Of a stretch of 48,155 bases of DNA, positions 1 to 48,155 are shown in pieces. This DNA comes from a virus. The notes below the pieces were generated by a model. It was not told where the DNA came from, did not search any database, and saw only the letters and a list, made by a program, of their open reading frames with translations. How positions within the stretch are numbered: position 1 is the stretch's first letter; each line of letters starts with the position of its first letter. The translations under genes and the position numbers were made by a program. Where the stretch lies: positions 1 through 48,155 of the IMG/VR virus record IMGVR_UViG_3300044949_000351; one strand, given 5' to 3'.

Positions 1-171
1 CACAAGGAAGTCCTCCACGAGATGCTTGTTCCCGAGGAGAGGTTGAGCCGGGTCGACGCCGTTGGGTGGATGAACACCGGTAGGACCAGCCACATACTCA
101 AACTGTATGAAGCCGCACAGATGGCTCAACTTGAGCGCAAATCCGTTCTGGCGTGGGGGCCCGGGGAATGA
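1..171 (+). CDS. 3' end of an unidentified early gene (partial)
   Basis: Reading from base 1, 56 codons are open up to a TGA at 169-171; the start lies off the left edge. The visible tail is hydrophilic and probably helical and ends in WGPGE. No family is recognised. Its stop overlaps the ATG of the next gene (ATGA), the usual sign of translational coupling, so it belongs to the same early operon. Joining the window's two ends does not help: the codon upstream of base 1 would be followed by an in-frame stop, so the real N-terminus lies in sequence not shown. Confidence 0.7.
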   Translation, partial: HKEVLHEMLVPEERLSRVDAVGWMNTGRTSHILKLYEAAQMAQLERKSVLAWGPGE

Positions 172-764
172 GCGACGACACAGACTACCGCTTCACGACC
201 GACTGGTTCCACTGGGCGCCTGAAGTGTGGACGCACCTGCGCTCGCTCATGCACTCCCGGTCCCGCTTCCTTGAGGTGGGCTCCTTCGAGGGCCGCAGTA
301 CGGTCTGGACCATCGAGCACATGATGGAAGACGGCAGCACTCTGTATGCTGTGGATACGTGGGAAGGCGGAGAAGAACACAAGGGAGGCGCGTTTGATGT
401 GGCGGGGTCCAGCGCTCTGTTCGACCAGAACGTCGCCCTTGCGCGCACCAAATTCCCCGACCGCTACGTGGAGAAGCTCAAGGGAAAATCCCGCACCGTG
501 CTTTCTCGCCTTGTCGACGAGAAACTGTTTGACTTTGTTTACATCGACGGGTCACATATCGCCTGTGACGTGTTGACGGATGCGTGTCTCGCATGGGGGC
601 TACTGCGCCCCGGAGGCATCATGGTGTTTGACGACTACACTTGGGGCGCGGCGCGCGACGTGCTGCACAGGCCCAAGATCGCCGTCGACGCCTTCGTGAA
701 CATCTTCGCCGAAGAGCTTCAACTCCTGCACGTCGGCTACCAGCTGGCGGTGCGCAAAAACTAG
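168..764 (+). CDS. class I SAM-dependent methyltransferase (Methyltransf_24-like)
   Basis: A 198-residue protein with the Rossmann-fold landmarks of class I methyltransferases. Residues 34-42 (FLEVGSFEG) are the glycine-rich SAM loop. AVDTW at 61-65 carries the acidic residue that usually binds the SAM ribose. DFVYIDGSH (122-130) and LRPGGIMVFDDY (146-157) are the post-strand motifs typical of the Methyltransf_24/FkbM-like group. I chose ATG 168 (ATGA overlap, GGGGA just upstream) over GTG 153, which lacks a ribosome site. The substrate cannot be told from sequence. The nearby glycosyltransferase fits a role in modifying a sugar or surface polymer, but DNA or small-molecule methylation is not excluded. 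Confidence 0.8.
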   Translation: MSDDTDYRFTTDWFHWAPEVWTHLRSLMHSRSRFLEVGSFEGRSTVWTIEHMMEDGSTLYAVDTWEGGEEHKGGAFDVAGSSALFDQNVALARTKFPDRYVEKLKGKSRTVLSRLVDEKLFDFVYIDGSHIACDVLTDACLAWGLLRPGGIMVFDDYTWGAARDVLHRPKIAVDAFVNIFAEELQLLHVGYQLAVRKN

Positions 765-773
765 GACCCTTGA

Positions 774-1181
774 ATGGCCGAGAACCACACACCGCACCCC
801 GTTGATACCCATGTCGGCGCTCGCATCCGCCTGCGCCGTAAGGAACTGGGACTGACGCAGACCCAGCTGGCCAACGCGCTCGGTTTGACCTTCCAGCAAG
901 TCCAGAAGTACGAGCGCGGCAGCAACCGGGTCAGCGCCTCCAAGCTGCACGAGACCGCTGCGGAGCTCGGGGCCCCCATCGGGTATTTCTTTGAGGGGCT
1001 GAGCACGCCGTCCGACGGCCCCGTCGAAGCTGACAACAACCTCGTCGATCTCATACACTCCGCCCAAGGGCACGCGCTTATCAAGCTGTTCCTGCAACTG
1101 CCCGTCAGCGCGCGGGGCGGCGTCGTGTCCATGGTGCGCGGGCTTGTCGAGGCGTCGAACATCGGGGAGCCGGTGGCGTGA
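774..1181 (+). CDS. XRE/Cro-CI family transcription regulator
   Basis: A 135-residue protein with an N-terminal lambda-repressor-like HTH at about residues 15-70. It contains GARIRLRRKELGLTQTQLA and FQQVQKYERGSNRVS, the recognition-helix pattern of HTH_3 proteins. The end of the domain (LGAPIGYFFEGL) is very like that of alphaproteobacterial XRE regulators, which is the best host clue in the window. The C-terminal half is a short helical region that probably dimerises. It is too short for a LexA-type autoprotease, so RecA-triggered induction is unlikely. No facing repressor/Cro pair or integrase is seen, so it may tune early expression instead of controlling lysogeny. Its stop overlaps the next GTG start by 4 bases. 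Confidence 0.85.
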   Translation: MAENHTPHPVDTHVGARIRLRRKELGLTQTQLANALGLTFQQVQKYERGSNRVSASKLHETAAELGAPIGYFFEGLSTPSDGPVEADNNLVDLIHSAQGHALIKLFLQLPVSARGGVVSMVRGLVEASNIGEPVA

Positions 1182-1933
1182 GTGAAGAAACCAAGCCTAT
1201 GGTGGTCATGGTCGCCACGCCGATGTACGGCGGCATGTGTACCGGCAACTACGTGCAGGGGCTCCTGACCACTGCACGTACGCTACGCGCCCTTGGCGTT
1301 GAAATGTTCTGGACGCAACTCAGCAACGAGAGCCTGATCCCTCGGGCGCGCAACGAGCTTGTTCGCCTGTTCCTAGCGTCGGACGCCGACTACCTGATGT
1401 TCATCGACGCCGATATCGGGTTCGACGAAGACGCGGTAGCCGCCCTCCTGCGCGCCGACAAGGACGTGGTGTGCGGCATCTACCCCAAGAAGGAAATCAA
1501 CTGGGGCAGTGTGCGTGGGGCTCCGGAGGCGGCGGTTCCGGCTGACTACAGCGGGGTCTTCGTGTTCAACCTCCACGGAAACGAGCCGACCGCGAGCGAG
1601 GACGGACTGGTCCGGGTGCGGCACGGCGGCACGGGCTTCATGCTTATCAAGCGCCGTGTGTTCGAGGTGCTGGAGCCGCACGTCCCGAAGTTCCGTGCGG
1701 GGTTCCGTCCCGGCGTGAGCGAGGAGGAGCAGTTCCCCATGATGGGGGAGTACTTTGCTACCAGCATCGGCACTGACGGCGTGCTACTATCAGAAGACTA
1801 CCATTTCTGCGAGCTATGGCAGGCGCACGGTGGCGACGTTTACGCCAACCCGTTTATACGGCTCCAGCACGTGGGGACGTATGTGTTCAGCGGTGATCTA
1901 CTCAAATCCAACGCGGTCCGTAATGAAGTCTAA
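1178..1933 (+). CDS. GT-A-like glycosyltransferase (early copy)
   Basis: A 251-residue protein with a nucleotide-sugar-binding GT-A pattern. The N-terminal strand VVMVATPMYGGM is followed by a helical section with LIPRARNELV. FIDADIGFDEDAV has the DxD motif at residues 77-79, expected to bind the divalent metal and sugar nucleotide. A late SEDYHFC motif and an HVG motif follow, giving the possible base and the third metal ligand. The start is GTG 1178, overlapping the XRE stop. A second protein of the same build is encoded at 38677-39405 on the other strand. The acceptor is unknown: host surface sugar, phage DNA base or virion protein are all possible. Confidence 0.75.
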   Translation: MSEETKPMVVMVATPMYGGMCTGNYVQGLLTTARTLRALGVEMFWTQLSNESLIPRARNELVRLFLASDADYLMFIDADIGFDEDAVAALLRADKDVVCGIYPKKEINWGSVRGAPEAAVPADYSGVFVFNLHGNEPTASEDGLVRVRHGGTGFMLIKRRVFEVLEPHVPKFRAGFRPGVSEEEQFPMMGEYFATSIGTDGVLLSEDYHFCELWQAHGGDVYANPFIRLQHVGTYVFSGDLLKSNAVRNEV

Positions 1934-2012
1934 GTGGATAGCGATATACGCTGTAACTCTGCTCACGCTGGGTGCGGCCATATATCTCGTCTCGTACTGC
2001 GAAGGGCGCTGA
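1923..2012 (+). CDS. 29-residue single-pass membrane peptide
   Basis: ATG at 1923 overlaps the end of the glycosyltransferase gene, and the reading frame closes with TGA at 2010-2012, two bases before the next ATG. The peptide begins MKSKW, has a hydrophobic stretch of about 18 residues (IAIYAVTLLTLGAAIYLV) and ends in SYCEGR. The basic N-terminus predicts an N-in orientation. Neat packing between two genes supports it as real, but the length leaves doubt. It could be a small membrane-active early protein. I see no family match. Confidence 0.5.
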   Translation: MKSKWIAIYAVTLLTLGAAIYLVSYCEGR

Positions 2013-2013
2013 C

Positions 2014-2685
2014 ATGGCGGCTTGGTCCTACAGCAGTATCAAGACTTTCGATCAGTGCCCCAAGAAGTACTACCACTTGCGGGTAGCGAAGGACGTGAAG
2101 GACGAGGGTGGCACGGCGGCTCTCTACGGCACCGCCGTACACGAGGCTGCGGAGCGCAGGGTCAAGTTCGACGAGCCGCTCCCGGCCAAGTTCGCCTTCA
2201 TGGAGCCCATCGTCGGCGCTTTCATGGCGATGCCGGGGGAGAAGCTCACCGAGCTCAAGCTGGGGGTACGCAAGACCGGGGATGGCTACGAGCCCTGCGA
2301 CTTCTTCGATAAGGACGTGTGGTGGCGCGGTGTCGTCGACTTGGTCATCCTGAACGGCGACCGCGCCCTGCTGGTGGACTACAAGACCGGCAAGAACACC
2401 CGCTACGCAGACATGAAGCAGCTGGACCTGATGGCGGGCGCGCTGTTCGTGCACTACCCGAACCTGACCAAGGTGAAGTCGGCGCTCGCGTTCGTGCTGG
2501 CCAAGGAGTTCCTGCGCAAGGAGCACAGCCCCGACAGCGTGCACGACTACATGAACGTCTTCGAAAACGAGTTGGACCGACTGGAGCATGCCGAAGCGTC
2601 GGGGGTGTGGAACGCCAAGAGCGGCCCCCTCTGTGGCTTCTGCCCCGTGACGTCTTGCGCCCACTACCGCGATAGGGGTTACTAA
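2014..2685 (+). CDS. PD-(D/E)XK nuclease, Cas4/RecB-like
   Basis: A 223-residue protein of the PDDEXK_1 group. The opening SYSSIKTFDQCPKKYYH (5-21) is the usual N-terminal motif. YGTAVHEAAE supplies the motif-I histidine (H43). GVVDL (D109) and VDYKTGK (D122, K124) form the metal-binding catalytic core, and QLDLM (Q136) is motif IV. Cys15 together with Cys207, Cys210 and Cys215 near the C-terminus forms the one-plus-three cysteine layout of Cas4 and AddB Fe-S nucleases. It probably trims or resects DNA ends in replication or recombination with the neighbouring helicase. ATG 2014 is preferred over GTG 1972, which would lie inside the small membrane peptide. Confidence 0.85.
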   Translation: MAAWSYSSIKTFDQCPKKYYHLRVAKDVKDEGGTAALYGTAVHEAAERRVKFDEPLPAKFAFMEPIVGAFMAMPGEKLTELKLGVRKTGDGYEPCDFFDKDVWWRGVVDLVILNGDRALLVDYKTGKNTRYADMKQLDLMAGALFVHYPNLTKVKSALAFVLAKEFLRKEHSPDSVHDYMNVFENELDRLEHAEASGVWNAKSGPLCGFCPVTSCAHYRDRGY

Positions 2686-2709
2686 CCGCTCTCATCATAG
2701 GAGGCCGCC

Positions 2710-2979
2710 GTGCCGTACAAGGACAAGTCTGACCGCAACTACCGCCGTGAGTACGACACGTACCAAGGCACGGAAGAGCAGAAGAAGCGGCGCGCGGCGC
2801 GCAACGCAGCCCGGGCCAAGATGATGAAGGCGGGCAAGGTGCGGAAGGGCGACGGCAAGGACGTCGACCACGCCAAGCCCCTGTCCAAGGGCGGCTCCAA
2901 CACCGTCAAAAATCTGCGGGTGCAGACGGCCAGCAACAACCGGTCGTTCCCGCGCAACAAAGACCATTCGGTGAAATAG
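2710..2979 (+). CDS. small HNH-type protein
   Basis: An 89-residue, very basic protein with GTG start 2710 behind a strong AGGAGG. The N-terminal half is Lys/Arg-rich and helical. Residues 51-63 (DVDHAKPLSKGGS) followed by NLRVQTASNNRS (68-79) match the HNH core: DH for the metal site, then Asn residues. The zinc-knuckle cysteines found in many HNH proteins are absent. It may act as a structure-specific or nicking endonuclease, or mainly as a DNA-binding protein. Its TAG stop shares one base with the GTG start of the helicase. HNH proteins often sit next to terminase genes, whereas this one lies in the replication module. Confidence 0.75.
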   Translation: MPYKDKSDRNYRREYDTYQGTEEQKKRRAARNAARAKMMKAGKVRKGDGKDVDHAKPLSKGGSNTVKNLRVQTASNNRSFPRNKDHSVK

Positions 2980-4538
2980 TGCAGATCGTAGGCGACAAGG
3001 CGCTACTGTTGCGGACTAAAAACCCGCAGCAGATCACGGACCACGTCCGTAAGAGCAAAGTAATAAAACAGGAAGGAGACGAGTACGATGTCGCAGTCAA
3101 CTGGGGCCTCGACGAAGCTCAAGCTCTTGCTGCTCTTTCAGTGGGTGAAGTTCCTTCTCCCATACTGCGTGACTATAAATGGACTGGCAAGTTCGCGCCC
3201 TTCACCCACCAGAAAGAAACGGCGTCCTTTCTGACCCTGCATCACAAGGCGTTCTGTTTCTCGGAAGCCGGTACAGGTAAGACCGCAGCCGCTATCTGGG
3301 CAGCTGACTATCTCATGCGCCTTGGACGTATCAAACGCGTGCTGGTGCTGTGCCCCCTGTCGATCATGAAGTCGGCGTGGCAGCAGGACCTGTTCAAGTT
3401 CGCCATGCACCGCAGCTGTGCTGTAGCGCACGGGAGCGCGGCGGTACGCAAGAAGGTCATCAACGCCGGGGCGGAGTTTGTGATCCTCAACTTCGACGGG
3501 CTGGCCGTCGTGAAGGAAGACGCCATAGCGGCGGGCTTCGACCTGATCATCGTGGACGAAGCGTCCGCCTACAAGAACGCCCAGACCGCACGATGGAAGG
3601 TGCTCCGCGACGTTGCGCTGCACTCCAAGTGGCTCTGGATGATGACGGGAACGCCTGCCGCGCAGTCCCCGCTGGACGCCTACGGGCTGGCCAAGCTGGT
3701 GAACCCCGATGCGCTGCCGCGCTACTGGGGCGCCTTCCGCGATCAGGTCATGTACAAGGTCACGCAGTTCAAATGGGCCCCGAAGAAGAGCGCGAAGGAT
3801 ACAGTCCACCGCGTCTTGCAGCCAGCCATCCGGTTCGAAAAGGCCCAGTGCCTCGACCTGCCACCCGTGCTCCACGTCGAGCGCGACGCGCCCCTCACCC
3901 CCATGCAAGCTGCCTTCTACGCCAAGCTCAAGAACCAGATGCGGTTCGAAGCCGCAGACGAGTCGGTTACAGCCGTCAACGCCGCTACAAGCATCAACAA
4001 GCTGCTCCAGATTTCCGGAGGCGCGGTCTACACCGACACGGGCGAGGTGGTGGAGTTCGACATCTCCAACCGCATGAACGTGGTGCTGGAGGCCATCGAG
4101 GAGGCCGCGCACAAGGTGCTGGTGTTCGTCCCCTTCACGCACACCATAGAGCTACTGCGCGATACGCTGACAAAGCACAAAATTTCCTGCGACGTGCTCA
4201 ACGGCGCGGTGCCCATGAACAGGCGGTCCCAAATCATTGAGGACTTCCAGAAGAAGCCGGACCCGCATGTCCTGCTGATCCAGCCGCAGGCTGCTGCCCA
4301 CGGGCTGACCTTGACTGCGGCTGACACTGTGATCTGGTACGCGCCGGTCACGAGCGTGGAGACCTACCTGCAAGCCAACGCCCGCATCGACCGCCCGGGG
4401 CAGAAGAACAACATGACGGTGGTGCACATTCAGGGCAGCGACGTGGAAGCCAAGCTCTACGCCATGCTGCGCACGGGCATCACCAACCACACCAAGATCG
4501 TGGACCTGTACCGCCGCGCCATTGACGATACCCCTTGA
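2979..4538 (+). CDS. SNF2/SF2-type DNA helicase (ATPase)
   Basis: A 519-residue superfamily 2 ATPase with GTG start 2979. HQKETASF (77-84) is a Q-motif-like element. SEAGTGKT (95-102) is Walker A, VDEAS (192-196) is the DEAD/DEAH-type Walker B, and TGTPAAQ (223-229) is motif III. QANARIDRPGQ (465-475) is the SNF2-style motif VI with arginine fingers. Length fits a two-lobe core with few additions. Phage members of this group remodel replication forks or branched DNA. Placement after the RecB-like nuclease and HNH protein suggests a joint role in DNA processing. Direct evidence is motif-level; the substrate is inferred. Confidence 0.88.
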   Translation: MQIVGDKALLLRTKNPQQITDHVRKSKVIKQEGDEYDVAVNWGLDEAQALAALSVGEVPSPILRDYKWTGKFAPFTHQKETASFLTLHHKAFCFSEAGTGKTAAAIWAADYLMRLGRIKRVLVLCPLSIMKSAWQQDLFKFAMHRSCAVAHGSAAVRKKVINAGAEFVILNFDGLAVVKEDAIAAGFDLIIVDEASAYKNAQTARWKVLRDVALHSKWLWMMTGTPAAQSPLDAYGLAKLVNPDALPRYWGAFRDQVMYKVTQFKWAPKKSAKDTVHRVLQPAIRFEKAQCLDLPPVLHVERDAPLTPMQAAFYAKLKNQMRFEAADESVTAVNAATSINKLLQISGGAVYTDTGEVVEFDISNRMNVVLEAIEEAAHKVLVFVPFTHTIELLRDTLTKHKISCDVLNGAVPMNRRSQIIEDFQKKPDPHVLLIQPQAAAHGLTLTAADTVIWYAPVTSVETYLQANARIDRPGQKNNMTVVHIQGSDVEAKLYAMLRTGITNHTKIVDLYRRAIDDTP

Positions 4539-4562
4539 CTATGTAAACAATACGGGTACTCT
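4535..4562 (+). promoter_or_regulatory. possible sigma70 promoter for the 4591 gene
   Basis: TTGACT (4535-4540), 16 bases, then TACTCT (4557-4562). The -35 is good (5 of 6) and the -10 is poor (3 of 6). It sits in the only real gap in this part of the operon (52 bases between the helicase stop and the next ATG), and the spacer is A/T-rich compared with its surroundings. An AAGGA ribosome site follows just before ATG 4591. This is a weak candidate. Confidence 0.3.
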
Positions 4563-4590
4563 GCGGGCGGACCAACACAAGGAACACGAC

Positions 4591-5004
4591 ATGTCGGAAG
4601 ATACCGGCTTCGAAGATGCTGTCGCCAAATACGTCGTCCTGCGTAGTGAGATGCAGGCAAAGGAAGAGGCGCACAAGGCGGTGATGGCCGAGCTCCAAGC
4701 GGAGCAGGAAGAGTACACAGCCATCATTCTCGCTACCTGTAACCAGCTCGGCGCTGACAGCCTGCGCACGGCAGCGGGTACTGTGACGCGCAAGGTCGTC
4801 TCCCGGTACTGGACGAGCGACTGGGAAGCCATGCACGCCTTCGTCTTGGAGAACGCCGACGCCGGGGGCCTTGAGCTTCTTGAGCGGCGTATCCACAACG
4901 GCAACCTGCGTCAGTTTCTGGCGGATAACCCCGACCGCATGCCCGCCGGGCTCCAGTCGGACAGCCGCTACACCATCCAAGTACGTAAACCCACCAACAA
5001 GTAG
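4591..5004 (+). CDS. conserved phage protein with N-terminal coiled coil
   Basis: A 137-residue protein. I chose ATG 4591 (AAGGA upstream) over the in-frame start at 4522, which lies inside the helicase gene. Residues about 10-55 are charged and Gln/Glu/Lys-rich, typical of a coiled coil. The C-terminal half contains AAGTVTRKVVSRYWTSDWEA and a region ending YTIQVRKPTNK. This two-part layout is common to small phage proteins encoded between helicase and ssDNA-binding genes. The role is unknown; an accessory replication or recombination role is inferred only from position. Confidence 0.65.
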   Translation: MSEDTGFEDAVAKYVVLRSEMQAKEEAHKAVMAELQAEQEEYTAIILATCNQLGADSLRTAAGTVTRKVVSRYWTSDWEAMHAFVLENADAGGLELLERRIHNGNLRQFLADNPDRMPAGLQSDSRYTIQVRKPTNK

Positions 5005-5015
5005 GAGGCCCGAAC

Positions 5016-5993
5016 ATGGGCGAAGTCTCTATCTTCAAGGAAGGCCGTGTCGCGACGCGCGGGCCTCGTGAGCTCACCGAGCTCGGCAAGACGCTGTCGG
5101 CGTCGACCAACATCCGTCGCATCCAGACGAGCACCAACGGCTTCTTCCGCCGCATGGTGAACGGCGAGCAGATCGGTAAGGCCGCCCGCGAGGTGGACGT
5201 GATCGTGATCGGCGCTCTGCCGAAGGTGTCTCGTACCTTCTACGCGGAAGCCTTCGACCCCGACAAGGAAGCCACCCTGCCCGACTGCTGGTCCAACCTC
5301 GGGGACAAGCCGGAGGCGGCGGCGGAGAACCCGCAGGCGGCTAGCTGCGCGAACTGTCCGCAGAACGTCGAGGGTTCAGGCTCCAACGGCAAGAGCCGCG
5401 CCTGCCGCTTCCAGCGGCGCGTGGCCGTCCTGCTCTCTGGCGACGACAGCGGGGATGTCTACCAGTTCAACATCCCGGCCAAGTCCCTGTTCGGCAAGGG
5501 TGTAGGCAACGTCCACCCGTTCGAAAGCTACAACCGCTTCCTCTCAGCCAACGGGGAGTCTGTGGATACTGTGATCACCCGAGTGTCCTTCGACCCGGAC
5601 GCCGAGACCATGGCCCTGCTCTTCACCCCGATCCGCAATTTGAGCGACGATGAGTACGACCTCGTCGTGTCCGCGCAGAAGACGCCGGAGGCCAAGAGCT
5701 ATACCATGCTCACCGTGGGCGCCGTGGACAAGGCGGCCAAGGACGCCAAGACTTCGGTGTTCAAAGAGGCGCCCGCCGCCAAGGCCAAGGTCGCCCGTTC
5801 GGAGGAGCCGGACGAGGAAGACGAAGCCCCGCCCGCCCGCAAGGTGCGTGCAGCGGTGGTGGACGAGGAAGACGATGAGCCCCCGTTCGTGGCGGAGCCC
5901 GTCAAGCGTGCGACGGCTAAACGCCCCGTTGCGGATGCCCCTGCGAAGGGTGACATGGCCGCCGTCATCGCCGAGTGGGGCGAGGAGGACTAA
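5016..5993 (+). CDS. candidate ssDNA-binding or replication accessory protein with acidic tail
   Basis: A 325-residue protein starting at ATG 5016 behind AGGAGG. The N-terminal ~230 residues look like a compact alpha/beta domain. A cysteine group (CWSNLGDKP, then SCANCP, then ACRFQRRVAVL) could bind zinc. The remaining ~95 residues are a low-complexity tail with runs such as EEPDEEDEAPP and DEEDDEPPF, ending EWGEED. An acidic, disordered C-terminal tail is a hallmark of SSB-type proteins (for example T7 gp2.5 and bacterial SSB), where it recruits partner enzymes. No OB-fold motif can be proved by eye, so the function is inferred from tail and position. Confidence 0.5.
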   Translation: MGEVSIFKEGRVATRGPRELTELGKTLSASTNIRRIQTSTNGFFRRMVNGEQIGKAAREVDVIVIGALPKVSRTFYAEAFDPDKEATLPDCWSNLGDKPEAAAENPQAASCANCPQNVEGSGSNGKSRACRFQRRVAVLLSGDDSGDVYQFNIPAKSLFGKGVGNVHPFESYNRFLSANGESVDTVITRVSFDPDAETMALLFTPIRNLSDDEYDLVVSAQKTPEAKSYTMLTVGAVDKAAKDAKTSVFKEAPAAKAKVARSEEPDEEDEAPPARKVRAAVVDEEDDEPPFVAEPVKRATAKRPVADAPAKGDMAAVIAEWGEED

Positions 5994-6235
5994 TGAGCAC
6001 TAACGGTTACGGCTATAGCGTCCGTACCGTGGAGCGCGCCCAAGCTGCCGATCCCAGTTCCCTAGGGGTCCAGCTTGGGCGGGTCTGCATCGCACGGAAA
6101 ATCCCTGTGCGTGAGATCGCCGAGCGGCTTAAGGTGTCTCGTGTGACGGTGTACCACTGGTTCTGCGGGGATAACCGCCCCAAAGAGCAGCACGTACCTC
6201 ACATCGAGGCGTACCTCGCCGAGCTCACCGCCTAG
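5993..6235 (+). CDS. small helix-turn-helix protein
   Basis: An 80-residue protein whose ATG at 5993 overlaps the previous TAA by one base and has GAGGAGGA just upstream. Residues about 28-65 form an HTH (VREIAERLKVSRVTVYHWF), similar to HTH proteins that replace a full Cro/CI domain in phages. It may regulate the downstream primase gene, because a perfect 10-base palindrome lies in the gap immediately after it. The in-frame start at 5975 is less likely because it would overlap the preceding gene. Confidence 0.7.
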   Translation: MSTNGYGYSVRTVERAQAADPSSLGVQLGRVCIARKIPVREIAERLKVSRVTVYHWFCGDNRPKEQHVPHIEAYLAELTA

Positions 6236-6242
6236 CGATACC

Positions 6243-6252
6243 GATACGTATC
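6243..6252 (+). promoter_or_regulatory. palindrome in the gap before the primase gene
   Basis: GATACGTATC is a perfect 10-base palindrome, preceded by GATACC. It lies in the 66-base gap (6236-6301) between the HTH gene and the primase-helicase gene. This is a natural place for an operator bound by the adjacent HTH protein or by the XRE protein. No convincing -35/-10 pair is seen in the gap, and there is no second copy nearby, so this is a suggestion only. Confidence 0.3.
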
Positions 6253-6301
6253 AACCTGTACTGGAGCAGGGGCTTAGCCGCCTCTTTAATGCTTTGCGCC
6301 C

Positions 6302-9154
6302 ATGAAACACTTCGACCTTCTAAGCGCCGTGCAGCCCAGTACCGGGTGGATCGCGGTATTCAGCATGAAGGACGGACGTGTCCGACAGACGCTCGTGGAC
6401 ACGCGCGAACAAGCGGACGTACTGTTTGAGAAGCTCACCGCCCAAGAACGTGACGTATATTTCGGTGTGGCCCGCTTCGCCACCGACGAAGGGCGAACCA
6501 AGAGCAACGTACTGGCGCTCCGTAGTCTGTGGCTGGACTTGGACTGCGGGGATAACAAGCCATACGCCACCAAGCGCGCGGGCATGGCCGCCCTCAAGAC
6601 CTTCTGCGCCGACACCAAGCTGCCCCGCCCCATCGTCGTCGACAGCGGGCGCGGACTGCACATCTACTGGCCGTTTGAGGAAGCGGTAACACGCTCGCAA
6701 TGGGAGGTCGCCGCCTCCGCCCTACACAGGCTCTGCACGCAGTATGATCTCCATGTTGACCCGTCTGTTTTCGAGGTGGCGCGCGTCCTGCGCGTCCCGG
6801 GGACCTACAACTTCAAGGGGGAAGAACCCCTTCCCGTATGTGTTCTCCTCGTCGGGAGCCCACACCCCTTCGCTGACCTATGCACCATGCTCGGCGTCGA
6901 GGCTGGAGCGGACGTGGCGGACGTACATGCTGATGACACAGAGAGAACGCCCCCACTCCAGCTGGGTTCCCGCAAACGACCCCTGACCGCCCTCGGCGAG
7001 ATGATGGCCGATAACCGGATATCCAGCTTCGCCAAGATCATGCGGCGCAGTGCAAAGGGCGACGGCTGCCCGCAGCTGCTCTCCTGCTATACAGATCGCG
7101 CGCAACTGCCGGAGCCCCGCTGGTTCAACGCGCTGTCCATCGCCAAGTTCTGCGAGGACCGTGATCAAGCCATACACCGCATGTCGCAGGGGTATCCCGA
7201 CTACGACCCGCGCCGCGTCGAGGCGAAGATCGCTCATATCAAGGGCCCGAACGGCTGCGCTACGTTCGAAAAGAATAATCCGGGCGGATGCGACGGCTGC
7301 CCGCACTGGGGGAAGATCAAGACCCCCATCGTTCTGGGTCATGACGTCCGAGAGGCGGAGGCCCCCGCAGTGGACGGCGGCGCGCCGCGAGACGACAGCG
7401 CCGAGCCTCTGCCGGACATCCCGGAGCCCTTCTTCCGTGGCGCCAGCGGTGGCATATGGCGGCGCAGCGGCGACGAGGAGGGGGAGCCCATCTTCGTCTA
7501 TGAGCACGACATATATGTCGTGAAGCGCATGCGGGACCCGACGCTGGGCGACGTCATAGTCATGCGGGTGCACATGCCCCGGGACGGGACCAAAGAGTTC
7601 ATCGTTTCTAACATTAAGGTTGCGGAGTCGTCAGAGCTACGTAAGTGTCTGGCAGCGGAGGGTATCGTCTGCGGGAAGAAGCGCTTCGACCTGCTGACCG
7701 AGTTCCTGCTCACCTCCATCAGAGAACTTCAATTCAAGAAGAAAGCCGAGCTTATGCGTCTGCAATTTGGATGGGTCGACGGCGACAGCAAGTTCATCGT
7801 CGGGGACCGTGAAATCTCCGCCACCGGCACAGCCTATAGCCCCCCTGCGGCGGTCACGGCGGACATCGCCGCCCGGTTCGTCCGGCGCGGCACGCTGGAG
7901 AAGTGGAAGGAAGTCTTCGCCCTCTACGGGCGGCCCGGGCTTGAGATGCACGCCTTCGCCGCGCTGACGGCCTTCGGTGCGCCGCTGTTCAAGTTCCTCG
8001 GGCAGAAGGGGGCCATCATCAACGTGATCCACCCCAACTCAGGCACAGGGAAAACTACGATCTTGCATATGTGTAACAGCGTATGGGGACATCCGAACAC
8101 GCTGTGCGCTATCCAGACCGACACGCTCAACACGAAAATGCAGAAGCTCGGCGTCTACTGCAACCTGCCCTACACCATTGACGAGATGACCAACACGTCG
8201 GCGGCGGATTTCTCCACGCTGGCCTACAGTATGACGCAGGGGCGCGGCAAGGACCGCATGAAGGCGTCGGTCAACGAGATGCGCGCCAACCTGACGACGT
8301 GGCAGACGCTGTCGCTCTGTAGCTCCAACTCCTCCTTCTACGAGAAGATGGCGGCCTTCAAACACTCCCCCGACGGGGAGACCATGCGCCTGTTCGAGTA
8401 CAAGATCGGCTACAGCAACGCGATCCCGGCGGACGTCGGCAAGGAGATGTTCGACCACGTCCTGATGGATAACTACGGCCACGCCGGGGACATATTCATC
8501 CACTGGGTGCTCTGTAACCTTGAAAAGGTCATGGACACCCTGCGCGACGTGCAGGTGCGTATCGACAAGGGGCAGGGGCTGACGCAGCGAGAGCGGTTCT
8601 GGTCAGCCACCATCGCCTCCAACATCGTCGGGGGCATGATCGCCAAGAAGCTCGGCCTGATCGACTGGGACATGAACGCTATCTTCGCCGCCGTGACCCG
8701 GCAGCTGCTGCTGAACCGGAAGGACGTCAAACCCCAGTCTGACGACCCCCTCAACGCCGTGGCCCAGTACCTCAGTTCCCACGTCAACAACGCGCTGATC
8801 GTCAACGACGCGGTAGACCTGCGGAGCAACAAGCCCCCCATGCCGCTGATCGAGCCGAAGGGTGAGCTACTGATACGCTACGAGCCGGACACCCGGCATA
8901 TGTACTTGATCGTCGGCCCCTTCCGCCGGTACTGCGCAGCGAACCAGATCGACTACCGCGAGACGATACGGACGCTGGAGAAGCACAAGGTCCTGATCGG
9001 CAACGGCGTCAAGCGCATCGCCAAGGGCATGAAGCTGGCCATGCCCGCAGTGCACTGCATACAGCTGGACTGCGGCGTGACGGGCTTTATCCGCATGGAC
9101 GAGATCGTAGCGGAGATCGCTGACGAGACCCCCGGGGAAGGCCGTGCAGTTTGA
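6302..9154 (+). CDS. primase-helicase: archaeo-eukaryotic primase fused to DUF927-type ATPase
   Basis: A 950-residue replication protein. The N-terminal primase domain (about 1-190) has the catalytic acidic pair in LWLDLDCG (D79, D81), the SGRGLHIYW motif (115-123, nucleotide-binding His) and RVLRVPGTYN (161-170). A cysteine cluster after residue 300 (GCATFEKNNPGGCDGCPHWG) resembles the zinc-binding insert of such primases. The C-terminal half is a DUF927-like helicase, with Walker A NSGTGKT at 579-585 and Walker B TIDEM with D627/E628. The two activities in one chain suit a replisome that opens and primes phage DNA. No DNA polymerase is encoded in this window, so either a host or out-of-window enzyme is used, or the primase domain has polymerase activity as some AEP enzymes do. 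Confidence 0.88.
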   Translation: MKHFDLLSAVQPSTGWIAVFSMKDGRVRQTLVDTREQADVLFEKLTAQERDVYFGVARFATDEGRTKSNVLALRSLWLDLDCGDNKPYATKRAGMAALKTFCADTKLPRPIVVDSGRGLHIYWPFEEAVTRSQWEVAASALHRLCTQYDLHVDPSVFEVARVLRVPGTYNFKGEEPLPVCVLLVGSPHPFADLCTMLGVEAGADVADVHADDTERTPPLQLGSRKRPLTALGEMMADNRISSFAKIMRRSAKGDGCPQLLSCYTDRAQLPEPRWFNALSIAKFCEDRDQAIHRMSQGYPDYDPRRVEAKIAHIKGPNGCATFEKNNPGGCDGCPHWGKIKTPIVLGHDVREAEAPAVDGGAPRDDSAEPLPDIPEPFFRGASGGIWRRSGDEEGEPIFVYEHDIYVVKRMRDPTLGDVIVMRVHMPRDGTKEFIVSNIKVAESSELRKCLAAEGIVCGKKRFDLLTEFLLTSIRELQFKKKAELMRLQFGWVDGDSKFIVGDREISATGTAYSPPAAVTADIAARFVRRGTLEKWKEVFALYGRPGLEMHAFAALTAFGAPLFKFLGQKGAIINVIHPNSGTGKTTILHMCNSVWGHPNTLCAIQTDTLNTKMQKLGVYCNLPYTIDEMTNTSAADFSTLAYSMTQGRGKDRMKASVNEMRANLTTWQTLSLCSSNSSFYEKMAAFKHSPDGETMRLFEYKIGYSNAIPADVGKEMFDHVLMDNYGHAGDIFIHWVLCNLEKVMDTLRDVQVRIDKGQGLTQRERFWSATIASNIVGGMIAKKLGLIDWDMNAIFAAVTRQLLLNRKDVKPQSDDPLNAVAQYLSSHVNNALIVNDAVDLRSNKPPMPLIEPKGELLIRYEPDTRHMYLIVGPFRRYCAANQIDYRETIRTLEKHKVLIGNGVKRIAKGMKLAMPAVHCIQLDCGVTGFIRMDEIVAEIADETPGEGRAV

Positions 9155-9344
9155 GGGCGTAGAGTATGAGGTGAACTGGAAGAAGTTCATCGTCGGCTCC
9201 TCGTTTTTCATACCGTGCCTGAACTGCAAGCAGGTGCGCACGCAGCTGAAAGCCGCCCTCAAGCGGATGAAGCTCAAGACCGTCATGCGCGTCTGTATCG
9301 AGGAGGGGGTCCGAGGTTTACGCGTGTGGCGCGCTAAGCTATAA
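9144..9344 (+). CDS. 66-residue unknown protein ending the early operon
   Basis: GTG at 9144 lies inside the end of the primase-helicase gene (11-base overlap) behind GGGGAAGG. The protein begins MQFEGVEYEVNW, has an isolated CLNC pair and ends in a basic segment (LKRMKLKTVMRVCIEEGVRG). The clean ending just before a strong terminator argues that it is a real gene. It looks like a small DNA-binding protein, but no family is recognised. Confidence 0.6.
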   Translation: MQFEGVEYEVNWKKFIVGSSFFIPCLNCKQVRTQLKAALKRMKLKTVMRVCIEEGVRGLRVWRAKL

Positions 9345-9362
9345 GACCTGCGTTGGTCGACT

Positions 9363-9401
9363 GGCCCCTCTGGTGTTGTTCCTGCCGGAGGGGCCTTTTT
9401 T
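9363..9401 (+). terminator. intrinsic terminator of the early operon
   Basis: GGCCCCTC (9363-9370) pairs with GAGGGGCC (9388-9395) and is followed by six T (9396-9401). It ends rightward transcription between two convergent modules. Read on the minus strand the same stem has no T-run after it, so it would not be an efficient stop for the late operon. Confidence 0.88.
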
Positions 9402-9405
9402 ATGC

Positions 9406-12400
9406 CTACTTGCCAAGTTCCTTGCGCACCTGCTCCCGCACGCGATTGAACTCCTCGTACGCAGGACGCCCCGCTTCCCGGTAGTAGTCGACGATGGCTT
9501 GGCGCTCTTCGGTGTCACTCGGTGGCACGAGAGCAAGCTCTTCGCGGCGCTCCCGGGCAAGCCCGTCGAGCTCACGCTTGGTGGCTTCGTAGGCGTCCAG
9601 CACACGGGGGTCGGTGTTGACAGGACGCGCTGCCCGGGTCTTCTCCCACTCCTCGTCGGTCCCGTTCTCCTCCTGCCAGAGGATCGCGTCGAGATCGTTG
9701 ACGTGCTTGTAGTAGTTGCTCATAGGGACGTATTCGAAGCCCTTGCCCACGAACCCGCGCACGAGCGGCAGGGCGCGGGCTACGCCGTCCTCCTCCACGC
9801 GCTCCGGGGTCTTTAGCGTGTCGCGCAGGAAGCGGTAGGGGCCACCCCCGAAGGACTCGACGAGGTAGCGATACCGCTCCGGCTGGAAGTCTACGTAGCC
9901 CGCGACAGTCCCCGAGCCGCCCGTCATCTCGTTCATGGACCGCGCCATCCAGTGCCAGAACTGCTCGGTGCTCTCGCGGCCCATGGTGGACTGCGCCCGG
10001 CGGGCGTCGAACTGCTTGTTGTAGATCGGCGTGTCGAAGAAGTTGCGGTTCAGGGCCAAGTCGAAGAACGGCTTCACGGCGCTGGGCATGACTGACCCGG
10101 CGGTGTCCTCGGCGCTGCTGCCACTCGGGCGGACCGGCGACATGGCGCTGAACAGCCCGCGACCAAGGTCTGCCGTAGCACCCATAATCAGGGCAGAGGC
10201 GCTCTCTTCGTTGTTGGCCCCATAGGCAGCTTCAGCGATGCGGCTACCGACGTACTGCGGGTAGGCGCCCATGAAGCCCAGAGGCATCGAGACGTAGTCG
10301 TCGGGTCCGTTGCCGTAGTAGACGATGGCCCGGGTCTGGCGCGTCATGTCATTGATGTCGAGGTAGTCGGGGCGTCCGTCGTCGTCCTCGTCCCCCGACG
10401 TCATGAGGTTCCACAGGGTGAGCGCAGCTCCGATACCGGCGAAGCTCGTCATGACCTTGATGCCGTTGCGCCCTGACAGGCCCATGTTCTTGAACTTGCG
10501 AGCCCCTTCGAGGGTAGGGCTAAAGAAGAAGAACAGGCTGTCGAGCACCGACGACCACTCACCGCGCCGGGTCAGGTTCAGCGAGGCGTCCAGCGCCAGC
10601 TCGGCGGCGTCCTTGCGGCTGATACCGACTTCCAGCGCGCCCTTGTAGGTCGCGAAGCGGCCCAGCAGGTCATACATCTGCGCCGTGGCGTCCATCACCT
10701 CGCCAACCGCATCCAGCTTCTCCCGCGTGGAGGCGAGCAGATCGCCTTCCTTGGCCTTGGCATGGCGCTGGAGGCGCTTGGCGGCGTCCTCGGCGTAGGT
10801 CTCCACGCTCTTGATCAGGGAGTGCCCCACCGAGCCGCCGTCCGCCACCATCTGCTCCAGCAGCAGCTGGTCCATGGCCTGTTCCATGGTCTTGGGGCTC
10901 TTGCCGAACGCATAGCCCGCCACCGAAGACAGCGCCCGGGGGTTGATATTCTTTCGCATGGCCTGCGCCAGCGGCTTGCCGTACGCCGGTCCACCCTTCT
11001 TGGTCATGGCGGCCACCGCCGATGTGTAGGAGTCCATCAGGTCGCGGATGAACGCCGGGCCCGCCATGTAGCTGGGGCTACGGGTGGTCAGCAGCTGCTT
11101 AAGGGTACGCGTCGTAGCGGTAAGCCCCTCCATGAACTTGCCCATCTGCTGGGGCCGCATGTTGGCGAACGCCCGGCGCATGGCCGCGCCCTCGGGGGTC
11201 TTCATGAATTCGATGTAGTAGATGTCACCGCCGTCCTTGACGACCATGAGCTCGTCGGTCTGCATGCGCAGGTTCTCGGCGAAGGCCGTAGCCTTGCCTG
11301 TCGTCGGGTCCTTCAAGCTGTACTTCAGCTTGGGCTTGCCCTTCGTGTAGAACGTAGCGACGCGTGAGAACTCCTGTGGGTACGCACGCAGCGCGTTGAG
11401 GAAGGTCTGCCCCACCTTGTTGGTGTCGGCCCGCAGCGTGGCATAGCTGGAGTCCACGATCAGGTTGAGCAGGGGGTTGAAGGGCATGGACTTGCGCCCC
11501 TTGGCCTTACGCAGCTCGGAGATAGCCGAGCGTCCCGCACCCACCTTGAACTCCGCATGCGGGTCCTGCGTGTCGTCGGTCTGCATGTCGCCGTCTTTGG
11601 CGAAGCCCTTGAGCGGCATATAGAACGGCTGCTCCGCGCGCAGGGCGTCCACGTCATCCTGCGTAAGCAGGCCCGCCTCTACCCGCAGCTTGAGCATGTG
11701 GTCGACGAGCTTGTCGGCTCGCGCCGCGATGGCTTCCAGCTTGGGCGTCAGGCCCCGGGCATCGAGGTCATCTCTGACCTGCTGGGCTTCGGCGTTCGTC
11801 AGGCCCGACCCGCCGTCAGGGAAGTCGCCGTTGATCTGTGCGATCATGGCGTTCCGGGCAGGGGCGGAACGCGCCCACAGGTACATCCCGATGTCGTTGA
11901 TATCGAGCCCGCTGGCCTTGATCGCGTTCTCAAGGGGCTTGATGAACTGGCGGTCCAGCACCTCCTGCTGACCCCCCTTGGCCGCCTCATACAGCCGGAA
12001 CGTCTGCGCGAAGTCCTTGTCTTCGGAGAGCTTACCCAGCCCCAAGGCATCCAACGCCGCGCGCTGGGTGACTTCCGCGTCTTGATACTTGTAATTGAAC
12101 CTGCGGGTGAAGTTGTCGGCGAACGATTGCAGGCGCGCAGCGATCTCCACCTTGCCACCCAGAGGGGCGTTAGGCGTCGAGGGCGGCGCGCCCGTGGGGC
12201 CGCCGGGAGGAGGCGCGCCCGTGGGGCCGCCGGGAGGAGGCGCGCCCGTGGGGCCGCCGGGAGGGGGCGGGGCAGCTTGAGTGCTTCTCCTAGCCTCGCT
12301 GACTGTCGTATCGAGGTCGTACGGAGTCAGGTCTAGGTTGGTAGCGACCTTGTCCATGTAGTTCCTGAAGGTCACTGTCGGCAGGTACTTCTGAGCGCGC

Positions 12401-15400
12401 AGGGTGGAGTAGAACTGACGAATAGCCTTGCCAAGCCGGGAGAAGAACTTCTCCACGACACTTTGCGGCTTTGCGTCGCTCATAGCCCAGCGTGCAGTCT
12501 GGTCCGCATACCACTCGCTGAACGACTTCCAGTACGAACTAAGGGTGTCAGACGTGTACCCTTCCGCTATACGCGTGAGCTTAGCGCTGGTCCTGCCTCG
12601 CAGGCTGTCTACGTGTGCGCGCGCAGTACCCCCCTTCTGGGAAGCCAGCCACTCCGAAAACGCCGCCTTAAGCGCGGCTTTAGTTTCTTCTGAGGCGGAG
12701 TTGTACACAGCTTTTTCGTGGACATGCCCCATTTCGTGCGCCAGCGCCTCCAGCACTAAGGTGCGTTTGCCGCTCGTATCCAAGACAATATAATGTTCCC
12801 CGTCGCCGACCATACGGGTGGAGCCATATTCATTACTGCTTAGCGCGGCGGAGCCTATAGCCCGCATGTTCCCCGTGAACTCGTGCTTATGCGCAGCTAC
12901 ATAGTCTCTGGTCGTAACAAATACTTTAACGCCGGGTATGATTAGTTTTTTCCACCCGCGAATAATACCGGCCAGCTCAGGAGGTATGTCGTCAGATATA
13001 GAGAGGTTATCTTGGTCGTACTCCATAGGAGAACTGTTGTTGTCCTCCTCCTCCTGCTTGTTTTTGATCGCTATAAGGTGATCCAGCTCTGCCTTAGTAA
13101 ACGGCGCATAGTTGCTCCTTTTGGCTAAGACCTCTACGTCTATAGGGTAGTAGTCGGTCCCTTTAATGGGGACGTACACAGGTTCGCCAGTGAGTCTTGC
13201 GTACGCGCGCACAAGCGCAAGATCACCGCCGGAATACGTGGGTAGGCCACCATACCGATTAACCACGTACTCAACAGGGCTTTGCGGCGTATCAGATGTA
13301 TCTTTATTGGAGTACTGCTGTCCGGCGTTGGACATGGTCTGTCCGCGCATCTGGCCTTCGCGGGTCGGCTCGACACCGGCCTTGGACTTCGACGACAGCC
13401 TGCGCAGTTCTTCACGCACGACGGAAGACGGAGCGCCCTTCCGGCGCAGGGTGACTAGCGCCGCGAAGTCCGCGTCGTTGATGCGCAGCCCCTGCCGCGC
13501 CTGCTCCATCTCCTTGTATACCGCCTGCTGCTCCTGCTGCTCAGGCGTGATGTCCCCGGCGGGCTCCGGGTCCACCGTATCCCGGGTGTAAATCTGCTCC
13601 CTGTTGGTAGCCTTGAGCCCCTGCGCGGACGCAGTGCGGCCCTTCTGGACCTTTACGCCTTCCGCGATAGCCTGATCGGAGATAGCCGTCGGCGCGGCTT
13701 GCTCGCCGCGCGCATCACGCACGAACTGGAAGCCCGCTTGGTACGCTGCGCGCTTCTTCGGTGTGAACTTGTCGATGTCTTCCTGTGGCGAGAAGGGTTT
13801 GACGCCCACCGCCTCTTCCAGCCCCTGCCGGAACGCCTTCTGGTTAGAGCGCGCGACGCGCTCGGTGGCTACCGCGTAGCCCTGCTCCAGTACGGCATCG
13901 GCGTCGAACCCCACAGGGGGCGGCGCTTCCGGTTCCCGAGTCGCAACACTCGGGGCGGCCATAGGCTCTGGCGTCGCTTGGGCGCGGCCAGCCGCTACGA
14001 TGGTAGGCAGTTCCGCCTGAGCCTGTTTGAGCGTGAGCCCGCTACTGAGCTTGTACGCCCCCGTATCCGGGTTGGACAGATCAGCGACGGTCCAGATGGG
14101 GGGCCCAGCCTTATCGCCGACGTTGGACAGAGTAGCGGTAGTGCCGTCACTGAGCGTGTAGGTCCGCACTCCGCCTTTCATCTTCGGCATGCCGACGATC
14201 TTGAGGGGCTTCGGCGCGACCATCGGTTCCGGCGCGGCCATCGGTTCCGGCGCGGCGGGGGCGCGCATCTCCGTGATGGGATTACCGAAATGAACGCGCG
14301 TACCCGACTCCCACACCTCGACTGGCATAAGGCCAACCGCAGGGGTCTGTGACGCCGTAACAACGCTATCTTTAATTATCTTCCCCGCATCGGGGCCATC
14401 CACATACTGGACACCGTAGGAGTTGCTCTTGTTGTCGCGCACCACGCGCATGCCGGGAGCGTTCTGCAACTGAAGGGCGCTCAGAGCATTAGCTTGCTCC
14501 GGGGTAACATAAAATGTGTATTCCGACGTCGGTTGCGCCCCCTGCTCTTTCGCGCCGTGCTCGGGGCGGAACGCTTTGTTGCGGGTCGTAGTGCCGTCGG
14601 GGTTCACGACATACGTAGACCCTTTTGCCGTGGTGAACCCCCCTAGGGTTTCGGGCTGTTCCGGCGCGGCTTGTGCCTTGGCGCGACGCTCCTTGGGCGG
14701 CGCAGGTGTGGCTTTGGGCGCCGCTAGGAGCGGCTGCTCCGTGACTACCTGTGTAGTCGGCTGCCGCCGCTGCGTAGCGAGCGAGTCCACAAACCCACCC
14801 ACGATCTCCGACGCTTGCTCCGGCGCCCACCCCGCACGACTGACAAGTGCTTCAGCCATACGGTCAGGCAGGGTATTAAGGTCCGCGCCACGAGAGAGTA
14901 GCTCGTCGTACACTTTTCCCATGCGGATATAAGCTGCTTGCGCCGCAGAGGACCCCCCACCCAAGGGCACTTTAAGCATATCCGCGACAGGGACCCGGCG
15001 GGCGGCGAGCGCCGCCATGTACGCCAACCACTCGTCTGGGTCTGCGGAAGACACGTCCCCATGGGCTTGGAGCGCGGCTTTTATGTCGTCAACAGTCGCG
15101 GAAGTTTCGCCGATGCCGTAGATAAGCCGCTCTTGACGCGCGTCTAGGTTCCCGAAACGCGCGTCAAACTCTACGCTCGCGGCGTCAGCTTTTCGCGGAT
15201 CAGAGCTGTTGCGCTGTCGGTCTAGGCGTTTGAATTCTGCGACCGCTTCGTCGCTACCCAACGCAAGGCGCAGCTTCTCATCGTCACTTGCCTGAGTTTC
15301 TTCTAGCTGGCGCTGCAATTCGTCGGGCGACGCGCGCCAGAGTTCGCCGGGTTCGTAGTGCCCTTCGACTGCCGTAGGAGCTTCAGGCGCAACAGGCACA

Positions 15401-16698
15401 ACGGGCGCAGCGGGTGCTGGCGTAGTCACAGAGCCTTTGGCGCGACGCGTGCGCACCGGCTTGTCTAGTGGAGTGTCGACAGCCCCTTGCTGACCATCAG
15501 GTTGACCAACAGGCCCTGCAACAGGAGCCAGTCCTCCTGCGTCAACAGCTGGAGCTTCGGGGGCAGCCCCTGCTCGTCCAGCCCCTCCGACAGGACCAAG
15601 AACGCCTGCTCCACTTCCTCCGGTGTCAGGTTGTCCAGCAGCATCGACAGGTTCCTCTACGGGGGGCAGCCCGAGCATCTCGCGCACGCGGGAGCGCGCT
15701 ACCTCGGGGTCCATATTGTACCGCCGGGCGGAGTCTTGCACCTGCGCTTCGAGGTCGTTCGGGTCGACGGGCGCAGCAGGAGCACCGTCTTCGGTGGGGG
15801 TAGTGGGAGCGCGGGCGCCACCTTCAAACTGCGCGCCCACGCCACCTATCGTACCCCCGAGCACAGCAGCGGTCGCAGCGGCTTCGCCATACTCCTTGAA
15901 CGCTTCCGCGCTCGTAAGCGGCTCCACCGCCGCAAAGCGCTCGCCAACCTGTTGCAGGGGTTCTGTGACGCCCTCGGCAGCTGCACCCTTTGCACCGCCG
16001 CGCAAGGTCCGCGACACGATGCCGCCCGCAACCTCACGGGCGGGGGCCCCCAGCAGCCGCCCAACACCGGGGATAAACCGGTCGGCAACACCTTCAACCG
16101 CCGCCTGCGCAGGGGCCGCGAGCAGGGAGCGCCCCGCCTCCTGCTTGGTGAGGGCTTCTTGCCCGCCAGCCGTCGCACGGTCCACGTTGGTCCCGACGAA
16201 CATAGGCGCGCCGACCGCCGTAGCACCGAGAAGGGCCCCGGCGGTTGCCCCTACTGGTATGCCAGCCACCGTAGGAGACGTAGCGGCAGCTCCGGCAGCA
16301 GCGCCAGCAGCACCCCCCGCCAGAGAGGCGGCCATCTGCGGCGCACCCTGCGCTAAGTTCTCATACAGGAAGCGCCCGATGCCCGCTTCGCCAGACGTCA
16401 GGTCGCTGAAAGAAGGCGCACCCCCGGGCAGGAGCTGTTCGCGCTTGCGCGCGGACTCTTGCAGCGCCGCCATGTAGGCGGCGTCTTCTTCCGGCGTTAC
16501 CTCACCGAACTGCTTCTCCAGCGCGTACGGCAGCCCCTTCATGAGCCCGGTCTTGGCGCTCTCCAGCCCCGCCATGAACGGCTTGCGCTTCGCGCCGATA
16601 ATCCCCCGGCGCACGGCCTCTTCGTACGCGGCCTTCTTATCGGGCGGCAGTAGCCCTCGGCGATACGCCTCCGCCAGTAGCTCTTGCTTGCTGGCCAT
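9406..16698 (-). CDS. 2430-residue internal virion / polyvalent-type protein with zinc-protease motif
   Basis: The largest gene in the window and the last in the late operon. The N-terminal ~300 residues contain Ala/Gly-rich hydrophobic segments (about 120-170) of the kind seen in phage ejection proteins. The middle (300-1150) is low-complexity Pro/Ala/Gln-rich linker. HEMGH at 1321-1325, within LEALAHEMGHVHEKA, is a zincin metalloprotease active site. A 9-residue GGPTGAPPP linker is repeated about residues 1479-1505. The C-terminal ~450 residues, with a FFFFSPTLEGARKF segment, a hydrophobic segment and an acidic DEDDDGRPDYLD stretch, resemble the large polyvalent-protein-associated domain LPD38. 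Such proteins are thought to enter the host with the DNA and act there. Part of the gene (about 12290-13330) is visibly richer in A/T. Function is inferred; the protease motif is direct. Confidence 0.78.
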   Translation of the reverse strand: MASKQELLAEAYRRGLLPPDKKAAYEEAVRRGIIGAKRKPFMAGLESAKTGLMKGLPYALEKQFGEVTPEEDAAYMAALQESARKREQLLPGGAPSFSDLTSGEAGIGRFLYENLAQGAPQMAASLAGGAAGAAAGAAATSPTVAGIPVGATAGALLGATAVGAPMFVGTNVDRATAGGQEALTKQEAGRSLLAAPAQAAVEGVADRFIPGVGRLLGAPAREVAGGIVSRTLRGGAKGAAAEGVTEPLQQVGERFAAVEPLTSAEAFKEYGEAAATAAVLGGTIGGVGAQFEGGARAPTTPTEDGAPAAPVDPNDLEAQVQDSARRYNMDPEVARSRVREMLGLPPVEEPVDAAGQPDTGGSGAGVLGPVGGAGRAGAAPEAPAVDAGGLAPVAGPVGQPDGQQGAVDTPLDKPVRTRRAKGSVTTPAPAAPVVPVAPEAPTAVEGHYEPGELWRASPDELQRQLEETQASDDEKLRLALGSDEAVAEFKRLDRQRNSSDPRKADAASVEFDARFGNLDARQERLIYGIGETSATVDDIKAALQAHGDVSSADPDEWLAYMAALAARRVPVADMLKVPLGGGSSAAQAAYIRMGKVYDELLSRGADLNTLPDRMAEALVSRAGWAPEQASEIVGGFVDSLATQRRQPTTQVVTEQPLLAAPKATPAPPKERRAKAQAAPEQPETLGGFTTAKGSTYVVNPDGTTTRNKAFRPEHGAKEQGAQPTSEYTFYVTPEQANALSALQLQNAPGMRVVRDNKSNSYGVQYVDGPDAGKIIKDSVVTASQTPAVGLMPVEVWESGTRVHFGNPITEMRAPAAPEPMAAPEPMVAPKPLKIVGMPKMKGGVRTYTLSDGTTATLSNVGDKAGPPIWTVADLSNPDTGAYKLSSGLTLKQAQAELPTIVAAGRAQATPEPMAAPSVATREPEAPPPVGFDADAVLEQGYAVATERVARSNQKAFRQGLEEAVGVKPFSPQEDIDKFTPKKRAAYQAGFQFVRDARGEQAAPTAISDQAIAEGVKVQKGRTASAQGLKATNREQIYTRDTVDPEPAGDITPEQQEQQAVYKEMEQARQGLRINDADFAALVTLRRKGAPSSVVREELRRLSSKSKAGVEPTREGQMRGQTMSNAGQQYSNKDTSDTPQSPVEYVVNRYGGLPTYSGGDLALVRAYARLTGEPVYVPIKGTDYYPIDVEVLAKRSNYAPFTKAELDHLIAIKNKQEEEDNNSSPMEYDQDNLSISDDIPPELAGIIRGWKKLIIPGVKVFVTTRDYVAAHKHEFTGNMRAIGSAALSSNEYGSTRMVGDGEHYIVLDTSGKRTLVLEALAHEMGHVHEKAVYNSASEETKAALKAAFSEWLASQKGGTARAHVDSLRGRTSAKLTRIAEGYTSDTLSSYWKSFSEWYADQTARWAMSDAKPQSVVEKFFSRLGKAIRQFYSTLRAQKYLPTVTFRNYMDKVATNLDLTPYDLDTTVSEARRSTQAAPPPPGGPTGAPPPGGPTGAPPPGGPTGAPPSTPNAPLGGKVEIAARLQSFADNFTRRFNYKYQDAEVTQRAALDALGLGKLSEDKDFAQTFRLYEAAKGGQQEVLDRQFIKPLENAIKASGLDINDIGMYLWARSAPARNAMIAQINGDFPDGGSGLTNAEAQQVRDDLDARGLTPKLEAIAARADKLVDHMLKLRVEAGLLTQDDVDALRAEQPFYMPLKGFAKDGDMQTDDTQDPHAEFKVGAGRSAISELRKAKGRKSMPFNPLLNLIVDSSYATLRADTNKVGQTFLNALRAYPQEFSRVATFYTKGKPKLKYSLKDPTTGKATAFAENLRMQTDELMVVKDGGDIYYIEFMKTPEGAAMRRAFANMRPQQMGKFMEGLTATTRTLKQLLTTRSPSYMAGPAFIRDLMDSYTSAVAAMTKKGGPAYGKPLAQAMRKNINPRALSSVAGYAFGKSPKTMEQAMDQLLLEQMVADGGSVGHSLIKSVETYAEDAAKRLQRHAKAKEGDLLASTREKLDAVGEVMDATAQMYDLLGRFATYKGALEVGISRKDAAELALDASLNLTRRGEWSSVLDSLFFFFSPTLEGARKFKNMGLSGRNGIKVMTSFAGIGAALTLWNLMTSGDEDDDGRPDYLDINDMTRQTRAIVYYGNGPDDYVSMPLGFMGAYPQYVGSRIAEAAYGANNEESASALIMGATADLGRGLFSAMSPVRPSGSSAEDTAGSVMPSAVKPFFDLALNRNFFDTPIYNKQFDARRAQSTMGRESTEQFWHWMARSMNEMTGGSGTVAGYVDFQPERYRYLVESFGGGPYRFLRDTLKTPERVEEDGVARALPLVRGFVGKGFEYVPMSNYYKHVNDLDAILWQEENGTDEEWEKTRAARPVNTDPRVLDAYEATKRELDGLARERREELALVPPSDTEERQAIVDYYREAGRPAYEEFNRVREQVRKELGK
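12187..12267 (-). repeat. three tandem 27-bp units coding a Gly/Pro linker
   Basis: Identical or nearly identical 27-base units begin at 12187, 12214 and 12241 (CGCGCCCGTGGGGCCGCCGG and so on). They encode GGPTGAPPP three times in the large virion protein. The array marks a flexible linker between the protease region and the C-terminal domains, and can vary in copy number by slippage. Confidence 0.9.
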
Positions 16699-18573
16699 TT
16701 ACAGCCCCAGTTGGCGTTTAATTTCCGCGTCGCTCAAGTCGGCGGAGCTCCCGCCACCGCTAGGGGTAGGTGAACCACGGCGAGGACGCCCGCCGCCGCC
16801 TTTTTGCTCTTCGACCGACAGGAGCGCGCGACGTTCGGCATCTGCGCTATAGCGCGCCATCCACGCCTGCGGGTTGGCGTCGTACTCGGCCTTGATACGC
16901 GGATTTTTCGCCAACAGCTGCGGGACCTTGGCCATCTCGGCCTTGTAGAACCGCTCCAGTCTGTAGCCGTCCATACCGCCGGGGAAGTCGGGGGTCCCGA
17001 TGCCACCGCTGTCACGGCGCGCTGCTGCCGCAGCGGCACGACTCGCACCAGCTTCCTGTTTTTCAAACGCGAACTTGCGTTCTGCGAGACCCATGGTCTG
17101 CGCGAACTGACTATCCTGCCGCTGGTCGTCCGCGAGGTTCTGGTGATAAGCGACGCCGCTCTGGAACGCCTGTTTCTTCTCCGCCGTGGTGAGGCCCTCG
17201 ATGTCGGCAAGCTGCTTGAGCGCGTCACGCTCCGCCGCCTTTCGCTCCTTACGGGAAGCAGCCATGAACGGCACCGTAGCGGCCCCGGCCTGACCGGCGG
17301 CCTGCATGAACGACGGCGAGTTGGTGGCCGCCATATTGAACCCGAACTGGGCAACAGCCTGCCACATGTCCTGCTTCTTCTGCGCAGCCATGGCCTTCGG
17401 GTCGAGCTGAGCTTCCGCAGCGGCGGCGAGACGGTCGCGGTATGGCGTCGCTGCATCGCCGCCGTACTGCTTCTGGAGCCGCATGTACTCCTCGATGCCA
17501 CCCTGCAAACCGGTCGGACCGGCAGGAGCTTGCGGCGCGGCGGGGGCTCCCGGGGCGGTAGGCGCGCCGGACACGGCGGCAGGGCCGGGAGCCGCGCCTT
17601 GAGTAGCCGCAAGCTCCGCGAGACCACGAGGCGCAGTGGGGGCAGTCATAGCGGCACGAGGCGCAGTGGGGGCGGCCATAGCGGCGGGGCGAGGGGCGGG
17701 GGCAGGCGTGGGACGTGTGGCCTCCGACCGACTGTCTTGTTGGCGGAAAGGCGCAGCCGCGCGAGTAGAAGGGGAGGGGCGCGCATCGGCAGATAGAGGT
17801 CGCAGGCTGGGGTGCACTGGCACCTCGCCGCCAAACACAGGCGCCAGCGCGCCCTGCACGCCGTACGCGCTACGATCCCGCCCGTATTGGTTCGCCGCCG
17901 TCGCAGCGGCCTCGTACTTTTTGCGGGCGCGTATAGCTTCGGCGCGTGCTTCCGGCGAACCGAAGACAGTGTCAGACGCCGCAGCCAAACCACGACCAAC
18001 AAGACTGTCGCTGAACGGTATCCGTTCCCCCGGCTTGTAATCCCGACGAACCTGATCGCGTACCCCAGAGGCCGGTGAGAAAACTTTTCGCGCCGGGCGC
18101 AGGAGGAAGGGTTCGTCTTCCTCGTCCTCCTCGCCCGCCTCACCGCCCATGGCGAAAGCCACAAGGCCGCCGCCAGCGAAGTTTTCAGCGTCCGTCCCGG
18201 GCTCCGAGAACATGTCGTCGGGGACAGACAGGTCCATGAGGCCGCCCATGGCCATGCCGGGCGGCTGGGGCGGAGGGGGAGCACCCATCAGCGGAGCACC
18301 CATCGGCGGAGCACCCATCGGCGGAGGCGCACCTTGTGGCGGAGCGCCCTGCGGCGCTTGCTGAGGCTGGAATACCTGCTGCGCCACAGTGCCCTGCGGC
18401 TGCTGCTCCATCATCTGCGCCGAGCGCATGCGGTCGATGAACATGCCAGCCAGTACGGCGGCAGTGGGGTCGACCATACCCATGCTGGCAGCTTGGGCGA
18501 TCTTCTGCTTGTTGCCGCCGTAGTCCTTGGCGATCTGTTCCGGCGACTGGAGGTTAAACTGCTTGGTCTCCAT
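16699..18573 (-). CDS. internal virion / ejection-type structural protein
   Basis: A 624-residue protein directly abutting the 2430-residue gene (TAA then ATG with no gap). The N-terminus (about 1-60) is helical. A Pro/Gly/Met/Gln-rich spacer (60-110) has GAPPPMGAPPMGAP-type repeats. Then GGLMDLSVPDDMF and FAGGGLVAFAMGG (110-145) appear, a Gly-rich motif frequent in podovirus internal proteins. After an acidic patch (EEDEEDEP) come charged helices, and a second low-complexity Ala/Pro/Thr region (about 260-350) with repeated TAPRAAM/APTAPRG. The C-terminal 270 residues are predicted helical and charged. No enzyme motif is visible. Its place between other ejection candidates suggests it forms part of the DNA-ejection machinery. 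Confidence 0.6.
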   Translation of the reverse strand: METKQFNLQSPEQIAKDYGGNKQKIAQAASMGMVDPTAAVLAGMFIDRMRSAQMMEQQPQGTVAQQVFQPQQAPQGAPPQGAPPPMGAPPMGAPLMGAPPPPQPPGMAMGGLMDLSVPDDMFSEPGTDAENFAGGGLVAFAMGGEAGEEDEEDEPFLLRPARKVFSPASGVRDQVRRDYKPGERIPFSDSLVGRGLAAASDTVFGSPEARAEAIRARKKYEAAATAANQYGRDRSAYGVQGALAPVFGGEVPVHPSLRPLSADARPSPSTRAAAPFRQQDSRSEATRPTPAPAPRPAAMAAPTAPRAAMTAPTAPRGLAELAATQGAAPGPAAVSGAPTAPGAPAAPQAPAGPTGLQGGIEEYMRLQKQYGGDAATPYRDRLAAAAEAQLDPKAMAAQKKQDMWQAVAQFGFNMAATNSPSFMQAAGQAGAATVPFMAASRKERKAAERDALKQLADIEGLTTAEKKQAFQSGVAYHQNLADDQRQDSQFAQTMGLAERKFAFEKQEAGASRAAAAAARRDSGGIGTPDFPGGMDGYRLERFYKAEMAKVPQLLAKNPRIKAEYDANPQAWMARYSADAERRALLSVEEQKGGGGRPRRGSPTPSGGGSSADLSDAEIKRQLGL

Positions 18574-18576
18574 GCA

Positions 18577-21471
18577 TCACCTGCCCTGAGCCATATTGTA
18601 CATACCGAGCGCGCCGAGCCCGAGGCCGCTCACCTGCGCCCCCATGGAGGGAGGCTGGGCATAGGTCGTCGCCGTGGAGCCGAGCTGGACAGGCACCCCG
18701 CGCAGGAGGTTACTGTAGTAACCCAGCTGCTCCATCGGGTAGTCTTTTTGGCGCAGGAAATCTGCGTACGCCATGTCCAGCTGCTGCTGCGAGAGCTGCT
18801 GTTGTTGTCCCGCGACGCTGCTCTGGGCTTGCAGGCGTTGCATGTCCGCCTGCTGTTGGGTCAGCCCGAGGTTACCGAGTGTGCGTCCGGACTCCAGCAT
18901 CTGGCCGTAGCCCTGCATACCGAGCGTACCACCGAACTGGCGCGACTGCTCCGCGAGCCGTTGGGCTTCGAGGTTCGTCTGCTGGTTAGCCATCAAGGCT
19001 TGCAGCCCGGTTTGGGCGCCAAGCTGCTGCACGCCGAGGCGAGCGCTCAGGTTCTGCTGGCCGACCGTGAGCCCCGTCTGCTGGTTAGCCAGCGCGGCGC
19101 GCATCGCCTGTTCGGCGTTCAGCCCCTGTGTTTGCAGCTGCGCTGCTAGGTTCTGTACGTTTGTCTGCTGTTCCGAGTTCAAGTTCGCGAGCGCCGCTTG
19201 CAGTCCGGTTTGGGTGCCGAGCTCCTGCGTCTGCATCCGCGCGCCGAGGTTCTGCTGGCCGACCGTAAGCCCCGCCTGCTGGTTAGCCAGCGCCGCGCGC
19301 ATGGCCTGCTCGGCGTTCATCCCCTGCGTCTGGAGCTGCGCCGCTAGGTTCTGCACGTTGGACTGCTGTTCCGAACTCAGGTTCGCGAGCGCCGCTTGGA
19401 GGCCGGTCTGGGTGCCGAGCTCCTGCGTCTGCATCTGCGCGCCGAGGTTCTGCTGACCGACCGTAAGCCCCGCCTGCTGGTTAGCCAGCGCGGATCGGAG
19501 CGCTTGTTCAGCGTTCATACCCTGCGTCTGAAGCTGCGCGGCTTGGTTCTGCACCGCCGCCTGTTGCGAGGTGTTCAGGTTGGCAAGGGCCGTCTGGAGG
19601 CCGGTCTGAGTGCCGAGCTCCTGCGTCTGCATCTGCGCGCCAAGGTTCTGCTGCCCGACAGTCAGCCCCGCCTGCTGGTTAGCCAGCGCCGCGCGCATGG
19701 CCTGCTCAGCGTTCATACCCTGCGTCTGGAGCCGCGCGGCTTGGTTCTGCACCGCCGCCTGCTGCGCTGTGTTCAGGTTGGCCAGAGAGGTTTGCAGCCC
19801 CGCCTGTGTACCCAGCTCTTGCGCCTGCATCTGCGCTTGTTGGTTCTGCTGCCCGACGGCCAGCCCCGCCTGCTGGTTAGCCAGCGCGGACCGTAGCGCC
19901 TGTTCGGCGTTCATACCCTGCGTCTGAAGCTGGGCGGCTTGGTTCTGCACCGCCGCCTGCTGTTCCGAACTCAGGTTCGCCATCGCAGTCTGGAGGCCGA
20001 GCTGCGCGCCGAGCCCCTGCGTCTGCAAGGACGCACCGAGGTTTTGCTGCCCGATAGACAGCTGGGACTGCTGATTAGCCAGCGCCGCGCGCATGGCCTG
20101 CTCGGCGTTCATACCCTGCGCTTGGAAGGCCACGGCTTGGTTCTGCACCGCCGCCTGTTGCTCGTTGTTCAGGTTGGCCAGCGCCGACTGCATACCCGTC
20201 TGGGTGCCGAGCTGCTGCACGCCGAGGCGCGCTTGCAGGTTCTGAACATCAGCACTCATGCCAGCGGAACGATCACGTTCGAACTGCTGCTGCGCGTTTT
20301 CGTACGCGCTCTGCAAACCGCGTGCTTGGATGTCCCCGAGCTGTTGGCCAAGAGCCCGCTCGCGCTCGGTAGCCGCCAGCAACTGGCGCGCGCCGCCGTA
20401 CGTACCTTGGCGCGCCGAGCCGAGGTCTTGCGCAAGCTGCGCCTTCCGGGCGTCTGTGACTGCTTCCCGCTTCTGCACATCCAGCACGTTCTGGAAGTAC
20501 GGCGACATGTACTGCTCAGCTTGCGGCTGGCCGAAGATACTCGGCGCGGCCATCTGATACTCGGTCAGATTTCCCGCACCGAAGTCCGTGCGCGCACCCT
20601 GCATTTGCGGGGCGCTAACCGTCTGCGCGCCCACCGAAGACACAGGGCCCATTTGCAGGTCGCGCAGGTTGGCGTTGTAGTCCGTCCGCGCCGCCTGCAT
20701 CTGAGGCGTGTTGTAGGACTGAGCCGCCACCTGCGGAGCGTTCGCCGCCAGATACGCCTGCACCTGCGGAGAAAACCCGGACTGCGCCGCCTGCATCTCC
20801 GGCGAGTCGTAGCTTTGTGCGCCCACCTGCTGGGCGGGACCCATCTGGAACGTAGTCAGATCGGGGCGGAACCCCGTCTGCGACGCCCGCATCTCCGGCG
20901 AGTTGTAGCTTTGTGCGCCCACCTGTTGGGCAGGGCCCATCTGGAACGTGGTCAGGTTAGGAGCGAACCCCGTTCGCGCCGTGCCCATCTGCGGCGAGTC
21001 GTAGCTTTGCGCGCCCACCTGTTGGGCAGGACCCATCTGGAACGCGGTCAGGTCGGGGACGAACCCGGTCCGGGCAGCGCCCGTCTGCGGCGCGGCGTAG
21101 TTCTGAGCGCTGACGCCGTCGGGCGAACGCATCTGGTAGTTCGTCAGATTGGGCATGCCAATCTGCTGGTTGTTCACCTGCGAAGGGGCGTACTGACTCG
21201 CCGCCAGAGACCCGAGCCCCGCCAGCTGGGCGAAGTTCGACGCCGTGGCGAACTGCCCCGGCGTTTGCATCGCCATGGTCTGCTGCTGGACCTGCTGCTG
21301 CTCCGGCGTGAAGCCCGCGATGCGCTGGTCTTGGTAGGGGGTGTACTCGCGGTAAGACTCGGCCTGCGCGCGGTTAAGCAGGTTCTCGTAGTACGGACGC
21401 GCGTACTCCGGCAGGTTCGACGTGGTCGTCGTTACGTTCTGCGGCTGCGGTGCGCTGCTACCACCAGACAT
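18577..21471 (-). CDS. 964-residue Gln-rich repeat protein (internal virion candidate)
   Basis: The N-terminal ~100 residues (SNLPEYARPYYENLLNRAQA, PYQDQRIAGFTPEQ) are like those of other phage structural proteins of unknown role. Residues 107-306 hold six tandem 32-residue units with a core QMGPAQQVGAQSYDSP. Residues 411-806 hold six tandem 66-residue units, each made of six 11-residue steps and rich in Gln, Ala, Asn and Leu, followed by a partial seventh. The C-terminus has PMEQLGYYSNLLRGVPV and a Gly/Met end. An 11-residue periodicity suggests a long, nearly straight coiled coil. With the Gly-rich neighbours it is likely an ejected internal protein that spans the cell envelope, or a rod inside the virion. 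No cysteine or enzyme motif is seen. Confidence 0.65.
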   Translation of the reverse strand: MSGGSSAPQPQNVTTTTSNLPEYARPYYENLLNRAQAESYREYTPYQDQRIAGFTPEQQQVQQQTMAMQTPGQFATASNFAQLAGLGSLAASQYAPSQVNNQQIGMPNLTNYQMRSPDGVSAQNYAAPQTGAARTGFVPDLTAFQMGPAQQVGAQSYDSPQMGTARTGFAPNLTTFQMGPAQQVGAQSYNSPEMRASQTGFRPDLTTFQMGPAQQVGAQSYDSPEMQAAQSGFSPQVQAYLAANAPQVAAQSYNTPQMQAARTDYNANLRDLQMGPVSSVGAQTVSAPQMQGARTDFGAGNLTEYQMAAPSIFGQPQAEQYMSPYFQNVLDVQKREAVTDARKAQLAQDLGSARQGTYGGARQLLAATERERALGQQLGDIQARGLQSAYENAQQQFERDRSAGMSADVQNLQARLGVQQLGTQTGMQSALANLNNEQQAAVQNQAVAFQAQGMNAEQAMRAALANQQSQLSIGQQNLGASLQTQGLGAQLGLQTAMANLSSEQQAAVQNQAAQLQTQGMNAEQALRSALANQQAGLAVGQQNQQAQMQAQELGTQAGLQTSLANLNTAQQAAVQNQAARLQTQGMNAEQAMRAALANQQAGLTVGQQNLGAQMQTQELGTQTGLQTALANLNTSQQAAVQNQAAQLQTQGMNAEQALRSALANQQAGLTVGQQNLGAQMQTQELGTQTGLQAALANLSSEQQSNVQNLAAQLQTQGMNAEQAMRAALANQQAGLTVGQQNLGARMQTQELGTQTGLQAALANLNSEQQTNVQNLAAQLQTQGLNAEQAMRAALANQQTGLTVGQQNLSARLGVQQLGAQTGLQALMANQQTNLEAQRLAEQSRQFGGTLGMQGYGQMLESGRTLGNLGLTQQQADMQRLQAQSSVAGQQQQLSQQQLDMAYADFLRQKDYPMEQLGYYSNLLRGVPVQLGSTATTYAQPPSMGAQVSGLGLGALGMYNMAQGR
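19054..20241 (-). repeat. six tandem 198-bp repeats (66 residues, 6 x 11)
   Basis: The motif GGTTAGCCAG recurs at 19083 and 19281, exactly 198 bases apart, and the protein units at residues 411, 477, 543, 609, 675 and 741 are all exactly 66 long. Units differ by scattered substitutions (for example NTSQQAAV against SSEQQSNV) but never in length. That points to selection on periodicity, with repeated duplication and homogenisation. Confidence 0.95.
20554..21153 (-). repeat. tandem 96-bp repeats (32 residues)
   Basis: GCCCACCTG recurs at 20821, 20917 and 21013, 96 bases apart. The translated units run from residue 107 to about 306 with a shared QMGPAQQVGAQSY(D/N)SP core. The first and the last two units are more diverged than the middle three, a typical sign of array growth from the centre. 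Confidence 0.92.
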
Positions 21472-21472
21472 G

Positions 21473-21916
21473 CTACGCCCCTATCTCATTAGGAGTAACC
21501 GGCAATTCGAACGTCTGCCACAGCGGGGTGAAGCCATCACTACGAAGCACGCGCGTCCAGCCGGGGCGCCCAGACGCTTCGATAGTCTCACATTCGTTGT
21601 CCGCCGCCCACCGGTTAAGGGTGGTGAGCATGGCCTCTTTCCACGCCCACATATTCTCACCGCCGAGGAACATGACGGTCAGCGTGCGCTTACGTGGGTA
21701 GGTCGCGAAGTAGGTGACAACCGCGCCGCAGATGCCGTCGTCGTCGAAGGCGATCCACAGGAGGTAGTCGTACTTCATGATCAGGTCGTAGACGTCTTCG
21801 GTAGCATAGCGCCCGTTGGTGTAGTCCGCCGCGCCCTCGACAAACGGGATCACTTTGTCCCAGATTTGAGAGACATGCTCCTTAGGAACTACAGATACGT
21901 GCATATCGCCAGCCAT
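21473..21916 (-). CDS. GNAT-like acetyltransferase fold, T7 gp13-type virion assembly protein
   Basis: A 147-residue protein whose ATG overlaps the previous stop (TAATG). It shows the layout of phage GNAT-like proteins: MKYDYLLWIAFDDDGICGAV (strand pair), LTVMFLGGENMWAW (the region that holds the CoA loop in true GNATs), then the SGRPGWTRVLRSDGF ending. Podoviruses often carry such a gene beside the internal-core genes, where the T7 counterpart (gp13) is needed for virion assembly. The canonical (R/Q)xxGx(G/A) CoA loop is not clear, so catalytic activity is doubtful. Confidence 0.6.
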   Translation of the reverse strand: MAGDMHVSVVPKEHVSQIWDKVIPFVEGAADYTNGRYATEDVYDLIMKYDYLLWIAFDDDGICGAVVTYFATYPRKRTLTVMFLGGENMWAWKEAMLTTLNRWAADNECETIEASGRPGWTRVLRSDGFTPLWQTFELPVTPNEIGA

Positions 21917-23865
21917 TACAGCGCTTTCCTGAGTTTGGTGTCCGCGCCGCGACCCGCAGCGCGCCTAGCCTTGTGGGCCTTGTCCATAAGCGCGTAAAGA
22001 CGTTCCGCGCCCTTGCGGGGGCTGCCCCCGCCGATGCGACGTACAGCATCCGGATCGAACTTCACTTCGTCGCGCGCAACGCGCGCAGGCTGCTTGCCCA
22101 CCTTCGCCGGGATGGAGTCGCTCACGCCGTCGCCGGGCCCACGGATCGGCTTTCCACCATGTCGCGCCAGCAGTTCCTGCCCAGCGCCGCTGCTCCCGTT
22201 GCCCATCTCCGACACCGTACGGGCGTCCATGACGAACGCGCCGTCCTTGAGCGCCACACCGCCAGCCGCGAAGCCCTGCATGTCCGAGACACTCTGGGTG
22301 CGCGGGTCGTACTGGAAGGACCGGGCGGCACCGTAATCAGCCGGAGCGCCGCGCGAGCGCACCGCCGCCATAAGAGCGCCGAGCCCCTTGCCCCCCGGGT
22401 TGGTCATAGGGGGCACACCGCGCCCCGCACCCTGCCCCATACCCGGCATACCCGGCATACCCCCCGGCTGCGACACGGGGCGGAAGTTCCAGTTATGCTC
22501 AGCCCCCGTACCCGCGCGGTATTCACTACCCGGCCTGCGCAGCAGGCGATCCGTGGCTGTGGAGGCAGGCATCGCGGTAGTAGGAGTATCGCCCGGGATG
22601 GACGGGGCAGAGCCCATGGACGACGGTGGGCCGCCAAGCATCGGAGGCACCCCGGCGCGCGACATATCCACCGGAGGGTTATACGCCTGTTGCCCCGGCA
22701 TCATGCTCGGCCCGAAGTCTCCGACCGGACCGCCCTGAGCGAACCCCTGCGGCGCGGATTGGAAACCCGGGTAGGAGTTGGGGGCGGGTTGGAAACCCGG
22801 GTAGGGGTTGACGTTGTCGAAGTAGCTGAACTCCGAGCTGTCCCCGAGGTTAGCGTTGGGGCCCCGGAAGCGCGGCGTGCGCGGAGTCGGGGTGTACGGC
22901 CCTGCGTAGTTGGACTCCTCCTGCGGAGGTGCATACGGCTTGGGAGCCATAGCGTCCATGATCGGCGCACCGATACCCATAGCGCCCGCGCTCGTCGTCG
23001 CTGCGCGGGGGACCCCTTGGATCGCGAGCTTATCGCCGAACTTGTCCATGAAGCCGCCCACCTTGGGGCCTAGCAGCTCTTGGAGCGCGCTCGGCGGCGA
23101 GGTGGACAGGGCTGCGGCGTTAGGCGCACCGGGTAGGAGCGTCGCCATCTCGATGGGAGGGGGGAGCGCGGCAGGCATTGAAGCGCCGCTTAGCGACGCA
23201 GTCACGGGTTTTGCAAGTGAGATTGCCGGGGCGGTATTAGCCGCCGACGCGAAGGACGGGGCAGTAAGGCTAGCAGCGTTAGGCGCACCGGGTAGGAGCG
23301 CCGCCATATTGGCAGGAGCGGGGAGTGCGGAAACTGGAGTGCCGGTTAGCGACGCAGTCGTGAGTTCGGGGGCCGTAGCGGCTACAGTACCCGCGCTACC
23401 TGCCGCCCCTGCCCCCGCCGCTCCGGCTCCTAGAGCGCCCGCGAGCCCTGCGCCGCCGAACGCGCCGAGGCCCGCCATCAGCCCCTGCTTGAGGTCGCCC
23501 GTGATCAGCCCCGTGCCCCCGCCGACAATTGCGGCGGCCAGAGGCGCACCCACACCGGTCGCGGCCAGCAGGCCCCCGGCGATCATGGGGAGGATGCTCT
23601 CAAGGAACCCGGCTTCCGGCAGGCCCGTATGGGGGTTGGTCGTCAACGAGCCGCCGTGCGCCATAGCCAGCGCTTGGAGCCCCTGCACTTCACCGGGGGT
23701 GACGTGCATCAACATGCTGTCGTTACCGCGCCCGAAGCCTTGGAGCCCCTGTGCTACAGGGGCGGCTCCGCCCACCGGGGTGTACGGTGTCGGTTGCATG
23801 GGGGAGGAACTAAGGCTCGAAGGGGTTTGAGGGCTCGTAAAGGACTGCGGAGGGGCGTTGAACAT
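21916..23865 (-). CDS. Gly/Ala-rich internal virion protein with HVTPGE and GFAAGG motifs
   Basis: I chose ATG 23865 with AAGG just upstream, giving 649 residues; the longer frame to 23913 has no ribosome site. Residues about 55-75 (MLMHVTPGEVQGLQALAMA) and the following LPEAGFLESILPMIAGG are typical of a family in metagenomic podoviruses. A 70-residue Gly/Ala hydrophobic stretch could cross a membrane. An internal duplication (NMAALLPGAPNAASL and EMATLLPGAPNAAAL) lies in the middle. The C-terminal section has MQGFAAGGVALKDGAFVMDA and IRGPGDGVSDSIPAKV, then a basic helical end. The likely role is an ejected internal protein. No tape-measure length or repeats are seen. Confidence 0.6.
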   Translation of the reverse strand: MFNAPPQSFTSPQTPSSLSSSPMQPTPYTPVGGAAPVAQGLQGFGRGNDSMLMHVTPGEVQGLQALAMAHGGSLTTNPHTGLPEAGFLESILPMIAGGLLAATGVGAPLAAAIVGGGTGLITGDLKQGLMAGLGAFGGAGLAGALGAGAAGAGAAGSAGTVAATAPELTTASLTGTPVSALPAPANMAALLPGAPNAASLTAPSFASAANTAPAISLAKPVTASLSGASMPAALPPPIEMATLLPGAPNAAALSTSPPSALQELLGPKVGGFMDKFGDKLAIQGVPRAATTSAGAMGIGAPIMDAMAPKPYAPPQEESNYAGPYTPTPRTPRFRGPNANLGDSSEFSYFDNVNPYPGFQPAPNSYPGFQSAPQGFAQGGPVGDFGPSMMPGQQAYNPPVDMSRAGVPPMLGGPPSSMGSAPSIPGDTPTTAMPASTATDRLLRRPGSEYRAGTGAEHNWNFRPVSQPGGMPGMPGMGQGAGRGVPPMTNPGGKGLGALMAAVRSRGAPADYGAARSFQYDPRTQSVSDMQGFAAGGVALKDGAFVMDARTVSEMGNGSSGAGQELLARHGGKPIRGPGDGVSDSIPAKVGKQPARVARDEVKFDPDAVRRIGGGSPRKGAERLYALMDKAHKARRAAGRGADTKLRKAL

Positions 23866-23955
23866 GGCGGTGACCTTTACGGCGATACGACAGCTACGGT
23901 TCTGACCGCGCAACGGCTAGCAGCATACGGCGAGGGCCACCTAAGAAATAGCAGA

Positions 23956-24639
23956 TTACGTGGAAGAAGCAAAACCTACACCGACGATAGCGGAGGGGGT
24001 AGCCGGGATAGCGGGGGTGACGCCCGGGGAGTACGCAACAGCGGGGTAGTACTTTATAGAGACTGATGTGCTGGTCACACACCACATGATTTGCACGTAG
24101 TCGTTGGCCGCCACAGTGATCGTCAACGGGGTCGCCGCGATCATGGCCGCAGGGATGCCCGCGCTCTTCCGTGCGGGGATACCGAACCGGCTGTTGGACG
24201 CCGGGATGTCGGTCCCGTTTTTCCGCAACCATATGTCAACATGCTCGGTCGAAGACGACGTGCTCTCCAGCTGTATGCTGAAAGACAGGACGTAGGCCCC
24301 ACCCGACGCAAACGTAATTCTAGAGCTGCTCACGATGGAAATATCGCCGGGGAACTCAGCCGTATCCAGCGTGAGGGCGTAGGCGATATCAATCGCAGCG
24401 GCTGTTTGGCTTACGTTGCTCAGCAGCTCGTTAAAGGGCGTATCGAGCCCCTTGCCGTCGCCGAAGAACGCGCCGCCTATAAACTCGTCGGCCCTGTAAG
24501 ACTGCGCTAGGTTAGGAGTAGCGGAGTCAAGCTGGGAGAAATACAGCTCCAGTGTCCGGATAAACTGCCGGAAGAATTGCGGGTCGTATTCTGAAGGCGG
24601 GTTCGGTAGGGGCGGGGCGCGAAACTTTTCTAGGGCCAT
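23956..24639 (-). CDS. virion protein with predicted jelly-roll C-terminal domain
   Basis: A 227-residue protein. The N-terminus (EYDPQFFRQFIRTLELYF) is a helical anchor seen in many phage virion proteins. The second half has alternating beta pattern (GGAYVLSFSIQLES, EHVDIWLRKNGTDI, PLTITVAANDYVQIMW), which matches the C1q/TNF-like jelly roll common in phage head and tail-tip proteins. It lies between the tail nozzle and the internal proteins and could be a tail or head-fibre attachment protein. The C-terminus is low-complexity (SPGVTPAIPATPSAIVG). Confidence 0.55.
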   Translation of the reverse strand: MALEKFRAPPLPNPPSEYDPQFFRQFIRTLELYFSQLDSATPNLAQSYRADEFIGGAFFGDGKGLDTPFNELLSNVSQTAAAIDIAYALTLDTAEFPGDISIVSSSRITFASGGAYVLSFSIQLESTSSSTEHVDIWLRKNGTDIPASNSRFGIPARKSAGIPAAMIAATPLTITVAANDYVQIMWCVTSTSVSIKYYPAVAYSPGVTPAIPATPSAIVGVGFASST

Positions 24640-24642
24640 GGG

Positions 24643-26556
24643 TTACCTCCGACCATCAGACCTGACGTCAAGCCGGGGCGCTCCCAACTGCCACTGAACA
24701 CCAAGGTTCTCGGAGTACACCTTCATAGCCATCTGCCGGGCGCGGGCCCGGATAAACACCTGCGCAGTGTATTGCCCCACCGACGTCTGGATGACTCGCT
24801 GTTGATCCGCCGGGTCCGCACCGAAGGAAGAGCCCGGGAAGCTGCGCGGGCGCACTTCGAACGTGACTTCCGGACTGGCCGCCGTGGAGCCGCTGAAGCT
24901 GACGTCCGGTATTACACGACGCGACAGCATGAACTGCTCGCCGTCTCCGAGGTCAAAGTCACTGGACTGGATGTACGACTCCATAGGCGCGCCGTCGTCG
25001 TCCAGCCCGTACTCGTGGTTATACAGGTAGCCGTCCACCGCCAGTGTGTCGCTGTTGCTGGCTTGGGGGTAGAAGCGCAGGGGTGTGTCCAGCCACGCTG
25101 TGCGAGCGAGGCTGCCGTAGTACCAGAGCTTCTCCAAGTGGTTGTACACCACGTAGCTGTCGTTCCAGCTGGACTCGGCGCTGGGGTAGAACCACCAGAC
25201 TTCGTTCCATGCCTCGTTGGTGCCGCAGATGATCTGGTCGATCTGGTCGTGGTTCAGGTTCTGAAAAACATGGTTACGCAGGGTGCAGGGGAGCGTCTCT
25301 ACCCGCCCGGTGTACGCGTAGAACTTATCCTGTCCCATCCAGTAGGTGATGCTGGCCGCAGACGCACAGGCGCGGGGCGAAATGATCGAGATGTTATCTG
25401 CGTACTCTTGTAGCCCGAAGACATCCGTCGTCCCGAGGAACTGCAAGGTGAACAGGTGAGTGTCGGTCCACACGAGGATTTCCTGCCGGGTCGGCAGCGC
25501 GCGGACGATACGGGAACCACGAGAGACGCGCAGGAAGCCCGCCGTGTTCGTGACCTGCGGCTCCCATTGGCCCGGGGTATCTTGGTCCGCCCAGCGGATC
25601 AGCAGGGGGTCGAAGTCTGCCAGACTGGTGCTGCCGAACGGTACGCATCCGAAAGCGAGCAAGTGCTTGTCGTTCTGGGAGACCAGAACCTGCATGACGG
25701 CGGCGGGCACGTCGGCGGCGCTGTAGCCTTCCGCTACCGCGTAGTCTTCCATGCGGATGGCGCGGGTGGCCAGCGCCGTAGCGGGGTCCGTGGTAGCGCC
25801 CCGGTCCCACCAGTACATCGCCCCATTGCGGATGTTCATGACCAGATTGTTGTCGAAGTTGTCGAACCACCAGTCCCGCTGCGGGAAGACGATAGGCGAA
25901 GTCGACCCTAGCCCCCACGTCCCCGTGCCCCACGCCCCGGTGCCCCAGCCGTACCCCAGCGTGGCCGTCGCATAGCCCGGCGCCACTTCGAACCTGATGG
26001 TGATGCCCGTGCCGCCGCCAGACGCTACCGTGGATGTAGCGGCTGTAGCTACCTGAATAGAGAACGAGTCCGCGTCGATGACGGTAATCTCGTGGTTGGC
26101 GTTGATCTCGCTGTCGGGGATGCCACCCACAGTGCCCGTCACACCGGAGATGGTGAGGAAAGACCCGCTATCCGCCTCATGCGGCACACCCAGATTAATC
26201 ACGACGACCCTAGACCCGTTACTGGTCGCGACGCAGTTGTTTGTGTTCGGGGTCGTTATTACCGGGTCATCGGTACGCAGTGGTGTAATGTCGTTAAAAT
26301 AGCCCGACACCTCGATATAGACCTTCTTGTTAGTACCCACCGCCAAGAAGTTGTCCGAAAACGAAGTGACCCAGTTCCACATCTGTCGGCATACACCGAA
26401 GAACGCAGTCGGTGTCGCTTTTGCCCATCCACCCAGCTTCTCCGGGAAGCCAGAGCGGAACCTGATCTTGTCACACTCATACCACCCACCCTCGCTGGAG
26501 TAGCTGGTCTGGTCCCGGTTAACTCCGGGACGGAACTGGAGCTTCAAGAACGACAC
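24643..26556 (-). CDS. tail nozzle / stabilisation protein (P22 gp10- or T7 gp12-like)
   Basis: A 637-residue beta-rich protein. The N-terminal segment (VNRDQTSYSSEGGWYECDKI and FRSGFPEKLGGWAK) followed by QMWNWVTSFSDNFLAVGTN is very like the start of nozzle proteins in many podoviruses. Trp and Gly-rich blades recur along the chain (GYGWGTGAWGTGTWGLG, WWFYPSAESSWNDSYVVYNH), as expected for the beta-propeller of P22 gp10 or T7 gp12. Such proteins form the distal short-tail tube and close it after packaging. The gene follows the long fibre, a usual tail-module order. The exact subfamily cannot be fixed by eye. Confidence 0.72.
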   Translation of the reverse strand: MSFLKLQFRPGVNRDQTSYSSEGGWYECDKIRFRSGFPEKLGGWAKATPTAFFGVCRQMWNWVTSFSDNFLAVGTNKKVYIEVSGYFNDITPLRTDDPVITTPNTNNCVATSNGSRVVVINLGVPHEADSGSFLTISGVTGTVGGIPDSEINANHEITVIDADSFSIQVATAATSTVASGGGTGITIRFEVAPGYATATLGYGWGTGAWGTGTWGLGSTSPIVFPQRDWWFDNFDNNLVMNIRNGAMYWWDRGATTDPATALATRAIRMEDYAVAEGYSAADVPAAVMQVLVSQNDKHLLAFGCVPFGSTSLADFDPLLIRWADQDTPGQWEPQVTNTAGFLRVSRGSRIVRALPTRQEILVWTDTHLFTLQFLGTTDVFGLQEYADNISIISPRACASAASITYWMGQDKFYAYTGRVETLPCTLRNHVFQNLNHDQIDQIICGTNEAWNEVWWFYPSAESSWNDSYVVYNHLEKLWYYGSLARTAWLDTPLRFYPQASNSDTLAVDGYLYNHEYGLDDDGAPMESYIQSSDFDLGDGEQFMLSRRVIPDVSFSGSTAASPEVTFEVRPRSFPGSSFGADPADQQRVIQTSVGQYTAQVFIRARARQMAMKVYSENLGVQWQLGAPRLDVRSDGRR

Positions 26557-29500
26557 TTAGTACCCCCACGAGAAGTACGTCACTGTGGAGCCGCTGGTGA
26601 CAACCGAGCCCTGCGCCAGTTGGATGTTCGTAAGCCCACGAGTACCGACGTAGGCGCTACTCGCCGTGCCAGCGCCCGGGGCGGTCGTTGAGTTCACCAC
26701 GGCTACGGCGCCAAGGTGGGCTGTTGAGTACGCGAGGGGCAGGGTGAACGTGGCCTGCGTGTCGTCCGCCAGCGAAACCGTATCCCATTGGAGTACCAGA
26801 GAGCCAGAAGCGCCGAACCGGATATAGCCCCCCGTTGCCAATGAGACGGATATCGCGCCCGAAAGAATAGCCTGCATGGCCGCCGTGCTTAGGGCGGTAA
26901 AGCTGGTGATGTCGTTGTTAGCGCCGGTCACGGCGGCGCTAAGCGCTGAGCGCGCCGAAGCAGCGTCAGTACCACCCGTACCGCCCCGAGCGACAGCCAG
27001 CGTGCCGGTGGCGGCGTTGGAGACGTTGAGGGCAGTGGCGTTCGTCAGGTCTACGGAGGTCGGCGTACCTAGTATGGGCGTCGTGAGCGTCGGCGAGGTG
27101 CTGAGGACGACGCTCCCGGAGCCAGTGGAGCCTGTCACACCCGTGCCACCCCGCGAGACCGGCAGTGCCTGCGCCGTGGTGACGGACGTATTGGCGAGGT
27201 TGAGGCCCGAGGCGTTCGTCAGGACCACCGCAGACGGCGTGCCGAGGTTGGGCGTAGTGAGCGATGGGCTCGTTGCAAACACCAGCGGCCCTGAACCCGT
27301 TTCGTCTATGACGGCGACAGCGAGGTTGGCGGATGTAGGCGTCGCGAGGAACGTCGCCACACTGGTCCCGAGGCCACTGACGCCAGTAGATATCGGCAGG
27401 TCAGTGGCGTTCGTGAGGGTGGCGAAGGACGGCGTGCCTATGTTGGGTGTCGTGAGCACAGGCGAGGTGCTGAGCACCACCCCGCCGGAACCAGTGGATG
27501 CAGCCGTGACGCCAGTGCCGCCGCGCGAGACCGGCAGTGCCTGTGCCGTGGTAACGGAGGTGTTGGCGAGGTTCAGGCCCGAGGCGTTCGTCAGGACCAC
27601 CGCAGACGGCGTACCGAGGTTGGGCGTCGTCAGCACGGGTGAGGTGCTGAGCACCACCCCGCCGGAACCAGTGGATGCAGCCGTGACGCCAGTGCCGCCG
27701 CGCGAGACCGGCAGTGCCTGCGCCGTGGTGACGGAAGTGTTGGCGAGGTTGAGGCCCGAGGCGTTCGTCAGGTCGGCGAAGGACGGCGTACCGATGTTGG
27801 GCGTCGTGAGCACGGGGCTCGTAGCAAACACCAGCAGACCGGTGCCCGTCTCGTCCGTGACGGCGGCGGCGAGGTTGGCGGAGCTGGGGGTGGCGAGGAA
27901 CGTCGCCACATTGGTCCCAAGGCCGCTGACGCCAGTGGAGATCGGCAAGCCGGTGGCATTCGTAAGGGTGGCGAAGGACGGCACGCCGATGTTGGGCGTC
28001 GTGAGCACAGGCGAGGTGCTGAGGACGACATTCCCGGAGCCCGTGGAAGTCGTGACGCCAGTGCCCCCGTTGGCGACGGCCAACGTACCGGCGAACGTGA
28101 ACGTGCCCGCCGTGGTAATAGACGCCGTAGAACCGCCATTTACGGTTAGCCCAGTAGAGCCAGTGGTCACAGTGACGTTAGTCACGGAGCCACCAGACCC
28201 AGTCGCCGCAATAGTAATGGTCCCCGTACCGTTGGTCACGGAGATGCCGGAGCCAGCGGTGATCGTGCTCTTCGTAAGGGTGTTACCAGTCGTGTTACCG
28301 ATCAGGATTTCGCCGTTTACGAAGGATGTCTGCCCCGTGCCGCCTCGCGAGACCGTCAGTGCCTGCGCCGTGGTGACGGACGTATTGGCGAGGTTGAGGC
28401 CCGAGGCGTTCGTCAGGACCACCGCAGACGGCGTGCCGAGGTTGGGCGTAGTGAGCACAGGCGACGTGTCGAGCACCACCCCGCCGGAACCAGTGGCCGC
28501 AGCCGTGACGCCAGTGCCGCCGCGCGAGACCGGCAACGCATTGGCCGTGGTAACGGAGGTGTTGGCGAGGTTCAGGCCCGAGGCGTTCGTCAGGACCGCC
28601 GCAGACGGCGTACCGAGGTTGGGCGTCGTCAGCACAGGACTCGTAGCGAACACCAGCAGTCCAGTGCCCGTCTCGTCCGTGACGGCGGCGGCGAGGTTGG
28701 CGGAGCTGGGGGTGGCGAGGAACGTCGCCACATTGGTCCCTAGGCCGCTGACGCCAGTGGAGATCGGCAGGCCGGTGGCGTTCGTAAGGGTGGCGAAGGA
28801 CGGCACGCCGATGTTGGGCGTCGTGAGCACGGGTGAGGTGCTGAGCACCACCCCGCCAGAACCAGTGGATGCAGCCGTGACGCCTGTACCACCCCGCGAG
28901 ACCGGCAGAGCCTGTGCCGTGGTGACGGAGGTGTTGGCGAGGTTGAGGCCCGAGGCGTTCGTCAGGACGGCAAAGGACGGCGTACCGATGTTGGGCGTCG
29001 TGAGCACAGGCGATGTGTCGAGCACCACCCCGCCGGAACCGGTGGACGCAGCCGTGACGCCAGTGCCGCCGCGCGATACCGGCAGTGCCTGTGCCGTGGT
29101 GACGGAGGTGTTGGCGAGGTTGAGGCCCGAGGCGTTCGTCAGGACGGCGAAGGACGGCGTACCGAGGTTGGGCGTCGTGAGTACAGGGCTCGTAGCGAAC
29201 ACCAGCAGGCCGGAGCCCGTCTCGTCCGTGACGGCGGCGGCGAGGTTGGCGGAGCTGGGGGTGGCGAGGAACGTCGCCACATTGGTCCCGAGGCCGCTGA
29301 CGCCAGTGGAGATCGGCAAGCCGGTGGCGTTCGTGAGGGTGGCGAAGGACGGCACGCCGATGTTAGGCGTCGTGAGCACGGGTGAGGTGCTGAGGACGAC
29401 GTTCCCGGAGCCCGTGGAAGTCGTGACGCCTGTACCGCCCCGCGAGACCGGCAGTGCCTGCGCCGTGGTGACGGAAGTGTTGGCGAGGTTGAGGCCCGAG

Positions 29501-30123
29501 GCGTTCGTCAGGACGGCAAAGGACGGCGTACCGAGGTTGGGCGTCGTGAGCACGGGGCTCGTAGCGAACACCAGCAGACCGGAGCCCGTCTCGTCCGTGA
29601 CGGCGGCGGCGAGGTTGGCGGAGCTGGGGGTGCCAAGGAATGTCGCAACACCAGTCCCGAGAGAGGTGATGCCGGTGCCGCCGGAAGCCACGGGCAACGC
29701 GGACGCCAGCGTCAGCGACGACAGGTGGGTCACGACGTCTAGGACGTTCGTGCCGTTGTTATAGACCCACATCGTCTTGCCCGCAGGGACAGCAATGCCG
29801 GTGCCAGTGGAGTTCTTGACTGTAACAGCGTCGGCACAACCGTTGTTGACGACGTAGATTTTCTCGATGGCCGGGACAATCAGGTCCCGCGCGCCCCCCG
29901 TCGTACCCGTCAGGTTCAGCCGCATGTTGCGCGCGGTCTGGCTGGTGTTGACGTCAGTGAGGGTCAGAGTGACGTTACCGCTGGCAAACGTCACGTCCGC
30001 AGAGCCGACAATCGCTTCTTCCAGCGCCGTCCCGAGGTTGGTATTGGTGGTGTTGCCCCAAGTGGCGGTGTTCTCGCCAGTCGCCATCAGCTGGATTTTG
30101 AGGGACGAATAGGTACTGGCCAT
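26557..30123 (-). CDS. 1188-residue repetitive tail fibre (long fibre)
   Basis: The N-terminal ~140 residues (SSLKIQLMATGENTATWGNT, TNLGTALEEAIVG, ARDLIVPAIEKIYVVNN) are the attachment domain found on many phage fibres. A shaft of tandem units of about 59 residues follows, each with PVSRGGTGV, SPVLTTPN(I/L)G(V/T)PS and SGLNLANTSVTTAQA. Longer units also contain GLGTNVATFLATPSSANLAA. The last ~140 residues (YIRFGASGSLVLQWDTVSLA, ending VTYFSWGY) form a beta-rich tip, probably receptor-binding. It is shorter and simpler near 28090-28340, where a GSGGSVTNVTVTTG-type unit interrupts the array. No chaperone or intramolecular protease domain is visible. Confidence 0.85.
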   Translation of the reverse strand: MASTYSSLKIQLMATGENTATWGNTTNTNLGTALEEAIVGSADVTFASGNVTLTLTDVNTSQTARNMRLNLTGTTGGARDLIVPAIEKIYVVNNGCADAVTVKNSTGTGIAVPAGKTMWVYNNGTNVLDVVTHLSSLTLASALPVASGGTGITSLGTGVATFLGTPSSANLAAAVTDETGSGLLVFATSPVLTTPNLGTPSFAVLTNASGLNLANTSVTTAQALPVSRGGTGVTTSTGSGNVVLSTSPVLTTPNIGVPSFATLTNATGLPISTGVSGLGTNVATFLATPSSANLAAAVTDETGSGLLVFATSPVLTTPNLGTPSFAVLTNASGLNLANTSVTTAQALPVSRGGTGVTAASTGSGGVVLDTSPVLTTPNIGTPSFAVLTNASGLNLANTSVTTAQALPVSRGGTGVTAASTGSGGVVLSTSPVLTTPNIGVPSFATLTNATGLPISTGVSGLGTNVATFLATPSSANLAAAVTDETGTGLLVFATSPVLTTPNLGTPSAAVLTNASGLNLANTSVTTANALPVSRGGTGVTAAATGSGGVVLDTSPVLTTPNLGTPSAVVLTNASGLNLANTSVTTAQALTVSRGGTGQTSFVNGEILIGNTTGNTLTKSTITAGSGISVTNGTGTITIAATGSGGSVTNVTVTTGSTGLTVNGGSTASITTAGTFTFAGTLAVANGGTGVTTSTGSGNVVLSTSPVLTTPNIGVPSFATLTNATGLPISTGVSGLGTNVATFLATPSSANLAAAVTDETGTGLLVFATSPVLTTPNIGTPSFADLTNASGLNLANTSVTTAQALPVSRGGTGVTAASTGSGGVVLSTSPVLTTPNLGTPSAVVLTNASGLNLANTSVTTAQALPVSRGGTGVTAASTGSGGVVLSTSPVLTTPNIGTPSFATLTNATDLPISTGVSGLGTSVATFLATPTSANLAVAVIDETGSGPLVFATSPSLTTPNLGTPSAVVLTNASGLNLANTSVTTAQALPVSRGGTGVTGSTGSGSVVLSTSPTLTTPILGTPTSVDLTNATALNVSNAATGTLAVARGGTGGTDAASARSALSAAVTGANNDITSFTALSTAAMQAILSGAISVSLATGGYIRFGASGSLVLQWDTVSLADDTQATFTLPLAYSTAHLGAVAVVNSTTAPGAGTASSAYVGTRGLTNIQLAQGSVVTSGSTVTYFSWGY
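26965..29690 (-). repeat. fibre-shaft repeat array (177-bp units and longer variants)
   Basis: CCGGCAGTGC at 27531 and again at 27708 gives an exact 177-base (59-residue) period. Other copies are longer, about 120 residues, because of an added section. Sequence identity between units is high, so unit gain or loss by recombination is expected, changing shaft length. Confidence 0.9.
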
Positions 30124-30165
30124 GGAGGGTCCTTGCGCTTGCGCATTGCGCCTAGCACGACTGTA

Positions 30166-30432
30166 TCATCGTTTCTTGGGTTTTGCAGCCTCTTGCCAAG
30201 CACCCGCCAGAGCCTGTTGCTTCGCACCACACTCTCCGTACCGCGCGATCAGGGCCCCCTCCCATTGCGCCCTGTCAGGATCAATTAGCGGGTCCGGCGG
30301 CTCCGGGAGCAGGGGGCACGGGCTGGACAGGTTCGCCGGAGGCTGCGGCATTGGCGTCAGAAACGGCAGATGCGAGCAGGCCGCGCAGAGCGGCAGGAGG
30401 ACTACACTCAGCAGGGGGCGAAGGCACGTCAC
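30166..30432 (-). CDS. o-spanin (Rz1-like lipoprotein), nested
   Basis: An 88-residue protein, GTG start 30432 with GGGAGA six bases before it. It is read in a different frame inside the inner-spanin gene and runs past its end. The N-terminus is a signal sequence (LRPLLSVVLLPLCAAC) ending in a lipobox-like site, with Cys19 as the likely lipidated residue. The mature part is Pro-rich (PMPQPPANLSSPCPLLPEPP), as usual for Rz1. It should anchor in the outer membrane and pair with the inner spanin to fuse membranes at lysis. This supports a Gram-negative host. Confidence 0.82.
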   Translation of the reverse strand: MTCLRPLLSVVLLPLCAACSHLPFLTPMPQPPANLSSPCPLLPEPPDPLIDPDRAQWEGALIARYGECGAKQQALAGAWQEAAKPKKR

Positions 30433-30682
30433 GGAAAATCTCCCGGATGGTGTTGGTGCGGACGCCCTCGTTGGCGTCCAGTGTGGCGCGAAGTTCTTCG
30501 AACTCCCGGCTCTTCTCATCAATAACGCCCTGCTGCCGCCCGAGCTCCTTGGCTGCCGCTACGGCGGCGGTAGCGTCAGCAGCCTTGCACTGCCAGTCCC
30601 GCACCTTCCACCCCACGGTGAACACAAGAGCCATAGCCGCTATAACGAAATAGACTGCGTAGGGGCGGAGCGTGTTGATCAC
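30281..30682 (-). CDS. i-spanin (Rz-like)
   Basis: A 133-residue protein with GTG start 30682, four bases after the endolysin stop. Residues about 8-25 (YAVYFVIAAMALVFTVGW) are one membrane segment. The next ~60 residues are helical and charged (KELGRQQGVIDEKSREFEEL) and suit the periplasmic coiled coil of Rz proteins. The C-terminal ~45 residues are Ala/Pro-rich; this part overlaps the o-spanin reading frame (about 152 bases shared), and its composition is partly set by that overlap. Confidence 0.8.
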   Translation of the reverse strand: MINTLRPYAVYFVIAAMALVFTVGWKVRDWQCKAADATAAVAAAKELGRQQGVIDEKSREFEELRATLDANEGVRTNTIREIFRDVPSPPAECSPPAALRGLLASAVSDANAAASGEPVQPVPPAPGAAGPAN

Positions 30683-30685
30683 GGC

Positions 30686-31117
30686 CTACATGCCCCAGAG
30701 CTCGTAGTGGGGGCTGTCGGTTTCCTTGGCTTCCCGCAGCTTGCCATCCCGGTCCCAGTCCATGCCGGACCGGATAGGCACGCCGAGCTCGGAGGCCGCC
30801 TCCATCATGGCGCGATACACCTCGTTGAACGGGGCTGGGTCTTCCCAGTCGTACGGCGCCGGAAGGATGTCGACCGCGTGGCCGAACCCATCCGCCTTCC
30901 TGAAGTGGTTGCTGTTGAGGGTCCACGTCACGACCTTGCCCGGCACAGTCCGGCCTTGGGCGTACAGCTGCTTCTGCCGCTCCGGAGAACGCACGCCCTC
31001 GATGACCATGAAGTCGACATTGGTCTTGGCGATGGCCAGCTTGAGTACGCGCACCAGCTTGGGGTGGACGCCCTCCATGTTCTTGAGGCTGCGCTCACCG
31101 AAAGAAAAACCAGTCAT
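30686..31117 (-). CDS. endolysin, M15-type L-Ala-D-Glu / VanY-like peptidase
   Basis: A 143-residue lysin. ATG 31117 with AAGGAGGGAGAAGA directly upstream is chosen over a longer frame that enters the holin gene. EGVRSPERQKQLYAQGRT (40-57) is the signature N-terminal part of the M15 endolysin family. The zinc ligands are H71, D83 (AVDIL) and H137 (PHYEL); the His-to-Asp spacing is longer than in T5- or lambda-type relatives because of the inserted FRKADGFGHA. There is no signal peptide, so it needs the holin to reach the peptidoglycan. Confidence 0.87.
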   Translation of the reverse strand: MTGFSFGERSLKNMEGVHPKLVRVLKLAIAKTNVDFMVIEGVRSPERQKQLYAQGRTVPGKVVTWTLNSNHFRKADGFGHAVDILPAPYDWEDPAPFNEVYRAMMEAASELGVPIRSGMDWDRDGKLREAKETDSPHYELWGM

Positions 31118-31377
31118 TCTTCTCCCTCCTTGGGGTGTTTGCCCTTCCACGCTCCAGCGAGCTTGGCGTAATCCAACACCGAGGCTCCGGCCAGATACAA
31201 ACCCGCCACGACAATATTGGACACGATAAGAGCGATGGCGACCCATTTCAGGGCGGACGGGTCGTTCAGCTTCCAGACAGCGGCGGCCACAATCAGCAGG
31301 TTAATCGCGGTAGCAGCATAGGTATAACTCCTACGCCAGAGCCAACCACGTTCCGCAGGTGTATCGTCGCTCGTCAC
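31114..31377 (-). CDS. holin candidate (two membrane segments)
   Basis: An 87-residue protein with GTG start 31377; its stop overlaps the endolysin ATG (ATGA). Two hydrophobic segments are seen (about 17-37, YTYAATAINLLIVAAAV; about 43-68, WVAIALIVSNIVVAGLYLAG), with a charged tail KGKHPKEGEE. Two segments and a basic/acidic tail next to an endolysin fit a class II holin. An alternative holin candidate is at 38009-38272. Confidence 0.72.
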   Translation of the reverse strand: MTSDDTPAERGWLWRRSYTYAATAINLLIVAAAVWKLNDPSALKWVAIALIVSNIVVAGLYLAGASVLDYAKLAGAWKGKHPKEGEE

Positions 31378-31378
31378 G

Positions 31379-31861
31379 TCAAGTTACCCGTATGATTGCA
31401 CTACTAGCATTAGCAACGGGGAAGGTTATGACAAACTGCCCCTCAACGGCCCTCTTGTCCGCGCCAAAGTCCAGCACGCACACGGCGGCGTTAGGCAGCA
31501 CGGCGCCAGTGTTACTAAGCGCGGACGGAGTGCTGTTGTAAATAAGCGCGCCTCTGGCGGTTATGGTGACGTCCGTGAAGGTGAGCGTCGCGAAGTTGCA
31601 GAACCCGACACCAGAGTCATAGCTAAGCTGCGTCGCAGACACCCCGAGGTTGGTCAGCGCGGCTCCGCCCGGCGCGTAGTTATACGCGGAGACTTCCCCT
31701 GTCGACGTGTAGGTGGTGGTGTTGGCGTCCAGTCCCGCCATAGACGTGTACAGCGCCAGCTTGAACACATCCGCGCCGCTCTGTGCACTAGGGCGGAAGT
31801 CATGGACGCCGAGAAGTAGCTCAGCGCGGAACGACGTGCAGATCGTCTGGAAGATGGCCAT
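31379..31861 (-). CDS. minor virion protein (conserved in phages)
   Basis: A 160-residue beta-rich protein. The opening MAIFQTICTSFRAELLLGVH followed by FKLALYTSMAGLDANTTTYT matches a small structural family that recurs in tailed phages beside fibres and adaptors. Its stop lies one base before the holin start region. No enzyme motif is present. A tail or head-surface component is likely, but the exact place is unknown. Confidence 0.55.
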   Translation of the reverse strand: MAIFQTICTSFRAELLLGVHDFRPSAQSGADVFKLALYTSMAGLDANTTTYTSTGEVSAYNYAPGGAALTNLGVSATQLSYDSGVGFCNFATLTFTDVTITARGALIYNSTPSALSNTGAVLPNAAVCVLDFGADKRAVEGQFVITFPVANASSAIIRVT

Positions 31862-31869
31862 GGAACCCC

Positions 31870-32532
31870 CTACCGCACCGGCACCCGCGCTTGAAGGGTC
31901 CGGTACGTATCTTGCCTGTTCTTGCCCGAGGCGAGCTGCCTTAGCTGCTCCAGCGCGTCGTCGTACCGCTTCTGGTACTCGGCGATAACGTCCGGCTCAC
32001 CCTTCATGTACGTATATGCTTCCAGCAGCGAGCCGTACAGAAGCACGGAGTCAAAGTTATCGCCGAGCCAAGTGTTGGTGGCGGTCACTATAGACTCAGG
32101 GTACTTATAGTAAACAACCTCTACAGAATACACAGCGTTAGGCGTCGGGGCCAGTATATACTGCGTGGGGCTGTTGTAGGCGTAGTACTGCGGTGTCCCG
32201 GTATCAGTGGGGTCCGGGAAACTCTCTCGCATAAAATTCACGTCTTTGTTCAGCAGATACGTATAGTCGTTGGTGGTCGGGTTTATGACCGCCATGGAGA
32301 AGTTCGACAACCAGTCCGTAGGTACGGAGAGGAAAGCATTTCCCGAGGTCGTCGTAAGGGTAGTCGTGTTGCGCTCTGCAAGGAGCTGCACCGAGTTGTA
32401 CACTCGTTGCTCGGCCTGCCGGACAAAGATAGCGAGTTGTTCAGCGGACGTAAGATCGCTCGTCCCCACCGTGGAGGGGAAGTCGTTTTCGACATACGCC
32501 TTTATGGCTTCGACGAGCGCCGCGTAGTTCAT
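31870..32532 (-). CDS. head-tail adaptor-like protein
   Basis: A 220-residue helical/beta protein. Residues about 1-45 (YAALVEAIKAYVENDFP, IFVRQAEQRVYNSVQ) are helical; then NAFLSVPTDWLSNFSMAV and NDYTYLLNKDVNFMRESFP follow, a pattern shared by adaptor proteins that attach to the portal in SU10- and T7-like tails. The C-terminus (YDDALEQLRQLASGKNRQDT) is again helical. It stands beside another adaptor candidate at 33178-33888. The role as adaptor or tail tubular protein A is inferred from family pattern and context. Confidence 0.62.
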   Translation of the reverse strand: MNYAALVEAIKAYVENDFPSTVGTSDLTSAEQLAIFVRQAEQRVYNSVQLLAERNTTTLTTTSGNAFLSVPTDWLSNFSMAVINPTTNDYTYLLNKDVNFMRESFPDPTDTGTPQYYAYNSPTQYILAPTPNAVYSVEVVYYKYPESIVTATNTWLGDNFDSVLLYGSLLEAYTYMKGEPDVIAEYQKRYDDALEQLRQLASGKNRQDTYRTLQARVPVR

Positions 32533-32534
32533 GG

Positions 32535-32672
32535 TTAGCCCAGCTTGGCGCTGGAGTTAGTCCCACGGGTAGCGGCCCCAGTACCCCGCGTCTTCTGCGT
32601 CTGGGTGTTCTTGACGTTGTTCGGGTAACCGTTGCCCTTGGGCACCGCCACCGACTTGGGCATCTTGTTCAT
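32535..32672 (-). CDS. 45-residue basic peptide
   Basis: A small frame with ATG at 32672 and TAA at 32535-32537, ending two bases before the adaptor ATG. The peptide starts MNKMPKSVAVPKGNGYPNNV and has the KTRGTGAATRGTNSSAKLG end that is typical of tiny basic proteins in phage structural modules. It fills an otherwise empty 144-base gap. Confidence 0.6.
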   Translation of the reverse strand: MNKMPKSVAVPKGNGYPNNVKNTQTQKTRGTGAATRGTNSSAKLG

Positions 32673-32676
32673 CTGC

Positions 32677-33168
32677 CTACTCCAGCAAAATGTAGGAGCC
32701 GTTCTCTTGGAGAAGGGCGAACCCGTCTTCCTGCAACAGCTCGCCAGTAACGGGGTTAACAGTCGTGGTCACACTGACGCTGCCAAGCGTCGCTTGCATT
32801 AGTAGCGTATCTGAGAGGCCAGATAAACCCAGCGGGTCGTTGAAGCCTACAGGACCCCACCCCCACTGGATGACTCTGCTACCCTCGCCCGGGGTGCCGG
32901 TGTCATCAGCACCGATCTGGAGGCCGCCGGTCCCTGACTGCAAATAGGTGGTGTCCGGGCGAGGGTTTCGCAGGGCTTGGGGGTCGTCAACCGGGTACAT
33001 GCCCAGCTGGAGCTGGGGCTGATCAGGCTCCCAGCACGAACGACACACGAGCAGGTTCACGTTCTTGGTCTTGATGACCAAGGTCCGGAGTTCACGCAGT
33101 TTGAACTGGAACCCGCACCGATCACATTCGGATATGGCGATCTTGCCAGAGGCGAACCGGTTAGGCAT
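32677..33168 (-). CDS. zinc-ribbon structural protein
   Basis: A 163-residue protein. Two cysteine pairs near the N-terminus (ECDRCGFQF and VCRSCWEPDQ, about residues 14-46) predict a zinc ribbon. The rest is low-complexity, with QLQLGMYPVDDPQALRNPRP and a C-terminal repeat of QEDGFALLQENGSYILLE type, which often appears in phage tail-tip and fibre proteins. Similar small proteins sit between adaptor genes in environmental podovirus genomes. The role is unknown; virion location is inferred. Confidence 0.55.
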   Translation of the reverse strand: MPNRFASGKIAISECDRCGFQFKLRELRTLVIKTKNVNLLVCRSCWEPDQPQLQLGMYPVDDPQALRNPRPDTTYLQSGTGGLQIGADDTGTPGEGSRVIQWGWGPVGFNDPLGLSGLSDTLLMQATLGSVSVTTTVNPVTGELLQEDGFALLQENGSYILLE

Positions 33169-33177
33169 GCAAGGCCC

Positions 33178-33888
33178 CTAGTACATCATCTGGCGCGGCG
33201 CGATGCGCAGGGGGGCCTTCTCTCGGTCCTCGTCAGCGGCCATACGGAACTGCTCCTCGTACATCTCCTTGAGCATGGGGATGCGCGGTGCGGCGTCGGG
33301 GATTTTCAGCGACAGGTAATACGCGAGCCCGGCGACCATGCAGGGGAGAAAGCGGAACGGGATGTCCTGCGTCGCCGCTCCCGTAGCCCCCGCGTCCTGA
33401 ATACGGCGCAGGCGCCAGTACACGAACGTGTAGACGTCGTCTTGGTCCGGGCATGGCCACACATTGATTGTGGGAGACGCGACGCCGGACGGGCCTGTAG
33501 CGCCGGACTGGCGGTTGATCCACACCTGAATGGGACGCCCCTGCGCGTTCTTGTTCGGGATCGTGGAGTAGGTGTCGACGCTGATGCGGGAGATGTTGAT
33601 GTCGGTCTGGTTGGACCCCGTCCCGGTCCGCACTACGTGTTCCAGCAGGTCGATGGTATCGACAGGCAGGTTGTAGCTTATGTCGCCCTGCGTAAGCGCG
33701 ATGGAGCCCTGCTCCACCGTCCAGAGATTGATACCCCTGTTGGACCACTCGATGGTCATGAGGTTCAGACTACGGCGCGCCGTGCGCAGGTCGTAGCCGG
33801 TGCGGAGCTCGACGCCACAACGCTCGAACGCCTCTTCCACGAGGTTGTTCAGGTCGAGGTTGAAAGTCGTCGTGCCTGCGGTGGTCAT
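33178..33888 (-). CDS. head-tail connector / tail-tube adaptor-like protein
   Basis: A 236-residue protein. The N-terminus (LNNLVEEAFERCGVELRTGY then DLRTARRSLNLMTIEWSNRG) is a helical pattern shared by connector proteins of many podoviruses and siphoviruses. A middle segment has VDTIDLLEHVVRTGTGSNQ and INVWPCPDQDDVYTFVYWRL, and the end has helices FRFLPCMVAGLAYYLSLKI and MLKEMYEEQFRMAADEDR. The start overlaps the stop of the next gene upstream by 4 bases. With the gene at 31870 it gives the window two related adaptor-type proteins. Confidence 0.65.
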   Translation of the reverse strand: MTTAGTTTFNLDLNNLVEEAFERCGVELRTGYDLRTARRSLNLMTIEWSNRGINLWTVEQGSIALTQGDISYNLPVDTIDLLEHVVRTGTGSNQTDINISRISVDTYSTIPNKNAQGRPIQVWINRQSGATGPSGVASPTINVWPCPDQDDVYTFVYWRLRRIQDAGATGAATQDIPFRFLPCMVAGLAYYLSLKIPDAAPRIPMLKEMYEEQFRMAADEDREKAPLRIAPRQMMY

Positions 33889-34280
33889 CGGTGTCTCGCG
33901 GTCTTTTTTGCGATGGCTTCAGGCTGCTTAACGAACTGCTTGCCAGCCTTGGTGCCCTCGCGTTTCGCCTTACTTGTAGCACCATACTCAGAGGGCGTCA
34001 GCGCCTGCCGCGCGGCTTTCGGCAGGTAGCGCTCGCCCGTGGCCTTCGGCCCCTGTGTGGACGGCTTACCTGACTTCGTACCCCAGTCCTCGTCAGTCCA
34101 CTTCGACAACGACTTCTGCGCCTCGGTCTTGGGTCCGCTGTACCCACCGCCGGACTTCTTGTAGCGCTGGGTAGCGAGCTGCGCCTTGCGCGCTGACCAT
34201 TGCCCGGGCTTGCCGCCCTTGTCCCCGGCCTTTACCGCCGCGACGGTGCGCTTCCACTTCGGCTCGTCGGTGCGCGCCAT
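33885..34280 (-). CDS. small basic protein (DUF5872-like)
   Basis: A 131-residue Lys-rich protein (WSARKAQLATQRYKKSGGGY; LSKWTDEDWGTKSGKP; GERYLPKAARQALTPSEY). The WTDEDWGTKSGKPS and YLPKAARQALTPSEY signatures match a domain known from phages and large viruses as DUF5872. It is strongly positive and probably binds DNA or packaged nucleic acid. No enzymatic motif is seen. Confidence 0.65.
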   Translation of the reverse strand: MARTDEPKWKRTVAAVKAGDKGGKPGQWSARKAQLATQRYKKSGGGYSGPKTEAQKSLSKWTDEDWGTKSGKPSTQGPKATGERYLPKAARQALTPSEYGATSKAKREGTKAGKQFVKQPEAIAKKTARHR

Positions 34281-34544
34281 CTACTTGAACTTCCGCAGGG
34301 TCTTCGCCAAGCGGGCGCGTTGTCCGAGCTTACCCGGCATCTTGGCGGCTGCCGCCAGCTTGGGCATGGGGATAGTCTGGGACTTCTTCACCCCGAGCGA
34401 CCGCTTCAACGCGCCCTTGTTCTTGGGGTTGATGGCGTCTTTGATCCAGTCACCCGCAGCGTACGTATCCGGGGTGTCTGTTTTGTTCGACGCGGTGGGC
34501 ATCTTCGACTTGCGAATAGCCCCCATACCACGACTGGGACGCAT
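34281..34544 (-). CDS. small basic virion-associated protein
   Basis: I chose ATG 34544 with AGGAG before it, giving 87 residues; the longer frame to 34574 overlaps the preceding gene. It opens MRPSRGMGAIRKSKMP and ends in a basic helix (KMPGKLGQRARLAKTLRKFK). This kind of Lys/Met-rich small protein recurs in the structural block. It may be packaged with DNA; no family name can be given. Confidence 0.6.
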   Translation of the reverse strand: MRPSRGMGAIRKSKMPTASNKTDTPDTYAAGDWIKDAINPKNKGALKRSLGVKKSQTIPMPKLAAAAKMPGKLGQRARLAKTLRKFK

Positions 34545-34570
34545 CGGTGTGTCTCCTGCTTGGCCCGGGG

Positions 34571-34885
34571 TCACTCCACGGGGACGACGAACCGGGTGAC
34601 TTCCGGCTCGACAACTTGTGCAGCAAGCGCGGCGGCAAGGGTCGCCTCGACATCATCGGCGATCTCGTCGCCCACCCATTCGCGCACCACGGCGCTCGTG
34701 ATGCCGTCAGGCGCAGGCACGAAGTTATCCGGCGACGGCTCCCCAAGCGCCTTGGACCCACAGGCGGCCATGTCGAGGCCGTCCAGCACGCCAGTGCAGC
34801 GCCAATGCATAGTGCGGGCGACGTTGACGAGCTCGCCTTCGTCTATGCACTCCAGCTCAGCAGTCCATGTGTAGCTAGTGGGCAT
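34571..34885 (-). CDS. conserved phage protein (DUF7936-like)
   Basis: A 104-residue protein. YTWTAELECIDEGELVNVAR followed by MHWRCTGVLDG is a beta strand pattern, and VREWVGDEIADDVEATLA is a helix; this layout resembles small phage proteins grouped as DUF7936. It lies between fibre and adaptor genes. The role is unknown, and a tail or chaperone-like function is only a guess. Confidence 0.5.
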   Translation of the reverse strand: MPTSYTWTAELECIDEGELVNVARTMHWRCTGVLDGLDMAACGSKALGEPSPDNFVPAPDGITSAVVREWVGDEIADDVEATLAAALAAQVVEPEVTRFVVPVE

Positions 34886-34888
34886 CGG

Positions 34889-35218
34889 TTAACCTTTCAG
34901 GCGCGCCGGGTCGACGGCCTCGACGAGCTGCTCGAAAACGACAGACATGAGCGGTTGGGCGGCAGCGCGGTCGATAATCAGCGTCACCTCACCACTGTCG
35001 AGCTCCACTTCACCCGTGCCGTCACCGAGCTTGCGGCCCAGCCGGGCCACGGCGACGCGACTGGCTACACCCGCTTGTGCGTCAGCGGCGATAGGCAAGT
35101 CGATGACTTGGAAGAGCAGGGTGCCGATGGTCGCTTCCGCGCCCGGCGCTTCTGCGGTGCCCTCGACCATGCGGCGACCCGCGCGGTTAAAGATAGGGGT
35201 GCTGAGATTGAGCTTCAT
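34889..35218 (-). CDS. unknown small late protein
   Basis: A 109-residue protein, MKLNLSTPIFNRAGRRMVEG, with a hydrophobic strand LIIDRAAAQPLMSVVFEQL and a conserved-looking EVELDSGEVTLIID segment. It closely follows the fibre gene, so it may assist fibre or tail assembly in the way small proteins beside fibre genes often do. No family is recognised. Confidence 0.5.
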   Translation of the reverse strand: MKLNLSTPIFNRAGRRMVEGTAEAPGAEATIGTLLFQVIDLPIAADAQAGVASRVAVARLGRKLGDGTGEVELDSGEVTLIIDRAAAQPLMSVVFEQLVEAVDPARLKG

Positions 35219-35230
35219 AGGTCTCTCTGG

Positions 35231-37525
35231 TTATGCGTTAGCGATGGTGGTCACGGTGCCGGAGGAGCCTCGCCATTTCAGCGCCCCCGCTTCGGAGTAG
35301 AGCGTGCCGCCGGACGACGGATTTCCGGTCGGCGCGGTGCCGATGTTGCCCAACACGATCCCCGCCCCGACCATCGCCGTGGGCAACGAGGTATTGGTGC
35401 CGATCAGTAGCGGATGGGCAAAGTGCGCCATGTCGGCGGTGCCCGGCGCGAAGATCGAGTAGCCGGTGGTGACGCCCGTGATCTTCTGGCCGTTGATGCG
35501 GATACCGACGGCGGTCGTGATCGCGCCCCCGGCGGTTATAGTTGGCGCATTGGCTTGTAAGTGGATGCTGTTGCCGACAACAGAAGCCGCGTTGTTCAGG
35601 GTGATATTGGAATTGTAGGAGGTTATCGAGCTGATCGACCCGGCAAACCGCGTCTCGGCGACTATTTGGACGCCGTTCACGTTGCCGCTTAGTTGGTTGA
35701 TGATCGTGCCTTGGATCAGGTACGGATTGCCCGTGCTGTCCAGACGCTCGCCACCCGTGCCAAGGTTGAGCCCCACCGTCGCGCTGGTAGAGGCGCCCAT
35801 CGCTGCGAGGTTACCGACCGGCGAGACTTGGAAGCGCACGCCCCCACCCGACGTCTGGACTTGCAGCGCGTCGGCGCTCTGGCTGGCGGCCATCCGGACA
35901 ATCATTGCCTCGCGCGACGCCGAGCCGCTCTGAACGCCGAATTGGGCCGTCAGAGCGGTCTGACCGACGTTGAACAGACCGCTAGCGTCCACACGCCAGC
36001 GTTCGACGCTGTTGGTGTGGAGCGTTACGACGTTGACCGTCGATTGCGAGAAATAGCCTCCCCACGATCCGCCGCCGCCGCTAGTCGCCGATGACCAACC
36101 GTAGCTATGTCCCGTACCGCCGCGAACGCCACCAGAGGAGAAATTGATAGAGTTTGTCGACGCGGGGATAATTTCGACCTGAGACGCCGAAGCCGTGACC
36201 TTCGACACCCCACCGATTACAACAGCGAGCGTGTCGACGCCGGAAAGCTGCGCCAGACCGGTGTTGGTGTCGCCTGAGATGTAGAGGCCGGGCGCGGCGA
36301 GCGTACCCGCAATGATGCCAAGCTCGCTGGTCAAAAGGCCGCCCGTGAAGCTGCCAGTGGTGGCCTGATATGACGGCGCAACCCCCGCGCCGTTGGAGGT
36401 CAGGACATGGCCCGCCGTGCCCGCCGCGAGCTTCGTGAGTGTAGTGGCTGCCGAGGCGTAGAGGATATCGCCGGTCGTGTAGGTCGACTGCCCCGTGCCA
36501 CCGTTAGCGGCAACCAGAGTACCTGCAAGTGTAATAGTGCCGGAGGCAGTGATGGGTCCGCCGGACGTCGACAGGCCGGTAGTCCCGCCCGACACATTCA
36601 CAGACGTCACAGTGCCGGAACCCGCAGCGGCGGTCCACGAGGTATTACTTCCGTCGGTCGTGAGTACCTTACCAGAGTTAGCGGTCTGCGACGGTAGCAG
36701 GGCGTTAATGGCGTCGTTCGCAGTGCCTTGGCCAGTACCACCCCGGGCGATAGCCAGCGTGCCGGTGGCGGCGTTGGAGACGTTAAGCGCAGTGGCGTTG
36801 GCGATGTTTACGGAGGTTGGCGTACCCAGTATGGGCGTCACCAACGTCGGCGAGGTGCTGAGAACAACGTCGCCGGAGCCAGTGGCGGTCGTAGCGCCTG
36901 TACCACCCCGAGCGACAGCCAGCGTGCCGGTGGCGGCATTGGAGACGTTGAGGGCGGTGGCGTTCGTCAGGTCCGCCGCAGACGGCGTGCCGAGGTTAGG
37001 CGTCGTGAGCGTCGGCGAGGTGCTGAGGACGACGCTCCCGGAGCCAGTGGCGGTCGTGACACCCGTACCGCCGTTAGCGACGGCCAACGTGCCCCCGAGT
37101 GTAATAGTCCCGGACGTGGTGACCGGGCCCCCGGTAGTCGTCAACCCGGTCGTACCACCCGACACATTGACGGACGTCACCGATCCAGACGCACTGACGG
37201 CAGCCCACGACGTGACCCCGTTGCCGTCTGTCTGGAGGTAGTAGCCGCCGGTGCCGCCGCTGGTCGGCAGGGTAAAGGTCCAAGTCCCGGCGGCGGCAGC
37301 GCCCTGCACCGTGACGACACCACTGGTGCTGCCAGCGAATGTGAGCTGGCCGAGTGCGGACCCCGCTGTGCCTAGGTCCAACGAGAGTGCGGAAACCGCG
37401 CGTCCGGCAGTTAGCGAACTGACCGGCGTCTTAACGGTCGCTCCGCCTTGGACAATAGGCAGGACTTCGGTCCCCGCGAGGGGGGTAGTGGCCGAAGTCA
37501 GTCCAGAGATAGGTTTATCGACCAT
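35231..37525 (-). CDS. 764-residue tail fibre-like protein (shorter fibre)
   Basis: The N-terminus (ISGLTSATTPLAGTEVLPIV) is a common phage fibre start. The shaft contains units with GSVTSVNVSGGTTGL, GTLAVANGGTGVTTATGSG and LTNATALNVSNAATGTLAV, the same building blocks as the larger fibre at 26557-30123. The C-terminal half is beta-rich and non-repetitive (SASQVEIIPASTNSINFSSG, GYSIFAPGTADMAHFAHPLL), ending ALKWRGSSGTVTTIANA, a motif found on fibres and head-surface proteins. It may be a second receptor-binding or side fibre. ATG 37525 is the only good start. Confidence 0.78.
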   Translation of the reverse strand: MVDKPISGLTSATTPLAGTEVLPIVQGGATVKTPVSSLTAGRAVSALSLDLGTAGSALGQLTFAGSTSGVVTVQGAAAAGTWTFTLPTSGGTGGYYLQTDGNGVTSWAAVSASGSVTSVNVSGGTTGLTTTGGPVTTSGTITLGGTLAVANGGTGVTTATGSGSVVLSTSPTLTTPNLGTPSAADLTNATALNVSNAATGTLAVARGGTGATTATGSGDVVLSTSPTLVTPILGTPTSVNIANATALNVSNAATGTLAIARGGTGQGTANDAINALLPSQTANSGKVLTTDGSNTSWTAAAGSGTVTSVNVSGGTTGLSTSGGPITASGTITLAGTLVAANGGTGQSTYTTGDILYASAATTLTKLAAGTAGHVLTSNGAGVAPSYQATTGSFTGGLLTSELGIIAGTLAAPGLYISGDTNTGLAQLSGVDTLAVVIGGVSKVTASASQVEIIPASTNSINFSSGGVRGGTGHSYGWSSATSGGGGSWGGYFSQSTVNVVTLHTNSVERWRVDASGLFNVGQTALTAQFGVQSGSASREAMIVRMAASQSADALQVQTSGGGVRFQVSPVGNLAAMGASTSATVGLNLGTGGERLDSTGNPYLIQGTIINQLSGNVNGVQIVAETRFAGSISSITSYNSNITLNNAASVVGNSIHLQANAPTITAGGAITTAVGIRINGQKITGVTTGYSIFAPGTADMAHFAHPLLIGTNTSLPTAMVGAGIVLGNIGTAPTGNPSSGGTLYSEAGALKWRGSSGTVTTIANA

Positions 37526-37541
37526 TCACGGTGTCCTATGC

Positions 37542-37563
37542 ACGAACGGAAGGGGCCGTTCGT
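37542..37563 (-). other. stem-loop upstream of the shorter fibre gene
   Basis: ACGAACGG (37542-37549) pairs with CCGTTCGT (37556-37563) around a 6-base loop, in the 65-base gap between the fibre start and the preceding gene's stop. No T-run follows on the minus strand, so a full terminator is unlikely. It could be an RNA-processing site or a leader element that tunes fibre translation. Confidence 0.45.
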
Positions 37564-37590
37564 AACCGCCAACAGCCCCGACGCAGGTTG

Positions 37591-37830
37591 TTAGCAACCC
37601 TTGGTCATGCCACCCTTGGCCATCTTGACCTGCATGCCTTTGGTCTTGCCCTTTCTAACAGCAGGGCCGTCGGCGGTCGAGCGGTACATACCGCCCTTGG
37701 CCATACCCTTGCCCTTACCCTTGGCCATGCCCTTCATCTCGGACTGCTCATGCTTGAGCATACCCTTGGGGGCGCCCTTGGCCTTCATGAAGGCCACTTC
37801 ACGCTTCATCATCTTCTTCGACTCGGCCAT
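37591..37830 (-). CDS. small Lys/Met/Gly-rich basic protein
   Basis: A 79-residue protein from ATG 37830, with AGGAGGGCGTT before it. It is almost wholly low-complexity (MKGMAKGKGKGMAKGGMYRS, VRKGKTKGMQVKMAKGGMTK), ends in Cys and has more than a third Lys/Met. Similar GKTKG and MAKGG elements occur in the neighbours at 37840 and 38528, so the group is probably paralogous. Strong positive charge suggests nucleic-acid binding within the virion. Confidence 0.6.
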   Translation of the reverse strand: MAESKKMMKREVAFMKAKGAPKGMLKHEQSEMKGMAKGKGKGMAKGGMYRSTADGPAVRKGKTKGMQVKMAKGGMTKGC

Positions 37831-37839
37831 AACGCCCTC

Positions 37840-38007
37840 CTATCGCATCTTACCACGGGTTTTACCCCGTTGAGCGCAGCCATCTGCGCGTTTGGAAGCG
37901 GAACCAACAGACCCGCCTTTGGCGTACTTCTTCACACCGCCGCCTTTTTCCATATCCATCGGGATCAGGCCGCCGAGACCACCGAGAACCTCGTTCATTT
38001 TGGCCAT
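37840..38007 (-). CDS. 55-residue basic protein with ADGCAQRGKTRG end
   Basis: A frame with ATG 38007 behind GGGAGG and TAG at 37840-37842. It starts MAKMNEVLGGLGGLIPMDM, has KKYAKGGSVGSASKRADGCA and ends QRGKTRGKMR. The end matches the one in the gene at 38528 (ASSRADGCATKGKTKGRFV). This signature is frequent in small phage proteins of the structural module whose function is not known. Confidence 0.65.
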   Translation of the reverse strand: MAKMNEVLGGLGGLIPMDMEKGGGVKKYAKGGSVGSASKRADGCAQRGKTRGKMR

Positions 38008-38008
38008 A

Positions 38009-38272
38009 TCAGCCTCCCTTTACCGCTGCGACAAGGGCGGTGATCCACCCTTTGAACCCGAGGATAAGGATGCCCGCAGTCAGAGAGATCGCTGCGATGA
38101 ACCCCACGCCGTGCTTCTTCAAGTCCAGCAGGCCCTGAACGTCGCGCTTGAGGTCCGCAACGTCGTTCTTCATCGCCGTAATCTCACCCATCCGCTCAAG
38201 CATAGTGTCGTGCTTCGCGGCTTGGTCGCGGATCGCCTCTCGCATCTCATTTCGGAAGGCTTCAAGTTCCAT
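38009..38272 (-). CDS. coiled-coil membrane protein, possible second holin (XhlA-like)
   Basis: 87 residues from ATG 38272 (GGAAG upstream), chosen over the longer frame that runs into the preceding gene. Residues 1-50 are a charged helix (MREAIRDQAAKHDTMLERMG, DVADLKRDVQGLL). One clear membrane segment follows (about 57-73, GFIAAISLTAGILILG) and the end is amphipathic (GWITALVAAVKGG). This coiled-coil-plus-membrane layout resembles the XhlA/hemolysin-type phage proteins. It may be an auxiliary holin or a virion membrane protein, being far from the lysis cassette at 30166-31377. Confidence 0.5.
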   Translation of the reverse strand: MELEAFRNEMREAIRDQAAKHDTMLERMGEITAMKNDVADLKRDVQGLLDLKKHGVGFIAAISLTAGILILGFKGWITALVAAVKGG

Positions 38273-38273
38273 G

Positions 38274-38528
38274 TCAGCACTTCCACGCGCGGAGGCTTTT
38301 ATTGATCCGACTGTTCGGGTCATTGGCGGTCTTCTCGCTAGTCAGCTTCTTTTTCATACCCGTCATACGGGCACAGAATGACTTTTTACGCGGGCCGCCC
38401 TCAGGTTGCGGGGCCTTAAGCCCCGGCTTGCCCGGGTTAGCCTTGTTGTAGGACGCACGGCCTTTGGCGTTCAGGCCCCCGGAAGCGGCCTTACCTTCTT
38501 TGCGCTGCCACGCCGGGGACTTGGCCAT
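38274..38528 (-). CDS. small basic phage protein (DUF6321-like)
   Basis: An 84-residue protein. AWQRKEGKAASGGLNAKGRA and GGPRKKSFCARMTGMKKKLT are the two conserved blocks of a small basic family (DUF6321-like) found in phages and giant viruses. It ends RINKSLRAWKC. ATG overlaps the stop of the 49-residue neighbour (ATGA). Function unknown; nucleic-acid binding is likely from charge. Confidence 0.65.
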   Translation of the reverse strand: MAKSPAWQRKEGKAASGGLNAKGRASYNKANPGKPGLKAPQPEGGPRKKSFCARMTGMKKKLTSEKTANDPNSRINKSLRAWKC

Positions 38529-38677
38529 CAGACAAAGCGCCCCTTTGTCTTGCCTTTGGTGGCGCAGCCGTCAGCGCGGCTCGAAGCGGAGCCGCCCTTG
38601 GCCATCTTGGTAAGCGGCTTACCCTTGTGCATGGCGCGCTCGTGCTTGTGCACGGCAGCGGACGCAGCTTTATCCAT
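38528..38677 (-). CDS. 49-residue basic protein, paralogue of the 37840 gene
   Basis: I chose ATG 38677 (GGAGG upstream, one-base overlap with the glycosyltransferase stop), which makes the protein 49 residues. The long upstream extension to 38785 lies inside the glycosyltransferase gene and is not credible. The peptide has HKHERAMHKGKPLTKMAKGG and SASSRADGCATKGKTKGRFV. The shared ending with 37840-38007 shows these are related copies. Confidence 0.65.
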   Translation of the reverse strand: MDKAASAAVHKHERAMHKGKPLTKMAKGGSASSRADGCATKGKTKGRFV

Positions 38678-39405
38678 CACGCATCCTCCGGTTTGGCGAT
38701 CATCGGATAGAGAACTTCCGCCCCGAAATCGCCCATGTACTCTTGCACACCCATGTGCCCGAGCTTGATGGTGGGATCGACCCACACCTCAAAGCCGTGC
38801 TCCCGGGCACGGTCACAGAAGAGGTAGTCCTCGCCCATGTACCCCTCGTCCGTGAGCTTGAAGTCGAACACAGCGCTCAGGGTCCGGTCCGTGCGCTGGT
38901 CGTAGTAGCTCCACTCGGGGTGGGCGTCGACGAGCGTGGTGAAAACCTCGCGCCGCACCATCATGAAGGCCGTGGCCAGCCTGCGAGCGCGTACGAGCCC
39001 CATGCTGTTCATGGTCAGCTGACTATCGTCGTCGTAATCGAGGGACGCGATGTAGACCTTGTTGTCGCTGCGGGTGCGCGGAACACCCCCGACGATGCCC
39101 TTCTTGGGATCGGACGTCCACGCCATGAGACGGTAGACGTCCTCCGGCTCGAAGTTGATGTCGCTGTCGATGAACAGGAGATCGGTGCAATCCGACTCCA
39201 GCATGTCCTTGACGAGCAGGTTGCGGGCGCGGGAGACCACCGAACAGCCGCAGATGCTGCCGATCTGGATCGTCACCCCGTGCTGCGGCGCGGTCTGCGC
39301 GAAGCGCGCCAGCGAAATCGCCAGCTTGAGGGACACCTTGAAGTCATACGCCGGGAGGGCGATGAACAGGCTGCGTCCGGTCAAGGAATACTCTTGCGCC
39401 CGCAT
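38677..39405 (-). CDS. GT-A-like glycosyltransferase (late copy)
   Basis: A 242-residue protein with the same plan as the early one at 1178-1933. LFIALPAYDFKVSLKL is the first strand and helix, SVVSRARNLLVKDML is the matching helix, and LLFIDSDINFEPEDVYRLM holds the DxD (D80, D82). GEDYLFCDRAREHGFEVWVD and LGHMG supply the late acidic and His residues. It belongs to the late operon, between capsid-associated and small basic protein genes, so its substrate may be a virion protein or a surface sugar acting late. The two proteins are diverged, not recent copies. Confidence 0.75.
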   Translation of the reverse strand: MRAQEYSLTGRSLFIALPAYDFKVSLKLAISLARFAQTAPQHGVTIQIGSICGCSVVSRARNLLVKDMLESDCTDLLFIDSDINFEPEDVYRLMAWTSDPKKGIVGGVPRTRSDNKVYIASLDYDDDSQLTMNSMGLVRARRLATAFMMVRREVFTTLVDAHPEWSYYDQRTDRTLSAVFDFKLTDEGYMGEDYLFCDRAREHGFEVWVDPTIKLGHMGVQEYMGDFGAEVLYPMIAKPEDA

Positions 39406-39408
39406 GAG

Positions 39409-39708
39409 TCACCCGTAGAAGATAACGGTGGAGGCGGTGTTGGTCACGGTGCCGTAGAGGCCCGTCTGGGCGAGGATGCCCTCACCCGGGAAGATCAGGT
39501 AGATGTACCCGCAGTTGGCGGCGGTCGGGGTGGTCATGTTGAACAGCGTCTCGCCGCCGTTGCCGTCGGTGATCACCACCGAGCCTGCGGAGGCCCCACA
39601 CACGGAGTAGATCGCCTTGATGCGGGACCGCGTCATGTCCGAGTCGTTCTGATCCTTGAACGACCCGGTGCTCGCCAGCGGCTTGGTAGCCTTAATATCG
39701 TACTGCAT
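39409..39708 (-). CDS. small beta-rich virion protein
   Basis: A 99-residue protein. YDIKATKPLASTGSFKDQND and IKAIYSVCGASAGSVVITDG resemble a small conserved phage structural protein with a stretch of beta strands, ending TVTNTASTVIFYG. It directly precedes the glycosyltransferase with a three-base gap. It may be a head decoration protein. Confidence 0.5.
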   Translation of the reverse strand: MQYDIKATKPLASTGSFKDQNDSDMTRSRIKAIYSVCGASAGSVVITDGNGGETLFNMTTPTAANCGYIYLIFPGEGILAQTGLYGTVTNTASTVIFYG

Positions 39709-39733
39709 GGTCGGCCCTCCGCAGGCTCAGCTA

Positions 39734-40267
39734 TCAGGAGTTGGCGAACGGAGTAGCGACAGAGCCCGAACCCAGCAGTACGCCCTGAACCATGTACTGG
39801 AGCGCCGCGATGGCGGTCACCATGATGTAGGACCCGACGATGCCGCCCGTGGTGGTCCCGTTCAGGTTGATGAAGTCGTTGGCGGCGGCGGGCGCGTATG
39901 CCGTAGTCGCCCCTGAGGCGTCAGTAGCCACCATCTCAATGGCGCCCACGAACTTGTCAGTGCCGTCCGTGCCGATCTTCAGCGCGGTAGAGGCCCGAGC
40001 GATATAGAAAAGGTAGCAGGTGCCGAGGTTGTTGGTGCTGTTTGGGTCGCTGCCCGGGCCCGCGTACGGGCTGTCCGCCGACGCGATAATGGTCGGCAGT
40101 GTGATGGTCATCGCCGCGTCGTCCACGTAGATGATACGCCCGGCGTAGGACGCGACGTCCAGCGTCAGTGCCGTCGAGCCGTTCGCGATGGTTTGGACCG
40201 TGCCCGGGCCTTGGTTGATAAAGCCGTTCAGCGAGCGAACGGGGCCTTGAAAGGTCGACATACCCAT
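39734..40267 (-). CDS. capsid-associated or decoration-type protein
   Basis: A 177-residue beta-rich protein. A GGAGA site precedes ATG 40267; ATG 40261 two codons later is an alternative. It shows ALTLDVASYAGRIIYVDDAA and TITLPTIIASADSPYAG, similar to small capsid or head-surface proteins encoded just downstream of phage major capsid genes. It is the first gene after the strong terminator and leader at 40268-40414, and so probably has its own transcription start. Confidence 0.5.
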   Translation of the reverse strand: MGMSTFQGPVRSLNGFINQGPGTVQTIANGSTALTLDVASYAGRIIYVDDAAMTITLPTIIASADSPYAGPGSDPNSTNNLGTCYLFYIARASTALKIGTDGTDKFVGAIEMVATDASGATTAYAPAAANDFINLNGTTTGGIVGSYIMVTAIAALQYMVQGVLLGSGSVATPFANS

Positions 40268-40375
40268 GATGGGTCTCCGTGTAGTAGCACATCCCCTCGT
40301 CGTCTCTACTACGTCTGCTAGGCCAGTCGGCGAGGGTGGTTTGTCCTAGACGCTACGCAACTATACACGAGCTGC
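40268..40375 (-). promoter_or_regulatory. leader and possible promoter after the capsid terminator
   Basis: This non-coding stretch starts just after the capsid terminator. On the minus strand, a TATAGT (-10-like, 5 of 6) lies in GTGTATAGTTGCG shortly after the terminator T-run, but no good -35 is found at 16-18 bases. Further along, CTACTAC and GTAGTAG (40306-40312 and 40281-40287) could pair in the leader. A fresh start here would separate expression of the downstream structural genes from the capsid transcript. Confidence 0.35.
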
Positions 40376-40414
40376 AAAAAACAAAAAGGGGGAGAAGCAC
40401 TAGGCTTCTCCCCC
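40376..40414 (-). terminator. strong intrinsic terminator after the major capsid gene
   Basis: On the minus strand, GGGGGAGAAGC (from 40414 to 40404) and GCTTCTCCCCC (40398 to 40388) form a perfect 11-base stem with a 5-base loop. A T-run with one G follows (40387-40376). Placed 31 bases after the capsid stop, it can make a high-level capsid message with partial read-through, as T7 does after gene 10. Confidence 0.92.
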
Positions 40415-40444
40415 TCCTGTATGCTTCGCTAGAAGCGTGGGCTG

Positions 40445-41353
40445 TTAGGCCCCCGCGCTGCCGAACATACCCAGCGGATCACTCCAGCCGAAGCTGTAGC
40501 GTTCGCGAGCCTTGTAGCGCACGTTGCCGGTGTCGAAGTCGCCGTCCATCGAGTTCGCCAGAGGCGCACGGACGAAGTGCTTCAGGCCGTTCGGCACGTC
40601 GGTGGTCAGGAACCACGCGTCGGTGTCGGTCAGGTAGTGGTTGACCGTGTAGCCGCCCGGGATCGAGCCGTTCGACTTGAGCGCGTTGATGTCGTTGTCC
40701 GCCGTGCCCACGCGGAGTTCAGTCTCCAGCAGGCGGGTGGCCACGAACATCAGCGAAACCGGGATGACCAGCTTCTTCGGCTTGGCGGCGATCAGCAGTC
40801 CGCGTTCATCGGTCCACCCGGCGATCTGGATGACGGCGGCTTCCAGAGAAGTCTCGTTCAGGTCGGCGGCGGTGGACGGGATGTTGGCGTTGACGCCGCC
40901 CGAGACCAGCGGGTGCGAAGCGCTGAACAGGGGGACGCCATCACCACCAGCGAAGTTGGAGTTGAAGCCGTTGTTCAGGACCGCAGCAGCCTTGGTCTGC
41001 TTGGTGTAGGCCATGGCCCGAGCCAGCGCCTTGGTGTATCGAGCCGAGAGCGAGTCGTAGAGGTTGTCCTCCACAGCTTCTTCGGTGATCGAGAACCCGA
41101 GGGCGATGGTCTCGTGGTTGTAGCGGGCGGTGAAGGCTTCTTGGGCGTTGTCGTAACGAATGGCAGAGCCTTCGCTTTTGACAGGGGCCGCCGAGAAGCC
41201 GGACAGCTTGGTCTCTTCTTCGAAGGAACGCTCGGAGCTCTCCGTTTCGAAGACCTCCTTATGCTCTTCCCCGTACCGGCTGTACTCCAGACCGAACAGG
41301 GCGTTGAGACCGGGGAGGAGCTCCTTAAGGAGCTGTGCGCGTGAAATAGCCAT
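40445..41353 (-). CDS. major capsid protein (HK97 fold, Mu gpT-like)
   Basis: A 302-residue protein, AAGGAG before ATG. It has the usual sections of the gpT-like HK97-fold capsid group: an N-arm helix (AQLLKELLPGLNALFGLEYS), an E-loop and A-domain region with SHPLVSGGVNAN, then the P-domain with LLIAAKPKKLVIPVSLMFVA and TDTDAWFLTTDVPNG. It ends ARERYSFGWSDPLGMFGS. It lies downstream of scaffold and portal and just before a strong terminator, exactly where a capsid gene is expected. No maturation protease gene is recognised upstream, so the scaffold may exit without cleavage as in P22 and T7. Confidence 0.9.
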   Translation of the reverse strand: MAISRAQLLKELLPGLNALFGLEYSRYGEEHKEVFETESSERSFEEETKLSGFSAAPVKSEGSAIRYDNAQEAFTARYNHETIALGFSITEEAVEDNLYDSLSARYTKALARAMAYTKQTKAAAVLNNGFNSNFAGGDGVPLFSASHPLVSGGVNANIPSTAADLNETSLEAAVIQIAGWTDERGLLIAAKPKKLVIPVSLMFVATRLLETELRVGTADNDINALKSNGSIPGGYTVNHYLTDTDAWFLTTDVPNGLKHFVRAPLANSMDGDFDTGNVRYKARERYSFGWSDPLGMFGSAGA

Positions 41354-41367
41354 CTAACCGGTTCTCC

Positions 41368-41967
41368 TTACACGCCAGTGGGGTTGTAGTATTGGTGCAT
41401 ACCGGCGTTCCACTTGACGATCACTTCGGTGTACGAAGCGGGGTCGGTGGCTCGCGCGGTTTCCTTCACGATGTCGATGATACGCACCGGCCACGTAGAG
41501 GTAGTGGCGGTGGTGTCGTCGATAGCGACGCGGGAGTTGCCGGTGGCGGTGGAACCGGCGTTCTGCACCAGAACGGCGTTTTCACCAACCGCAGTGCGGG
41601 CGACGAAGCCGATGGTCGTGGTAGCCGAAACGACGGCGACCTTGAACAGCGCATCGGGGTCATCGAGGACGTAGGCTTCGATGTCGGCGGCGACGGTGGA
41701 GGCAGGGTAGTACTGCCGGAACGTCTTACCGAAGGTCGCGTCCGTGTAGGAGCAGCCGAGGAACACGCCCACAGGCGTCGCGGAGTTGGTGCCGGTGTCC
41801 TTGTCCAGCGTGCCCGAAGAGTTCAGCTTGACGACGTCGCCATAGAAGATCGACGTAGCCGAGCCCGAGCCAATCGGGACCAGTCGGGTAGAGCCCGCAA
41901 AGACTTGGCCGCCGATCAGGTTGATCGGCAGAAGGCCGTACGGGGCGTCAACAGTAGGGTAAGCCAT
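41368..41967 (-). CDS. capsid decoration-type protein
   Basis: A 199-residue beta-rich protein next to the major capsid gene. Features are YPTVDAPYGLLPINLIGG at the start, IFYGDVVKLNSSGTLDKD and PVGVFLGCSYTDATFGKTF in the middle, and VIVKWNAGMHQYYNPTGV at the end. This family sits beside HK97-type capsid genes in many environmental phages and is thought to bind the capsid surface. The exact function is not established. Confidence 0.6.
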   Translation of the reverse strand: MAYPTVDAPYGLLPINLIGGQVFAGSTRLVPIGSGSATSIFYGDVVKLNSSGTLDKDTGTNSATPVGVFLGCSYTDATFGKTFRQYYPASTVAADIEAYVLDDPDALFKVAVVSATTTIGFVARTAVGENAVLVQNAGSTATGNSRVAIDDTTATTSTWPVRIIDIVKETARATDPASYTEVIVKWNAGMHQYYNPTGV

Positions 41968-41981
41968 CTACAGGCTCCTCT

Positions 41982-42506
41982 CTAAGTGCCTTTGCCAAAA
42001 GAAGCCGAAGACTTTCGCTCACGGAAGAGCGGCATCCTCGGGTCGTTTTCTCGCATGAAGTTGTTGTCCACCGACTCGATCTGATCCCGGTTCTGGCGGG
42101 CGAAGTACTCGCGCCGTTGGTCCATGAACTCTTCCGGGATTTTGCAGAGCAGGAGGCCCGCAACTTCGACGTTGTCCTTGAACCGGCTGCTGGGGTCGAC
42201 GAGAAGCTGGAACTGGGGCTGCTCCTCAATACGGACCGGCTCCCAGCCCTCGCGCATCTTGCCCGAGAGGTTGCGGGGGTCGTTCGCACCGAGAGTGGAC
42301 ACGCGCACCCAGCGGTACGCATATCCCGGCTGCTTGTCGGGTTCCGGCAGCACCGAGGCGGGCTGCCATTGCTTTGGGCGCTCCTGCTCCACACGGGTGG
42401 TGCGCTCCCGCGAAGTCCGCTTGGTAGCGGGCGGCGCGACAGTCACTTCCGGCTCGGAGAAGTCTCCCAGATCGTTCAGCAGGTCTTCGTTCAGGTTCGT
42501 ATTCAT
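41982..42506 (-). CDS. conserved head-module protein of unknown function
   Basis: A 174-residue protein. YAYRWVRVSTLGANDPRN and KMREGWEPVRIEEQPQ are the conserved section, followed by FKDNVEVAGLLLCKIPEEFM and SVDNNFMRENDPRMPLFRER. The same pattern is common between scaffold and capsid genes of podoviruses. The N-terminus is disordered and Pro/Glu/Arg-rich. It could be a head-completion or minor scaffold protein; function is not known. Confidence 0.65.
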   Translation of the reverse strand: MNTNLNEDLLNDLGDFSEPEVTVAPPATKRTSRERTTRVEQERPKQWQPASVLPEPDKQPGYAYRWVRVSTLGANDPRNLSGKMREGWEPVRIEEQPQFQLLVDPSSRFKDNVEVAGLLLCKIPEEFMDQRREYFARQNRDQIESVDNNFMRENDPRMPLFRERKSSASFGKGT

Positions 42507-42511
42507 GGTGT

Positions 42512-43444
42512 CTAGTTCCCGGTCTTGGCGAGTTCACGAGCGTACTGTTCCGGCGTGATGCCCAGACGCTTGGCGATGTTGACTTGAGACTGCTTAAGGC
42601 GGATCGTTTTCGGCGCCGTGCTGCGTGACGCAGGGGCGACGACGTTCCCGGCCTTGGTCCCGGCCCTGTTCGGCGTTCTGGCGCCCGGAGCCGCGTCGTT
42701 CCCACCGAAGTACTCGGGGAACCGGCGACGCATCGTTGTGTCGATGGCCTGCCAATATTCGTCGGTCCCTACGTACTGGGAGCCGTTGTTGCGCTCCAGC
42801 TTCTGGTGAAGCCCGAGCGCCGTAGCCGTCATCTCCGAGTCGGTGCCCCACCACGAATTGCGCTCTTGCCACGCAAGGGTCTTGGGGTCCGGCTTTGGGA
42901 TAGCTGGCGCTACTTGCGTATTCTGTACCATAGGCTGTTCAGCCTGTACAGTGGGCCTGTAACCCCTAAGTTGGGCCAGCCGGTACTGCGCTGCATTCAT
43001 GCGTTCTTGGGCGCCGACAACCGCGTCGGTATCCCCGGCCTCCAGCGCCGCTTTGTAGTCGTTGCGCGCGGCAGCGGCCTCCAGCTCAGCGGCCTCGGAC
43101 CAGCTCGCTACCAGCGTCTGTTCGCCGTAGTTGAGGGTAGACCGAAGGCGTTGGTTCTCTTCGAGCGCGCGCTGCGCGAAGGCCACTGCCTCCTGCTGCT
43201 CACGCATGGCGCGCTCCTTGTCGCGCCGCTCGTCGTGCCAGACCTTCTTCATCTGCTTGAGGCGGGTCTTGACCTTCTCGGAGTAGTCTTCGAGCTCGTC
43301 CGCCTCAAGCTCCTCGACGAGCTCCTTGGGCATCGGGTCCCGGCCACGATCCGCCTCGGGCGTATCGTCCTCAACCTCGATCTGGAGCTCGTCTTCGACT
43401 TCGTACTCAAAGCCGTCTTCAGCTTCGCTGGTATGGGTAGTCAT
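42512..43444 (-). CDS. capsid scaffolding protein
   Basis: A 310-residue protein with the composition of a phage scaffold: a very acidic N-terminus (EDELQIEVEDDTPEADR), a long charged coiled-coil section (KVKTRLKQMKKVWHDERRDK, MREQQEAVAFAQRALEEN), and a basic C-terminal helix (TIRLKQSQVNIAKRLGI) that would bind the capsid. It is preceded by a good AGGAGG and lies between the co-chaperonin and capsid genes. No protease motif is seen, so it probably is released intact. Confidence 0.78.
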   Translation of the reverse strand: MTTHTSEAEDGFEYEVEDELQIEVEDDTPEADRGRDPMPKELVEELEADELEDYSEKVKTRLKQMKKVWHDERRDKERAMREQQEAVAFAQRALEENQRLRSTLNYGEQTLVASWSEAAELEAAAARNDYKAALEAGDTDAVVGAQERMNAAQYRLAQLRGYRPTVQAEQPMVQNTQVAPAIPKPDPKTLAWQERNSWWGTDSEMTATALGLHQKLERNNGSQYVGTDEYWQAIDTTMRRRFPEYFGGNDAAPGARTPNRAGTKAGNVVAPASRSTAPKTIRLKQSQVNIAKRLGITPEQYARELAKTGN

Positions 43445-43471
43445 TTGTGCCTCCTAGGCTCTCGTAGTCGT

Positions 43472-43876
43472 TCAGGCTCGCGCGTAGCCACGGGGGTCTT
43501 CGACCACCGCCTCCACGCAGTCGTCGTTGATGATGCGGAACTCTTTGCCGTGGATTTTCACCCGGGTGCCCGTGTGCGGGCGGACGAGGATGAAGTCTCC
43601 GGTCTTGCACCATGGGCCGCTCGGGAACCGCGACGGGTCGCCGTAGCAGTCAGGGCCCATGTCCACGACGAACAGCACCGTCGTCAGGAGCTCCTCGTGG
43701 TGTTTGGTAATGTCGGCCTTGAGGATGCCGCTCTCATAGCGGTCCTCCACCTCCGGCAGGGCGCACAGGATGCGGTAGCCCGACGGCTGCGGCAGCTGCG
43801 ACGCGGGGCGCTCGATGGGTGTCGCCTCCCCACCGTCGATAAGCGGCGGCAGGTCCTTGATGTCCAGCTCAGTCAT
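43472..43876 (-). CDS. GroES-like co-chaperonin
   Basis: A 134-residue protein. PSGYRILCALPEVEDRYESG is the first strand of the Cpn10 barrel, LKADITKHHEE lies at the mobile-loop position, and TTVLFVVDMGPDCYGD, CKTGDFILVRPHTGTRVKIH and KEFRIINDDCVEAVVEDP complete the fold. It is longer than bacterial GroES (~95) because of N-terminal and loop additions. Like phage T4 gp31 it could replace or assist host GroES to fold the capsid or scaffold proteins encoded next to it. Confidence 0.82.
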   Translation of the reverse strand: MTELDIKDLPPLIDGGEATPIERPASQLPQPSGYRILCALPEVEDRYESGILKADITKHHEELLTTVLFVVDMGPDCYGDPSRFPSGPWCKTGDFILVRPHTGTRVKIHGKEFRIINDDCVEAVVEDPRGYARA

Positions 43877-44066
43877 CCATGTCCTCGTTCATGCGTTCTG
43901 CGGTCTCCATGATGATGCCGACCACCGTCCGGTAGCCCTGCACTCGACCGCAGTGGAACTTGTAGTCACCGAAGTCCTTGGCCCCGCCCTTGGCGAGGTC
44001 ATGCTCGATGACCTTGATCTCCTCGTTGACCTTGTCGGCCATGTATTTCAGCAGGTCCCTGCTCAT
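43869..44066 (-). CDS. small conserved phage protein
   Basis: A 65-residue mainly helical protein (LLKYMADKVNEEIKVIEHDL; KFHCGRVQGYRTVVGIIMET). Its start overlaps the portal stop by 4 bases and its stop overlaps the co-chaperonin start by 8. The pattern is common in small proteins between portal and scaffold, but no function is known. Confidence 0.6.
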   Translation of the reverse strand: MSRDLLKYMADKVNEEIKVIEHDLAKGGAKDFGDYKFHCGRVQGYRTVVGIIMETAERMNEDMDD

Positions 44067-46522
44067 TCACCGTTCTCCTTTTGCGGGGCCTGCACCGGCT
44101 GTGGCGCCGGTTGCGAGGTTTCCCGGGCGATCTCTACTCCGATGCGGAGCCCTTGCTCTTGTTGCTGGGCGGACAGCTGGGCCTTCGCCGTGGCCATCTT
44201 CGCCCCGACTTGAAGCCCGGCCACCTGCTGCTGAGAGGCGATGCGCTCGCGCTCGATGGCCATCTTGTCCGCCGTCGCGGCGGCGTCGATCATGGCCTCT
44301 TTCTCCTTGAGCGCGACCTTGCGCTCCTCAAGCTCCAGCTCCTTCTGCTGTATCTTGAGGATGGGGTCCTGCGCCTGTTGCTGCGCCTGTTGCTGCGCCG
44401 CCTTCTGCTGGCTCTGCTGGAGCACCTGCTTGGCCGCAGCCGCCGCAAGGCGCGAGATTTGCAGCTCGGTGTCCTCGTCCATCTCCGCGTCGGGCGGCGG
44501 GTAGGGCACCCCGGCAGCGTCCTCGATGCGCTTGCGGTACTCGAACGCCAAGTGCTCGGAGATGTGGGCGTTCATCGCCGCCACCATCGCCTGCGCCATC
44601 GGGTTCTGCCCCATGAGCTGCTGGACCTGCGGGTCCTGCATCGCCGCCATATGGACGGTGATGTGCGCCTCGTGGTCTTGGTAGATGAACGCCTTGACCG
44701 GCTTGCCGTTCATCACCGCCATGTTCTCGCTGACGGGGTCGGCGGGCTTCATGTCGTCCCCGTCTTTCAGGGGCACGAGCTTGCTGGCGTTCTTGATACC
44801 GAGCACTTCCAGCATCTGACGATGCAGGTACGGCAGGTCGTAGAGCTGCGGGGCCTTCTCCGCCAGCTGCATCACCGCCTGATACTGGACCACCTTCTGC
44901 GCCATGGTGGCGCTGTTGGGGTCGCTGACCGGGATGACGTCGACACTGTCGTAGTCGGCCTTCTTGGCGGACGGCTTCCCGTCTTCCGGTGTGTATGAAT
45001 ACTCATCCGGCGTATAGTCGCGGATGATCTCCTTCAGCAGCCGGAACTCCTGCCGCATGGAGTAGTGCACGCGCGCCTGAACCGCCGACATGACCTTCAG
45101 CGTGCGTTCGAGGATCGCCAGCGTGGTGCCCACCGGGGCCTGCGCGCTCATGTCCGACACCTTCATGTCGGCAGCGCTGGCGAACCGGCGTCCCTCCTCC
45201 ACTATGGTCTGGAGCAGGGTGTACAGGACTTGGCTCGGCTCCTTGTACGGGAGCGGCATGATGTTGTCGCGCATCGTCCCGCTGGCGACGTCCACGTCCC
45301 GCCATTCCGCCGGTCCGATGGGGGTGTCATCCCCCTTGACCCGCAGGCCCTTGGTCTTGAAGCCGCCCGGCAGGTTGCTCAGGGTGCCCGCGTCGACCAG
45401 TTGGCGAATGATCGACGTACCGGACTTGGCGAAGGCCCCGATCAGGTGGATCAGCCCGAACGCATAGAACCCGAAGCCCGGGATATACGAGTAGTGCACG
45501 AAGTGGTTGCGTTTCTGGTGGGTAGCGTCCTCCGGACGCCAGTTGCGGCGCACCGCCAGCACCTTCTGGGTGCTTTTCTCGACCGTAACCACGTATGGCA
45601 GGGCCACCCCGTCATCATCGGCTTCCGGGTCCGTAAAGCCGTACTCCGACAGGTCCACGTCGACGTGCATTTCGAGGATTTTGTACCGGTCGTCCGACGT
45701 CGCCCGGAAGCCCTGCTTCTCGGCGATCTTCTTCTCCACCTCGTCGAACGTATCGGTGGGCTCCCCGAGGTCCGTGTCGGTGTAGAACCCGGCGACTTGC
45801 AGCTTCTTGAGCTCGTTCTTGGTTTTGCGCATCACATGGGTGACGCGCTCGCTGGTCTGGAGAGAACTCGCCCCGTAGGGGACCACCACGTCCTCTGCTG
45901 GTACGAAGATAGCCACTTGGCGCTGGAGACTGGGGTCGTAGTAGACCTTCTTGAACGCATTGCCCGCCAGCCCGAGGCCCCAGAGCATGCGCTCGTGCTC
46001 TGGACGGTACTCCACCATCCGCTCGGTGAGCTGGTAGTTCATGTCGTCCTTGACCCGGATGGCCGCGTCGCGCTTGGCCGGGGTCTCCTCGCCGATGATC
46101 TGCGCCCGCACCGGCCCCTGCGCCGGGAAGGTCTCCATAATGGTCTCGGCTTGGAACTTGACCAGCGCCTCGCTCATCAGCGGATGGTAGACGCCGCAGG
46201 CCCCGGGCCACGGCTCGGTGCGGTCCTCGACCTTCATCCCGAGCAGCTCAAGGCCGTCGACGTAAGTCTGTATCCAGTCCTTGCGCGAGGAGATGTCGTC
46301 CTCGAAGTCCCCGATCAGGTCCCCGGCGAGATCAGTCAGCGAGCCATCGTCCAGCTCCTCGGCGAGGTTCGCACCGAACGCATCTTCCTCGGGGGCGTCA
46401 TCGACGTCCTCGAACTCGGCGTCCTCCGGCTCATCCGGCTCGATCTCGATGATCAGGTCGGGCTCATCGTCGAGCGCCGACAGGCCCAGCGGGGCGCGGT
46501 TCAATGCCTTGTCCACGGACAT
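44063..46522 (-). CDS. portal protein (P22 gp1-type)
   Basis: An 819-residue protein. The acidic N-terminus (EPDEPEDAEFEDVDDAPEED) is followed by the conserved portal sections: VEDRTEPWPGACGVYHPLMS, ALVKFQAETIMETFPAQGP, the wing/stem region GLAGNAFKKVYYDPSLQRQV, and YSYIPGFGFYAFGLIHLIGA with LSNLPGGFKTKGLR. A long C-terminal coiled-coil tail is Gln-rich (KAAQQQAQQQAQ, ELELEERKVALKEKEAM). The size and barrel-like C-terminal helix fit P22-type portals with a barrel that projects into the head. Its position after terminase agrees. Confidence 0.9.
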   Translation of the reverse strand: MSVDKALNRAPLGLSALDDEPDLIIEIEPDEPEDAEFEDVDDAPEEDAFGANLAEELDDGSLTDLAGDLIGDFEDDISSRKDWIQTYVDGLELLGMKVEDRTEPWPGACGVYHPLMSEALVKFQAETIMETFPAQGPVRAQIIGEETPAKRDAAIRVKDDMNYQLTERMVEYRPEHERMLWGLGLAGNAFKKVYYDPSLQRQVAIFVPAEDVVVPYGASSLQTSERVTHVMRKTKNELKKLQVAGFYTDTDLGEPTDTFDEVEKKIAEKQGFRATSDDRYKILEMHVDVDLSEYGFTDPEADDDGVALPYVVTVEKSTQKVLAVRRNWRPEDATHQKRNHFVHYSYIPGFGFYAFGLIHLIGAFAKSGTSIIRQLVDAGTLSNLPGGFKTKGLRVKGDDTPIGPAEWRDVDVASGTMRDNIMPLPYKEPSQVLYTLLQTIVEEGRRFASAADMKVSDMSAQAPVGTTLAILERTLKVMSAVQARVHYSMRQEFRLLKEIIRDYTPDEYSYTPEDGKPSAKKADYDSVDVIPVSDPNSATMAQKVVQYQAVMQLAEKAPQLYDLPYLHRQMLEVLGIKNASKLVPLKDGDDMKPADPVSENMAVMNGKPVKAFIYQDHEAHITVHMAAMQDPQVQQLMGQNPMAQAMVAAMNAHISEHLAFEYRKRIEDAAGVPYPPPDAEMDEDTELQISRLAAAAAKQVLQQSQQKAAQQQAQQQAQDPILKIQQKELELEERKVALKEKEAMIDAAATADKMAIERERIASQQQVAGLQVGAKMATAKAQLSAQQQEQGLRIGVEIARETSQPAPQPVQAPQKENGE

Positions 46523-46785
46523 CAGGTGTCATCCTTCCGCATGGCGGTGATTGCAGCTTCCAGAAAGGCTTGGCGATCTGGTTCGTAGTACTTGTGCCTG
46601 CTAAACACCTCCGGGGCGTCGTGCAGGCTCTCCACGACAAGGTAGAACCGCGCGCGGGGCGAGATATTCAGCCCCCCAACATCCAGCAAATCCGCGATTT
46701 CCCGCAGACTGGTAGCGGTCGTGCTGCTCAGGGCGTCAGCGACGAGGGCATGGCCCAAAGTATTCACTGCCTTGTCCACGGACAT
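46522..46785 (-). CDS. 87-residue unknown protein upstream of portal
   Basis: The N-terminus MSVDKAVN repeats the portal's MSVDKALN at the DNA level: 18 identical bases at 46505-46522 and 46768-46785 include the start codons. The rest (LREIADLLDVGGLNISPRAR, EPDRQAFLEAAITAM) is helical with no known family. ATG/stop overlaps on both sides show coupling. Together with the gene at 46785 it is slightly lower in GC than the surrounding late genes and may be a recent insertion. Confidence 0.6.
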   Translation of the reverse strand: MSVDKAVNTLGHALVADALSSTTATSLREIADLLDVGGLNISPRARFYLVVESLHDAPEVFSRHKYYEPDRQAFLEAAITAMRKDDT

Positions 46786-47636
46786 TAGATAAGCCTTTCG
46801 CGCTTGGCGGGGTTGCCATGGTCGATAACTACACCGCCCGCAGCTTTGCCCTTGGGTTTTCTAGGTGCGGCGGGGTATTTTTTACCGTCTTCGTACCCAC
46901 GCCGAAGTGCGCTCAAGAGTTCGGCGTTCTCCCGGGCTGTAACGGCCTTGCGGTGCGCTTCGTAATCTCTAGCGTAATCCGCCCCTGTCTGGCCGAACTT
47001 GTTTGTGCCCGTGCCGTTCCAAGCACGGGCGAACGGGATTTTCAGACGGGCCGCTACCGCTTGTTTTTCGCGCATAGCGGCTAGGATGCCTGCGTTTTCC
47101 CACGACACCCCGTCCCTCACAAGGCGATCTACATACGCTTGTAGTTCTTTGTTGTTGTAGTCGTAGCTGTTCGCCCCAAAATCCTCGCGTCCCTCTTTAA
47201 GCGCCAGCGCCGCCAAGTCTTGCAGGGGGATTTGCGGTGTGCCGTACTGCTTGGTAGCCGCCATATCACGCGCAAGAGCATACAGGGGACCCATCCGAAG
47301 TTGTGTAGGCTGGGTCTCAAGGCCATTAGTACCACCGAAGCGCCCCGTAGGGTCCGCCCGATAGGCATTTACTGTAGGGCCGATCCAATTCAACGGATCA
47401 ATACCACCGATGTACTCCCCGTCCTGCACGCGGGGCTTTTCTGCCCCCTGTAACTGCGGGGGTAATGTGCGGGGGTCGTAAAGCTGCGCGTCGGTATAGT
47501 TCCGCACCGGGGGGAGCAGGTTAAATTGCGTCCGGGTGTCGTCCACCAAGTTACCCAGCTTGACCCCCGCGCGTTGTTTCAGGGCGCCGAGGTCTTTGTT
47601 CAGGTTGGCCAGTGCGTTAGAGAACGGATTATCCAT
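46785..47636 (-). CDS. 283-residue unknown late protein, possibly muralytic-like
   Basis: I chose ATG 47636 (AAAGGAG upstream, one-base overlap with the next gene). It begins NPFSNALANLNKDLGALKQR, has a middle NPRDP-poor linker and LYALARDMAATKQYGTPQIP, and later VSWENAGILAAMREKQAVAA followed by PFARAWNGTGTNKFGQTGAD, then a basic end KYPAAPRKPKGKAAG. The PFARAWNGTG segment faintly recalls the ends of phage muramidases but no catalytic Glu context is clear. It could be a virion-borne enzyme or structural protein. GC is lower than in most neighbours. Confidence 0.5.
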   Translation of the reverse strand: MDNPFSNALANLNKDLGALKQRAGVKLGNLVDDTRTQFNLLPPVRNYTDAQLYDPRTLPPQLQGAEKPRVQDGEYIGGIDPLNWIGPTVNAYRADPTGRFGGTNGLETQPTQLRMGPLYALARDMAATKQYGTPQIPLQDLAALALKEGREDFGANSYDYNNKELQAYVDRLVRDGVSWENAGILAAMREKQAVAARLKIPFARAWNGTGTNKFGQTGADYARDYEAHRKAVTARENAELLSALRRGYEDGKKYPAAPRKPKGKAAGGVVIDHGNPAKRERLI

Positions 47637-47920
47637 CAGGTATCTCCTTTGTCCGTACCGCAGTTGGGGCACAGGGGGCCGGTCGGCGTGATGACGAACA
47701 GCCAGTTGTCGCAGGCGCAAGCCAAGTACAGCTCACCCACAGGGGTATGGTACGTATATTTCCAAGTTCCCTTGTGTGTACCACACTCGGGACATTCGAA
47801 GAATGTCACCCCCACGGGTGCTACTGCCTGCCACTCGTGCTTGCAGCATATGCAGACGGCTTGGCCCGCGCCGTGGGGCGCACGTTCCTGCCGGGTCGGG
47901 AGCTGGATGACGTTGCTCAT
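47636..47920 (-). CDS. double zinc-ribbon small protein
   Basis: A 94-residue protein with CxxC pairs ICCKHEW, CPECG, CACDNW and CPNCG, arranged as two zinc ribbons of about 40 residues each. It ends TDKGDT. Its start overlaps the terminase stop by one base. Such small zinc-ribbon proteins beside terminase may bind DNA or assist packaging, but no such role is proved here. Confidence 0.6.
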   Translation of the reverse strand: MSNVIQLPTRQERAPHGAGQAVCICCKHEWQAVAPVGVTFFECPECGTHKGTWKYTYHTPVGELYLACACDNWLFVITPTGPLCPNCGTDKGDT

Positions 47921-48155
47921 CAGTAATACCCCTGTGTGGCGCGCTTGAAGTACTGCTGCTCTTCCGGCTCGTCCAGTGATGTCCCGACGTACCCACCCTT
48001 GCGGAACCGCATCATCGCGAGGCTCACCGAGTCGACGTAGTCGTCGTGATCGCCGCCGGGGAAACTAGCGACTTCGTCGATAACTTCTTCCGCCCACCGG
48101 GTGGCGGGGGCCCACACCCTGCCACTGGCGAACAGGTCGCTCACGGCGTTGAGGC
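47920..48155 (-). CDS. terL: terminase large subunit, C-terminal end (partial)
   Basis: The visible 77 residues run off the right edge without a start; the GTG at 48144 is internal because the frame continues open beyond it. DLFASGRVWAPATRWAEEVI and SFPGGDHDDYVDSVSLAMMR are the closing motifs of the RNase H-like nuclease domain of large terminases, where the DHDDYVDS acidic cluster is the last metal-binding site. It cuts and powers packaging of phage DNA into the head. The motor domain and any small terminase lie beyond the window. Confidence 0.88.
   Translation of the reverse strand, partial: LNAVSDLFASGRVWAPATRWAEEVIDEVASFPGGDHDDYVDSVSLAMMRFRKGGYVGTSLDEPEEQQYFKRATQGYY

Follow-up and report, generated by a model that had tools for sequence, protein, structure and literature searches.

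A 48,155-nucleotide stretch of viral DNA (IMG/VR record IMGVR_UViG_3300044949_000351), hereafter called the window, encodes a 964-aa protein with two long, sequence-unrelated repeat arrays. What is this protein, and why does a single polypeptide carry both arrays? The C-terminal array consists of 11-residue steps (hendecads), and an initial annotation, made from the letters of the DNA, suggested that it forms a long rod or tube in the virion or during ejection. Of the parts of short-tailed phages, ejection proteins are to our knowledge the most poorly understood, and we know of few structures beyond those of T7 and its allies.

Here, we describe how the N-terminal and C-terminal arms of this protein change length together among its homologues. 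The best explanation, which we consider reasonably probable, is that the protein serves a short-tailed-type phage in ejection, as an internal virion protein whose extended N-terminal arm lies along a long helix of hendecads. The 964-aa protein probably enters the cell together with the phage DNA.

Results

Repeat architecture of the 964-aa protein

The gene was divided into the following parts:

18577..21471, minus strand: putative ejection protein, whole gene, 964 aa, stop codon included (open reading frame; relatives match PHROG 4287)
21268..21414, minus strand: conserved N-terminal domain, aa 20-68, LPEYARPYYENLLNRAQ...RIAGFTPEQ (alignments; AlphaFold2 helices 22-39 and 56-68)
20578..21153, minus strand: putatively extended N-terminal arm ('tape'), aa 107-298, six 32-residue units (aa 107-138, 139-170, 171-202, 203-234, 235-266 and 267-298; 96-bp TRF repeat, AlphaFold2 pLDDT)
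20512..20577, minus strand: tape cap, the last, partial unit, aa 299-320
20260..20511, minus strand: junction domain, aa 321-404, YMSPYFQ...GTYGGARQ...GDIQARGLQSAYENAQQQFERD
19024..20211, minus strand: hendecad arm repeats, aa 421-816, six 66-residue units of 6 x 11 residues each
18580..19023, minus strand: C-terminal helices and conserved end, with AEQSRQFG (aa 840-847), LDMAYADFLRQKDYPMEQLGYYSNLLRG and GLGLGALGMYN

At 19049-20218, TRF located a 198-bp unit in 5.9 copies that match at 81% and contain no indels, and residue identity within the protein amounts to 0.59 at a lag of 66, 0.28 at a lag of 33 and 0.20 at lags of 22 and 44. These data confirm as gap-free the array that the initial annotation had described as six units of 66 residues, each 6 x 11 and all 198 bp long; the coordinates it gave, 19054-20241, denote the same array in another phase. 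DNA identity between the units is 69-85%, with many synonymous and non-synonymous differences, and the array is therefore no artefact of recent slippage. Among the 36 hendecads, 83% have Asn at step position 2 and the remainder Gly, and 83% have Leu, Met or Phe at step position 7; the initial annotation had noted Asn at the former and Leu/Met at the latter.

On an 11/3 wheel, Asn forms a stripe at 98 degrees and the Leu/Met stripe is centred near 229 degrees, which places the Asn stripe outside the main apolar seam. The polar Asn/Gln core once suggested for the rod is doubtful for this reason, but an amide-lined lumen like that of the phiX174 DNA pilot protein H is possible. The aliphatic residues form two stripes (power of 36 for the second helical harmonic versus 27 for the first), and the heptad frequency has zero power in the window array. 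The angle between the two stripes, about 160 degrees, is too imprecise for deriving the number of subunits. A barrel or sheet, in which each helix has two neighbours, would explain two stripes better than would a simple dimer or trimer. Residues 325-911 contain no proline, and the Pro-free helical arm therefore extends past the repeat array.

The N-terminal half contains a second, proline-containing repeat of 32 residues (typical unit PDLTTFQMGPAQQVGAQSYDSPEMQAAQSGFS), encoded by a 96-bp repeat that TRF found at 20774-21136. The initial annotation had made no link between this repeat and the hendecad array. In the window protein, proline recurs every ~10.7 residues and the hydrophobic step is ~5.3 residues. 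Across sequences, the N-arm periodicity (5.28 residues for hydrophobic residues, 5.32 for Gly/Ala, 10.9 and 5.24 for Pro) is stronger than in shuffled controls, and the peaks of the pooled N-arm autocorrelation (32, 64, 21, 43, 16, 11, 53, 10, 5 and 74) all fall near multiples of 5.33. Given a period of 5.3 residues and 32 residues per 66, there is one tape step per hendecad.

Relatives and genomic context

A scan of IMG/VR yielded 65 loci that encode relatives, and later scans added more. The gene neighbourhood is conserved, in the order PHROG 3287 virion structural protein, 227 aa, 665 aa, 147 aa, 964-aa protein, 624 aa and LPD38 giant; each neighbour was found in tens of loci, the LPD38 giant, which often lies beyond the flank, in 13. 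The neighbours that bear on function are:

24643..26556, minus strand: conserved virion structural protein, nozzle-like by position (PHROG 3287)
21473..21916, minus strand: small acetyltransferase-like/assembly gene, 147 aa, just upstream where present (PHROG 22172/7642; weak match to PHROG 1249 acetyltransferase)
16699..18573, minus strand: downstream neighbour, 624 aa, second member of a putative ejection triad (synteny, 31 homologous loci)
9406..16698, minus strand: LPD38-containing polyvalent protein, 2430 aa, third member of the putative triad (Pfam LPD38; PHROGs; synteny)

PHROG 4287, 'DNA ejection protein', is matched by 19 of 45 homologues (best 6e-30); the window protein itself is unlisted for this family at E 0.1 and aligns over its whole length with homologues that match it. 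A tblastn search of the full 964-aa protein against annotated phages returned no matches, and the named phages were reached via short homologues. One of these, gp27 of Sinorhizobium phage phiM5, matches PHROG 4287 at 6.5e-91, is noted in its record as detected in the particle proteome and is followed by three annotated internal virion proteins. The gene upstream of gp27 belongs to PHROG 22172, which the 147-aa gene of the window also matches. The virion or ejection association proposed at the outset is supported by the PHROG assignment and by the phiM5 record. Homology to P22 gp7 was not supported, as P22 gp7 matches PHROG 598 only and the window homologues match PHROG 4287/6121. The only Pfam match of the 964-aa protein, to CbbQ_C inside a repeat, was sub-threshold and was taken as chance.

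Helix-arm lengths follow an 11-residue phase

Helix-arm spacing was measured from the junction motif GDIQ...QQQFERD to the downstream AEQSRQFG, and the measurement was repeated with HMM-defined anchors and later loci. Distances from GDIQ to AEQSRQFG of 65, 76, 109, 131, 142, 164, 197, 263, 329, 362, 395, 461, 593 and 725 residues are all 10 modulo 11, while the exceptional distances of 83, 116, 226 and 237 share the remainder 6 (-4 or +7). With the HMM anchors, 16 of 37 distinct helix-arm lengths share a single residue class modulo 11 (p = 4e-8), and 25 of the 37 lie in this main class or at +4/+7. When moduli from 5 to 15 were tested, an excess appeared at 11 only. Coiled coils tolerate shifts of 7 (heptad), 4 (stutter) and 11 (hendecad) residues, and the +4/+7 departures thus correspond to shifts permitted by coiled-coil rules. 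The 11-residue helical phase anticipated from the window protein therefore recurs in its homologues, whose lengths are multiples of 11 plus a constant, most exceptions being +4/+7. The 96 homologous helix arms, pooled to 10,315 residues, contain one proline. Hendecad phase and absence of proline are in this sense observed properties of the helix arm.

The two arms lengthen together

The window protein carries six 32-residue units, in addition to the cap, alongside six 66-residue units. Among homologues, the numbers of tape and hendecad units are 0:0, 1:1, 3:3, 4:4, 5:5 and 6:6 (the window protein), and the tape cap is the sole tape unit of the repeat-less forms. The junction between the arms keeps a spacing of 58 residues from YMSPY to GDIQ in every homologue where the motif was found. 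With N-arm length taken from LPEYA to YMSPY, the two arm lengths of 40 complete homologues correlate with a Pearson coefficient of 0.984 and a slope of 0.512. For 66 distinct homologues from later scans, outside the set in which the rule was found (a few perhaps stem from contigs in both sets with different gene boundaries), r is 0.915 and the slope 0.45. When phylogeny is taken into account by independent contrasts, on a 95-tip tree built from the conserved parts, r is 0.96 and the slope 0.494; r is still 0.875 when the ten largest contrasts are removed. The 1:1 unit ratio and the slope near 0.5 are thus observed at the level of units, lengths and contrasts.

Changes in the N-arm and helix arm between sister pairs (dN/dH) include -99/-198, 47/99, -60/-123, 37/77, 6/11, -10/-22 and -3/-7. 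A few pairs, for example 21/0 and -20/0, alter one arm only and count against the coupling. The residuals are one-sided, with N-arms up to 41 residues too long but at most about 6 too short. A tether that has to reach would behave in this way, tolerating slack and not shortage. As a control, the lengths of neighbouring genes were compared with helix length, and no significant positive correlation was found. Most arm lengths derive from metagenome assemblies. The coupling speaks against assembly error being the general cause, because collapsed repeats would drop units from one arm alone and uncouple the two. Overall, the length matching of the two arms is well supported.

A reading of the coupling as a by-product, namely that both arms are disordered Q-rich spacers growing by slippage in repeat-prone genomes, would account for their low-complexity composition and the low AlphaFold2 confidence in the N-arm, but it is highly improbable in view of the near-zero helix-arm proline, the modulo-11 lengths, the 1:1 unit ratio, the one-sided residuals and neighbouring genes that do not lengthen in parallel.

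Predicted structure

An AlphaFold2 monomer model of the window protein has a mean pLDDT of 60 and a pTM of 0.27; at this pTM, the model supports no claims on contacts between the arms. Helix is predicted in the C-terminal arm, where disorder would have spoken against a hendecad helix. The prediction bears out the helix but not its continuity, since it is broken at two sites of each 66-residue unit, near ANL(N/S) and QGMN, with a pLDDT of ~90 around the latter. QGMNAEQA resembles a helix stop followed by an N-cap, and kinks at this motif are possible. If the helix folded back strongly, its axial rise would be altered, and the observed slope would then be a coincidence. Over aa 77-308, pLDDT is below 50 save for one or two residues, which leaves the N-arm without confident structure. 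A PDB sequence search with the family profile gave nothing meaningful, and a PDB fold search with the model of a short homologue gave no matches below E 0.2. A BFVD search returned chiefly uncharacterised phage proteins, plus weak matches to tape measure proteins.

Discussion

Proposed mechanism

An alpha-helix rises 1.5 A per residue. Combined with slopes of 0.45-0.51, this rise implies 2.9-3.3 A per N-arm residue, a value typical of a polyproline-II or beta-like extended chain. The distance per unit is then equal in the two arms (66 x 1.5 A = 99 A; 32 x 3.1 A = 99 A). The simplest mechanism would have the extended arm lying along the helix of its own or a neighbouring subunit; side by side, both must cover an equal distance. 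In such an arrangement, two arms would be joined by the junction of invariant 58-residue spacing: a C-terminal arm that would be an alpha-helix of great length, Pro-free and with an 11-residue phase and two apolar stripes on the wheel, and an N-terminal arm that would be an extended, proline-containing chain with one step of ~5.3 residues for each hendecad (32 per 66). The tape would stitch helices together, the terminal domains staying fixed while the middle changes by whole hendecads. Several helices may assemble into an amide-lined DNA channel, as in phiX174 H, and the protein would be released during ejection. Tape fold-back, oligomer, conduit and release are our extrapolation from the arm lengths and from known systems; by analogy, stitching of helices into an amide-lined conduit is probable.

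Taken together, the protein may be a double ruler within one polypeptide, in which sequence-unrelated arms keep strictly to ~5.3 extended for every 11 helical residues as they evolve, because they lie side by side in a self-stitched conduit, making a DNA channel tunable in 16.5 A steps; we put the chances of this full model slightly above even. As a straight helix, six units would measure ~590 A, which exceeds both the Gram-negative periplasm and the 170 A H tube. An envelope-spanning tube would hence be too long unless bent, staggered or extending past the envelope.

Three further readings were weighed against this one. The protein could be a trimeric coiled coil on the outside of the virion, a fibre or needle that varies in length. 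An S74 (Peptidase_S74, chaperone-of-endosialidase) domain, typical of trimeric fibres, was found C-terminally in short forms (L061, L064), with 3 of 45 homologues carrying it, and is annotated for phiM5 gp27 and Pag-Yong1. However, a Pfam search found no S74 domain in the window protein, the wheel shows two apolar stripes instead of one, and both the PHROG assignment and the position before annotated internal virion proteins indicate ejection proteins, which makes a fibre an unlikely but still serious rival.

About as improbable are two other readings of the coupling. According to the first, the helix arm is a ruler akin to a tape measure protein that sets how long a tail or internal channel becomes, the two arms each following that structure without binding each other. 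Siphophage tape measure proteins indeed share the arithmetic (11, 7, 18), with 11-residue repeats in variable number and an 11-11-18 mixed period (PMC3271669), and the weak BFVD matches point the same way. The genome argues otherwise: a search of the window for tail-tube, tail assembly chaperone and tape measure families matched none, and the families that its proteins do match are portal, nozzle-like, polyvalent and PHROG 'head and packaging'. The composition lacks the Trp/Phe anchors of tape measure repeats, and phiM5 is termed LUZ24-like in the title of a reference (PMC10386132). According to the second, the coupling is stoichiometric, each 66-residue unit being a small domain, a helical hairpin, to which one 32-residue segment binds. 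The predicted breaks at ANLN and QGMN, the high confidence around the second and the stop-and-cap appearance of QGMNAEQA would suit such hairpins, but the coupling persists when lengths change by less than a unit or by non-multiples of it (6/11, -10/-22, 37/77), the slope equals the ratio of extended to helical rise, and the tape step is 5.3 residues.

For an ejection protein with a tape along its helix, dozens of natural variants that keep two arms in a fixed ratio amount to a length experiment run by evolution, in which sequence alone tells which segments are extended and which helical over an equal span; a rise per residue follows for each as a prediction. If true, this would explain how a protein channel is lengthened without redesign, supply nanotube designers with a tunable rod-and-rope module and provide a signature by which other hidden tapes could be recognised from sequence.

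Comparison with known phage proteins

For the helix, the natural parallel is the phiX174 DNA pilot protein H (PDB 4JPP; PMC7354561), a virion protein for genome delivery that, like the window protein, has a hendecad helix with Gln/Asn-rich steps and a Pro-free tube region. The hendecads of its tube are QKELTKMQLDN, QKEIAEMQNET and QKEIAGIQSAT, and 18 of 23 lumen residues are N, Q or R (PMC7354561). Step patterns are alike (QKEIAGIQSAT versus QNLGAQMQTQE in the window), and N+Q make up 34% of the window array versus 26% in H. The window protein thus shows the H-type features of a hendecad helix that is amide-rich and Pro-free. H combines three hendecads with heptads (121 residues), whereas the window array has 36 repeat hendecads; homology was not detected, the family profile matching no PDB sequence, and a length-matched extended arm has not been described for H.

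Tape measure proteins likewise have variable 11-residue steps, with indels of 11 and 44 and a mixed 11-11-18 arithmetic (Belcaid et al. 2011, PMC3271669). They carry Trp/Phe markers, whereas the window array has no Trp and hardly any Phe, and the pooled helix arms have no Trp. Their genes sit between tail tube/chaperone and distal tail genes, unlike the window gene with its nozzle-like, acetyltransferase-like, 624-aa and LPD38 neighbours, and a second, coupled repeat has not been reported for them.

Among short-tailed phages, phiM5 gp27 is a homologous short form with the same gene order; it ends in S74, whereas the window form has no S74 and is enlarged by six unit pairs. Sf6 gp12, likened here by its description, is a DNA-injection protein that forms a decameric, helical injection channel fitting the H tube, with no such repeats reported (PMC4755594). 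As in the T7 gp14/gp15/gp16 and P22 gp7/gp20/gp16 triads (PMC8954989), the window gene precedes a medium and then a very large protein. In the T7 ejectosome, which offers the natural parallel for the tape, the N-terminal part of gp16 is an extended 'molecular tape' that stitches gp15 into a tunnel (PMC8954989); there the tape belongs to a separate protein, whereas the window tape would belong to the same chain as the helix. The 11-11-18 arithmetic is known from tape measure proteins (PMC3271669) and hendecad amide-rich tubes are known from phiX174 H; in the literature searched, we found no report of a protein whose extended and helical arms evolve in a fixed ratio. We therefore regard the matched arms as a new property of this putative ejection protein.

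Arm lengths among homologues

The N-terminal extended arm clearly exceeds the length needed by the helix arm (the C-terminal, Pro-free hendecad arm) in homologues L006/L019, L014, L024, L054 and L058, with 7 N-arm units versus 4.5 helix-arm units in L006, and the N-arm residuals are therefore one-sided. The homologue at L044:5986-7272 carries 11-residue copies in succession (GEKSRQFGADF), which shows growth by single hendecads. In the longest homologues, L052:6010-10314 (1435 aa) and L048:2971-6687 (1239 aa), an additional, second helix-arm array is present with Gly-Phe-rich QFGLQQGQFGQ steps, which also follows multiples of 11 (33, 44, 77).

Other genes in the window

1178-1933 (+), PHROG 1574 gene, first of two
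9406-16698 (-), polyvalent protein with LPD38 domain, 2430 aa
26557-30123 (-), tail-fibre-like gene with 165-177-bp repeats (TRF)
35231-37525 (-), 764-aa gene with 165-177-bp repeats (TRF)
38677-39405 (-), PHROG 1574 gene, second of two
43472-43876 (-), GroES-like co-chaperonin (PHROG 3188)

The neighbouring LPD38 polyvalent protein matches the giant PHROGs 14770, 616 and 10691 and is likely co-ejected. The consensus repeat units of the tail-fibre-like and 764-aa genes are similar in appearance in the TRF output, and the two genes may share a common fibre repeat. The co-chaperonin gene sits within the head-gene cluster, flanked by the portal and major head protein genes. Both PHROG 1574 genes, which lie on opposite strands, additionally show weak glycosyltransferase matches.

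Known relatives

An S74 intramolecular chaperone domain is present in some short, repeat-less relatives, namely at the C-termini of the L061 and L064 homologues and in gp27 of Sinorhizobium phage phiM5.
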